Origin: Anadara kagoshimensis | Taxonomy: Eukaryota; Mollusca; Bivalvia; Arcoida; Arcidae | Length of the DNA: 64,000 nt | Assembly: GCA_021292105.1 (NCBI GenBank) | Contig: CM037871.1 | Span: forward strand, 23,640,447 to 23,704,446 | Direction of reading: 5' to 3' | Shown here: positions 1 through 64,000 of the stretch, piece by piece | How positions within the stretch are numbered: position 1 is the stretch's first letter | Layout: the number at the start of each line of letters is the position of its first letter | Notes under the pieces: generated by a model | Seen by the model: the letters and a program-made list of their open reading frames with translations, nothing else | Told to the model about the DNA's origin: nothing | Database searches by the model: none | Translations under genes and position numbers: made by a program

Positions 1-9
1 AACCTTCCC

Positions 10-330
10 CTACCCCAAATTGAGACATACTAAAAACCTTTTAAGTACTCTTATTTCTGGGGAACATCCTGAATCCATTACTACACACCTTAAGGTACCA
101 GAAAAAGTGGTAACAAAGGATCCTGGGGGTGCATAGTGAGTCCATCTAACCCACGAACTACTAGCACTCTTTAATAGGTCATCAACGCACTCTTGTACAA
201 AGCCGATTACAATTCTTGCACCAACTCGCAAACCATATAAACTTGTGTATAGATTAATCCTCGAGACAACTAAATTTTGTATGTTGTAATGAATAGCCAA
301 AAAATGCATATGCAATGTAAAACTATGCAA
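10..330 (-). other. Unassigned 106-codon open frame
   Basis: An ATG-to-stop frame of 106 codons on the minus strand, in a stretch slightly richer in G+C than its surroundings. I recognise no domain; the residues are mixed rather than low-complexity, which sets it apart from the other short frames in the window. No splice sites, start context or neighbouring exon support it. It could be a chance frame, a repeat remnant or part of an exon. I give it little weight as a gene. Confidence 0.12.
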
Positions 331-1009
331 ACAACCTTTTAACCAAGAGATTATAAATACCGGTATTGTGACACTTATTACTTTAGTTTTAATAATTTAT
401 CTATTTCATTTGGTGATGTCATAGTGTTAATCTGGTAAATGAATCTGACGGAAAATGGTTACAAATCAACCCATGGGTGATGTTCTAGCTTTACATATAG
501 AGGGACAAACCTTACACTTTTGTTTATCCAAAGCGTACTCTTGCAATTTCTGAACTAAATCCAAACCCATGTCATAAACAATCAACAAGACCAATTGATT
601 TTTTAAAATATTTATTAAAAATACATTATATTCAACATGCACAAGATGGATAACAACATAATTTTTTTTATAAATATTAGTTATTATTATTGAAGTATGT
701 GGATACTGGTCAGGATGATACAGAATCCCTCCATAAATTACATTCTATAGGGTAAAGAAGTGATAATCATTGGTGAAAAAAACTCGCTCTTAAGTACATT
801 AATGTCAACGATAACATACACTCATTATGTTGTTTGAAAAAGAACCAAGAAGCTAATAAGAACTGGCCGCTAAACTGGCAGTTCGTCCAAACTTATCACG
901 ACTAGGCACAGTGATGAAGGCTTATGCTTACTATATTCCTGAAATGTATTCTGAGAAAAAATTGTTCGCCAATAATAAAATACATAATAATTTTCTTTCA
1001 ATTATATGC

Positions 1010-1010
<1 letters not shown>
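331..1010. other. No gene seen
   Basis: AT-rich sequence with frequent stops in all frames. I see no RNA gene, no clear repeat boundary and no regulatory signature. Confidence 0.5.

Positions 1011-1012
<2 letters not shown>

Positions 1013-1062
<50 letters not shown>
1013..1062. repeat. (TA)n microsatellite
   Basis: About 25 uninterrupted TA dinucleotides. The reading frame across it gives a run of alternating Ile and Tyr, which is an artefact of the repeat. Confidence 0.97.
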
Positions 1063-1064
<2 letters not shown>

Positions 1065-1319
1065 CATCTGTATTGCTGTACCATTATCTAATAATGTCAT
1101 CTATATTGTTATATAACCCTTGCAGCACCCCTTCTGCCACCATATCTGGTAAACTACCTGTAATTAAAAAAATAAGAGTACACTAAATAAAGAACATCTT
1201 TTCTTTAAAACAAAAGGCCCATGATGCCTCGGATGCCCACTGAGAATAATGTGCATTTAGCTCTATTTCAAGAATGTAACCTATGGAACTTCAATAGTTT
1301 GAACCAATGACTTATCTGC

Positions 1320-1720
1320 AAAGCTTTATGTGGTGAAGAAAAGTTCTTACAAGATTGATGAAGATTGAGGTATAATTTAGGCTTCTGGTATGTTAGCAAG
1401 GTTTTTCTATTATTTGACATAGTGACCTACTATGACAGCAGGACCAGTATACAAATTTCACCTTGCTTTTGTGAAGAGAATCATGCTAAGCATGTTTGAT
1501 CAAGTTTAGACTACAACTGGCCTCAAGAGTGTTTTTTCTATGATTTTAAACAGTGACCTACTTATTGACCAAACATAGTCATTCATACATACGTCATAAG
1601 AATCATTCTGATTAATATTGTTGAAGATTGGAGTCAAATTGGGTTTTCTGTTGAGGTTTTTCTACAATTTAAAGTAACATTTAAAGTAAATTTAAACTTG
1701 CAAAAATGGGATAAAATTGG
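1320..1720 (+). repeat. Degenerate dispersed repeat, copy 1
   Basis: Shares with a second copy near 11970-12256 an 18-base string, AAGGTTTTTCTATTATTT (1398 and 12017), in a similar context: a GTGACCTACT/TTGACTTACT motif shortly after, and words such as CAAGAGTGTTT. A third, weaker relative lies at 12830-13140. Two sub-units appear to be present here (GAAGATTGAGG near 1360 and GAAGATTGGAG near 1624). No coding potential; family not recognised. Confidence 0.5.
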
Positions 1721-3325
1721 GCAAAAATTGGCGAACCTTTGGACGAGGCAAAATCGGGAATAATATAATAATATATCATCGATGTTATGAACAAGCCTAT
1801 GAGAGAAAAAAAAATCAGAATTAATAAAACTCGTCTACAATTTTTTCCAATTAGGATCTTAATTCTGAGATATTTACTAAATAAAATTTAAAAATGTGTT
1901 CTTCACAAGATTCCTTCCCATTTATCACAACGCCCGTGCACCAGAATTATTTTTATACCAAATAAAAGATTTTTTTGCAATGCAAAATTTGATATATAAT
2001 TCATCAAATAATTTTCTTTACATAAAAAGTTCGTTTTAAAGGCAAAAAATCGCCCTCAGTTTATTTCCCGTCTAATTTGACCTAGAAATTTTGTAAGTGC
2101 TGCTTCCTACCTGTGTTCTATATTTAGTTTGGACATACACAAGATGCAGAATGGTATTTATGATTAAAATAAAGTAAGTTTAGGTTAAAATTATCAACTT
2201 CTTCGTCAGACTTCTCATAGAATTTGACGGATTTAAGGGCCTACTTTAAGTCTCCATGTTAACACTCGGCTATATGCCGATTCGATCTTTCATTTCATAA
2301 ATTAAAACTCCACACGACAATCACGTGCACAAAATCTATGCTGACTGACCACCTACAATGCATTATAAGTGTTAGTTAAATTGTGGAATTAATAACAAAA
2401 TGAATACATAAACCAATTTATTTAGGGTATGCGATTAGGGGCCCAGTGCAGAGACTTGAAAGTCTGTCGCAACCTTTACATTGTGATTTTCAGTCATTAC
2501 AAGCTGCCAGATATTAATCATCAGGCCACTAAATCAGTAAAGTTAAAAGTCGGATTCAAGTGAATTATTTTTCCATATTAAGCTTACAAATCAGAGAACG
2601 CATTTTACTTTGAAAACATACCCTGTACATACACTACCCTAGCAAGTACATGGTAAACTTTGGCTTGACCACTGTCACAGGCCTATACTTTTTCACTCTA
2701 GATTGAACCCAACCCATCTGAAATTACAGGTAAATTAAACAATAACTTTAATATAACCATTAAGGTTTTGTTTAAACTATTAATGCTGAATAAGCTTTTG
2801 TCAATTAAACTGGCACTTGACGATCTATATATTTATTTCAAAATTTCTGAAAAAATTATACTGTCCTTAATTTATAATCAATTTGATTAAAATTTAAATT
2901 CCGATTTGCTAATAAACTGTTTATGTTTAGATATAAAAAGAAATGACAAATTTGTTAAAATTATTTAGCTAGAATATCTAATATTGTGTTAATTTTGGTG
3001 TTGTCTAGCGTTTATATTTCAGCTAGACTGAAATATGATGTGCTTTTCATGGCCTAATAATGGTTTCCTTCATGCTTAAGTATTAAACCTCAGTTCCATG
3101 AGCAATTTCTGTGTTTTTTTAAGACAGTTACAGCACTCAATACAATACTGAGATATTGACTAAAAACTTTAAGGAACATAGTCATTAAGTCATACAAGTT
3201 GATATAAATACAGAAATGTTGTAACATACACATGTATGTGCTTACTTGAGCTTTCACCACATAATTGAATATATGCAACTGGAAACCCTACACTTGCAAT
3301 ATTCAAATTTAATCGACCAGCAACA
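1721..3325. other. No gene seen
   Basis: AT-rich, stop-dense sequence. I see nothing with coding, RNA or mobile-element signature. Confidence 0.45.
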
Positions 3326-3593
3326 AACCATAACATAGCACTGTAGTGCTGATCTACAGCGCAGTTTCCAAATATGTTGTAAAAGGGAAGAAAATTTAAA
3401 TCTACCCATTCAAACAGATATGGGGCTTTTGAAAGTTGTGACTTGCATATCACATAGAAGTTGAAGGAAAATATCCCATCATATTTCAGTAACTGTCACA
3501 ATTTTTATAAGGACTTGTGTAAACTTTTAAGCACACTCATGATTGATGATCTACATGCATTATCAATATGATATACTGTATTCAAAATGTATT
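3326..3593 (+). repeat. Dispersed ~300 bp repeat, copy 1 left part
   Basis: Matches copies at 13667-13945 and 17459-17768: all contain GCTGATCTACAG, then GGGAAGAAAA.TTAAATCTACCCATT-like sequence, AAGGAAAATATCCCA and CAGTAACTGTCACAA in the same order. This copy stops near 3593, where the other two continue into TATTAGATCTTACATTC. That missing end reappears at about 5300 beyond element A, so the copy is split by an insertion. Confidence 0.8.
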
Positions 3594-3613
3594 TTATATA
3601 CATTAAATTTTTT

Positions 3614-3681
3614 TAATTTAATCATAAAATACATTAAAAAATTGTCATATACCATTTTGATTGTGTTTTATGATTAAATTA
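3614..3681. repeat. 20 bp inverted repeat (hairpin)
   Basis: Arms at 3614-3633 and 3662-3681 are reverse complements at 19 of 20 positions, around TTTAATCATAAAA and TTTTATGATTAAA, with a 28 base loop. It lies directly against the left end of element A and is absent from the two uninterrupted copies of the surrounding repeat, so it came with the insertion or was formed by it. Confidence 0.8.
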
Positions 3682-5288
3682 ACTAGAGGCTCCCAGGAGC
3701 ATGTATAGCTCACCTAGGTAGAGTTGTTGCAGAATGAAAATCAACAGATTGTCTAATGTTTAAACAAATGCTTAAAATTAATTACACAATATTTATTTCT
3801 ATCACAAAATTTTAATATTATTTCCTTCCAAAACTAAACCATATTTCAAAATTTTGAGACAATACATACCAAGTATCATCGACTTTTCATGTATAATACC
3901 TGAGAAAATTTCCTTATCCAAAAACTGGTCAATGGACCATGAAATTAAGGTCAAGGACAAAAGCCATAAGGCAGTCTGACTGATGTACTATGGTGGCCAC
4001 CTTGGATTACGTGCGAACATGCCGGACACAATATTTCAGGTAGACCACACAAGGACTATTGTCACAAAGTTTGGTTGCAATTGGCCAAGTGGTTTCACAG
4101 GAGTTGATTTTTAAATGCAGATGTTATTTTAAAATACCAAATGTAAAGACCCAATGACTATTGTGGCAGAGTTTGGTTCCAATTGACTCAGTAGTTTCAG
4201 AGAAAAATATGTTTGAACGTATTTTCCCATAGGGTCCAATGTTAAAATATGTTCTCCACTGACGGCCATCTTGGATTTTGTGTGGCCCTCAAAAACACCA
4301 ATGTGTATGGGGCCACTCAAAGACTATTGTGGCCAAGTTTGGTTGCAATTGGCTTAGGGGTTTTAGAGAAAAAGATCTTTGAAATCGTTCCTATAGGGTC
4401 CAATGTTAACCTATGTTTCCCGTTGGCAGCTATCTTAGATTAGGTGCAGACTTAAAAAAAACACCACCCAAAGACTATTGTGGCCAAGTTCGGTTCCAAT
4501 TGGCAAAGGGTTTTAGAGAAAAAGATCTTTGAAATTGTTCCCATAGGGGCCAATGTTAACCTATGTTCCCCGTTGGCGGCCATCTTGGATCAGGCGCAGA
4601 CTTAAAAAAACACCGGTTTCAGAAGGTACCATCTAAGGACTACTGTGACCAAGTTTGGTTCCAATTGGCTCAGTAGTTTCAGAGAAAAATATCTTTGAAC
4701 GTATTTTCCCATCAGGTCCAATGTTAAAATATGTTCTCCGCTGGTGGCCATCTTGGATTTGGTGCGGCCCTCAAAAACCCCAATGTTGAAGGGGGCCATT
4801 CAAAGACTATTGGGGCCAAGTTTGGTTCCCATTGGCTTAAGGGTTTTAGAGAAAAAGATCTTTGATATTGTTCCCATAGGGTCCAATGTTAACCTATGTT
4901 TCCCGCTGGCCGCCATCTTGGATTAGTGGAGACTTAAAAAAACCCACTGATTTCAGAAGGTACCATCTAAGGACTACTGTGACCAAGTTTGGTTCCAATT
5001 GGCTCAGTAGTTTCAGAGAAAAATATCTTTGAACATATTTTCCCATAGGGTTCAATGTTAATCTATGGTCCCCGCTGGCGGCCATCTTGGATTAGGTGCG
5101 GACATGTCAGACAAAATTTTTAAAGTAGACCACCCAAGGACTGTTGTGACAAAGTTTGGTTGCAAATGGCCTAGCGGTTTCTGAGGAGTTTATCTTTAAC
5201 GACGGACGGACGACGGACGACGACGACGACGACGGACGCCAAGTGATGGCAAAAGCTCACATGGCCTTTTAGGCCAGGTGAGCTAAAA
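3682..5288 (+). mobile_element. Dispersed element A (AGGCTCACCT..AGGTGAGCT ends)
   Basis: The left end contains AGCTCACCTAGG (3707) and the right end GGCCAGGTGAGCTAAA (5273), which are inverted relative to each other. The body is a tandem repeat of about 166-167 bp: the marker GACTATTGTGG or a variant recurs at 4156, 4322, 4473, 4638, 4805, 4972 and 5139. Each unit carries AAGTTTGGTTCCAATTGGC, TTTCAGAGAAAAA and GGCCATCTTGGAT. Near the right end is a GACGGACGACGG tract (5202-5238). No open frame of note, so it is non-autonomous. It sits inside the repeat at 3326-3593/5300-5340. Confidence 0.8.
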
Positions 5289-5299
5289 AAGGAATAGGA

Positions 5300-5340
5300 C
5301 ATATTAGATCTTACATTCATCAAATACAAAGAAATTTATT
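5300..5340 (+). repeat. Dispersed ~300 bp repeat, copy 1 right part
   Basis: ATTAGATCTTACATTC followed by ATCAAATACAAAGAAAT is the continuation seen intact at about 17731-17768 and 13906-13945, and completes the copy broken off at about 3593. Confidence 0.75.
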
Positions 5341-5850
5341 GTTGGACTATACTCTGAAAATCGGAAGGACTTCACAAAGCACTACAAATTTCTGATGATA
5401 AAGATGATTTCTCTATGTTGATGATTATGTGACATAAGAAGTTCTGATGAAGATAATGTTGATGATGATTTATGATAATGAGGATGAAGATGATTTCATC
5501 ATGTTGATGATAATGATGTGAAATGAATAGTTCTGATGATGAAGATTAATGATGATGAGGTAGCAATACCCTTGTCATCTGAAAAAATGCAATGTCTTTG
5601 TAGTAGTAACGGCAGAGTTATGTTCAACTTGTTGTTTTGGGCGTAATTTCAGTCAGCCATCCTGAATTACCAACATCACTTTAACGGAACTTCCAATGAC
5701 AAATCATCATCATCATCATCACCAGAATTCCTCATGTTACATCGTCATTATCATGATCGCATTGATCAACATCATCTGCAACAGTAGAACTTATGTCACA
5801 ACCACCACTGTCATCACCATCATATTCTTATTAGACATCTCCAACATATC
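5341..5850. repeat. GAT/CAT-rich cluster 1
   Basis: 5386-5570 is rich in GATGAT on the plus strand; 5697-5850 is rich in CATCAT, so the two halves are roughly inverted. The lead-in at 5341-5400 (GGACTATACT..ACTTCACAAAGCACTACAA) recurs at 20870-20900 before another such cluster, so this is a dispersed family with a degenerate trinucleotide body rather than a simple microsatellite. The His-rich frame here is an artefact of the CAT repeat. Confidence 0.75.
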
Positions 5851-5929
5851 TGTATACGCTGACTATGACCGTGAGTGTGAATGTGAATGTGTAAGGGATT
5901 ATATCAAAACTTGGTTTGTTTTTTAAATA

Positions 5930-7250
5930 ATGAAACACGATAAATTCCGTCTTTCTTATATTACCTTTGTGATTCAAGATCCTGGACCAACTTTTAAAGA
6001 TCTATATATTCCCTTAAAAAGGAATTTAAAAAATAAAGTTAGACTGGTTTTACAAGTATGGTTTTCATTTACAAGAAAAGACGCGTTTATAACGGACAGA
6101 AAGTGCTGAAAATGTCAACAACAGACGAAATTTAACGTCTCGGCAATCTCCAAAGTGTTCCAACAGTCGTGTAGATTTTTATTTCCCGGACTGCCAACTG
6201 TGTTCAACTTGCACTTTAAACTGTCTATATTATTTATAACTTTGTTAAACCTTTCACATTTATGTTTTATATTTTGAGTTTTTCTATTTGTTTGATGTCT
6301 TTTGTAAAGGGTTACTAAGAATACACATACTTTAAAAAATCATAACTGCTAGAATAAAACATTTGGCAGGAAATTGAAGTTCCGAATTAAGTTCTATGTT
6401 TGGTAAACTTGTAACGAAAACTTTGGGTGTCATTTTCAAGGCCACGAAAATCACTTCTAGTAAGACGCAAAATACCGCAATATCAATAACCAACAATAAC
6501 CAGTGTATGTATATAGTGAGCGTGTCTCTGTCCACTGTAATATAATTGTTGAGTTTCTATACCAGACTTTTAAAAGGCACGAGAAGCTTCATCTTTTGCA
6601 GCAACAGCAAATTTCAATTTTTCCAGTTTCCTCTCATGACCCTCTACTGTTTCATAATATTGCTTCTACTACTTCTACTAGTAATAATAAACAGTTCCTG
6701 GAATAGGTAAACAACATTGACCTGGCCGATTGAACTTTAACTTATATATTATCATGGATCAGTTCGTTTATGTATAGGGCACGAAGGAGTTCATATAGTC
6801 TTCTACATCACGAGTGATATAAAATTCATAAAGTAGGCACGTACACTGTGTATGTATTATCTTGAATCTTAACACTACCAATTTATTGGGTGGATTATCC
6901 TATATGAATGTTCCTAATAAAAAGTCAAACGGACAGGTTAATGTTGTTTGCCTATATAGGTCATCCACAATCTGATGGAATCTATTTTAATATTAGGGTA
7001 ATTGTAACTAATAAAGCGCGGGCTGGCGTGGTTATACTCATACGCTATTTACACCTGTATGCGTTATTTAAGCCGTCCATGTTTATAACCACTGTGCCAT
7101 CAAATCGTGGACGGACTATAATATATTATATGTATGAACATGTAGATATGTGCAATACATTATATTTACTAGTATAATGCAAAATTTAATTTTGAAAGCG
7201 CCCCCGTGTTTAGTTCACATTCACGGTCATAGTCAGCGTATACAGGTAGG
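5930..7250. other. No gene seen
   Basis: Short open frames only (all under 90 codons), none with recognisable domains. No repeats that I can delimit. Confidence 0.4.
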
Positions 7251-7269
7251 ATGGAGATGTCTATTATAA

Positions 7270-7700
7270 GAAATCCTCATGTCACATCATTAAAATCATC
7301 ATCAGCAGCAGCAACAAAAGAACTCATGTTATCACCATCAACTACCATCACCACTATTACAACCATCATCAGAAATCATGATCATCATCATAATCATAAT
7401 TCCTCATGTCACAACATCATCAACATGGTGACATCATCATAAATCATCATCATCATCATCATCAATTAGCATCATTATAAGCAGCACCAGAACTCAATGT
7501 CATCCCAAACCATCATCATTATAAGAAATCCTCATTTCACATCATCATCATCACCATCATCATTGGCAGCAACAGAACTCATATCATCATCATAACTCCT
7601 CATGTAACATCATCATCATTATTATTGGCAGCAGCAGAACACAATCTCATCACCACCATCATTATCATCACCATCTTCATTATCATCGCCATAATTCCGT
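7270..7700 (+). repeat. CAT-rich cluster 2
   Basis: Irregular runs of CATCATCAT separated by recurring words such as CCTCATGTCACA, AGCAGCA.CAGAACTCA and CAACATGGTGACATCATCAT. The same words recur at 12545-12685 and 20940-21560. Confidence 0.8.
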
Positions 7701-8783
7701 AGGCGTAGAAGACCACACATTCGTGACGTCATAGATAATAAATACGTCAAATCAGACATTTCGACCGTACGCACAAAACGACGACGTCACCATGGTATGG
7801 AACTACCTATCTTTCTAGCAACTAACATGGTGGACAGTACTAATAATGCTAATGTAGCGACGTATAATATGATAAATGGACAAAAATTTAACGACTCTAA
7901 CGTCCACCTGTATATGTTACATGATTCGTAATTATTTTGGGAAGAAATAGAAAACATTGTAACAATTGATAAAATTGGCGTTCAGTTGTATTTATTCCAT
8001 CCAGTAACAGACCGCGAGAATGTGATCAAATTGAGTTCTGAATGTTAGCATAGACATAACCAAATACATGTTATTCAATATACGAAAATCAGCTATCACT
8101 TGTTAAAATGTTGAAATAAATTAAATTTTAATAATAAATCTTACGGAACCTGCTACAGACAGCACACCCCGCAAAATTTTCAACCAAACATCGGTGAAAC
8201 GTGGCACCGGCTTCAAATACAACACAGGCAGTGGTTCACGCAGTTAAATATCTTTTACGAAATTAACTTATTGACAAAAGTTCAGTATATAATGCTTATA
8301 AATAAATAAATAAATAAATAAATGTGATGTTGACAATTTTAAGTACTAAAAGAGCCCAGATTTCCATACAATGTATTTCAAAGGCCAAATTTTCCCGATC
8401 ATGAAGAAAGCGACAACTAGAAATTTGATAAAAGTAAATGCTGTAATAAAATTCATATATACATTTAAAAATACCCGTCTGGTCGCCCGCGTTCAAATAA
8501 TATTAATCAAATATCAATATACTCCCGTTTTTTATACATAATTATCTTTTCACAATGAGTTTACCTATGTTAAATTCTAAATCCAAGACAACATCAAACG
8601 ATTCAGATAGTATATTTACAGGTGTCATAAAATTACTCTATCCGAACACCTGTCAATCAATTTTGTTAATTGTAAGAACACATCCTGTTGATTAAAGGTA
8701 CGGGTCTCAATCTAAGGAATGTCTAATAAACAAACTTTTTATCAAGGTGGACCAATAATAATTTGCTTAAAAATGCAAATGTA
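7701..8783. other. No gene seen; (AAAT)n tract
   Basis: Non-coding, stop-dense sequence. A short (AAAT)n run lies at 8299-8322. Confidence 0.5.
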
Positions 8784-10994
8784 AACAAGAGTCCCAAAAG
8801 GGCCTGTAATGCTCAACAGGCAAAATTTGACCTAATTTGCTTAATTTGCTTGAATTAGGTAGAACAGCCCTTTACATTTGTTATATGGCTAGGAATCTAC
8901 TTTCCATATTTTAAATTTGAAGAAAATTGATGGCAAGTTGAATGCACAATGGCAATTTTAGTGATTTTGCTATTTATAGTAATGGCGGCCATCTTAGATT
9001 TTTTACGAGGTTGTCTTGTAGCTACTCCACCTAGGGACCTTCCACACCAAATTTGGTTTTAATTGGCCCCATGGTTTCAGAGAAGATCAAACTTAAAGCA
9101 AGGACGCATGCACACTTAACCATGCCATAAGCTTAGCTGGTTATAATGATCGTTGTATCAATACCTACAACATTCTAATATACATGCCAATACAAAAAGT
9201 TAATAACTTTTGAGATAAATAACCATTTTGGTATTGTTTTGCTATGGAGCCATGACCTTAATCTATATATCAAAATAATCGTTGCATTAATACCAACAAT
9301 ATTCTAATATACATGCATTTACAAAATGTTAATAATGTTCGAGATAATTAACCATTTTGGTATTGTTTAGCTACCGTGACCTAAACCTTTGAACCATGAC
9401 CTTTTTTATACATCAAAATGATCGTTGTATCAATACCTACACCATTCTAATATACATGCCTATACAAAAGGTTAATACAATTCGTTTGCATCTATGACCT
9501 AGGCCTTTGAGCCTATGACCTTCATTTATAGATCTTTGTGCAAATGCTTACAATTTTCTTATATACATGCCTATACAAAAAGTTTATAGTTTTTGAGACA
9601 ATTAACCATTTAAGTATTCATTCGACCTTTGAACCTATGACCTTCATTCATATATCGAAATGATCGTTGTGCAAATGCCTACAATATTCTTATTACATGC
9701 CTATACAAAAAATTTATAGTTTTTTAGATAATTAACCATTTAAGTATTTGTTCGCGTCTATGACCTTGACCTTTTAACCTATGACCTTCATTTATATATC
9801 AAAATGATCGTTAGGCCGATACCTACAATATTCCAATATACATGCCCATACAAAAAGTTTAATAGTGTTTTAGATAATTAACCATTTAAGTAGTCGTTCG
9901 CTTCTAAGATGACTTTTGAGCCTATGGCCTTCATTCATATATCAAATTGATCGTTAGGCCAATACTTAAAGTATTCCTATATACATGCCTATACAAACAA
10001 TTTATAGTTTTTGAAATAATTTACAATTAAAGTCTTCGTTCATGTGTATGACCTTGACCTTTGAACCTATTACCTTCATTCATATATCAAAATGATCGTT
10101 AGGCCAATACCTACAATATTCCAATATACATGCCTATACAAAAAGTTTATAGTTTTGAGATAATTAACCATTTCAGTATTCGTTTGCATCCATGACCTTG
10201 ACCTTTAAACTTATGACCTTCATTTATATATCAAAATGATCGTTGCGCCAATGCCTACAATATTCTTATTTACATGCCTATACAAAAAGTTTTTAGTTTT
10301 TCAGATAATTAACCATTTAAGTATTTGTTTGCATCTATTACCTTGACCTTTGAACCTATGACCTTCATTCATATATCAAAATGATCGATAAGCCAATACC
10401 TATTTCAATATACATGCCTATACAAAAAGTTTATAGTTTTTGAGATAATTAAACATTTCAGTATTTGTTGCATCTACATGTATGACCTTGACCTTTGAAC
10501 CTATGACCTTCATTCATATATCAAAATGATCGTTGTGCAAATGCGTACAATATTCTAATATACATGCCTATACAAAAAATTAAAGTTTTCAAGATATATT
10601 GACAAATACGTTAATTTTAGTGATTTCCCCTTAAGTACCTTGCTATTTCCCCATTTTAGCCCCAACAGTTACGATTTGTGCAAATCTGAAACTAGGTGCC
10701 CTAAGTATGTTTCACATGCAATATCTAAGCTATGTCTCTTGTAAGTTCAGAGGAGATGATTTATAAAGATTTTTACAATTTTCCCCTTTATGGGGCCCCA
10801 AGGGGACATAATCCTTTCATTTGTGCAAATCTGAAAGCCCCTCACCCAGACTGCATTACTGTCAAATATTATTCAATTTGGCTTTGTAGTTTTGGAGGAG
10901 TTGATTAAAATGTGAAAAGTTTACACACGACGCACGACGGACGAAGATAGATAGCAATAGCTCATCCGAGCCTATGGATCAGGTGAGCTAATTA
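8784..10994 (+). mobile_element. Dispersed element B with ~150 bp internal repeats
   Basis: The left end is AACAAGAGTCCC..GGGCC..GCTCAACAGG and the right end GCAATAGCTCATCC..GATCAGGTGAGCTAA. Between about 9120 and 10600 it consists of about ten degenerate units, each with TATATATCAAAATGATCGTT, CCTACAATATTC, ATACATGCCTATACAAAAAG, TTTATAGTTTTTGAGATAA, TTAACCATTT and a TGACCTTGACCTTTGAACC-type block. GACGCACGACGGACGA precedes the right end. No coding frame. It also contains ATGGCGGCCATCTTAGAT (8980) as in element A, so A and B share their left modules. Confidence 0.8.
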
Positions 10995-11034
10995 GTCTTG
11001 ATTTTAAAATTTGATTTTTGACCGTTTAGCGGAA

Positions 11035-11990
11035 TATAAGCGTTACGATTATTTTGTGACTTTTGGCCCCTAATCACGTGTTTTTAGAAACAACAATTAC
11101 TATTAAATCTACCTTACCTCTAAAACACCACAATGATACTGTACGCTTGATACAGGTATAACAATGTAATTAAATGATTATTTAAATTGTCCACCTGATA
11201 TCCCATTCAACCTCAGTTTTTCAACAATTTTGACCCTTTGGTTGCCATGTGAATCGTGTTATTATGAAAATAACGCCCGAAATTTTTCAATACTTAGTCT
11301 TGTTGATTGTCATCTGGTCTTGTCTTCACTCATTGATGTAAAAATGACAAATAAGTAGCAAGACAGAGTGATTTTCTATTAAAGTCTTGATTAAGATTGA
11401 CCTTTGACCCAAGGTCACTTGACCTTTTATGCTATTGTTAGAACGATTAATTTCGGCATGAAAGTCTCCTGAAACTCATCCTTCAGTCTCTACATAAGAT
11501 AATTACAGTTAATGTTGGTTTTTGTTAACAGGTAACTTTATGTTGATTATAACACCTTTTAAGGATGAAATTTGGTAAAAATAACACGCGACCTTTGACC
11601 TTCTAGTTGCTATGGGCAATGTCTCATTTTCAAAACTTTTATATGTATTATTTTGGACTAAATAGACTTTAAGAATCAAGAGTTACTTCATCCTGTTTCT
11701 ACAAACGGTTGACAGAATTGAGATATTTGTTACGAAAAAAGCTTATTTTCGGCTAAAAATTATGATTTATATTGACCTTCGACCCCATATCACGTGACCT
11801 ATTTTCTATTTTTAGAAAAGGCAATCATTTTTAAATCTTGCCAGACATATATGCTCTATAATGGTACCACACACCATAGACATTGCCCCTTACAATGATC
11901 ATGTAATTTACATCTATTAAACCACCCTTAAAATCCCATGAAAACCTGGCATTTTATCCAAAACGGGAAAGGGTTAATGAAGTTTGGACT
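11035..11990 (+). repeat. Degenerate ~360 bp tandem repeat
   Basis: Three diverged units start near 11043, 11397 and 11776. Each opens with a GTGACTTTTGGCCCC / TTGACCTTTGACCC / TTGACCTTCGACCCC block followed by a CACGTG- or CACTTGACC-like block, then TTTTTAGAAA or TTGTTAGAA. Units are diverged and the family is not recognised. Confidence 0.5.
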
Positions 11991-12258
11991 AAAACTTTGG
12001 CCTCAAGAGTTTTAACAAGGTTTTTCTATTATTTTGCTTATTGACTTACTTCATGATCCAACATTGCTCTAATACACACTTGGCCTAGATTTTGTCATGA
12101 GGATGACAGTGGCCATGTTTAATGTAGTAGAATGGATAAAAAGATTTGGCCTCTAGAGTGTTAACAATAAAATGTATATGCACAAGAGGATGCATGAGAT
12201 ATGGACCAATTACAATATCTTACTTGAGCTAATTGTGCTTAGGTGAGCTTAAAAACCT
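11991..12258 (+). repeat. Degenerate dispersed repeat, copy 2, with an element 3' end
   Basis: Shares AAGGTTTTTCTATTATTT with the copy at 1320-1720. It ends in GAGCTAATTGTGCTTAGGTGAGCTTAAAAA (12226-12255; given here as key words GAGCTAATTG and AGGTGAGCTTAAAAA), which resembles the closing end of elements A-I, so it may be a truncated, diverged member in the same orientation. Confidence 0.45.
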
Positions 12259-12544
12259 GTAAACTCTGATTAATGAAAATTGATCTTAACAGCACAAAAA
12301 AGGAGGGGTATCACTCACTAAGTTCATCTTCTTAACTTTCATATACAAAGTTTACATTGTTTTTGCTGGCAAAGGAAAATATTTCTGAGTATTATCCATT
12401 TGCATGAAACAAGAAGCTCAATATGGTCAGTACTGCTAAACTGGCAAAGTTGCAAAGCAAAAGGTTTTTAAAAATGTAATCTTGCATCAGTGATTATGTA
12501 ATATCGGATTTACAAAACAAGGTGAATAAAAAAAGATTACCTAG

Positions 12545-12685
12545 AATTCAAATGTTAAAATCATCACCAGCAGCAGCAGAGGTCACCATCATCAGCTGCA
12601 AAAATCATCATCATCATCATCATGACATCATAACTGTCATCATCATATCACCACCATCATCATCATCATCATGGTGGCATCATCA
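12545..12685 (+). repeat. CAT-rich cluster 3
   Basis: Short cluster of CATCAT runs with CAGCAGCAGCAGAG and CATGGTGGCATCATCA words shared with the clusters at 7270 and 20900. Confidence 0.8.
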
Positions 12686-12689
12686 AACA

Positions 12690-13660
12690 AGAAGATCATA
12701 AATACATTGGCACTCACCTGACAATGTTTTTAATTTAGCTGAATTTTTTAAATAATGTAATATAAAAGGTTAACATAGTTCTAGATAATTTCAACCAATA
12801 TGTACATATTGTCCTAGCTTTTGCATAGAAGTTAATTTTGTGCAAGTTTGATTCGGATAATTTTACATTTTGCTTCAAGAGTGTTTGTTCACAAGATGTT
12901 TGTACCATTTTGCCTAGTATGTGACTTACTTTTGACCAAACATGATCTATTTAAGAGGCTGATGTAGTTTTTATAAGGAGATCAATTTAGGTATGAATGC
13001 AGAAAATCTGATTTAAAAATATGACTTCCAGCTTGCAAGCAAGGATTTTCTTTCATTACTCCTAGTGATCTATATAATGACCAAACATAAGAAGTATATC
13101 CTTAGGTTTTGTCAAGATGATTACTTTGGGGAATTTTGATGACAATTTGACAAAGTGTGAATATATTAGTAAGTCAATCATTCATTACTTTATTCATAAG
13201 CAAAATATCCCCATCATTTGCCACTATTATTTACAATTCCATATCTCATTAAATTTCATTTAAAATTGTTTTGGTACAAATTTCAGGAATACATATATAT
13301 TGCACAGTACTTTTCATACTTTTTGGGGGTAGAATTTCAGCACTTATAATTCCAATGCACTGAAAACATATTACGCATTTGAATTCGGCTGCATCTTGCC
13401 TGAGAAAGGTTTCCTATTTCCTTACCGATGGTCAGTGGTTCTACCTGTTTTTCAAACTTCTAAGTCTTTAAATAACAGGTTGCCTCCTAAGTGAAATAAT
13501 CTTCAGTAAGGCAAAAACACCGTTACCCTAACCCCAACCAATTGAAAAAGGTAAATCATTTTAGTGCTTCGTATCTCATGACCAAAACTTAATATCTTGT
13601 GGTCTAAATTTAGCAAGAGAAAGAGAGAGGGGTTTCTACAGCAGTTTTTATGTTGCAGTC
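12690..13660. other. No gene seen
   Basis: AT-rich sequence; 12830-13140 shows weak likeness to the degenerate repeat at 1320 and 11991 (AAGAGTGTTTGTTC, GTGACTTACTTTTGACCAAACAT). Nothing else. Confidence 0.4.
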
Positions 13661-13666
13661 AGTTTA

Positions 13667-13945
13667 AAACAAACATAGAAACAGAGAGCTGATCTACAGT
13701 GTAGTTGCAAAAAGGAAGAAAATTGAAATTTACCCATTAATCCAAGTATGGAGATTTTGAAATTCTGACTGGCATATTACATAGAAATTGAAGGAAAATA
13801 TCCCAGCATATTCAGTAACTGTCACAAATATTTATAGGGCTTCTGTGAACTGTGAATCATGTCCACATACATACATTATATTAATATAATGTGCTTATTC
13901 AAAGTATATTAGAGCTTACACTCATCAAATACAAAGAAATGCATG
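13667..13945 (+). repeat. Dispersed ~300 bp repeat, copy 2
   Basis: Complete, diverged copy of the family at 3326 and 17459, running from AAACATAGAAACAGAG through GCTGATCTACAG and AAGGAAAATATCCCA to ATCAAATACAAAGAAAT. No coding potential. Confidence 0.75.
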
Positions 13946-14105
13946 CTTAATGATTTGCAAATAAAATGGGCAAATGGCTACTTCCCTTAAGTCATCTATA
14001 CATAAACTGTCTATGGGAAATACAAATTCCATTATTCATTGTCTATTTACTATGATTCCCCACTACCGAAGGTAGGAAATCATATTGTTTTCGTTCTGTT
14101 TCTTC

Positions 14106-14140
14106 TTATTATTATAATTATTATTATTATTATTATTATT
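14106..14140. repeat. (ATT)n microsatellite
   Basis: About 11 near-perfect ATT units, giving runs of Ile on both strands in translation. Confidence 0.95.
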
Positions 14141-14641
14141 CTCTCAAAATCTACGGAACATGTATATGCTGATGCAGATCTCGGAAACGGCTTGATGGAT
14201 TTAGATGAAAATCGGTACCAATAATCTGTTATCTGTGTAGATATGCAAGACTTATTTTCTTTATCTTGAAGGTAGGTGGGTGTAAATTGCGTAATTAAAT
14301 ACGTAGTTGAATACCTGGGGAAACCAATTCTGAATGGACATAAAGCTGGTAACGACACTTTTATTATACCAAGCCAATGCTTTCATCTATGAGTTAATCC
14401 GATTAGTGACCGTCAAACAAGTTCACTCAAGCATGACATCTTGTAATGAACAATTCAACGGGACAAATCTAAGTAATAGATCTGTACAATACCAAGTCAG
14501 TCGGCAATGTCCGGTTAAAAGACCCTAGGGTATTATTTCTTTTGCATCAATAACACCTCAACAATTTATAGGGTAATGAAGATCTGTGTCTTTTAGATGC
14601 TGGAAATAACAACTGTAGCAATATACATAAGATTTATTCCA

Positions 14642-14900
14642 TATAATACACCTAAACTAATAAGACCCGCTACGTGTTAAAAAAAGTATGTTTTCCCATA
14701 GATACGGTCTTTTATATAGCACCGATCTATTTCATTTGTAATATTTCCATTGAGTTTTATTTAAACTTGAAATCAATGGAATAAAACTCATTGAAAACAT
14801 TACAAATAAAATAGATCGGTGTTATATAACAGACCCTATATATATTGGAAAAACATATTTTTAACACGTAGCGGGTCTTATTAGTTAGGTGTATTATACA
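14642..14900. mobile_element. 259 bp foldback element (near-palindrome)
   Basis: Two arms of about 120 bp are inverted copies of each other: TATAATACACCTAAACTAA (14642) against TTAGTTAGGTGTATTATA (14881), AAGACCCGCTACGTGTTAA against TTAACACGTAGCGGGTCTT, CACCGATCTATTTC against AATAGATCGGTG, and ATTGAGTTTTATTT against AATAAAACTCAT. The spacer is roughly a dozen bases near 14763-14775. No coding frame fits. The arms have diverged by several substitutions and one to two base indels, so the palindrome is not fresh. It may be a foldback or MITE-type element; I cannot see a convincing target duplication. Confidence 0.85.
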
Positions 14901-15012
14901 GAATGAATCTCGTGTATTGAATTTAGAGGATAGAAAGAGTAAAGCGTCAAAGTGATCAAGATTAACAACACTTTAATATTTTGGAACGGTTGAAAACCCT
15001 GAAAAACAAATA

Positions 15013-16451
15013 AGACCCTATGCAGGGTTCGCGCTGGGCATCGCCAATGCCACGAATTGCGATTTTTTTTCTTTAAATGGCGACAAAAAACGGCGCTTGG
15101 CGATTTTTCTGGCGACAGTTTTTCAAAGTTCACCGGTATCTTGGTCACCTGTAATTTACAAGTGATAACACATTGAAGCCAGTGAAGGATCGGTGAGTGT
15201 CACTGAATAAACACAGTAATTAACGAATGGTCTTAAAGACTATGAGTTGATTAAGATCGTTGTCTTGGGTGTGAATGTAATACCATCTAATAATGGGCAG
15301 GTAGATCCAGGTAATATTGGAGCGTGTCGATAATGCCCGAGGATATACCCAGGTGCCCTCCCGATGTCGTCAATCAGTATAAACACTGATGGACTCGGAA
15401 TTAATGTAAAATCCAAAATAAAATATAATAACAGTTAACCTTTGTGATGTCTATTTAATTTTTTTTAAAGTTTATTGATTAATAATCGTGATTCGATGCG
15501 CAATACACATCGTAGGAGGCCATCTGTTTGTATGTCAATTACGCGACTTATATCAGATATTTCCATATGTTTGAGGTTCACGATCATAACGATATATCCA
15601 CTCAAAATATCAAAATATATGAATTTTTGTAATCCTAGTTAAGAATATTTCGTCTGGTTCAAGAATATTCCTCATTTTTTCATACAAGTACGATTTCGGG
15701 AAAAATAAATAGTGGTGCCTCATAGATCGTGATCACGACTAAGGGAACAAAATAGTTTCAACAAAATGTTTTAAATCACACTTCAAATTTTAACATAATT
15801 CTCATCTTGGAAAAAACAATAAATGCATCACCATAGCGTCAATTTTTTAGACAGTGTCTGGCCAAATGTTCATTCATTGTAATCAGAGGCCTGAGAGGGG
15901 TTCCACGAGTTTTCTTATTCAATGCAATTCATTGAAAACGTCACTTACTATGCCGAGAATGGCTTCCAATGTACGGTTTTTCTCAACCGAAAACTTTAAT
16001 TTAAATCTACTTTTACTTTCAAAGAAATTTAAAAAAGTAATAAAGGTATGATTTTTTTTTCAGTTTACCGGGTGGGAGCGGTACAAATGTACTTCATACA
16101 CAACTGCCTTTAGAATGCAATATACACAGCATTAAAAACGCATGTGACGTGAAAATAAGAAAATTTACCTGTTGATTAATACCTAAACAACAACATCTCT
16201 TATTCATTTATTGTTTGTATTCAATCTTGTAATTCATCTATGTGTAATAAGTGTGAAGGGCCGAAACTTTGATGTAAGACTACCTGCACATGCAGGTGCC
16301 CGACTGGGCTGGTGTATAACGTCAAATATTGTATGTGTCAAAAAGTACCCTTTTGGCGACACATTAATGAAATTGGCGACAAAATTTTATACGACTGGCG
16401 ATTTCCTTGGCGACAGACTTTTCCAACCCAGCGCTAACCCTGCTAGGGTCT
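15013..16451. mobile_element. 1.4 kb element with AGACCCTA.GCAGGGTT inverted ends
   Basis: The left end reads AGACCCTATGCAGGGTT then GCGCTGGG (15013-15037); the right end reads CCCAGCGC then AACCCTGCTAGGGTCT (16427-16451). These are inverted repeats of about 25 bp with two to three mismatches. Just inside both ends are several short GGCGAC/GTCGCC words (15079-15118 and 16355-16415). Open frames inside are short and unrecognised (one of 84 codons on minus at the left end, one of 127 codons on plus crossing the right end). It is probably a non-autonomous DNA transposon of unknown superfamily. Confidence 0.65.
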
Positions 16452-16454
16452 TTT

Positions 16455-17458
16455 CACCGGATATATGCCTTATATTATTTATGAATGGTGGGGAATCATA
16501 CGTAACTGGTATCGCAGTTACAATCTCTAGTTATTATTATTTTTATTATTATTTGTTTCTCCTGGTCACTTTTTGTCCTCCATTTTTCTTTTAAAAGTGT
16601 CAATCAATCTCATTTAGGGTAGGTCCCTGTACTATAGAACTATTAAGAGAGGGTAGGAAGACGGGGTCTTAAAAACAATAATCATCAATTTTGACATTGA
16701 TACTATATTTTGTACTAAAAACCCATACTCATGATCAGCGTCTCGAGATGCACAAGTCCATATCACAAAATTTTCCCAAGTGTATCAGGAAGGGATGAGG
16801 ATGGGCGGGGCAGTGTGCTTACTTTTCAACGGTTGAGATCCCCATCCCTTTACTATATATTTTCCGGTTCTGTATGAGAAATTGAATAGAGTGATACTAA
16901 AGAAAATCCCATGGGGTCAATCCAGATAGTCAATTTTTTTATAAGCAACATTAATGGTCAGTTAGACCTAAGGGTTGATTTATTGTTCAATTTGATAGAA
17001 TAGTTGCATTTTTATCTCAATTATAGTCCAAGTTCTGAGATTTGGCCCTCATGACCTTTACCTTTTGTCCACTCCAGGTATCTAAACAAGATTCATTCAC
17101 ACTGTCATATGCTGCTGTACACTTGTACCAAGTTTTGTTAAAACCAATTGAGAAATGGATGGGGGGCATAAAAGGAAGCATACTGATTCCAGTTCAAATC
17201 ACAATCCCAAAAGTAATGCAAATAACTGAGGTAAGCACCTCCGGTCTAGCTAGCTACACCTATCATTTAAGATTAAATTAGTCATCACACTTTATTTCAC
17301 TTTTATTTGTTTTTTAAGTCAAAATCAGATCTGTTTAAGCCAAATTTAAAATTATCTCATTCAACCCTGATGAAGCTGTTAAAAATGGTTTTCCACAAAT
17401 AAAAGATTAAATTACACTATGAGGGATGGCCAGAAAAATGTTTAAGCATTACTCTGGA
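16455..17458. other. No gene supported
   Basis: A 79-codon frame at 17042-17281 is bracketed by an AG (CCACTCCAG, 17080) and a GTAAGC (17231), but the residues match nothing I know and the region has repeat-like phrases (TTGTACCAAGTTTTGTTAAAA). I see nothing else. Confidence 0.35.
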
Positions 17459-17768
17459 ATAAACATAGCACTGCAATGCTGATCTACAGCATAGTTGCAA
17501 ATATGCTGTAAAGGGGAAGAAAATTGAAATCTACCCATTCATACAGATATGGGGCTTTTGAAAGTTGTGATTGGCATGTTACATAGAAGTTGAAGGAAAA
17601 TATCCCATCATATTTCAGTAACTGTCACAAATTTTTATAGGACTTGTGTAAACTTTTAAACACACTCATGATTAATGATCAATTGATGTTCACATACATG
17701 CATTATCAATATAATGTTTTGTATTCAAAGTGTATTAGATCTTACATTCATCAAATACAAAGAAATGT
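17459..17768 (+). repeat. Dispersed ~300 bp repeat, copy 3
   Basis: The best-preserved copy: GCACTGCAATGCTGATCTACAG, here as GCAATGCTGATCTACAG at 17472, through AAGGAAAATATCCCATC and CAGTAACTGTCACAA to AGATCTTACATTCATC and CAAATACAAAGAAATG. It defines the uninterrupted structure against which the split copy at 3326/5300 can be read. Confidence 0.8.
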
Positions 17769-17769
17769 G

Positions 17770-18470
17770 AGTGTAGCAAAATTAATAGTTAAAATATTCA
17801 CAGAATTTGAATAATCGGATATTAAACCAAAGTAGACAATTTCCATCTAGATCTACGTACACTACATAGCCAACACGACTTTATGTTTAGACATTCAAAT
17901 AAAAATACCAATAACTAAAATATTCGGTATTTCCAAAAGTTATAATGAACAGCTTTTCATTAGACTATCGGTGAAAATAAATAAATAAAAATAATTAAAT
18001 AAATAAAAAAAATAAATAAATAAAATTATAATACGATTGAATGTAAAACCGGACCAAGATGAAAAAGTTGACTATAAACATGCGGTTAATATTCCATTTA
18101 CTCGAAAAGATTTTCCGTCAATCGTTAATTAGTTGTTCCTATTCATACTATTCCGAATTCTGAGCAGTTTAAGTCAAAGAGAGACAACCCCTGGCAAAAG
18201 GTGCTTCCCAACTATAATTCTTAGTGCCAAACTAATGCAGTGTATTTAACGGAAGTTCTGGCCATTGTAAGAAGATGTGTAACTGTCTCTAATTTATTTT
18301 GTTTTTAATTAGAAACATGTTCAGAATAAGGCCAACCTCTCTATAAAATGCGTCATTATTTTTGGTAAACAGCTATAAACCTCTACGTTCTGGGCGTATG
18401 GTTTTTACAGTGTTTGGACAGATTGTGCTTCGATTCTAAATGAATGAAACACTTTTTCCATTATTTTTTT
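17770..18470. other. No gene seen; AAATA-rich tract
   Basis: A low-complexity AAATA/AAATAA run lies at about 17976-18024. Otherwise AT-rich non-coding sequence. Confidence 0.5.
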
Positions 18471-18960
18471 TATTGATTTTAATGAGTATAAAATATATTT
18501 AATTTCATTACATGAGGCACTTTATGTGCGATGGAATGCTTTCCCTTGTTGGATTCCCTGGTACCCTTCATAACCCATCTTCTTCCCCCTGCATTGCTTC
18601 CCCCATTTAGAAATATCAACGATTTTCTGGCGAGCTGGTGCTGGCGGCACCCATGACAATACTCCCAGAGATTACTCTCTGTTCGTAAAAAATAAACTTG
18701 GTATACAGGAAGTAGATTTCTGGCAGACTTCAAATCAGTACTTGAGAAATGGGACCTCATACTGAAATTGCATACGAAATTTCAAGTGGCTGTGATTAGT
18801 AGTTGCCGAGGAAACTGTTACGATAATTTTTTTTCTTTCGGATGGACGGAAGGGCAAGCAGTATACCCCCTCTGCTTCGAAACGGGCTATAAAAATGGTC
18901 AAGATAGAGTTGAACAGGAATCTATGAGCGACATGAAAGATGCCAGACATTAACATTTAT
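18471..18960 (-). other. G+C-richer island, unassigned
   Basis: This block stands out from its surroundings in composition. On the minus strand overlapping frames of 93 and 73 codons are open, and a third frame, starting inside after a stop, reads about 45 codons of mixed composition before a stop near 18526, followed by ATCAATAAAAAA. That could be the last exon and polyadenylation signal of a gene or retrocopy, but no domain is recognisable and the frames conflict with one another. A repeat remnant is equally possible. I assign no function. Confidence 0.2.
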
Positions 18961-20079
18961 AAATCCGTTGAACCATTTACACAAATGTTCATTATGACCT
19001 TTGTTGTTCCCAACCCATGGCACTTCCACATCAATCCCAATATAATATTTGCCAGACCAAGGGAACACTCAACTGTTTGAACTAAGACTGACAAATATAA
19101 CTAACTCGGACTACATGCTCACATAAATGCGTAAGGTACTATTCATTCATAGATGTGAAAGTTTTAAAGTGTTTTATTACTCTCAAAATCAGCAATCACG
19201 GCAATTTCTATAGATGTCTCATTATTTTCTTCATTGAAATAAAGAACTGACAAGGATGAGTGAAATGATGTTTAAGCTACCAGATGCTGAAAAATATAAA
19301 CAAAAATAGGACTATGAAGGAGAAATTAGTAGACCAGAGATCAGAATATATACGAAAATCCAATCATCCTCAGAACAACCGTACATCTAGTACAACAATT
19401 TCTCGTTTATACCCTTAATCATATTCAATTTGTTTACAAACTTAATCATGATAATTATTTAAAAAGTAAGCAGAGTATTGTCAAAAGTGATTGGATAAGG
19501 TTTTTAGGAAAGTTATGGAGGGGCGTGATATTACATGGGACAGTTAGGCAGACCAATATGTATGTCGATTTCTGTATACGCCCTCAAAATAAGTGTGTGT
19601 ATGGGGTATAATAAAATTGATTAACTGTATTTTCCCTCTCCTGTATTACACAGATGTTTAGTGTTCTAATATGTTTAAATAAAAAGTTTTGTAAGTGAGA
19701 ATTAAACGAAATAAACATTAATAATTGTACATATTTTCATTTATTTTGGGGACTTTGTCATATCACTGACTTTCCCGTTTTATGGTACACCCGAATTTTT
19801 TCAGCTTACACGTGTGCCTTTGTATATGTTGATTTCGCGGATATAAATTTTCGCGATATTTATTCTTGCAATGTAAGTACTCAGACACACAAGGTGATTG
19901 GTTTTTTTCTTAATTTGTTCCTTTTGTATCTGAGCTTAGGTGATATATTTATCCAGTTGCATACATACTTTCATAAATACAATGTCAATAATCTTTCCTT
20001 TATTTGCTTAATCAAAACTTATGTGATTCAGAAGCAATGAGTGTATGGACATTTTTGTGAACAAAACTATGTTACAGCT

Positions 20080-20080
<1 letters not shown>
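18961..20080. other. No gene seen
   Basis: Non-coding. A small inverted pair of TTCGCGGATATAAATTTTCGCGA type near 19835-19857 (TTCGCGG, TTTTCGCGA) may be a MITE trace. Confidence 0.35.

Positions 20081-20081
<1 letters not shown>

Positions 20082-20135
<54 letters not shown>
20082..20135. repeat. (GA)n microsatellite
   Basis: About 27 GA units, uninterrupted. Translates as Arg-Glu or Ser-Leu runs, so open frames over it are artefacts. Confidence 0.97.
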
Positions 20136-20138
<3 letters not shown>

Positions 20139-20214
20139 TGGAGTTGTCAAGTTGTAGTAACCACGTGGAAGAACCAAGCTGGGTTTGGATAGGTTTTAAA
20201 GTAAAAATAAACAA

Positions 20215-20238
20215 AATGTCTATCTATCTATCTATCTC
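20215..20238. repeat. (TCTA)n short tract
   Basis: Five to six TCTA/CTAT units. Confidence 0.9.
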
Positions 20239-20859
20239 AATTCTTTATTCTCCCGATATGATACAAGTTAAAGACAACATCAAAATAATGAAGGAAGACA
20301 TACTATCAAATTGTTTATCTGGGGGATACTTGACATATTGGACTAATCTTTGACAACAGTTCCCTTTCGGACATAATTGGCAATTTGTAAGGAGCCCTTG
20401 CCACTACTAAATGTTGAGGAATGAAACTTTACTATTATTTGATTACGTTCATTAGACACTTATGAATCAACAGAATGTTTAGCATTACCACTGGAATTTG
20501 CGCGATTGTTTTAATTCTTCTTTATGTTGGACCCATATTGAGCATTGTACAAACTATTGTATTATTTAGATTTACAAATTTAAAATAACGAAATGAAATA
20601 ACATATGTCGTGAAGTATGTGTATAACAACGTTATTTTGATGGACGTTACTCAAACATAAAATGACGTTATTAAAATTTTGCACGTCGTTCATTATCGAC
20701 GCTATACTTTAGACATAAATTTAAATAGGTTCTAGGTGAAATATTTTCAAAAAGTTGGTATTTTTGGAAACTACAATAAACACACTTTAAGAATATGTAT
20801 TTATCTCAAAATTGAATTTTTTTACCCTATGCATGGTTTTCGCTTGACGCACCTCATGT

Positions 20860-20962
20860 ATTGATGGACTATACTTTGACTTCACAAAGCACTACAATAT
20901 CCTTTTGATGAAGATTATTTCTCCATGTTGATGATGATGTGACATGAGCATCATCATCACGG

Positions 20963-21002
<40 letters not shown>

Positions 21003-21177
21003 ATTTACTCATGTCACACCACCATCATCATCATCAGAAATCATAACATTATAATCATAATTACTCATGTCACATCATCATCAACATGGTGGCATCATCA
21101 TGAATCATCAACATTATAAGCAGCAGCAGAATTCAATGTCATCCCCACCATCATCATTATCAGAAATCCTCATGTCA

Positions 21178-21210
<33 letters not shown>

Positions 21211-21600
21211 ATCATCATCATATTTACTCATGTCACACACACAAATCTACATGTCACCATTCTTTATGTCACATCATCATCAACATGGTGACATCATTAT
21301 TATTATGAATCATCGTCATTATCGGCAGCAACAGAACCCATGTCACCACCATCATCTGCAGCATCAAAACTTGGGTCACCAACATCATCACCATTCACCA
21401 CTATCATCATCATCATCATGTCGCATTACATTAGCATGGTGACATCATCTGCAGGGCTGAATTTCATCACCACCACAACCACCATCGTTATCATCATCTT
21501 TAGAACACCATCATCATATCATCAGAACTCCTCATGCCAAATCATCAACATGGTGTCATCATTGCATGAAAAACATATATCTAAACCCTTCACCATGACC
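20860..21600 (+). repeat. CAT-rich cluster 4
   Basis: Begins with GGACTATACTTTGACTTCAC and AAAGCACTACAA, the same lead-in as at 5346-5390, followed by a GATGAAGAT/GATGATGAT section and then long CATCAT runs (20955-21003, 21178-21220). Between runs the words CTCATGTCACA, CAACATGGTG, ATTATAAGCAGCAGCAGAA recur as a loose higher-order pattern. Three overlapping frames of 70-100 codons are low-complexity artefacts. Confidence 0.8.
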
Positions 21601-21639
21601 AGTTACTTCCTTTCAATCAAGTTGCTTTTCTCCATTGTT

Positions 21640-22588
21640 TAAGTCATTGATTTAATTCAGAATTAATTTGCATAAAATAAATTAATTTGAATAAAAATAA
21701 AATTAAAATCTTGTTTTTATATATTTTATCTAATTTAAATGTTGTTGAAATTATTGATAAATATATAAATTGACCACGTGAGCTTAAAAGGCCTGAATTG
21801 GTATAACCATTCCTGCACAACCTGTTGTCCCTAGGCTAATAATTACATCTCCCAACTACAGAAGGTTGACAAGAATGATGTACAAAAGAGGGAAATATTC
21901 TTAATATGGATTGATTGATAATTAATTGATAATCTTTTGATACCTCAAATGTCCAACATAATCCTTTGCAACAATGAAATTACTGTGAATTTAAGTATTA
22001 TTAAGTGGTCTAATAATATTTTTTTTACTGATTTTACATGTCCAGGTAATTTACCCGCTGTGACAGTGAATAAATCTACCTGGACTTTACCGTTACAAAT
22101 TACTGAACACATTTTAAGTGTAGGAGGATTTTATTATTATCAGCTTCTAATTAACAGATTAATTATCAAGTGACCACCATTATTTTTAAATCAAATCGGA
22201 AAGAAATACGCACTTTCGAACATATGTGCAAGTTATCATCGTGTTTACAAGATACATAAAATTTTATAAGAGTTTTCAAACATTGTTTTTTCAGTTCTTT
22301 TGTTTGGATTTTAATTTTGGTTCTTTCTTGCCCATTTATTTTGTAGATTCAAGCACTAAAACATTTAATTTTTAGTAGTATTTAAATGACGATTGATAAT
22401 TTAATTATCTATCCTCCGAGACTGTTGACTATTGCAGTGTGATTGAAATCGGGGCGAAATTATGTTGGGAGAATACAAGCTTTGACATTTATTGATTATA
22501 AAAAGGACAGGGTGTCGTGATCATTTTAAAAAGTATCAACAAACGGGCAGGAGCTACATCAAGAGTTAAGCATTAGTATCGTAGTTCA

Positions 22589-22590
<2 letters not shown>
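21640..22590. other. No gene seen
   Basis: AT-rich. GTGAGCTTAAAAGGCC at 21779 faintly resembles the closing end of the A-I elements. No coding evidence. Confidence 0.4.

Positions 22591-22591
<1 letters not shown>

Positions 22592-22643
<52 letters not shown>
22592..22643. repeat. (TA)n microsatellite
   Basis: 26 uninterrupted TA units. Confidence 0.97.
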
Positions 22644-22646
<3 letters not shown>

Positions 22647-23139
22647 AATTAGCCATGTGTTTGGGACATGCTTGTGTTCTGCGCTGGAAAATCGCTTCAA
22701 ACAGATACCTATAAAACACGTTTCTGGTCCAGATTGAAAAAGGACAAAAGAATATTTTTTTAAATGTACAAATCTGTTGATAAATACTTAATCGCAGTAT
22801 TCCATCTGTCAATTTGAATGGGCAAACTACTTTTTTTGTAGAATTAATTAATTGCCAGACGCAATCATCAATCACCTGTGTAAATGTTATTTGAACGGGT
22901 CTATCTGAAGTTTATGCACGCTGTTTGATATGTAAACAAATCTCGCTAAATTTATTAAGATGTAGCCTAACAGATCTTGCATCCCTTGGTGTGCACTTTT
23001 TTCTGATGGGTACTTATTTCAGCGCAAACTGGCTGATCTTCGAATGCTAGGCGGTTACATACTCCAGCTCGCGCTGGTTTCGCTTAACTATTGTTCTTCT
23101 TGCTCAGTCTGTTTCAATTGCTTCTAGTTGTAAGCATCC

Positions 23140-23392
23140 TATGTAGAGCCACAGGTGGCCTACTCTTTTTCGAACTCTACAGAGGTGTCTTTAGCGTGCA
23201 CTGAGACACGGGACCTCGGTTTTGAGTCTCATCTGAAAGACTATTCTGGTAATGAGCTTTTTACAGCTCTAGTATGGACAGGACTTGAAAATCATCTCAG
23301 AAAATTCCAAGCCCTGAGTAAGGTTTGAACGCACGACCCTTGACTTTGGAAGCCAGTGACAGTACCACTCAGCCATGTCAGCTGAGAGCTGT
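23140..23392 (-). mobile_element. tRNA-headed SINE
   Basis: Read on the minus strand, the head has an A-box-like GGCTGAGTGGTAC (about 23366-23383 on plus as CCACTCAGCC) and a B-box-like GTTCAAACC (23321-23330 as GGTTTGAAC), the spacing of a tRNA gene. Downstream is a body with GACACGGGACCTCGG (23203 on plus) and TCTCATCTGAAAGAC, also found in modified form in the SINE at 60131. It is a SINE head and not a functional tRNA gene, because the acceptor stem does not close. Right boundary is clear; left boundary is approximate. Confidence 0.7.
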
Positions 23393-23943
23393 TTTAATAG
23401 ATCAATGATAAAACTTACTTTTGTAGTTATCCAATAAATATGCATCTTGAGGAAATGCAATTGTAGGTTGATGTATCAGTGTATTTCCATGACTAAACTG
23501 CTCTATCGACCTAGAATAATACAGAACATAACAAATTTTCCAGAGATCATCAATAATATGTAGGGTAATTTACGTCGGACATTGTTTAAAGTTTTAAAGT
23601 TAATTTTGTATTAAAGACACCCTAATTTGAAAATACAGAACCATGGGTCTTTGTGTTCACCTGATAATTTATCTTATATCTCCTGTAGAAATTCTTTGAT
23701 TCCATTCTTTATAGGAACCATCAACATTTTCCAAAGTCTTATCTTCAATGGAAAGATTTCTATAAATTAAATATTACCTCTCCTAAGAATGATACATCAA
23801 AAGTTTCTAAGTTCTAGGTACAGTATATTTAAAAACAGCTTAAACTGCAGAGTAAAATCTAGGGCATTTCAATACATGTATTCTTCAACTTCCAAGACCT
23901 TAAACTTCAACTTGTATAACAAGAGAGAGGCTTCAACTTATAT

Positions 23944-25510
23944 AACAAGAGGCCCAAAACAGCAAAATTTGATCTAATTTGCACAATTGCACAAATTTGT
24001 TCAATGAAATTAATCTCAGAAAAACCTGTTATATATGTTAAAGGGCCAGGTATCTACATTCTATATTTCAAATTTGAAGAAAATGGGTGGAAAATTGAAT
24101 GCATAATGAGCATTTTAGTGATTTTGCTATTTATAGTAACGTCTTGGATTTTGTACCGGGACGCCTTGTAAAATTTTTGATCTACTCAACTTACAGACCT
24201 TCCACACCAAATTTGTTTTCAATTGGCACAATGGTTTCTGAGAAGAAAATTTTTAAAGAATTGGCTAGAAGTAAGATCTTATGTGCTTAATTGGCTAAAA
24301 TTGGGTCAATGAAAAATTTCTCAGAAAAACCTTTTATATATATCAAATGACCAGGAAGCTACTTTCTATATTTCAAATTTGAAGAAAATGGTTGGAAAAT
24401 TAAATGAACAGTGATTTTGCTATAGTAATGGTGGCCATCTCAGATTTCATACAGGGTCGCTTTGTACAAACTTTGTTTTCAATTGGTCCAGTGGTTTCTG
24501 AACAGAAGATGTTCAAAGAATTGGCTAGAAGTTTGGTCTCATATGCATAAATTGCTAAAATTGGGTAAATGAAAATTTCTCAGAAAAACCTGTGATATAG
24601 TTAAATTGCCAGGTATCTACATCCTATATTTCAAATTGGAAATAAATCTGTGGAATATTGAATGCAAAATGCCCATTTTAGTGATTTATAGTTACGTTGA
24701 CCATCTTGGATATTATACAAGGTCGCCTTGTACAAACTTTGATCTAGTCCACCTATGGACCCTCAACACCAGATTTTGTTCTAATTGGCCCAGGAGGTTT
24801 TTGGGGAGAAGAACAAAGTTTACGGTTGCATATATATATTGTAATATATATTCTTATACAAGATTTCTAGATAATTAACAATTTTGGTATTTATTATGTG
24901 ACCTTGACATTTGAACCAATGACCTTAATCTATTTTTTCAGATAATTAACAATTTTAGTATTCATTTGCATTTGTGACCTTGACATTTGAACCTATGACA
25001 TTCATCTATATATCAAAACGATCATGATATCAATATCTATAATATTCTTACATATATGCTTATACAAAATTGATGGTTTTCAAGATATATTGACAAATAT
25101 AGTAATTTTAGCAATTTCCTCCTGAACAACCTAGCCATTTTCCCTTTTGGAGCCTTACAGCTACGATTTGTGCGTATCTGAAATTAGGTGTCCAAAGTAT
25201 GCTTTAAATGAAATATGTAAGATGTATCTCATAATATATTTTCAGACGAGACGATTTTTAAACTTTTTTAACATTTCCCTAAGTATGGGGCCCCAAGACG
25301 ACATAACTCCCTAATTTGTGCAAATCTAAAAGTCCTTTACCCAAGCATAGTTGTTAGCAAGTTTCATTATTTTTGGCTCATTTGTTTTGGAAGATATGAT
25401 TTAAATGTGAAATATTAATGGATGACAGACAATATACTATGCACGACAGATGATAGAAGGCAGACCATCACAATAGCTCATCTGAGCTTTCAGCTAAGGT
25501 GAGCTAATTA
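23944..25510 (+). mobile_element. Dispersed element C
   Basis: Opens with AACAAGAGGCCCAAAACAG and closes with CAATAGCTCATCTGAG then AGCTAAGGTGAGCTAAT. The left two-thirds repeats a ~240-280 bp module (TTTCAAATTTGAAGAAAATGG, TTTTGCTATTTATAGTAA, AATTGGC.C..TGGTTTCTGA) about three times; the right third has TGACCTTGACATTTGAACC blocks and TTTTCAAGATATATTGACAAAT. Shares its modules with B (8784-10994). No coding frame. Confidence 0.75.
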
Positions 25511-26240
25511 AATCGCAGGGACCTGGATCTTTAACCTTGATCACATTAAAAGGGTACTTACATGAATATATCAAAACTGAAAATGGCATTATCTATTGAA
25601 ATAGTAAACATATTACAATTTGAAGTTATTTTTCAATTTTTTCCAATTTAAACATATATTTCCTCCAAATTTCAAAATGACAAGAGACTCATTGGGTCTG
25701 ATATGCTCACCTGATTAATAATGATATTTATTATCTGTGACTTTGACGTTTGAACCAATGACCTTCATCTAATTTTTCAGATAATTAACAATTTTAGTAT
25801 TCATTTGCATTTGTGACCTTGACATTTAAACCTAGGACCTTCATCTATATGTATTCTTACATATATGCCTATACAACAATTGTTGGATTTCAAGATATAT
25901 TGACAAATATAGTGACTTTAGCAATTTCCTCCTGAACAACCTAGCCATTTTCCCATTTGGAGCCCTACAGCTACGATTTGTGCATATCTGAAACTAGGTG
26001 TCCAAAGTATGCTATAAATGATATATGTAAGCTGTATCTCATATAAGCTAAGGTGAGCTAATTAAATCGCAGGGACCTGGATCTTTAACCTTGATCACAT
26101 ATACAGGGTATTTACATGAATATATTAAAACTGAAAACCCCATGGCATTATCTATTGAAATAGTCAACATATAACAATTTGAAGTTATTTTTCTTTTTTC
26201 CAAATTTAAACACATTTTTCCTCCAAATTCATGAAATTAC
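25508..26240 (+). repeat. ~550 bp direct tandem duplication spanning element ends
   Basis: AATTAAATCGCAGGGACCTGG occurs at about 25507 and again at about 26051 (first 20 bases in each), followed in both by ATCTTTAACCTTGATCACAT, GGCATTATCTATTGAAATAG and a new element left end (ACAAGAGACTCATTGGGTCT, ACAAGAGACCCATTGGGTCT). The two copies have diverged by scattered substitutions and small indels. The arrangement is element tail, spacer, element head, repeated. Confidence 0.85.
25680..26060 (+). mobile_element. Shortened element D
   Basis: Left end ACAAGAGACTCATTGGG and GCTCACCTGATTAAT, right end AGCTAAGGTGAGCTAATTA. At about 380 bp it is the shortest member here; it retains one nuclear-receptor-like block and the GATATATTGACAAATAT section but lacks most of the body and its 3' GACGG tract. 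It lies within the ~550 bp duplication. Confidence 0.7.
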
Positions 26241-27096
26241 AAGAGACCCATTGGGTCTTATATGCCCACCTGATTAATGATGGCTAGCTGAACTATTTAT
26301 AAAAACATAAAAAACTGATCAATATATACAATATCCAAATATACATACATAGTTTTCCAGATAATTAACCATTTCAGTTTTCTTTCACATCTGTGACCTT
26401 GGCCTTTGAACCCACGGCCTTCATCTATATATCAAACAACTGTTGTCAAAACCTACAATATTCTTATATACTTCCTTATACAAAAGTTTATATTTTTCCA
26501 GATACTTAACCATTTCAGTATTTCAGTATTTTTTCGCATCAGTGACCTTGACCTTTGAACCCATGCCATTGATCTATATATCAAAATGATCGTTGTATCA
26601 ATACCTACAATATTTTAATATGCATGCCTATAAAAAAAGTTTATGGTTTCTAGATAATTCACCATTTCAGTATTCTTTCACATCTGTGACCATGACTTTT
26701 GAACCCATGACCTAAATCTATAGTCTTATATACACACATATACAAAAAATTTATACTTTTTTAGACAAATAAAATAAGTACTTTCAAAATTGACCTTGAC
26801 CCCATTTTGAGAGAAATTACAAGAATATGTCCAAACTGAAACTCTCATGCCATTATCTGATCAAATAGTCATGTTATAGCAGTTTGAAGCTCTTTTACCT
26901 TTTTTTCAAAATTAAACTAAAAAATCTGTAACCTATACTTTGTCCCAATTTCACAAAATGAACAAACTATAGGCTTAAGACCCTACAGAAGCCAAATATC
27001 ACATCAGATTTTTTTCTCCAATCATCGGTTTTTGAGAAGAACACAGGCTGGGCTATGCCATAAGATCACGTAACATTTGATCAGGTGGGCTAAAAA
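26239..27096 (+). mobile_element. Dispersed element E
   Basis: Left end ACAAGAGACCCATTGGGTCT then GCCCACCTGATTAATG; right end TTGATCAGGTGGGCTAAAAA. Its variant ends (CCCACCTGA and TCAGGTGGG) have matching compensatory changes, which supports their being inverted partners. The body contains three to four of the ~145 bp units with TGACCTTGACCTTTGAACC, then a right part like that of element H (TTACAAGAATATGTC, CATTATCTGATCAAATAGTCA). Confidence 0.75.
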
Positions 27097-28030
27097 TGTC
27101 ACGGATGACATTATTTTTACTAAAAATGTAGTATTTTGATATAACATTTTCAGCAAAATTGTACAGAGAGCAAAAGGATACATTTTCCGATTTTCAAGTT
27201 AAAATTTTCCTGGTAGAGCATGTCCCGAACCACCTAGAGATCTAAGGACTTCATATTTTTGCCCTCGGGCCTAAACACAATTGAGACAATCGTATTGTAC
27301 ATTGATTTTCCTGTTGATACACCACTGTCTGGCATGGTCCTATATTTATTTTCTGACATGATTAAACCCTCATAAACACTACATTTATACAACTGATCAT
27401 TTATACATGTACTTACTCCTCACTTCCAGTCCTTACAAATTTTATGTTTAAAAATCTTAGTATTGATTTTGGCACTGTTTCTCCTTGTAAAATACCCTGT
27501 AAAGACCAAGACAAGTAATTTAAGCAAGAGACTCAATAGGGTCTGTATCAAACAAAAGACCTGTCTGCTAATTTCTGTATGTGAGAAAAGAAGAGGTCTT
27601 TAACCAAATCAACTTCAAACGAAACTTCATTTATGTAATCCTTGAAAATGGGTCAAAAAAAATCTTAGAAAACCTGTTATACATGATAAATAACCGGTTA
27701 TACATTGACTTTTTATCAAGTAAATTGGTTTATCAATAAATTTGACAATAATGATTAACTTTGTCTGATTTTTTTTTCTAAATATGATGGCAACCTTAAA
27801 TTTTAAATTGTCATGCCATATACAGTTTTTAATGTGCATCAATCTTCCTCACCAAATTTAATTCTATTCAGTGTAGTGGGTTCAAAGTAAAAGTATTAAA
27901 TAATAAGCTTAAAATAACAATTTTTTTCTATTTGCATAATTCATGAAAATTGGGTCAATGATTCTTTGAAAAAAATATATCAAATGTTTAGTGGCTATAC
28001 TTTCTATTATATCAAATATATACTTAAAAA
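27097..28030. other. No gene seen; possible degraded element head
   Basis: AGCAAGAGACTCAATAGGGTC at about 27523 resembles the left end of the A-I family but no matching right end follows before element F. Otherwise AT-rich and stop-dense. Confidence 0.4.
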
Positions 28031-28033
28031 CTT

Positions 28034-29737
28034 AACAAGAGGCCCATGGGTCGTAACGCTCACCTGAGGCTAAGTACATATCTCATGCAAAGGTTCAATG
28101 GTCAATAACATTTATTAAAGAGAACTCCTAATTTTCAGCAGTAAGGCAGAATTAAATGCAATGATTTTTGCAAATTAATCATACCTTGTCCCGAGATTGC
28201 TACATATAATATATGTATAATATATTAATTTATATAATATATAGTCTAGCTACAACACATTATTAATAAACAGCTAAAAAAGTAAAAACAAAAGTATGAA
28301 ACTATGACCTTCATCTATATATCAAAATGATTGTTAGAACATTACCTACAATATACATGCCTATACAAAAAGTTAATAGTTTTCGAGATAATAAACCATT
28401 TCAGTATCCTTTCCCATCTGTAAACTTGACCTTTGAACCCATTACCTTAATCTATATATCAAAATGATCGTTAAATCAACTCCTACAATATTGTAATATA
28501 CATGTTTATACAAAATTTTTATAGTTTTTGAGATAATTAACCATTTCAGTATCCTTTCGCATCTGTGACCTTGACCTTTGAATCCATGACCTTAATCTAT
28601 ATATGAAAATCATCGTTAAATCAATTCCTACAATATTGTAATATACATGTCTATACAAAAAGCTTATAGTTTTCGAGATAATTAACCATTGCAGTATTCT
28701 TTCCCATCTGTGACCTTGACCTTTGAATGCATGACATTAATCTATATATCAAAATGATCATTAAATCAAAACATACAATATTCTAATATATATGTCTATA
28801 CATAAAATTTATAGTTTTTGAGATAATTAACCATTTCGGTATTCTTTTGCATCTGTGACCTTGACCTTTGAACCTATGACCTTAGTCTACATATCATAAT
28901 GATCGTTAAATCAATTCCTGCAATATTCTAATATACATGTCTATACAAAAAGTTAATAGTTTTCTAGATAATTAACCGTGTCGGTATTGTTTCGCATCTG
29001 TGACCTTGACCTTTGAACCCATGACCTTTATTAATATATCAAAATGACCATTGTGCCATTACCTACAATATTCTAACATGTATGCCTATACAAAAAGTTA
29101 ATAGTTTTGCAGATAATCAACTATAACTGTAATAGTTGTGCATCCTTGACCTTTGAACTCATGACCTTGATCTATGTATCAAAATGATCGTCATGTCAAT
29201 ACCTAAAATTAACTGAAAATCACATGCCATTATAACCTGAAATGTTTAAAAAATAGCATTTTTATCAAAGGTCAAAAACAGGGACAAGACAAGATCAACA
29301 GTGAAAACTCCATGCAATTATCTTCAGCCGTTATTGAGTTATAACAATAAATGTCTCATTTTCAAAATTACATAATTTTACGCAAAAAACGCGTAACCTA
29401 TTTTTTGTTCAATTTTCATAAAAAACACAATTTTAATGTTTCCAGGTATGCTAAATCTAAATATCTAATCAAAATTTGCCTGCACTTTTTGCTTTCAGAG
29501 AAGAAGATTTTTTTTGTCTTTTTGCTATTTTTAGTAACGGCGGCCATCTTGTTGTGTGTGGAAAAACCCCGAACACAATTTTGAAAGGCTGTTACCCAGG
29601 CATAATAATCGCCAAGTTTCATCAAATTTGGCCCAGTAGTTTTGGAGAAGATTAAAATGTAAAGTTTATACACGACGGACGACGGGCGGTGATAGATTGC
29701 AATAGCTCATCTGAGCCTTTGGCTCAGTTGAGCTAAA
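28034..29737 (+). mobile_element. Dispersed element F
   Basis: Left end AACAAGAGGCCCATGGG and ACGCTCACCTGAGG; right end GCAATAGCTCATCTGAGCC and GGCTCAGTTGAGCTAAAAA. Six ~145 bp units lie between about 28300 and 29200 with TGACCTTGACCTTTGAA, ATATATCAAAATGATCGTTAA and ATACATGTCTATACAAAAAG. The right third (CGCAAAAAACGCGTAACCTA at 29381, GGCGGCCATCTTGT at 29538, GACGGACGACGGGCGG) closely matches element I at 63299-63680. Confidence 0.8.
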
Positions 29738-29739
29738 AA

Positions 29740-30280
29740 TGTTTAAATACATCTGTAATTACAAATTTTATTGGTATTATATATAGTATTGTCAGCCATC
29801 TTAGATCTCAGACCACCAACAATTTGGACATTCCATACTTAATTTGGTTTGAGTCAGGAATGCCCATGCACTGGGTCTCATAACCTTACAAAAATTAATG
29901 CAATTAAAATGTGATTGACAATCAAGGGGATCATTTAAATATGAGTCAACAATAAGCTAGGATAAATTTGTATTATTCCAAGTTTTCCAAACTTATTTTG
30001 GAGCAGTATTGAGACTACAAATAATTGGAATTATTTGGGACAAATTAAAGAGACAAATGTTCCATATACCAATAATCAAAATTATCCTAGCTTTGTCCTT
30101 ACTGTTAGGATAAAGTTTGAAAAATTTAAGATTAAAATACACAATTTTCTCAACTTTAACTATTTTGACATTAAACTGCAAGAGTATTATAAAGAGCTAG
30201 CACAGTACAAAGGTCATTCAAAATGCAAAATTTAGATCATTCACAGACAATAGAAAACTACAAATCTCTACAAAACTGAC
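29740..30280. other. Left flank of the satellite array
   Basis: No gene. GGAATGCCCATGCACTGGGTCTC at 29857 (key words GCCCATG, CTGGGTCT) weakly resembles the left end of the dispersed elements, and GTCAGCCATCTTAGAT at 29792 resembles their CCATCTTGGAT module. Whether this is the other half of element G at 51579 is discussed in the findings. Confidence 0.35.
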
Positions 30281-30970
30281 AATACTTTATGTACATGAAA
30301 TGTAATTACAGTCTTTGTAATGAACTATATATTATGTACATGAAATGTAATTACAGTCTTTGTAATGAACTATATATATGTACATGAAATGTAATTACAG
30401 TCTTTGTAATGAACTATATATTATGTACATGAAATGTAATTACAGTCTTTGTAATGAATTATATATTATGTACATCAAATGTAATTACAGTCTTTGTAAT
30501 GAACTATATATTATGTACATGAAATGTAATTACAGTCTTTGTATGAACTACATTATGTACATCAAATGTAATTACAGTCTTTGTAATGAACTATACTTTA
30601 TGTACATGAAATGTAATTACAGTCTTTGTAATGAACTATACTTTATGTACATGAAATGTAATTAGTCTTTGTAATGAACTATACTTTATGTACATCAAAT
30701 GTAATTAGATCCTTGTAATAAACAATACTTTATGTACATCAAATGTAATTACAGTCTTTGTAATGAACTATACTTTATGTACATCAAATGTAATTACAGT
30801 CTTTGTAATTAACTACACTTTATGTATATTAAATAAAATTAGTCTTTGTAATGAACTGTATGTTATGTATGTAATTAGAGTCTTTGTAATGAACTATACT
30901 TTATGTACATCAAATGTAATTAGATCCTTGTAATGAACAATATTTTATGTACATCAAATGAAATTACAGA
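30281..30970 (+). repeat. 45 bp satellite, left edge block
   Basis: About 15 monomers. The monomer runs GTAATTACAG, TCTTTGTAAT, GAACTATACT, TTATGTACAT, CAAAT (45 bases). Here many units have TACATGAAAT in place of TACATCAAAT and TATATTATG in place of TACTTTATG. The same GAAAT variant dominates the right edge of the array (50800-51320) and is rare in the middle. Confidence 0.95.
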
Positions 30971-31151
30971 GGCCTAAAAAAAAATTTTTTCGTTTCCCCT
31001 TACCCGACCGACCCTATTTTTTCCCGCGGACCCTAATCTTTTTATCCGATTCGGCCGATTAGACGCCTTCTGATTTCGATATTATATTTTCAGGAAACGC
31101 GTCCGCAGTCGTGTCCGTTTTTCTATTTGTGCTTTATAATTATAAAACAAG

Positions 31152-31677
31152 ATGGCAGCATACATGTTGCAGGCTGCAAGTCTGTTGGCGTTTCGTTTTA
31201 AAGCCTGTCGGCATATGAAGGAAAAAAATCTAATGATGACAGTCCCAAATAATGAACTCATATCAAATATATTTGAACGACATCACACGTAGGCATCAAA
31301 GGTGCAGGATTTTTCTGCAACGTGCAGAGTGGAATTTGCTGGCCCAGCATTTGACATCGACGGAAGTATTTCCGCCGGTGAAGCTGTTCATAAATTTAAT
31401 ATAAAACTTATAGAATTTGAATCACGCATATTCTTTGTTAAAGTCATGTTCTCTTCGCCCCGGATTATCTTGTTCTCATTCAGTAGAAGTAGCATATTAT
31501 AGCGGTGCAATTTGAAGACCAGATATTTGTGCCTACTGTGCTATAGAAGGTGCAGAGGTGGATGCAGTTTTGAAACAAAGTTTCAAAACTGTACTGCCTT
31601 TGTGTGAGTTTTGTGCTAAAGCTGGAAAAACTCCAATCAAATACAGACCATATGGTAGAAATGCTATTAAGAAATAG
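31152..31677 (+). pseudogene. Short coding-like fragments inside the TIR element
   Basis: Three frames lie in a row: 46 codons starting at ATG 31152 in an AAGATGG context shortly after TATAAAA; 66 codons at 31302-31502; and an open stretch from 31516 to the TAG at 31675. The last has two CxxC pairs (31528-31539 and 31603-31614, 21 residues apart) as in small zinc ribbons, followed by a basic C-terminus. The frames are not continuous and no junction is proved, so they could be exons of a captured gene, remains of a transposase, or chance. I do not recognise a family. Confidence 0.3.
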
Positions 31678-32011
31678 ACTCTACTTCAAAGTATAAGAAA
31701 TAGGACTACTTCAACATAAAATTTATTTGGTCTCATTGTTTTGTGTATTGTTCTATTAAATGTCATTTAAAGTTTAAATTCTTTTATTCTTCCACATCTT
31801 TTGCTTTACATGTTTAATACAATATATATCTGTATGCTGTCTGATGTCATATAAAAGGATTTTAAGAAACTTTATATTTCCAGTTTCTAATACTTGTCAT
31901 CTCTAGTCCTTTTTAATTGGAGAGTTCTTCTGATCGAAAAAGAGAAGAAAAGCTGTATTACTTGGCGAAAGGTCAAATGTGTATTATGTTATGAATTTAA
32001 TACAGTTGCCA

Positions 32012-32092
32012 TGTGAATTTTTGCCTCGATATAAGTGAAATAATCTTGACTTGGGTGTAAAACACGATTAATCTAATCTAATCTTAATCATG
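32012..32092 (+). mobile_element. SINE 3' tail fragment
   Basis: Contains CGATATAAGTGAAATAATC and TTGACTTGGG, the same block that occurs inverted at 60155-60192 within the full SINE (as CCCAGTCAAGAATATTTCAC and TTATATC). It ends in a short (ATCTA/TAATC)n run, as a SINE tail would. The 5' part is not identifiable. Confidence 0.7.
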
Positions 32093-32397
32093 TGAATCTT
32101 CAATCTGACATAAATCTCTTTATTCCTTGTCTATTGGGGTGTTCAGATTTGGGGTGTTCATCTGAACACCATTCTCTTGTCCTTCAATCCTTATCTGAAA
32201 CAGAATAAAAAGGTTTAGAAACTTCAGATAGTGAGGGTTGATAAAAATGTAACATCTTCAGCTTGCTTCGATGTGGAACACCTGAAATTTCTTACATCAA
32301 TATGTAAAAAAATAAATTTAAAAAAAAAAAAAAACCTACCTACCTACCCTATTTTTTTCACTATGTAAGGGGAAACGAACAATTTTTTTTTTAGGCC

Positions 32398-35300
32398 AGA
32401 CTTTGGAATGAACTATATTTTATGTACATCCAATGTAATTACTGCCTTTGTAATGATCTGGACTTTATGTACATCAAAAGCAATTACAGTCTTTGTAATG
32501 AACTATACTTCATATACATCAAATGTAAAAACAGTCTACGTAATGAATTATTCTTTAATACATCAAATGTAATTAGAGTATTTGTATTGAACTGTGCATA
32601 ATGTATATCAAATACAATTACAGTCTTTGTTATATAGTATACTTGTGTACATCAAATGTAATTTCAGTCTTTGTAATGAACTATACTTTATGTACATCAA
32701 ATGTAATTTCAGTATTTGTAATGAACTATACTTTATGTACATCAAATGTAATTACAGTATTTCTAATGAACTGTACTTTATGTACATCAAATGCAATTAC
32801 AGTCTTTGTAATATAGTTTACTTGTGTACATCAAATGTAATTACAGTCTTTGTAATGAACTATACTTTATGTACATCAAATGTAATTAGTCTGTGTAATG
32901 AACTATACTTCATGTACATCAAATGTAATTTCAGTATTTGTAATGAACTATACTTTATGTACATCAAATGTAATTACAGTATTTCTAATGAACTATATTT
33001 TATGTACACCAAATGCAATTACATTCTTTGTAATAAAGCATACTTATGTACATCAAATGTAATTACAGACTTTGGAATGAACTATACTTTATATACATCC
33101 AATGTAATTACAGACTTTGGAATGAACTATACTTTATGTACATCAAATGTAATTACAGTATTTCTAATGAACTATATTTTATGTACACCAAATGCAATTA
33201 CATTCTTTGTAATGAAGCATACTTATGTACATCAAATGTAATTACAGACTTTTTGAATGAATTATATTTTATATACATCGAATGTAATTACAGACTTTGG
33301 AATGAACTATACTTTATGTATATTAAATGAAATTAGATCCTTGTAATGAACAATACTTTATGTACATCAAATGTAAATACACACTTTGGAATGAACTATA
33401 TTTTATGTACATCCAATGTAATTACTGCCTTTGTAATGATCTGGACTTTATGTACATCAAAAGCAATTACAATCTTTGTAATATAGTATACTTCATATAC
33501 ATCAAATGTAATAACAGTCTATGTAATGAATTATTCTTTATGTACATCAAATATAATTAGAGTATTTGTAATGAACTGTGCATAATGTATATCAAATGCA
33601 ATTGCAGTCTTTGTAATATAGTATACTTGTGTACATCAAATGTAATTACAGACTTTGGAATGAACTATACTTTATATACATCCAATGTAATTACAGTATT
33701 TGTAATGAACTGTGCATAATGTATATCAAATGCAATTACAGTCTTTGTAATATAGTATACTTGTGTACATCAAATGTAATTACAGTCTTTGTAATGAACT
33801 ATACGTTATGTACATCAAATGTAATTAGTCTTTGTAATGAACTATACTTTATGTACATCAAATGTAATTACAGTATTTCTAATGAACTATACGTTATGTA
33901 CATCAAATGTATTTAGTCTTTGTAATGAACCATACTTTATGTACATCAAATGTAATTACAGTATTTGTAATGAACTGTGCATAATGTATATCAAATGCAA
34001 TTACAGTCTTTGTAATATAGTATACTTGTGTACATCAAATGTAATTACAGTCTTTGTAATGAACTATACGTTATGTACATCAAATGTAATTAGTCTTTGT
34101 AATGAACTATACTTTATGTACATCAAATGTAATTACAGTATTTCTAATGAACTGTACTTTATGTACATCAAATGTAATTACAGTCTTTGTAATATAGTAT
34201 ACTTGTGTACACCAAATGCAATTACAGTCTTTGTAATGAATTTACTTTAAATACATCAAATGTAATTAGTCTTTGTAATGAACTACACTTGATGTACATC
34301 AAATTGTAATTAATCTTTGTAATGAACAATTTTTTATGTACATCAAATGCAATTACAGTCTTTGTAATAAAGTATAATTATGTACATCAAATGTAATAAG
34401 TCTTTGTAATGAACTATACTTTATATACATCCAATGTAAATAGCCTTTGTAATGAACTGTACTTAATGTATAACAAATGTAATTAGAGTCTTTGGATTGA
34501 CCTATATTTTATGTACATCAAATGTATTTTAGAATATTTGTAATGAACTATACTTCATGTACATCAGACGTTATTAGTCTTTGTAAATGAACTATACTCC
34601 TTGGACATCAAATGTAATTACTGCCTTTGTAATTATCTATATTTATGTACATCAAATGTAATTAGAGTATTTGTAATGAACTGTACTTAATGTATATCAA
34701 ATGTAATTAGAGTCTTTGTAATAGGCTACACTTTATGTACATCAAATCTAATTACAGTATTTCTAATGAACTATATTTTATGTACACCAAATGCAATTAC
34801 ATTCTTTGTAATGAAGCATACTTATGTACATCAAATGTAATTACAGACTTTTTGAATGAATTATATTTTATATACATCAAATGTAATTACAGACTTTGGA
34901 ATGAACTATACTTTATGTATATTAAACGAAATTAGATCCTTGTAATGAACAATACTTTATGTACATCAAATGTAAATACACACTTTGGAATGAACTATAT
35001 TTTATGTACATCCAATGTAATTACTGCCTTTGTAATGATCTGGACTTTATGTACATCAAAAGCAATTACAGTCTTTGTAATATAGTATACTTCATATACA
35101 TCAAATGTAATAACAGTCTATGTAATGAATTATTCTTTATGTACATCAAATATAATTAGAGTATTTGTAATGAACTGTGCATAATGTATACCAAATGCAA
35201 TTGCAGTCTTTGTAATATAGTATACTTGTGTACATCAAATGTAATTACAGTCTTTGTAATGAACTATACGTTATGTACATCAAATGTATTTAGTCTTTGT

Positions 35301-38300
35301 AATGAACCATACTTTATGTACATCAAATGTAATTACAGTATTTGTAATAACTGTGCATAATGTATATCAAATGCAATTACAGTCTTTGTAATATAGTATA
35401 CTTGTGTACATCAAATGTAATTACAGTCTTTGTAATGAACTATACGTTATGTACATCAAATGTAATTAGTCTTTGTAATGAACTATACTTTATGTACATC
35501 AAATGTAATTACAGTATTTCTAATGAACTGTACTTTATGTACACCAAATGTAATTTCAGTATTTGTAATATAGTATATTGTGTACACCAAATGCAATTAC
35601 AGTCTTTGGAATGAACTATACTTTATATACATCCAATGTAATTAGTCTTTGCAATGAACTGTACTTCATTTATAACAAATGTAATTACTGCCTTTCTAAT
35701 GAACGTAATTAATCTGTGTAAATGAACTATACTCTTTGAACATCAAATGTAATTACAGACTTTGTAATGAACTATATTTTATGTACATCAAATGTAATTA
35801 GTCTTTCTTATGAACTGTACTTAATGTATATCAAATGTTATTAGTGTCTTTGTAATAGACTACACTTAATGTACATGAAATCTAATTACAGTCTTTGTAA
35901 TTAATTTTACTTTAAATACATCAAATGTAATTAGTCTTTGTAATGAACTACACTTGATGTACATCAAATTGTAATTAATCTTTGTAATGAACAATTTTTT
36001 ATGTACATCAAATGCAATTACAGTCTTTGTAATAAAGTATAATTATGTACATCAAATGTAATAAGTCTTTGTAATGAACTATACTTTATATACATCCAAT
36101 GTAAATAGCCTTTGTAATGAACTGTACTTAATGTATAACAAATGTAATTAGAGTCTTTGGATTGACCTATATTTTATGTACATCAAATGTATTTTAGAAT
36201 ATTTGTAATGAACTATACTTCATGTACATCAGACGTTATTAGTCTTTGTAAATGAACTATACTCCTTGGACATCAAATGTAATTACTGCCTTTGTAATTA
36301 TCTATATTTTATGTACATCAAATGTAATTAGAGTATTTGTAATGAACTGTACTTAATGTGTATCAAATGTAATTATAGTCTTTGTAATAGGCTACACTTT
36401 ATGTACATCAAATCTAATTACAGTATTTCTAATGAACTATATATTATGTACACTAAATGCAATTACATTCTTTGTAATGAAGCATACTTATGTACATCAA
36501 ATGTAATTACAGACTTTTTGAATGAATTATATTTTATATACATCCAATGTAATTACAGACTTTGGAATGAACTATACTTTATGTACATCAAATGTAATTA
36601 CAGTATTTCTAATGAACTATATTTTATGTACACCAAATGCAATTACATTCTTTGTAATGAAGCATACTTATGTATATCAAATGTAATTACAGACTTTTTG
36701 AATGAATTATATTTTATATACATCGAATGTAATTACAGACTTTGGAATGAACTATACTTTATGTATATTAAATGAAATTAGATCCTTGTAATGAACAATA
36801 CCTTATGTACATCAAATGTAAATACAGACTTTGGAATGAACTATATTTTATGTACATCGAATGTAATTACTGCCTTTGTAATGATCTGGACTTTATGTAC
36901 ATCAAAAGCAATTACAGTCTTTGTAATATAGTATACTTCATATACATCAAATGTAATAACAGTCTATGTAATGAATTATTCTTTATGTACATCAAATATA
37001 ATTAGAGTATTTGTAATGAACTGTGCATAATGTATATCAAATGCAATTACAGTCTTTGTAATATAGTATACTTGTGTACATCAAATGTAATTACAGACTT
37101 TGGAATGAACTATACTTTATATACATCCAATGTAATTACAGACTTTGGAATGAACTATACTTTATGTACATCAAATGTAATTAGTCTTTGTAATGAACTA
37201 TACTTCATGTACATCAATGTAATTTCAGTATTTGTAATGAACTATACTTTATGTACATCAAATGTAATTACAGTATTTCTAATGAACTATATTTTATGTA
37301 CACCAAATGCAATTACATTCTTTGTAATAAACATATATGTACATAATGTAATTACAGACTTTGGAATGAACTATACTTTATATACATCCAATGTAATTAC
37401 TTTGATGTACATAATATGTATTACGAAATGAATTCATTGGGAATGAATATAATTTAATACTGTAATTACAGACTTTTTGAATGAATTATATTTTATATAC
37501 ATCGAATGTAATTACAGACTTTGGAATGAACTATACTTTATGTATATTAAATGAAATTAGATCCTTGTAATGAACAATACTTTATGTACATCAAATGTAA
37601 TTACAGTATTTCTAATGAACTGTACTTTATGTACACCAAATGTAATTTCAGTATTTGTAATATAGTATACTTGTGTACACCAAATGCAATTACAGTCTTT
37701 GGAATGAACTATACTTTATATACATCCAATGTAATTAGTCTTTGCAATGAACTGTACTTCATTTATAACAAATGTAATTACTGCCTTTCTAATGAACGTA
37801 ATTAATCTGTGTAAATGAACTATACTCTTTGAACATCAAATGTAATTACAGACTTTGTAATGAACTATATTTTATGTACATCAAATGTAATTAGTCTTTC
37901 TTATGAACTGTACTTAATGTATATCAAATGTTATTAGTGTCTTTGTAATAGACTACACTTAATGTACATGAAATCTAATTACAGTCTTTGTAATTAATTT
38001 TACTTTAAATACATCAAATGTAATTAGTCTTTGTAATGAACTACACTTGATGTACATCAAATTGTAATTAATCTTTGTAATGAACAATTTTTTATGTACA
38101 TCAAATGCAATTACAGTCTTTGTAATAAAGTATAATTATGTACATCAAATGTAATAAGTCTTTGTAATGAACTATACTTTATATACATCCAATGTAAATA
38201 GCCTTTGTAATGAACTGTACTTAATGTATAACAAATGTAATTAGAGTCTTTGGATTGACCTATATTTTATGTACATCAAATGTATTTTAGAATATTTGTA

Positions 38301-38940
38301 ATGAACTATACTTCATGTACATCAGACGTTATTAGTCTTTGTAAATGAACTATACTCCTTGGACATCAAATGTAATTACTGCCTTTGTAATTATCTATAT
38401 TTTATGTACATCAAATGTAATTAGAGTATTTGTAATGAACTGTACTTAATGTGTATCAAATGTAATTAGAGTCTTTGTAATAGGCTACACTTTATGTACA
38501 TCAAATCTAATTACAGTATTTCTAATGAACTATATTTTATGTACACTAAATGCAATTACATTCTTTGTAATGAAGCATACTTATGTACATCAAATGTAAT
38601 TACAGACTTTTTGAATGAATTATATTTTATATACATCCAATGTAATTACAGACTTTGGAATGAACTATACTTTATGTACATCAAATGTAATTACAGTATT
38701 TCTAATGAACTATATTTTATGTACACCAAATGCAATTACATTCTTTGTAATGAAGCATACTTATGTATATCAAATGTAATTACAGACTTTTTGAATGAAT
38801 TATATTTTATATACATCGAATGTAATTACAGACTTTGGAATGAACTATACTTTATGTATATTAAATGAAATTAGATCCTTGTAATGAACAATACCTTATG
38901 TACATCAAATGTAAATACAGACTTTGGAATGAACTATATT
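32398..38940 (+). repeat. 45 bp satellite, left higher-order section
   Basis: Continuous 45 bp monomers with diagnostic variants that recur in blocks. The rare marker ACATCAGACGTTATT occurs at 34561, 36226 and 38319, spacings of 1665 (exactly 37 x 45) and 2093 bp, so higher-order units here are shorter than in the right section. A scrambled patch at about 37310-37470 interrupts the pattern. Frames of up to 215 codons (32594-33241) run through because 45 is a multiple of three. Confidence 0.93.
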
Positions 38941-41900
38941 TTATGTACATCGAATGTAATTACAGTCTTTGTAATGAACTATATTTTGTGTACAACAAAT
39001 GTAATTAAAGTATTTGTAATGAACTGTACTTTTTGTTCATCAAATTGTAATTAGTCTTTGTAATGAACTATACTTTATGTACACTACATGTAATTGCAGT
39101 CTTTGTAATGAACTATATTTGATGTATATCAAATGTAATTAGAGTCTTTGTAATGAACTATACTTTACGTACATCAAATGCAATTACAGTCTTTGTAATG
39201 AACTGTACATTATGCACATCAAATGCAATTAGAGTCTTTGTAATGGACTACACTTTATGTACATAAAATCTAATTAGAGTCCTTGTAATGAACTGTACTT
39301 TATGCACATGAAATGCAATTAGTCTTTGTAATGAACTATACTTCATGTACATCAAATGTAATTAAAGTCTTTGTAATGAACTTAATTTAATGGACTTAAA
39401 ATGTATTTACGGTCTTTGTAATGAACTATACTTTATGTACATCAAATGTAATTACTGCCTTTGTAATGATCTGGACTTTATGTACATCAAAAGCAATTAC
39501 AGTCTTTGTAATATAGTATACTTCATATACATCAAATGTAATAACAGTCTATGTAATGAATTATTCTTTATGTACATCAAATATAATTAGAGTATTTGTA
39601 ATGAACTGTGCATAATGTATATCAAATGCAATTACAGTCTTTGTAATATAGTATACTTGTGTACATCAAATGTAATTACAGACTTTGGAATGAACTATAC
39701 TTTATATACATCCAATGTAATTACAGACTTTGGAATGAACTATACTTTATGTACATCAAATGTAATTAGTCTTTGTAATGAACTATACTTCATGTACATC
39801 AAATGTAATTTCAGTATTTGTAATGAACTATACTTTATGTACATCAAATGTAATTACAGTATTTCTAATGAACTATATTTTATGTACACCAAATGCAATT
39901 ACATTCTTTGTAATAAAGCATACTTATGTACATCAAATGTAATTACAGACTTTGGAATGAACTATACTTTATATACATCCAATGTAATTACAGACTTTGG
40001 AATGAACTATACTTTATGTACACCAAATGCAATTACATTCTTTGTAATGAAGCATACTTATGTACATCAAATGTAATTACAGACTTTTTGAATGAATTAT
40101 ATTTTATATACATCGAATGTAATTACAGACTTTGGAATGAACTATACTTTATGTATATTAAATGAAATTAGATCCTTGTAATGAACAATACTTTATGTAC
40201 ATCAAATGTAAATACACACTTTGGAATGAACTATATTTTATGTACATCCAATGTAATTACTGCCTTTGTAATGATCTGGACTTTATGTACATCAAAAGCA
40301 ATTACAGTCTTTGTAATATAGTATACTTCATATACATCAAATGTAATAACAGTCTATGTAATGAATTATTCTTTATGTACATCAAATGTAATTACAGTAT
40401 TTGTAATGAACTGTGCATAATGTATATCAAATGCAATTACAGTCTTTGTAATATAGTATACTTGTGTACATCAAATGTAATTACAGTCTTTGTAATGAAC
40501 TATACGTTATGTACATCAAATGTAATTAGTCTTTGTAATGAACTATACTTTATGTACATCAAATGTAATTACAGTATTTCTAATGAACTGTACTTTATGT
40601 ACATCAAATGTAATTACAGTCTTGGTAATATAGTATACTTGTGTACACCAAATGCAATTACAGTCTTTGGAATGAACTATACTTTATATACATCCAATGT
40701 AATTAGTCTTTGCAATGAACTGTACTTCATTTATAACAAATGTAATTACTGCCTTTCTAATAAACGTAATTAATCTGTGTAAATGAACTATACTCTTTGA
40801 ACATCAAATGTAATTACAGACTTTATAATGAACTATATTTTATGTACATCAAATGTAATTAGTCTTTCTTATGAACTGTACTTAATGTATATCAAATGTT
40901 ATTAGCGTCTTTGTAATAGACTACACTTAATGTACATGAAATCTAATTACAGTCTTTGTAATGAATTTTACTTTAAATACATCAAATGTAATTAGTCTTT
41001 GTAATGAACTACACTTGATGTACATCAAATTGTAATTAATCTTTGTAATGAACAATTTTTTATGTACATCAAATGCAATTACAGTCTTTGTAATAAAGTA
41101 TAATTATGTACATCAAATGTAATAAGTCTTTGTAATGAACTATACTTGATATACATCCAATGTAAATAGCCTTTGTAATGAACTGTACTTAATGTATAAC
41201 AAATGTAATTAGAGTCTTTGGATTGACCTATATTTTTGTACATCAAATGTATTTTAGAATATTTGTAATGAACTATACTTCATGTACATCAGACGTTATT
41301 AGTCTTTGTAAATGAACTATACTCCTTGGACATCAAATGTAATTACTGCCTTTGTAATTATCTATATTTTATGTACATCAAATGTAATTAGAGTATTTGT
41401 AATGAACTGTACTTAATGTATATCAAATGTAATTAGAGTCTTTGTAATAGGCTACACTTTATGTACATCAAATCTAATTACAGTCTTTGTAATGAATTTT
41501 ACTTTATATACATCAAATGTAATTAGTCTGTAATGAACTACACTTGATGTACATCAAATTGTAATTAATCTTTGTAAAGAACTATACTTGATGTAAACCA
41601 CATTAGTCTTTGTAATGAGCTATATTTTATGTACATCAAATGTAATTGGATTCTTTGTAATTGACTATACTTTATGTACATCACATGTAATTACAGTCTT
41701 TGTAATGAACTATACTTTATGTACATCAAATGCAATTACAGTCTTTATAATGAACTATATTTTATGTACATAAAATGTAATTACAGTCTTTGTAATGAAC
41801 TATATTTTGTGTACAACAAATGTAATTAAAGTATTTGTAATGAACTGTACTTTTTGTTCATCAAATTGTAATTAGTCTTTGTAATGAACTATACTTTATG

Positions 41901-44900
41901 TACACTACATGTAATTACAGTCTTGTAATGAACTATATTTGATGTATATCAAATGTAATTAGAGTCTTTGTAATGAACTATACTTTACGTACATCAAATG
42001 CAATTACAGTCTTTGTAATGAACTGTACATTATGCACATCAAATGCAATTAGAGTCTTTGTAATGGACTACACTTTATGTACATAAAATCTAATTAGAGT
42101 CCTTGTAATGAACTGTACTTTATGCACATGAAATGCAATTAGTCTTTGTAATGAACTATACTTCATGTACATCAAATGTAATTAAAGTCTTTGTAATGAA
42201 CTTAATTTAATGGACTTAAAATGTATTTACGGTCTTTGTAATGAACTATACTTTATGTACATCAAATGTAATTACTGCCTTTGTAATGATCTGGACTTTA
42301 TGTACATCAAAAGCAATTACAGTCTTTGTAATATAGTATACTTCATATACATCAAATGTAATAACAGTCTATGTAATGAATTATTCTTTATGTACATCAA
42401 ATATAATTAGAGTATTTGTAATGAACTGTGCATAATGTATATCAAATGCAATTACAGTCTTTGTAATATAGTATACTTGTGTACATCAAATGTAATTACA
42501 GACTTTGGAATGAACTATACTTTATATACATCCAATGTAATTACAGACTTTGGAATGAACTATACTTTATGTACATCAAATGTAATTAGTCTTTGTAATG
42601 AACTATACTTCATGTACATCAAATGTAATTTCAGTATTTGTAATGAACTATACTTTATGTACATCAAATGTAATTACAGTATTTCTAATGAACTATATTT
42701 TGTACACCAAATGCAATTACATTCTTTGTAATAAAGCATACTTATGTACATCAAATGTAATTACAGACTTTGGAATGAACTATACTTTATATACATCCAA
42801 TGTAATTACAGACTTTGGAATGAACTATACTTTATGTACACCAAATGCAATTACATTCTTTGTAATGAAGCATACTTATGTACATCAAATGTAATTACAG
42901 ACTTTTTGAATGAATTATATTTTATATACATCGAATGTAATTACAGACTTTGGAATGAACTATACTTTATGTATATTAAATGAAATTAGATCCTTGTAAT
43001 GAACAATACTTTATGTACATCAAATGTAAATACACACTTTGGAATGAACTATATTTTATGTACATCCAATGTAATTACTGCCTTTGTAATGATCTGGACT
43101 TTATGTACATCAAAAGCAATTACAGTCTTTGTAATATAGTATACTTCATATACATCAAATGTATCATTTATAATAACAGTCTATGTAATGAATTATTCTT
43201 TGTACATCAAATGTAATTACAGTATTTGTAATGAACTGTGCATAATGTATATCAAATGCAATTACAGTCTTGTAATAGTATTGTGTACATCAAATGTAAT
43301 TACAGTCTTTGTAATGAACTATACTTTATGTACATCAATGTAATTAGTCTTTGTAATGAACTATACTTTATGTACATCAAATGTAATTACAGTATTTCTA
43401 ATGAACTGTACTTTATGTACATCAAATGTAATTACAGTCTTGGTAATATAGTATACTTGTGTACACCAAATGCAATACAGTCTTTGAATGAACTATACTT
43501 TATATACATCCATGTAATTAGTCTTTGCAATGAACTGTACTTCATTTATAACAAATGTAATTACTGCCTTTCTAATAAAACGTAATTAATCTGTGTAAAT
43601 GAACTATACTCTTGAACATCAAATGTAATTACAGACTTTATAATGAACTATATTTTAGTACATCAAATGTAATTAGTCTTTCTTATGAACTGTACTTAAT
43701 GTATATCAAATGTTATTAGCGTCTTTGTAATAGACTACACTTAATGTACATGAAATCTAATTACAGTCTTTGTAATGAATTTTACTTTAAATACATCAAA
43801 TGTAATTAGTCTTTGTAATGAACTACACTGATGTACATCAAATTGTAATTAATCTTTGTAATGAACAATTTTTATGTACATCAAATGCAATTACAGTCTT
43901 TGTAATAAAGTATAATTATGTACATCAAATGTAATAAGTCTTGTAATGAACTATACTGATGATATACATCCAATGTAAATAGCCTTTGTAATGAACTGTA
44001 CTTAATGTATAACAAATGTAATTAGAGTCTTTGGATTGACCTATATTTATGTACATCAAATGTATTTTAGAATATTTGTAATGAACTATACTTCATGTAC
44101 ATCAGACGTTATTAGTCTTTGTAAATGAACTATACTCCTTGGACATCAAATGTAATTACTGCCTTTGTAATTATCTATATTTTATGTACATCAAATGTAA
44201 TTAGAGATTTGTAATGAACTGTACTTAATGTATCAAATGTAATTAGAGTCTTTGTAATAGGCTACACTTTATGTACATCAAATCTAATTACAGTCTTTGT
44301 AATGAATTTTACTTATATACATCAAATGTAATTAGTCTGTAATGAACTACACTTGATGTACATCAAATTGTATTAATCTTTGTAAAGAACTATACTTGAT
44401 GTAAACCACATTAGTCTTTGTAATGAGCTATATTTATGTACATCAAATGTAATTGGATTCTTTGTAATTGACTATACTTTATGTACATCACATGTAATTA
44501 CAGTCTTTGTAATGAAACTATACTTTATGTACATCAATGCAATTACAGTCTTATAATGAACTATATTTTATGTACATAAAATGTAATTAGTCTTGTAATG
44601 AACTATATTTGTGTACAACAAATGTAATTAAAGTATTTGTAATGAACTGTACTTTTGTCATCAAATTGTAATTAGTCTTTGTAATGAACTATACTTATGT
44701 ACACTACATGTAATTACAGTCTTTGTAATGAACTATATTTGATGTATATCAAATGTAATTAGAGTCTTGTAATGAACTATACTTACGTACATCAAATGCA
44801 ATTACAGTCTTTGTAATGAACTGTACATTATGCACATCAAATGCAATTAGAGTCTTTGTAATGGACTACACTTTATGTACATAAAATCTAATTAGAGTCC

Positions 44901-47900
44901 TTGTAATGAACTGTACTTTATGCACATGAAATGCAATTAGTCTTTGTAATGAACTATACTTCATGTACATCAAATGTAATTAAAGTCTTTGTAATGAACT
45001 TAATTTAATGGACTTAAAATGTATTTACGGTCTTGTAATGAACTATACTTTATGTACATCAAATGTAATTACTGCCTTTGTAATGATCTGGACTTTATGT
45101 ACATCAAAAGCAATTACAGTCTTTGTAATATAGTATACTTCATATACATCAAATGTAATAACAGTCTATGTAATGAATTATCTTTATGTACATCAAATAT
45201 ATAGAGTATTGTAATGAACTGTGCATAATGTATATCAAATGCAATTACAGTCTTTGTAATATAGTATACTTGTGTACATCAAATGTAATTACAGACTTTG
45301 GAATGAACTATACTTTATATACATCCAATGTAATTACAGACTTGGAATGAACTATACTTTATGTACATCAAATGTAATTAGTCTTGTAATGAACTATACT
45401 TCATGTACATCAAATGTAATTCAGTATTTGTAATGAACTATACTTTATGTACATCAAATGTAATTACAGTATTTCTAATGAACTATATTATGTACACCAA
45501 ATGCAATTACATCTTTGTAATAAAGCATACTTATGTACATCAAATGTAATTACAGACTTTGGAATGAACTATACTTTATATACATCCAATGTAATTACAG
45601 ACTTTGGAATGAACTATACTTTATGTACACCAAATGCAATTACATTCTTTGTAATGAAGCATACTTATGTACATCAAATGTAATACAGACTTTTGAATGA
45701 ATTATATTTTATATACATCTAATGTAATTACAGACTTTGGAATGAAACTATACTTTATGTATATTAAATGAAATTAGATCCTTGTAATGAACAATACTTT
45801 ATGTACATCAAATGTAAATACACACTTTGGAATGAACTATATTTTATGTACATCCAATGTAATTACTGCCTTTGTAATGATTGGACTTTATGTACATCAA
45901 AAAGCAATTACAGTCTTTGTAATATAGTATACTTCATATACATCAAATGTAATAACAGTCTATGTAATGAATTATTCTTTATGTACATCAAATGTAATTA
46001 CAGTATTGTAATGAACTGTGCATAATGTATATCAAATGCAATTACAGTCTTTGTAATATAGTATACTTGTGTACATCAAATGTAATTACAGTCTTTGTAA
46101 TGAACTATACTTTATGTACATCAAATGTAATTAGTCTTTGTAATGAACTATACTTTATGTACATCAAATGTAATTACAGTATTTCTAATGAACTGTACTT
46201 TATGTACATCAAATGTAATTACAGTCTTGGTATATAGTATACTTGTGTACACCAAATGCAATTACAGTCTTTGGAATGAACTATACTTTATATACATCCA
46301 ATGTAATTAGTCTTTGCAATGAACTGTACTTCATTTATAACAAATGTAATTACTGCCTTTCTAATAAACGTAATTAATCTGTGTAAATGAACTATACTCT
46401 TTGAACATCAAATGTAATTACAGACTTTATAATGAACTATATTTTATGTACATCAAATGTAATTAGTCTTTCTTATGAACTGTACTTAATGTATATCAAA
46501 TGTTATTAGCGTCTTTGTAATAGACTACACTTAATGTACATGAAATCTAATTACAGTCTTTGTAATGAATTTACTTTAAATACATCAAATGTAATTAGTC
46601 TTTGTAATGAACTACACTGATGTACATCAAATTGTAATTAATCTTTGTAATGAACAATTTTTTATGTACATCAAATGCAATTACAGTCTTTGTAATAAAG
46701 TATAATTATGTACATCAAATGTAATAAGTCTTTGTAATGAACTATACTTGATATACATCCAATGTAAATAGCCTTTGTAATGAACTGTACTAATGTATAA
46801 CAAATGTAATTAGAGTCTTTGGATTGACCTATATTTTATGTACATCAAATGTATTTTAGAATATTGTAATGAACTATACTTCATGTACATCAGACGTTAT
46901 TAGTCTTTGTAAATGAACTATACTCCTTGGACATCAAATGTAATTACTGCTTTGTAATTATCTATATTTTATGTACATCAAATGTAATTAGAGTTTGTAA
47001 TGAACTGTACTTAATGTATATCAAATGTAATTAGAGTCTTTGTAATAGGCTACACTTTATGTACATCAAATCTAATTACAGTCTTTGTAATGAATTTTAC
47101 TTTATATACATCAAATGTAATTAGTCTGTAATGAACTACACTTGATGTACATCAAATTGTAATTAATCTTTGTAAAGAACTATACTTGATGTAAACCACA
47201 TTAGTCTTTGTAATGAGCTATATTTTATGTACATCAAATGTAATTGGATTCTTTGTAATTGACTATACTTTATGTACATCACATGTAATTACAGTCTTTG
47301 TAATGAACTATACTTTATGTACATCAAATGCAATTACAGTCTTTATAATGAACTATATTTTATGTACATAAAATGTAATTACAGTCTTTGTAATGAACTA
47401 TATTTGTGTACAAACAAATGTAATTAAAGTATTTGTAATGAACTGTACTTTTGTTCATCAAATTGTAATTAGTCTTTGTAATGAACTATACTTTATGTAC
47501 ACTACATGTAATTACAGTCTTTGTAATGAACTATATTTGATGTATATCAAATGTAATTAGAGTCTTTGTAATGAACTATACTTTACGTACATCAAATGCA
47601 ATTACAGTCTTTGTAATGAACTGTACATTATGCACATCAAATGCAATTAGAGTCTTTGTAATGGACTACACTTTATGTCCATAAAATCTAATTAGAGTCC
47701 TTGTAATGAACTGTACTTATGCACATGAAATGCAATTAGTCTTTGTAATGAACTATACTTCATGTACATCAAATGTAATAAAGTCTTGTAATGAACTTAA
47801 TTTAATGGACTTAAAATGTATTTACGGTCTTTGTAATGAACTATACTTTATGTACATCGAATGTAATTACTGCCTTTGTAATGATCTGGACTTTATGTAC

Positions 47901-50640
47901 ATCAAAAGCAATTACAGTCTTTGTAATATAGTATACTTCATATACATCAAATGTAATAACAGTCTATGTAATGAATTATTCTTTATGTACATCAAATATA
48001 ATTAGAGTATTTGTAATGAACTGTGCATAATGTATATCAAATGCAATTACAGTCTTTGTAATATAGTATACTTGTGTACATCAAATGTAATTACAGACTT
48101 TGGAATGAACTATACTTTATATACATCCAATGTAATTACAGACTTTGGAATGAACTATACTTTATGTACATCAAATGTAATTAGTCTTTGTAATGAACTA
48201 TACTTCATGTACATCAAATGTAATTTCAGTATTTGTAATGAACTATACTTTATGTACATCAAATGTAATTACAGTATTTCTAATGAACTATATTTTATGT
48301 ACACAAATTACATTCTTTGTAATAAAGCATACTTATGTACATCAAATGTAATTACAGACTTTGGAATGAACTATACTTTATATACATCCAATGTAATTAC
48401 AGACTTTGGAATGAACTATACTTTATGTACACCAAATGCAATTACATTCTTTGTAATGAAGCATACTTATGTACATCAAATGTAATTACAGACTTTTTGA
48501 ATGAATTATATTTTATATACATCTAATGTAATTACAGACTTTGGAATGAACTATACTTTATGTATATTAAATGAAATTAGATCCTTGTAATGAACAATAC
48601 TTTATGTACATCAAATGTAAATACACACTTTGGAATGAACTATATTTTATGTACATCCAATGTAATTACTGCCTTTGTAATGATCTGGACTTTATGTACA
48701 TCAAACAGCAATTACAGTCTTTGTAATATAGTATACTTCATATACATCAAATGTAATAACAGTCTATGTAATGAATTATTCTTTATGTACATCAAATGTA
48801 ATTACAGTATTTGTAATGAACTGTGCATAATGTATATCAAATGCAATTACAGTCTTTGTAATATAGTATACTTGTGTACATCAAATGTAATTACAGTCTT
48901 TGTAATGAACTATACGTTATGTACATCAAATGTAATTAGTCTTTGTAATGAACTATACTTTATGTACATCAAATGTAATTACAGTATTTCTAATGAACTG
49001 TACTTTATGTACATCAAATGTAATTACAGTCTTGTAATATAGTATACTTGTGTACACCAAATGCAATTACAGTCTTTGGAATGAACTATACTTTATATAC
49101 ATCCAATGTAATTAGTCTTTGCAATGAACTGTACCTCATTTATAACAAATGTAATTACTGCCTTTCTAATAAACGTAATTAATCTGTGTAAATGAACTAT
49201 ACTCTTTGAACATCAAATGTAATTACAGACTTTATAATGAACTATATTTTATGTAAATCAAATGTAATTAGTCTTTCTTATGAACTGTACTTAATGTATA
49301 TCAAATGTTATTAGCGTCTTTGTAATAGACTACACTTAATGTACATGAAATCTAATTACAGTCTTTGTAATGAATTTTACTTTAAATACATCAAATGTAA
49401 TTAGTCTTTGTAATGAACTACACTTGATGTACATCAAATTGTAATTAATCTTTGTAATGAACAATTTTTTATGTACATCAAATGCAATTACAGTCTTTGT
49501 AATAAAGTATAATTATGTACATCAAATGTAATAAGTCTTTGTAATGAACTATACTTGATATACATCCAATGTAAATAGCCTTTGTAATGAACTGTACTTA
49601 ATGTATAACAAATGTAATTAGAGTCTTTGGATTGACCTATATTTTATGTACATCAAATGTATTTTAGAATATTTGTAATGAACTATACTTCATGTACATC
49701 AGACGTTATTAGTCTTTGTAAATGAACTATACTCCTTGGACATCAAATGTAATTACTGCCTTTGTAATTATCTATATTTTATGTACATCAAATGTAATTA
49801 GAGTATTTGTAATGAACTGTACTTAATGTATATCAAATGTAATTAGAGTCTTTGTAATAGGCTACACTTTATGTACATCAAATCTAATTAGTCTTTGTAA
49901 TGAATTTTACTTTATATACATCAAATGTAATTAGTCTGTAATGAACTACACTTGATGTACATCAAATTGTATTAATCTTTGTAAAGAACTATACTTGATG
50001 TAAACCACATTAGTCTTTGTAATGAGCTATATTTTATGTACATCAAATGTAATTGGATTCTTTGTAATTGACTATACTTTATGTACATCACATGTATTAC
50101 AGTCTTTGTAATGAACTATACTTTATGTACATCAAATGCAATTACAGTCTTTATAATGAACTATATTTTATGTACATAAAATGTAATTACAGTCTTTGTA
50201 ATGAACTATATTTTGTGTACAACAAATGTAATTAAAGTATTTGTAATGAACTGTACTTTTTGTTCATCAAATTGTAATTAGTCTTTGTAATGAACTATAC
50301 TTTATGTACACTACATGTAATTACAGTCTTTGTAATGAACTATATTTGATGTATATCAAATGTAATTAGAGTCTTTGTAATGAACTATACTTTACGTACA
50401 TCAAATGCAATTACAGTCTTTGTAATGAACTGTACATTATGCACATCAAATGCAATTAGAGTCTTTGTAATGGACTACACTTTATGTACATAAAATCTAA
50501 TTAGAGTCCTTGTAATGAACTGTACTTTATGCACATGAAATGCAATTAGTCTTTGTAATGAACTATACTTCATGTACATCAAATGTAATTAAAGTCTTTG
50601 TAATGAACTTAATTTAATGGACTTAAAATGTATTTACGGT
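38941..50640 (+). repeat. 45 bp satellite, ~2.8 kb higher-order repeat
   Basis: A large unit of about 2.8 kb (62-63 monomers) is repeated about four times. Marker ATGGACTTAAAATG occurs at 39390, 42210, 45008, 47805 and 50617, spacings 2820, 2798, 2797 and 2812. Marker ACATCAGACGTTATT occurs at 41286, 44099, 46887 and 49696, spacings 2813, 2788 and 2809. A block with TTTTGTGTACAACAAATG (first at about 38984) is present in every unit of this section and absent from the left section. Units agree closely except for scattered one-base indels concentrated at about 43140-45750. Confidence 0.95.
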
Positions 50641-51578
50641 CTTTGTAATGAACTATACTTTATGTACATCAAATGTAATTAGAGTCTTTGTAATGAACTA
50701 TACTTCATGTACATCAAATGTAATTAAAGTCTTTGTAATGAACTTAATTTTATGTACTTAAAATGTATTTACGGTCTTTGTAATGAACTATACTTTATGT
50801 ACATGAAATGTAATTACAGTCTTTAAAATGAACTATACTTTATGTACATGAAATGCAATTACAGTCTTTGTAATGAACTACATTTTATGTACATTAAATT
50901 GTAATTAGAGTCTTTGTAATGAATTATATTTCATGTACATTAAATATAATTACAGTCTTTGTAATGAACTATACTTCATGTACATCAAATGTAATTAGAG
51001 TCTTTGTAATGAACTTAATTTTATGTACCTAAAATGTATTTACGGTCTTTGTAATGAACTATACTTTATGTACATGAAATGTAATTACAGTCTTTAAAAT
51101 GAACTATACTTTATGTACATGAAATGCAATTACAGTCTTTGTAATGAACTACATTTTATGTACATTAAATTGTAATAAGAGTCTTTGTAATGAATTATAT
51201 TTCATGTACATTAAATATAATTACAGTCTTTGTAATGAACTATATTTTATGTACATCAAATGTAATTACAGTCTTTATAATGAACTATACTTTATGTACA
51301 TGAAATGCAATTACAGTCTTTGTAATGAACTATATTTTATGTACATTAAATGTAATTAGAGTCTTTGTAATGGACTATACTTTATGTACATCAAATGTAA
51401 TTAGAATATTTGTAATGAACTGTACTTTATGTACATCAAATGTAATTAGAATATTTGTAATGAATTGTACTTTATGTACATCAAATGTAATTAGAGTCTT
51501 TGTATGGACTAAATTCAGGTACATTAAATGTAATTACAAACTTTCAAATGACTATGCTTTATGTATGTCAAATGTAAT
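50641..51578 (+). repeat. 45 bp satellite, right edge block
   Basis: About 20 monomers without the 2.8 kb pattern; a local ~313 bp direct repeat is visible (TTACGGTCTTTGTAATGAAC at about 50770 and 51040, then TCTTTAAAATGAAC in each). Units use the TACATGAAAT and TACATTAAAT variants. The final units are diverged (TATGTATGTCAAATG) and the array ends at the start of a TGACCTTGACC block. Confidence 0.93.
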
Positions 51579-52183
51579 GACCTTGACCTTTGAACCCATG
51601 ACCTTCATTCATAAATCAAAATGAACATTAGGGCAATGCCTACAATATTCTAAAATACATGAGATAATTATGTTTGCATCTGTGACCTTTGAACCCATGA
51701 TCTTCATTCATATATCAAAATGATCAATATGCCAGAACCCACAATACTCTTCTATATATGCCTATACAAAAAGTTTATTGTTTTCCAGATATATGAACAA
51801 ATACACTTAGTTTAGCAATTTCCCTTAGGTATCTTGCCATTTCCCCATTTTGGCCCCTACAGCTGTAATTATGCAAACCTGAAACTAGATGCCCTAAGTA
51901 TAATTTACATGAAATATCTAAGCTATATCTATTGTATTTTCAGACAAGATGATTTTTAAACATTTTAACAATTTTCTCCTTTATGGGGCCCAAAGGGGAC
52001 ATAACCCCTTTTGTGCAAATTTGAAGCCCTTTACCTAGACATCATTGCTGCTACATATCACCCAATTCTGGCAAGTAGTTTTGGAGGAGTTTATTAAAAT
52101 GTGTGAAAAGTTTATATAGGATGAACGCCAGAAAGAGACAGATGGCAATAGCTCATCTAAGCCTTTGTTTCAGGTGAGATAAA
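51579..52183 (+). mobile_element. Right part of dispersed element G
   Basis: Begins mid-unit with GACCTTGACCTTTGAACCC, then CATTCATAAATCAAAATGA, a second GTGACCTTTGAACCC block, GATATATGAACAAATAC and TTTATGGGGCCCAAAGGGGAC as in element B, and closes with ATAGCTCATCTAAGCC and TTTCAGGTGAGATAAAA. The left end is missing; the satellite takes its place. Confidence 0.75.
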
Positions 52184-53090
52184 AAAAAGTTGCATGCTTC
52201 AAACTAAGAATATTTATACATGTAGGCATATTGCAGACCTTCTAGCTGTCCTGATAGAAGCAGGGTATCAATCACGCCTTTGTCCAATTTGGTCAGAAAA
52301 ATACATTTCTCCCAATTTCAGAAATAATTCCTTTAAGTGACAGATTATATTATTCCATAATCAGAAATTATTTAATTAAATAAGGTAGTCTTTGAATCAA
52401 CAAAACAACGGAACAAGAATAAAGAAATGAAATAAAGGAAAAAACAATTATCAAAATAAAAATAAATCAACAATAAAAAAGGAAAGATTCTTTTTTAACC
52501 TTCAACAACCAACACTAGACAGTTTTTCTTAGTAAATAAGGGTAATGTCAGAAGTACATTGTATGGTGTATGGTCTCACTAATCCTTAATAAAGACAGAC
52601 AACTTTATTTTAGTTAAATGGCTCCTGTACATATGATAATTTGGCACTTCCACTGAATTTTTCTAATACAGAAATCCCATGATCAAAACCCTGGCACTTC
52701 CACTGAATTTTTCTAACACAAAAATGCCATGATCAAAACCCTATGTTATAAACAAGGTATGAACTTATCTACCTTATGTGCCTTGCAGATTATTAATTTT
52801 TCAATTGGGTCAAAGTTATTCTTTATATCCTACAGAGAAAAGAATTATTGCGAAAAAGTTCAACTGAAGCGTCATTTGCATACTATATACTGTAATATAT
52901 GTTGCTGCTATCAAGGATCATGAATTTCACGCATTTACAAGCTAAACTAGAACTGTCTCTTGAGAGCCATATACCCCCTTCCAGCATTTACTTTCTGATA
53001 TTACCTTGGTTAATGGTCAAGACACACCTTTAAATTTATGACAGTTTTATGACAGTAGTCCAAAGCAATTATGAGCCTGGACTACACTTT
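52184..53090. other. Mostly unique sequence with one 50 bp duplication
   Basis: TGGCACTTCCACTGAATTTT starts at 52642 and again at 52692, a 50 bp direct tandem duplication ending in GATCAAAACCC with a few differences. Otherwise AT-rich, no coding evidence. Confidence 0.6.
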
Positions 53091-53100
53091 ACATGTATAG

Positions 53101-53170
53101 ACAGATGGAAAGATAAACAGACATGGTGATTCCTACCCCTGTCAAACTAGTATGCAGGGGTATAACTAGA
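53101..53170 (+). repeat. Terminal fragment of a GACA-tailed repeat
   Basis: ACAGATGGAAAGATAAACAG then ACATGGTGATTCC resembles the GACAGACGGACGG..ACAAGGTGAT tail at 59645-59700, and is followed by TATGCAGGGGTATAAC. Probably the end of another copy of the host repeat described at 53395. Confidence 0.4.
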
Positions 53171-53489
53171 CCAATGTCGAGGAAGGGCCCCGCATAATAC
53201 CTTCTGCTTATATATGAGGTTTTAAATATTAACAAATATTAAAATATGTTAATAACAGTATGTAAATAATTGAAAGTGGTATGAATTTCATGGCAAGAAT
53301 TGAAAACAAAAACTGCAGGTACATATGTGAAGGTATGTTTTAATGAGTTGGGTAAAAGATATACATTTGTAACCGACAAGAAAAAATGGTTTGAAAACAT
53401 TCAGCCAATCAGATTGCAGCAGCCTCATTAAATATGCACGGAATTTGTCGAACATCCAACTTGAGCGAAGGACTTACTGTAAACCGTGT

Positions 53490-53561
53490 TTTTAGCGGCA
53501 GTTTTATTTTAGCGCAATTGGCGATAAGAGTGTCAGCGCTAAAATAAAACTGCCGCTAAAA
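53490..53561. repeat. Perfect 26 bp inverted repeat
   Basis: Arms 53490-53515 and 53536-53561 are exact reverse complements (TTTTAGCGGCAG..TTTTAGCGC against GCGCTAAAA..CTGCCGCTAAAA) with a 20 base loop. It lies just inside the left end of the mariner-like element; a looser relative (ACGCTAAAATTAAACTGC, 56248) lies near the right end. Confidence 0.95.
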
Positions 53562-54010
53562 TTACAACAAAAAAGGTCAATACTGTACAGCGCTGCTGTG
53601 ACTATGAATATGTATGGATGCACGTTAAATAGTTATATAGTCAGTGTTAAAATAATAATAGCTCTGAATGACACTGGTATGGCTTGCATCAATATACCCG
53701 CATATGATAAGTAATTAGGGATTAATTACCCAGACCCGGTAGACTGACCACCAACAAACGGATAAATTAGGGAACACTGGCATAGCTGTTAATTACTGGC
53801 CATTGTATGTGATGGTAGTTATTTATAATTTACCAGAAGTTGGCTTCAATCATTAAAATATAAACAATTATATCAACAAATTAGACCCCTTATGCGAAAA
53901 TTGTTTATGTTTTCTGTGATGTCGGCAACATAATATAAATCCTAATTATTGACCTCTATAATGATCTAAGCGGCTGTTATCAGGGATGCATCAACAATGT
54001 GTCTAATTAA

Positions 54011-55912
54011 AACAAGAGGCCCATGGGCCTTATACGCTCACCTGATAACTAATGGCTAGCTGATAGATTTAAAGTAAATGTAAATATTAAACCCCAATGA
54101 CTTTTTTCTTTACATCAAAATGATCATTGTATCAATACCTACAACATTCTAATATACATGCCTATACAAAAAGTTTATAGTTTTCGAGATAATTAACCAT
54201 TTCAGTATTGATTTGCATCTGTGACCTTGACCTTTGAACCAATGACCGTTTACTATACATCAAAATGATCGTTGTATCAATACCTACAACATTCAAATAT
54301 ACATGCCTATACAAAAAGTTTAGTTTTCGAGATAATTAACCATTTCAGTATTGATTCGCATCTGTGACCTTGACCTTTGAACCCATGACCTTTTTCTATA
54401 CATCAAAATGATTGTCGTATCAATACCTACAACATTCAAATATACATGCCTATACAAAAAGTTTATAGTTTTCGAGATAATTAACCATTTCGGTGTTGTT
54501 TCACATCTGTGACCTTGACCTTTGAACCCATGACCTTTTTCTATACAATAAAATGATTGTCGTATCAATACCTACAACATTCTAATATACATGCCTATAC
54601 AAAAAGTTTATAGTTTTCAAGATAATTAACCATTTCGGTGTTGTTTCGCATCTCTGACCTTGACCTTTGAACCCATGACCTTTTTCTATACATCAAAATG
54701 ATTGTTGTATCAATACCTACAACATTATACTATAAATGCCTATACAAAAAGTTTATAGTTTTCAAGATAATTAACCATTTTAGTATTGATAATTATCTGT
54801 GACCTTGACCTTTGAACCCATGACCTTTTTCTATACATCAAAATGATCGTCGTATCAATACCTACAACATTCTAATATACATGCCTATACAAAAAGTTTA
54901 TAGTTTTCGAGATAATTAACCATTTCGGTGTTGTTTCGCATCTGTGACCTTGACCTTTGAACCCATGACCTTTTTCTATACATCAAAATGATTGTTGTAT
55001 CAATACCTACAACATTTTAATATAAATGCCTATACAAAAAGTTTATAGTTTTTGAGATTATTAACCATTTCGGAATTTTTTCGCATCTGTGACCTTGACC
55101 TTTGAACCCATGACCTTTTTCTATACATCAAAATGATTGTTGTATCAATATCTACAACATTCTAAAATAAATGCCTATACAAAAAGTTTATAGTTTTCGA
55201 GATAATTAACCATTTCTGTATTGTTTCGCATCTGTGACCTTGACCTTTGAACCCATGACCTTTTTCTATATATCAAAATGATCGTTTTATCAATACCTAC
55301 AACATTCTAATATACATGACTATACAAAAAGTTTATAGTTTTCGAGATAATAATTAATAATCAGAGGTAAAAAAAATTAGGTCACGACCTTCACAATTGA
55401 CCTTGACCTCATTTTAAAGATACTATTAAGAAGATGTCAAAACTGAAAACCCCATGTCATTATCTGGTCAAGTAGTCAAATTATATCAATTTGAAGCTAT
55501 TTTACTATTTTTTTTCAAAATTAAACGCAAAAACGCGTAACCCATTTTTCGACCGAATTTCACGAAATGAACAAACTACAGGCTTAAGACTCTAGAGAAG
55601 CCAAATATCACATCAGATTTTTTCTCCAATCAATACTTTCGGAGAAGAAGATTTTTTAAGATTTTTGCACCCCTAGGTCACCTTGACCTAGTTATGGTAG
55701 CCATGGCAATGCCACAAACAAATCTGAATTGCACCGACCCAGACATGCTTCTGACCAAGTCTGGTTGAAAACTGCCAAGTACTTTCAGAGGAGAAGTCGA
55801 AAATGTGTGTTAACGACGCACGCACGCACGCACACACGCACGCACACTCACGCACATACACACGCTGCACCATACCATAAGCTCCATGACCTTTGGTCAG
55901 GTGAGCTAAAAA
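54011..55912 (+). mobile_element. Dispersed element H with eight exact 145 bp units
   Basis: Left end AACAAGAGGCCCATGGGCC and ACGCTCACCTGATAAC; right end CCATGACCTTTGGTCAGG then TGAGCTAAAAA. GACCTTGACCTTTGAACC starts at 54222, 54366, 54511, 54656, 54801, 54946, 55091 and 55236: spacing 144 once and 145 six times, the most regular copy in the window. The right part has CGCAAAAACGCGTAACCC (55528) and a (CGCA)n/(CACA)n tract at 55814-55863. It is inserted inside the mariner-like element. Confidence 0.85.
55814..55863. repeat. (CGCA)/(CACA) tract
   Basis: Short irregular alternation of ACGC and ACAC units just before the right end of element H, in the position where other members have GACGGACG. 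Confidence 0.85.
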
Positions 55913-57035
55913 CAGTTGGTATTTAAATGAATAAAAACAAAATAGGTTATTATTGATTTAAATATTTATTCAGTAAAAAGTCTTATCGACGAGATGGCCA
56001 AATTATGATGAAAGCTTCCTGCAGACATCTGTCTGTCTAGTGACTTCCTAGGTCAGTTGCGGAGATTTTCTCTCAGTAAAAGTCAAACAAATTAAAACAC
56101 AATTACATAGTTATTTTTATTATTTTCTTGTAACCTGGCATCCCATTCTCAAATTTTTTTTTTTTTTTTTGCTAAAAGTTGTGGGTTTTAGGCGAGAAAA
56201 TACAGTAATATAAAGAGGTATTAAACAGTTCAGACTGGAATTTATTACGCTAAAATTAAACTGCACTAATATGTTTACCAGTCATCAATTGCTAAAATAA
56301 GTATGCGCCAATATAAAGCGGTTTACAGTATGTACTAAGTATCACAAGCAAGTTTCATCAAAATCCCATCATTCCTTCTTAAGACATCATACGGAAAACA
56401 TTCAGCCAATCAGATTGCAGCAGCCTCATTAAATATGCATGGAACTTGTCAAACATCGAATATGCATGGAATTTGTCGAACATCGAACTTGAGCGAAGAA
56501 CTTATGTACTAAGTATCACAAGCAAGTTTCATTAAAATCCCATCATTCCTTCTTAAGATATCATGCGGAAAACATTCAGCCAATCAGATTGCAGCAGTCT
56601 CATTAAATATGCATGAAACTTGTCAAACATCGAACTTGAGCGAAGGACTTATATACTGAGTATCACAAACAAGCTTCATCAAAATTCCATCATTCCTACA
56701 AACAAGTTTCATCAAAATCCCATCATTCTTGTAGAAGATATAGTGCGGAAAAAATTCAACCAATCAGTTAGCAGCAGCCTCATTAAATATGCACGATGCA
56801 TGGAATTTGACAAACATTGAACTTGATCGAAGGACTTATATACTTAGTATCACAAGCAAGTTTCATCAAAATCCCATCATTCTTTTAGAAGATATCGTGC
56901 GGAAATTATTAAGCCAATCAGATTGCAGCAGTCTCATTAAATATGCACTGAATTTATCCAACATCGAACTTGAGCCAGGGACTTATGTACCAATTATCAC
57001 AAAGAAGTTTCATAAAAATTTCACTATTCCTTCTC

Positions 57036-57050
57036 AAGATATCGTGCGGA
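57036..57050 (+). repeat. Target site duplication, left copy (LINE)
   Basis: AAGATATCGTGCGGA, identical to 59618-59632. The sequence is part of the host repeat (compare GAAGATATCGTGCGGA at 56889). Confidence 0.9.
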
Positions 57051-59373
57051 CCAGACGGATTCACAGCTGAATTTTTCTAATTTTTTTGGAACAATATATC
57101 TCCCTTTTTGATCAGATCTTTTAATTATAGTTTTGAACAAGGAGAATTATCTTTAACTCAAAAACAGGGGATAATTTCAATATTACCTAAAGGAGATAAG
57201 TGTAGAAATTATTTGAAAAACTGGAGACCAATTTCATTGTTAAATGCGACATATAAATTACTCTCGAGTTGTATAGCTAATAGAATTAAATCAGTCTTAT
57301 ACTTTCTGATCCACGAAAATCAAAGAGGTTTTATATCTGGCAGATTTATTGGGGAAAATACAAAAATTATATATGATGTTCTACAGTTAACTAAGGAAAA
57401 TAATATTCCTGGAACCCTGCTATTAGTTGATTTCGAAGGCTTTTGATTCTGTATCGTGGAGATTTATAAATAAAACCATGCATTTTTTCAATTTTGGACA
57501 AAATATTGTAAAATGGACAGAGATTTTATATAAAAATGCTCAATTATGCGTGATCCAAAATGGAATTTTTTTCTCAATTTTTCAAAAAATCTAGAGGCTG
57601 TAGACAAGGGAACCCAATCTCACCATATTTGTTTATACTCTGTGCCGAAATAATGGCAAATATGTTTCGTCATAATAGTAATATAAAAGGAATTAAAATA
57701 GGGAAAGTTCAAATTTGTCTTTTACAATACGCCGACAACACATGTATATTCTTAGATGGCTCGGAAAAAAGTTTAAAAAGTTCGATGGACCTTCTTTTCC
57801 AATTTTCAAAATATTCAGGTCTTAAACCTAATATTGAAAAAACTAAAGCATTATGGATAGGATCAAATATAAATAGAGAGGATGCCCTAGTGTGCCCAGA
57901 TATAAAATTAGAATGGACTAAAGAAAATTTCACAGTGCTAGGTATCAACTTCTCAACAAATCTAGAAATAATCGGAGAGATTAACTATAAAAATAAATTA
58001 AATGAAATCGAACGCGATATTAATGCTTGGTCAAAAAGATTACTCACACCATTTGGAAAAATAACAGTTATTAAAACTTTACTATTACCTAAATTAATAC
58101 ACATTCTGTCAGTCCTTCCAAAACCAGACGATAAAATATTGAAAGATCTGGAGACACAATTTTATCAATATATATGGAACGGTAAATGTGAAAGAGTCAA
58201 TAGAAAAAACATGATTCAAGATTACAAATTAGGAGGATGTAGGATGATACATATAGACAGTTTTATAAAGTCAATAAAATTAACATGGTTAAGGCGATTA
58301 TATGAAAAAAACAATCTATGTTTAAATAATATATTCAGGGAAATTACGAAAAGTGATCTTACAAATTTTATACTTTTAGGAGATGAATATTGCCGGAAAA
58401 AATCAAAGGCCCTAAAAATCACTTCTGGAAAGATGTTTTAAAAAACCTAGCAGAATTTAAATTAAATCTTCCTATATTCTCTGAAGATCTTTCTGTTTTA
58501 AATTCTTGTTTATGGCACAACTCCAAAATAAAAATTGACAGAAAACTATTTTTTAAAAAACATTTTTTGATAAGGGGATTACAAAAATAAGAGATTTAAT
58601 TAATGAAAAAACGAGTTCATAACAGCCCAAGAATTGCAATTAAAATTGAATAAAACAATACCGTTCACTTTATTTGAAGGATTAAAGCGAGCTATTCTAC
58701 ATAACCATAAACTTGCCGAAGTAAGTAATAGTAATAACAGTTTAAATTCAGAAATAGAGTATATTTGCAAACATTCAAAAGGTTCTAGACACATATATAA
58801 TATTTTTGTAAAATCTTTATATATAAAACCAAAAGCTGAATTGAAATGGGAACAAGAACTTAATATGCCCCATGATTTCCACTGGGATAAAGTTTATCTC
58901 AACATGCTCCAAAATATTAAAGATACAAAACTAAAGTGGTTAAATTTTAGAATATTACACCGCATTTTCGGCACAAATAAATTTCTCAAGAAAATAAATA
59001 TAAGTCAAACTCCATACTGCTTCTTCTGCAAAAACATTGAAGAAGATATATGTCATCTCTTCTACGACTGTCAACAAGTGCAAGAACTTTGGGAAAATCT
59101 TGAAAATTGACAATTACTCATTCGATAACTCTTAAAGATGTGATTTTTGGAATTTCTGCACAAAACCAATATATTTTTAATCATATAATTACATTGAGTG
59201 AACAGTTTATCAGTTTAAGACGCTTTTATAAAAAAACACTTACATTTTCTGAATTAGAGAAACACATTTTTCAACATTATAGAATTGAAAAAACCCAATA
59301 CGAACTATCTGGGAAATCGGATGTTTTTACTCTAAAATGGAAAAACTATGCAACACTTTTTGAATACTAAATA
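57051..59373 (+). pseudogene. Decayed LINE reverse transcriptase ORF2 C-terminal part
   Basis: Reverse transcriptase motifs appear in order but in shifting frames: PDGF at the start (in-frame TAA at 57078), NWRPISLLN and NQRGFISGR (57108-57446), a shift inside the first catalytic Asp motif near 57436, a piece to about 57590, then RGCRQGNPISPYLF and the YADN box (57728-57739) in the long 293-codon frame 57560-58441. Further shifts fall near 58400, 58572, 58615 and 59105. The C-terminal part (58634-59110) has a C-x2-C..H-x4-C cluster (59018-59071), the zf-RVT type of zinc motif, and the end is at 59370-59373. Two conserved Asp positions read Asn (QGNP, YADN). With at least six frame breaks and a stop it cannot encode a working enzyme. 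Clade: L1/Tx1-like is my guess from the zinc motif and the RQGxPISPYLF box; it needs a tree. Confidence 0.88.
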
Positions 59374-59617
59374 AATTAAAATCTTCAAGGATCACCAGAT
59401 TACTTGTTATTGACTACGTTACTGTAACTTGACTGTTTATTTACATGAAATTTTATGCTTCATTGATGCCATTCTATTTATGTTTCTGTACTTAATTTGC
59501 AGACATTTGTACAAAGTTTTCATGTATGAAAGGTGAATGTAAGTGTGCATGAATGTTGTCTTTGTCTATCTCATATTTTTGTAAAAATGTTAAAAAATCT
59601 AAATAAAAAAAAAAAAA
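57051..59617 (+). mobile_element. 5'-truncated LINE (non-LTR retrotransposon)
   Basis: Insertion of 2567 bp bounded by a 15 bp direct duplication and ending in an A-run (59599-59617, shared by two bases with the duplication). It starts within the reverse transcriptase domain, at codons for PDGF of the usual GPDGF motif, so ORF1 and the endonuclease are absent. The 3' untranslated part is about 59374-59598. Direct duplication, 5' truncation and A-tail together are the signature of target-primed reverse transcription. Confidence 0.93.
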
Positions 59618-59632
59618 AAGATATCGTGCGGA
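59618..59632 (+). repeat. Target site duplication, right copy (LINE)
   Basis: AAGATATCGTGCGGA following the A-run; the first two A bases are indistinguishable from the tail. Confidence 0.9.
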
Positions 59633-59646
59633 AAGCAAAATGGACA

Positions 59647-59694
59647 TACAGACAGACAGACGGACAGACAGACGAACAGACAGACGGACGGACA
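59647..59694. repeat. (GACA/GACG)n tract
   Basis: Twelve or so tetranucleotide units mixing GACA and GACG at the right end of the host repeat. Confidence 0.9.
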
Positions 59695-59712
59695 AGGTGA
59701 TGCGGGGCCCTA

Positions 59713-60119
59713 ATAATAATACTCCCACACCAAAGTCTGTTTTCCTCATGTATTCAATACAGGAACAGAAAGACAGAGAATAGATACAAAGAAAATAATT
59801 TATTATCTTGGTATCTTTTATCAATATAAGTTATATCATATAAAGCACAGAGTCTTTATTTTACTTGAACTTGGTATGGCCTGATGGTTACATATAATAT
59901 ACTGACTTATTGATAAAGGGTAGCAACAACTCACCTTCAGCTTCTCCAGAGAAAAAAGTTATGGCACTACTGTTTACAAAACCAAATTTAATCGATCATA
60001 TGGACTAGCAAATATCCAATTAAAGGTTCACATTTGGAAAATCACTTCAGTGGCAGATATCACTTGTGATGACAGAGGGAATTCAGTTCTTTATATTAAC
60101 AGAGGAAACATATAACAAA
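59713..60119. other. No gene seen
   Basis: Non-coding sequence between the nested block and the SINE. Confidence 0.5.
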
Positions 60120-60130
60120 TTTAGTCCTAG

Positions 60131-60470
60131 GAGTTGAATTGAGTTGAGTAATGTTGTTTATTATCCCAGTCAAGAATATTTCACTTATATCAAAGCGTCG
60201 CCAGCTATAGGCAAAATATTGCCTGTGTGTTATGCTGATGGCATGATACAGCAGGGTTCTTTATCATGCCAAGCCTACCATGACACGGGGCCTCGTTTAT
60301 TTTAAGTTTCTATCCGAAAAAAACGTAACTTTCATTTCGTAATGCCAAGTGCTAGGCAAAAGAACAGTCAATACCCATTTCAAGTCTTTGGTCAGACACT
60401 GCAGGGGTTCGAACCCATGACCTCCCACTTGGGAAGCGAGCACTCTACCAACTGACCTACCGCAGTGGTT
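60131..60470 (-). mobile_element. Full-length tRNA-headed SINE with target duplication
   Basis: Read on minus: a tRNA-like head with A-box-like GTAGGTCAGTTGGTAG (60446-60461 region) and B-box GGTTCGAACC (60406-60415 region), a body with CGAGGCCCCGTGTCATG, and a tail block GATATAAGTGAAATATTC then TTGACTGGG. Flanks TTTAGTCCTAG (60120-60130) and TTTAGTCCTGG (60471-60481) form an 11 bp target duplication with one mismatch. Body and tail resemble the V-SINE-type elements reported in molluscs; that identification is from memory. Not a functional tRNA gene. Confidence 0.82.
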
Positions 60471-60481
60471 TTTAGTCCTGG

Positions 60482-62273
60482 ATATTGCAGAAATCTAAAA
60501 ACTTTCAAGGGTAGCATGTCTCAAACTCCCCTAGCTAAGGTGCCATAATAATTAACAAAGACAGCTCTACATTATTTCTCTTGGTTATATAATCTTATCA
60601 CTATTTATTTCACATGTGTAAGTAGAGAATTATCTTGGATTGGAGGGTTTCGATCTATGCATAGTCCGACGGATGTTTTATGGAAAAAGAAACAATGTAC
60701 CAAACCATGTATTGATAAATTAAATGGTAGAAAATAATAATTCCATAAACATGAAAAAGACAATCAAGTAATTAAAATTTAATAAAGTCGTACCCGATCG
60801 TTTTGTCATTTCGGATAGAGAGAAAGTAGAGTTTTGCAGACCCTACCGTCGCTATGAGGGGGTACATTCTAGCGGTTGTATGTAACTGGATCATTTACTG
60901 TTAAATCTGGTTTTTAATAAACTGCTGATTATCACTCACAATATTCCCGTTTCATGTTAATGGTGAAGTATTCAAAATCCACATGTGGTCATTTGCACAT
61001 AACACTGTACGAATTATCTCCCTTTCAAAAGTGACATCTAATCGATAAACAGTTTTCAAATATGACACAATTACCTCAACACCAAAATACGTTATCATAC
61101 CCTTCAAAATAAATTCAATTTACCGTAGATTTCATAAAGAATTAATTAAATCAACCAGCCATTGCTGTTTCTTTCATAAAAGTTATGATTTTACACTTCT
61201 CAGACTACTTTTTATTGTAAACACGAGATCAGTTCGCCAAATTGCAGAAATTATTAGATGCATCCCGTCGCAATATTTTACTAGATTCTGAAATGTATTC
61301 TGAAAATTTATTCCAAATGTGCATATGTAACCAAATGCATTACCCGTCTCAGAATACATATCTCACGATAAACCAAATATATTTCTTTCACGCTCATTTA
61401 CCAGGCGCACTATTTCCATGAGTACTCATATCTTATAGTTTCTTAGCAAAGAAAACCCGATATCTTGGAAGAAAGCGATAGCAAAGTACGCGTTCACTAT
61501 CGTGAAATGCCGTACAAAAATTTACTTACAAATTGCAAAGCAAGTACTGCTTATGATGCCAACTTGTTCAAACTGCTATATATTTTTTTTGCTATCTGAA
61601 CTAGCCATCAAGTAGATGTATCTGCAGCATCTGGTGTGAATAAGACAAAGCAGTGCATACCCATTGACAAATCCTTAAATATTTGAATCTAAATTAATTT
61701 TTTAAAACCACACAATCTGAAGTGCTTAGATTTTTTTATTCGGTTTAAGTAATATAAAACCTATAATTGTATTAATAGTGTGCTGAATGTTATGTTAACT
61801 GTTACCAGGCAAAAAGAATTGTATGTGGGTGAAACATGTGGCCTAACTATAATGCCTATGGAAATTAGGAATCTTTCCTTATTTTTAGTGACAATGAAAG
61901 TAAATTTTAATGATGCAAGGTGAAAAAATATAAAGATCAATCACACTAAAACAAGAAAATGTTTTAGGTTCAATTTTTTACTAGAACGCTTAAAATAGGT
62001 TCATAGTTAACATATTAGTTCAGCTGTTTAAGGTGTGGTTGTTAACTACTAGTATGAACAAATCTGAAATGCTGGTCATAATTGCATTTTCAACATTTCC
62101 CAAAAAAACTAAAAAATATTAATTAATTTTCCATGGACTTGAGATGACTTAAAGGTTTTCCTGTATTCTTACACATATGATATCTTTCATTTAGCATAAT
62201 TTCCCAGTTTCAAATGGCGTTTATAGTCAGCAAGGTTGATGGCAATACTAACAAAGAAATATCTCTCTGTAAT
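60482..62273. other. Quiet stretch, no gene seen
   Basis: About 1.8 kb with no repeat I can match elsewhere in the window, no long open frame and no RNA gene signature. It is the longest apparently unique stretch in the right half. Confidence 0.45.
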
Positions 62274-63680
62274 AACAAGAGGCCTTAACGCTCACCTGTG
62301 ACCTTGACCTTTGAACCCATGAGCTTCATTCATATATTAAAATGGTAAATAGGCCAATATTCTAATATACATCATGCCTATCAAAAGTTTATAGTTATAA
62401 AGATAAATATTCATTTTAGTACATGTTTGTATCTGTGACCTTGACCTTTGATCCTATGCTGTATATTCATATATCAAAATGACCATTGTGCCATTACCTA
62501 CAATATTCTAATATACATGGCTATACAAAAAGTTAATAGTTTTGCAGATAAATAACTATTTCAGTATCCATTTGCATTTGTGACCTTGACCTTTTAACCC
62601 ATAACCTTCATTCATATATCAAAATGGCCGTTAGGCTCATACCTACAATATTCTAATATACATGCATATACAAAAAGTTAATAGTTTTCAAGATAATTAA
62701 CTGTTTAAGTTTTCATTTGAATCTGTGACCTTGACCTTTGAACCCGTGACCTTCATTCATTTATCAAAATGATCATTAGGACAATACCTACAATATTCTA
62801 ATATACATGCCTATACAAAATGTTTATAGTTTTTAAGATAATTAAACCATTTGAGAACTTGTTTGCATCTGTGAGCTTGAACTTTGAACCCGTGACCTTT
62901 ATTCATATATCAAAATGACCATTTTGCCTTTACCTACAATATTCTCATATACATGCCTATACAAAAAGTTTATAGTTTTGCAAATAATTAACTACTTTGG
63001 TATATTTGTATATCTGTGACCTTGACCTTTGAACCCATTACCTTGATCTATGTAAAACTGATGGTCATGTCAATACCTACAAATAACTGAAAATCCTAAT
63101 CATTATCAACAGAAATGTTTAAAAAATAGCATTTTTTATCAAAGGTCAAAAACTGGGGCATGACCTTGACCTTTGACCTTGACATCAATTGGAAGAAAAT
63201 TGCAAGACAAGATCAACAGTGAAAACTCTATACAAATATCTTCAACCGTTATGAAGTTATAACAATATATGTCTCATTTTAAAAATTACATAATTTTACG
63301 CAAAAAACGCGTAACCTATTTTTCATCCAATTTTCATAAAAAACATAATTTTAATGGTCCTAGACATCCTGAATCCAAATATCTAATCAAAATTTGTCTG
63401 CACCTTTTGGTTTCAGAGAAAAAGATTTTTTTGTCTTTTAGCTATTTATAGTAATGGCGGCAGAATTGTTGGGCGTGGTCAAACCCCGAACACAATTTTT
63501 TAAGCTTGTTAACAAGGCATGACAATCATCAAGTTTCATCAAATTTGGCTCAGTAGTTTTGGAGGGAAGATTAAAATGTAAAGTTTACACAGGACGGACG
63601 ATGGACGACGCACGACAGACGACAGACGGTGATAGATTGCAATAGCTCAACTGAGCCTTTTGGCTCAGGTGAGCTAAAAA
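62274..63680 (+). mobile_element. Dispersed element I
   Basis: Left end AACAAGAGGCC then TTAACGCTCACCTG, running straight into TGACCTTGACCTTTGAACCC; right end GCAATAGCTCAACTGAGCC and GGCTCAGGTGAGCTAAAAA. About six ~145 bp units lie at 62290-63050. The right third (63121-63680) is the closest relative of element F, sharing CGCAAAAAACGCGTAACCTA (63299) and GTAATGGCGGC (63451). GACGGACGATGGACGACGCA precedes the end. The 60-codon frame at 63269 is inside this conserved module and lies in the same place as the 77-codon frame at 29351 in F. Confidence 0.82.
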
Positions 63681-64000
63681 TTGATGCATGACTCAACACC
63701 CAATAGATGTCAGGCAGATAACTATCAAGAATAGCTCATTTGAAACTACCCCCACCCACCCCCAGGGTCCCAGGTGAGATCAAAACTTAAAGAAAATCAT
63801 TTAATGTTGCTGCATTTTCATATGATACTGATTTTTAACAATCCACCAGTTTTTAACATTTTATACTAAGAATAAGAATGACATAGTATGGTGTATCTAC
63901 AAATTAAAGGTTTAACAAAAATATTATTTTGTGTGTGTTACCTGTAAAGTTTTGTAAACTGCCTTCTTTGTTCTAGTTTGAGTTCCATCTAGTACTTTCT
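63681..64000. other. No gene seen
   Basis: Non-coding; a short C-rich run (CCCCCACCCACCCCCAGGG) lies at about 63749. Confidence 0.5.

What the first reader, a model, noticed from the sequence alone, without database searches (positions are those of the whole stretch)
30281..51578. A 21 kb satellite of a 45 bp monomer with a ~2.8 kb higher-order repeat
About 19.9 kb (around 440 monomers by length) of one AT-rich 45 bp unit sits in a single window. The middle is organised into ~2.8 kb blocks shown by rare variants at regular spacing (39390, 42210, 45008, 47805, 50617), while both edges lack the pattern and share a different variant (TACATGAAAT). This is what homogenisation by unequal exchange in the centre predicts. 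I do not recognise the monomer from any named satellite.
Basis: seen in the sequence. Interest (0 to 1): 0.75.

Follow-up and report, generated by a model that had tools for sequence, protein, structure and literature searches.

The report
Single-locus 45-bp repeat array
A 20,000-base stretch of an animal chromosome is built from about 450 copies of one 45-base unit, partly regrouped into larger repeating blocks; it is a real but ordinary example of how tandem repeats grow and become alike.

Summary
453 monomers of one AT-rich 45-bp unit fill 30,282-30,970 and 32,398-51,578. About 39.1-50.7 kb is a 64-monomer (2.79-2.82 kb) higher-order repeat, 4.1 near-identical copies with about 0.2% private substitutions each. 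The gap at 30,971-32,397 is a 1,427-bp inverted-repeat transposon. Two pattern searches of the 1.115-Gb assembly count 168 and 189 matches, exactly the numbers in this window alone, so close copies exist only here: a locus-specific array, not a genome-wide satellite. The 32.4-39.1 kb part is a mosaic of other block duplications (about 38, 42, 48 monomers) sharing exact tracts with the HOR. The right edge abuts a truncated Helentron-like element. No coding constraint was shown. New caveat: 43.16-46.99 kb holds 38 of 44 private indels among HOR copies, mostly 1-bp deletions, as in under-polished consensus, so the copy number is uncertain. Best reading: an ordinary noncoding array grown by unequal exchange. 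Low interest.

The parts
30282..30970 (+). Left edge of the 45-bp array: 16 monomers, rich in TACATGAAAT
30971..32397 (.). 1,427-bp transposon copy inserted into the array; ends GGCCTAAAA...TTTTAGGCC, the two ends match at 31 of their first 33 positions; possible 3-bp target duplication AGA here, not clear at a C11 copy. Two 95% copies of its left 452 bp on C3
32398..39100 (+). Left domain: mosaic of multi-monomer duplications (about 38, 42 and 48 monomers) sharing exact tracts with the HOR
39100..50682 (+). HOR domain: 64-monomer unit; alignment units U1-U4 of 2,821, 2,805, 2,793 and 2,809 bp were cut at 38,792, 41,613, 44,418 and 47,211, and a partial fifth copy at 50,020
43162..46994 (.). 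Stretch holding 38 of 44 private indel events among U1-U4, mostly 1-bp deletions: probable under-polished or gap-filled consensus
50683..51578 (+). Right edge of the array, 84-87% like the HOR, with 5 of 18 TACATGAAAT; its 50,971-51,504 is 90% identical to the left edge
51579..52186 (+). Right flank: Helentron/HINE-like element without its left module (145-bp repeat remnant plus right module); 2,495 first-look candidates in the genome, 40 scored
29770..30281 (+). Left flank: about 510 bp with no second copy among the 40 of 269 candidates scored; it follows a HINE-like element (28,034-29,739)

Best explanation
It is a noncoding, locus-specific tandem array in a transposon-rich stretch in which no host gene was recognised, in an animal genome (probably a bivalve mollusc; that rests on recall and resemblance). 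A 45-bp unit expanded here and, as far as detected, nowhere else. Blocks of many monomers were then duplicated: about 38, 42 and 48 monomers in the left domain, and a 64-monomer block in tandem to about 4.1 copies in the right half. Unequal exchange or gene conversion between sister chromatids or homologues is the likely engine. A transposon inserted near the left edge. No function is indicated. Shown: unit, HOR, mosaic of exact tracts, the insert, close copies at one locus only. Inferred: unequal exchange rather than slippage or replication-based copying, and the absence of function. The order of the block duplications is not resolved.
For: 453 monomers. HOR offset 64 and a 798-bp exact repeat, far outside shuffled-order controls. 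U1-U4 are 98.4-99.6% identical in substitutions over full length, the first 280 columns of U1 being the main exception; private substitutions from column 280 on are 1, 6, 1 and 9. Exact tracts of up to 371 bp link the left domain to HOR copies at many different shifts (e.g. 2585, 6835, 6880, 9653, 11000 bp), and tracts of 404 and 798 bp lie within the left domain or at its border (shifts 1665, 3758, 2093), as repeated out-of-register exchange predicts (the 45 longest of 165 pairs were listed). Genome totals of 168 and 189 matches to two monomer patterns (up to 3 mismatches) equal those of the window, with 0 for the control patterns.
Against: The expectation that edges are the most diverged is not met: the left edge is closest to consensus. 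A mosaic of shifts could also come from replication-based copying. The sequence at 43.16-46.99 kb is of doubtful quality. Relatives in other species could not be searched. The HINE-like element at the right border leaves an origin by transposition or rearrangement possible.
Confidence: 0.85

Rival explanations
1. The HOR copy number is partly an assembly product: the core was collapsed, or bridged by gap filling with a raw long read, so the true array may be longer or shorter.
For: 38 of 44 private indel events among U1-U4 (from alignment column 280 on) lie in 43,162-46,994, and 31 of 34 single-base events; one of the 38 sits at a unit boundary that I set. Deleted bases are mostly T or A in short runs, and U3 has 22 indel events against 1 private substitution.
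Against: Tandem HOR copies also exist outside that stretch: 39,103 and 41,923 share 779 exact bases, 39,445 and 47,860 share 445, 39,097 and 50,324 share 358. So the HOR is real even if its number is not.
Confidence: 0.4
2. Chromosome-specific centromeric satellite: the array marks or is part of the C15 centromere.
For: AT-rich, HOR-organised, close copies on one chromosome only, at 38% of C15 (23.67 of 62.25 Mb).
Against: Only about 21 kb, flanked by dispersed elements; position alone is weak, and other chromosomes were not surveyed for such arrays. A satDNA at a single locus need not be centromeric: in C. gigas CgiSat22 is limited to one locus and is not among the three satDNAs that the passage links to CenH3 (PMC8268682, results section part 1).
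Confidence: 0.04
3. A repetitive protein gene: the unit is 15 codons and two + strand frames are open in the consensus (NELYFMYIKCNYSLC and MNYTLCTSNVITVFV).
For: ORFs up to 215 aa. On 250 of 453 monomers (HOR copies thinned) variation is higher at third codon positions of the first frame (0.141 against 0.074; one-sided p = 0.013, three phases tested); its synonymous fraction is 0.275 against 0.212 in permutations (p = 0.053); stops are 70 of 1,042 substitutions against 102 expected (permutation p = 0.12).
Against: 185 of 451 monomers change length by a non-multiple of three, though some of that may be sequence error; stops do occur; the second frame shows no bias; no Pfam match above cut-off for the two array ORFs scanned. 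Open frames in a 45-bp unit are not unusual (own estimate).
Confidence: 0.02
4. Central repeats of a Helentron/HINE-type mobile element: the unit was carried in or seeded by the element whose right half borders the array.
For: The right border joins a HINE-like 145-bp repeat directly, and no left module was found for that element copy. HINEs in C. gigas carry tandem repeats between two modules, exceptionally of two kinds in a row (PMC7492417, abstract and passages).
Against: The element family is abundant (2,495 first-look candidates), yet no close 45-bp unit lies outside this window; on the left about 510 bp of apparently single-copy DNA separates the array from the nearest element.
Confidence: 0.08

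Closest known systems
Higher-order repeat satellite arrays (human alpha satellite type)
   Same: Diverged basic monomers grouped in a multi-monomer unit whose tandem copies are nearly identical, with a mosaic domain beside it.
   Different: 45-bp monomer, 64 monomers per unit, about 4 copies, one locus, no centromere evidence (alpha satellite features recalled).
Locus-restricted satDNAs of bivalves, e.g. CgiSat22 of Crassostrea gigas (PMC8268682)
   Same: A satellite-like repeat confined to one locus on one chromosome.
   Different: No sequence comparison was possible; no HOR is mentioned in the part read (results section, part 1 of 2).
HINE (non-autonomous Helentron) central repeats (PMC7492417)
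   Same: Tandem repeats amid such elements; the 145-bp arrays of this window look like these.
   Different: No close 45-bp unit was found in other copies of the element.
Other minisatellite arrays of this genome, e.g. the 50-bp array on C5 (72.914-72.921 Mb)
   Same: Long array of similar unit length; that region packs several arrays with units of 33-83 bp.
   Different: 98% matches, and TRF (periods up to 500 bp) reports only the 50-bp period there; kinship to the 45-mer not established.

Membership tests
Higher-order repeat tandem array | Multi-monomer unit repeated in tandem, copies far more alike than monomers within a unit | tested here: met
   Offset 64; U1-U4 98.4-99.6% identical against about 79% between monomers averaged over offsets 1-299
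Satellite DNA in the classical sense | Abundant in the genome, many loci or very long arrays | tested here: not met
   Genome totals of 168 and 189 pattern matches equal those of this window; copies beyond 3 mismatches would be missed
Minisatellite / locus-specific tandem array | Unit of roughly 10-100 bp, kilobases long, one locus | tested here: met
   (size limits recalled)
Centromeric satellite | CenH3 occupancy | not testable with these tools
   no ChIP or Hi-C data
HINE central repeats | Array lies between left and right element modules and recurs in dispersed copies | tested here: not met
   No left module found at the array; no close copy of the unit elsewhere
Repetitive coding sequence | Frame kept: length changes in multiples of three, no stops | tested here: not met
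   185 of 451 monomers break frame; stops occur

The most novel reading that the evidence does not exclude
A chromosome-specific HOR satellite that marks the centromere (or another structural site) of a single chromosome in an animal whose other chromosomes use different sequences.
Probability: 0.03. Interest if true: 0.6.

Novelty: new member of a known kind. Interest (0 to 1): 0.15.

Why it matters
It is a compact, single-locus case in which block duplications of several sizes (about 38, 42, 48 and 64 monomers) and shared exact tracts can be read in one 20-kb sequence, so models of HOR growth could be tested across individuals. It also shows how a local band of 1-bp deletions can expose doubtful assembly inside an array. 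Beyond that it is ordinary.

Tried and rejected
Coding repeat: a weak third-position bias in one frame; rejected on frame-breaking lengths and stops.

Relative on C5: a DNA search with the left edge (2 of 3 candidates scored) matched, besides itself, only a 50-bp array on C5 (7.3 kb). Cyclic alignment of the consensus units gives 43 against a shuffled mean of 21.2, sd 4.7, maximum 34 of 150, and 9-31 for nine other units of this genome on either strand. Because it was picked from a whole genome, such a score may arise by chance (own estimate); kinship is left open. A 35-base piece of the 50-mer has 247 matches in the genome, 143 of them in the 20 kb fetched; the other 104 were not located.

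A profile of the 45-mer for a more sensitive genome search was built but this genome does not take such a query, so diverged relatives remain untested.

The data do not show this: about 1.2 kb of the 48-monomer duplication is 99.5-100% identical, so the order is left open.

Host identification: not done. 'Bivalve' rests on HINE-like elements and recalled motifs; paper searches for ten element or monomer strings gave 0 and 4 papers, the 4 on other subjects by title.

Host genes: in the eight peptides scanned, the only Pfam matches above cut-off were reverse transcriptase and its zinc finger. Rfam: one weak tRNA match in the window; ARAGORN none.

Context sample: 10 stretches of 5 kb held no array of comparable length; the longest was a 1.3-kb 145-bp array. 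The sample is too small for a genome-wide rate.

Full report
Setting. The window is C15:23,640,447-23,704,446 of an unnamed 1.115-Gb assembly in 36 contigs; the eleven large contigs whose length I saw are 44-76 Mb. The genome has HINE-like elements; 'bivalve' is my inference from resemblance and recall. The surroundings hold dispersed 145-bp repeat arrays, microsatellites and a broken LINE with reverse-transcriptase domains (57.1-59.1 kb). No host gene was recognised, but the search for one was partial.

The array. TRF finds period 45 at 30,282-30,969 and 32,397-51,578. Cyclic alignment gives 453 monomers, mean match 88% to the consensus. The consensus on the + strand is TAATGAACTATACTTTATGTACATCAAATGTAATTACAGTCTTTG. 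Monomers of 43 (63) and 44 (76) bp are common. GTAC occurs in 327 of 453. The genome patterns match on one strand only (168 and 189 forward, 0 reverse).

Higher-order structure. In the main block the best offset is 64 monomers (5.06 mean differences; lowest of 200 shuffles 8.76) and the longest exact repeat is 798 bp (at most 142 in 50 shuffles). Four aligned units U1-U4 (2,821, 2,805, 2,793 and 2,809 bp) are 98.4-99.6% identical in substitutions. The first 280 columns of U1 are only 87.6-90.2% identical to the others, so the near-identical block starts near 39.1 kb. The fifth copy is 97.4-100% identical to U2-U4 over its first 560 columns and 84-87% in the following windows; a 358-bp exact match puts the end of the near-identical part near 50,682.

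Left domain. Between 32.4 and 39.1 kb other periods appear: 38 monomers (34,057 to 35,720), 42 (34,630 to 36,475), 48 (35,389 to 37,478). The domain shares exact tracts of up to 371 bp with HOR copies at many shifts. The 48-monomer duplication is 99.5-100% identical over about 1.2 kb, 92% before and 81-90% after that, so it need not be older than the HOR. Such a patchwork is what repeated out-of-register exchange or conversion would leave.

Edges. The left edge (30,282-30,807) is 90% identical to the right edge (50,971-51,504). TACATGAAAT occurs 7 times in the left edge, 5 times in the right and 6 times inside, four of these one in each HOR copy. The left edge is closest to the overall consensus (5.4% substitutions; 8.9-10.5% between 32.4 and 50.0 kb; 8.2-8.6% at the right end), against the simple expectation of decayed edges. 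A plausible reading, not tested, is that the edges keep an array type inside which the HOR grew.

Insert. 30,971-32,397 is a 1,427-bp element whose ends match as inverted repeats at 31 of the first 33 positions, with a possible 3-bp duplication AGA. Its left 452 bp has two 95% copies on C3 and its left 228 bp a 93% copy on C11; its first 73-74 bp recurs at ten further places at 81%. The C11 copy does not show a clear 3-bp duplication. The interruption is thus best read as a transposon insertion into the array; its family was not settled.

Borders. On the right the array joins, within a monomer, a 145-bp repeat of a HINE-like element for which no left module was found; its right module has 2,495 first-look candidates in the genome, 40 of them scored. 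On the left about 510 bp (29,770-30,281) had no second copy among the 40 of 269 candidates scored.

One locus. Patterns of 28 and 30 bases with up to 3 mismatches have 168 and 189 matches in the genome, and the same numbers in this window alone; controls 0. The genome answers list only about 100 places each; that the rest lie here follows from the equal totals. More diverged relatives would be missed; a profile search of this genome was not accepted.

Assembly quality. Of 44 private indel events among U1-U4 (alignment column 280 on), 38 lie in 43,162-46,994, and 31 of 34 single-base events; U1 has none and U4 five. One of the 38 sits at a unit boundary that I set. Deleted bases are mostly T or A in short runs, while U3 has a single private substitution. 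This pattern is typical of residual long-read consensus error (own knowledge) and makes the unit number uncertain. HOR copies outside this stretch are exact over hundreds of bases, so the HOR itself is not an artefact of it.

Function tests. The unit is 15 codons long with two open frames on the + strand, but 185 of 451 monomers break frame, stops occur, and the statistical signal is weak and from several tests. No RNA family reaches its gathering score in the array. The centromere reading cannot be tested here.

Literature. PMC8268682 (abstract, and results section part 1 of 2) reports 52 satDNAs in C. gigas, one (CgiSat22) limited to a single locus. PMC7492417 (passages only) describes HINE elements with central repeats. 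Other papers were seen only as search listings. No paper held the two monomer strings searched. Whether this exact array has been described is unknown.

Verdict. A real, locus-specific 45-bp array with a 64-monomer HOR; ordinary in kind, its sequence not matched to anything named in the little that could be checked, low in interest.

Noticed in passing
9,164-10,596; 26,371-26,674; 28,297-29,226; 54,097-55,351; 62,296-63,044: Dispersed 145-bp repeat arrays; a 25-base core of them matches 29 times on the + strand and never on the - strand of the window. Some are flanked by HINE-like modules: a left end AACAAGAGGCCCATGGGCC at 54.0 kb with partial matches at 25.7, 26.2 and 28.0 kb, and a palindrome-like right end at 29.7 kb.
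   Followed up: partly
145-bp repeat units, e.g. 51,579-51,610: The units carry TGACCTTGACCTTTGAACCC, which resembles nuclear-receptor sites (ERR half site and DR1; recalled, not tested).
   Followed up: no
L057 and L058 (C5:72,906,001-72,926,000): About 350-370 kb from the end of C5, several tandem arrays with units of 33-83 bp lie side by side, the longest a 7.3-kb 50-bp array.
   Followed up: partly
32,022-32,090 within the insert: Matches units of 75-bp-spaced and related tandem arrays elsewhere, e.g. C13:17.811-17.814 Mb and L008.
   Followed up: no
57,081-59,110: Broken LINE with reverse-transcriptase pieces and a zf-RVT domain.
   Followed up: no
60,397-60,466 (-): Weak tRNA match in Rfam (32.3 bits, gathering 29) not called by ARAGORN; possibly a SINE head.
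   Followed up: no
4,152-5,170 and 56,344-57,050: Further short arrays with units of about 150-167 bp and 147-174 bp.
   Followed up: no
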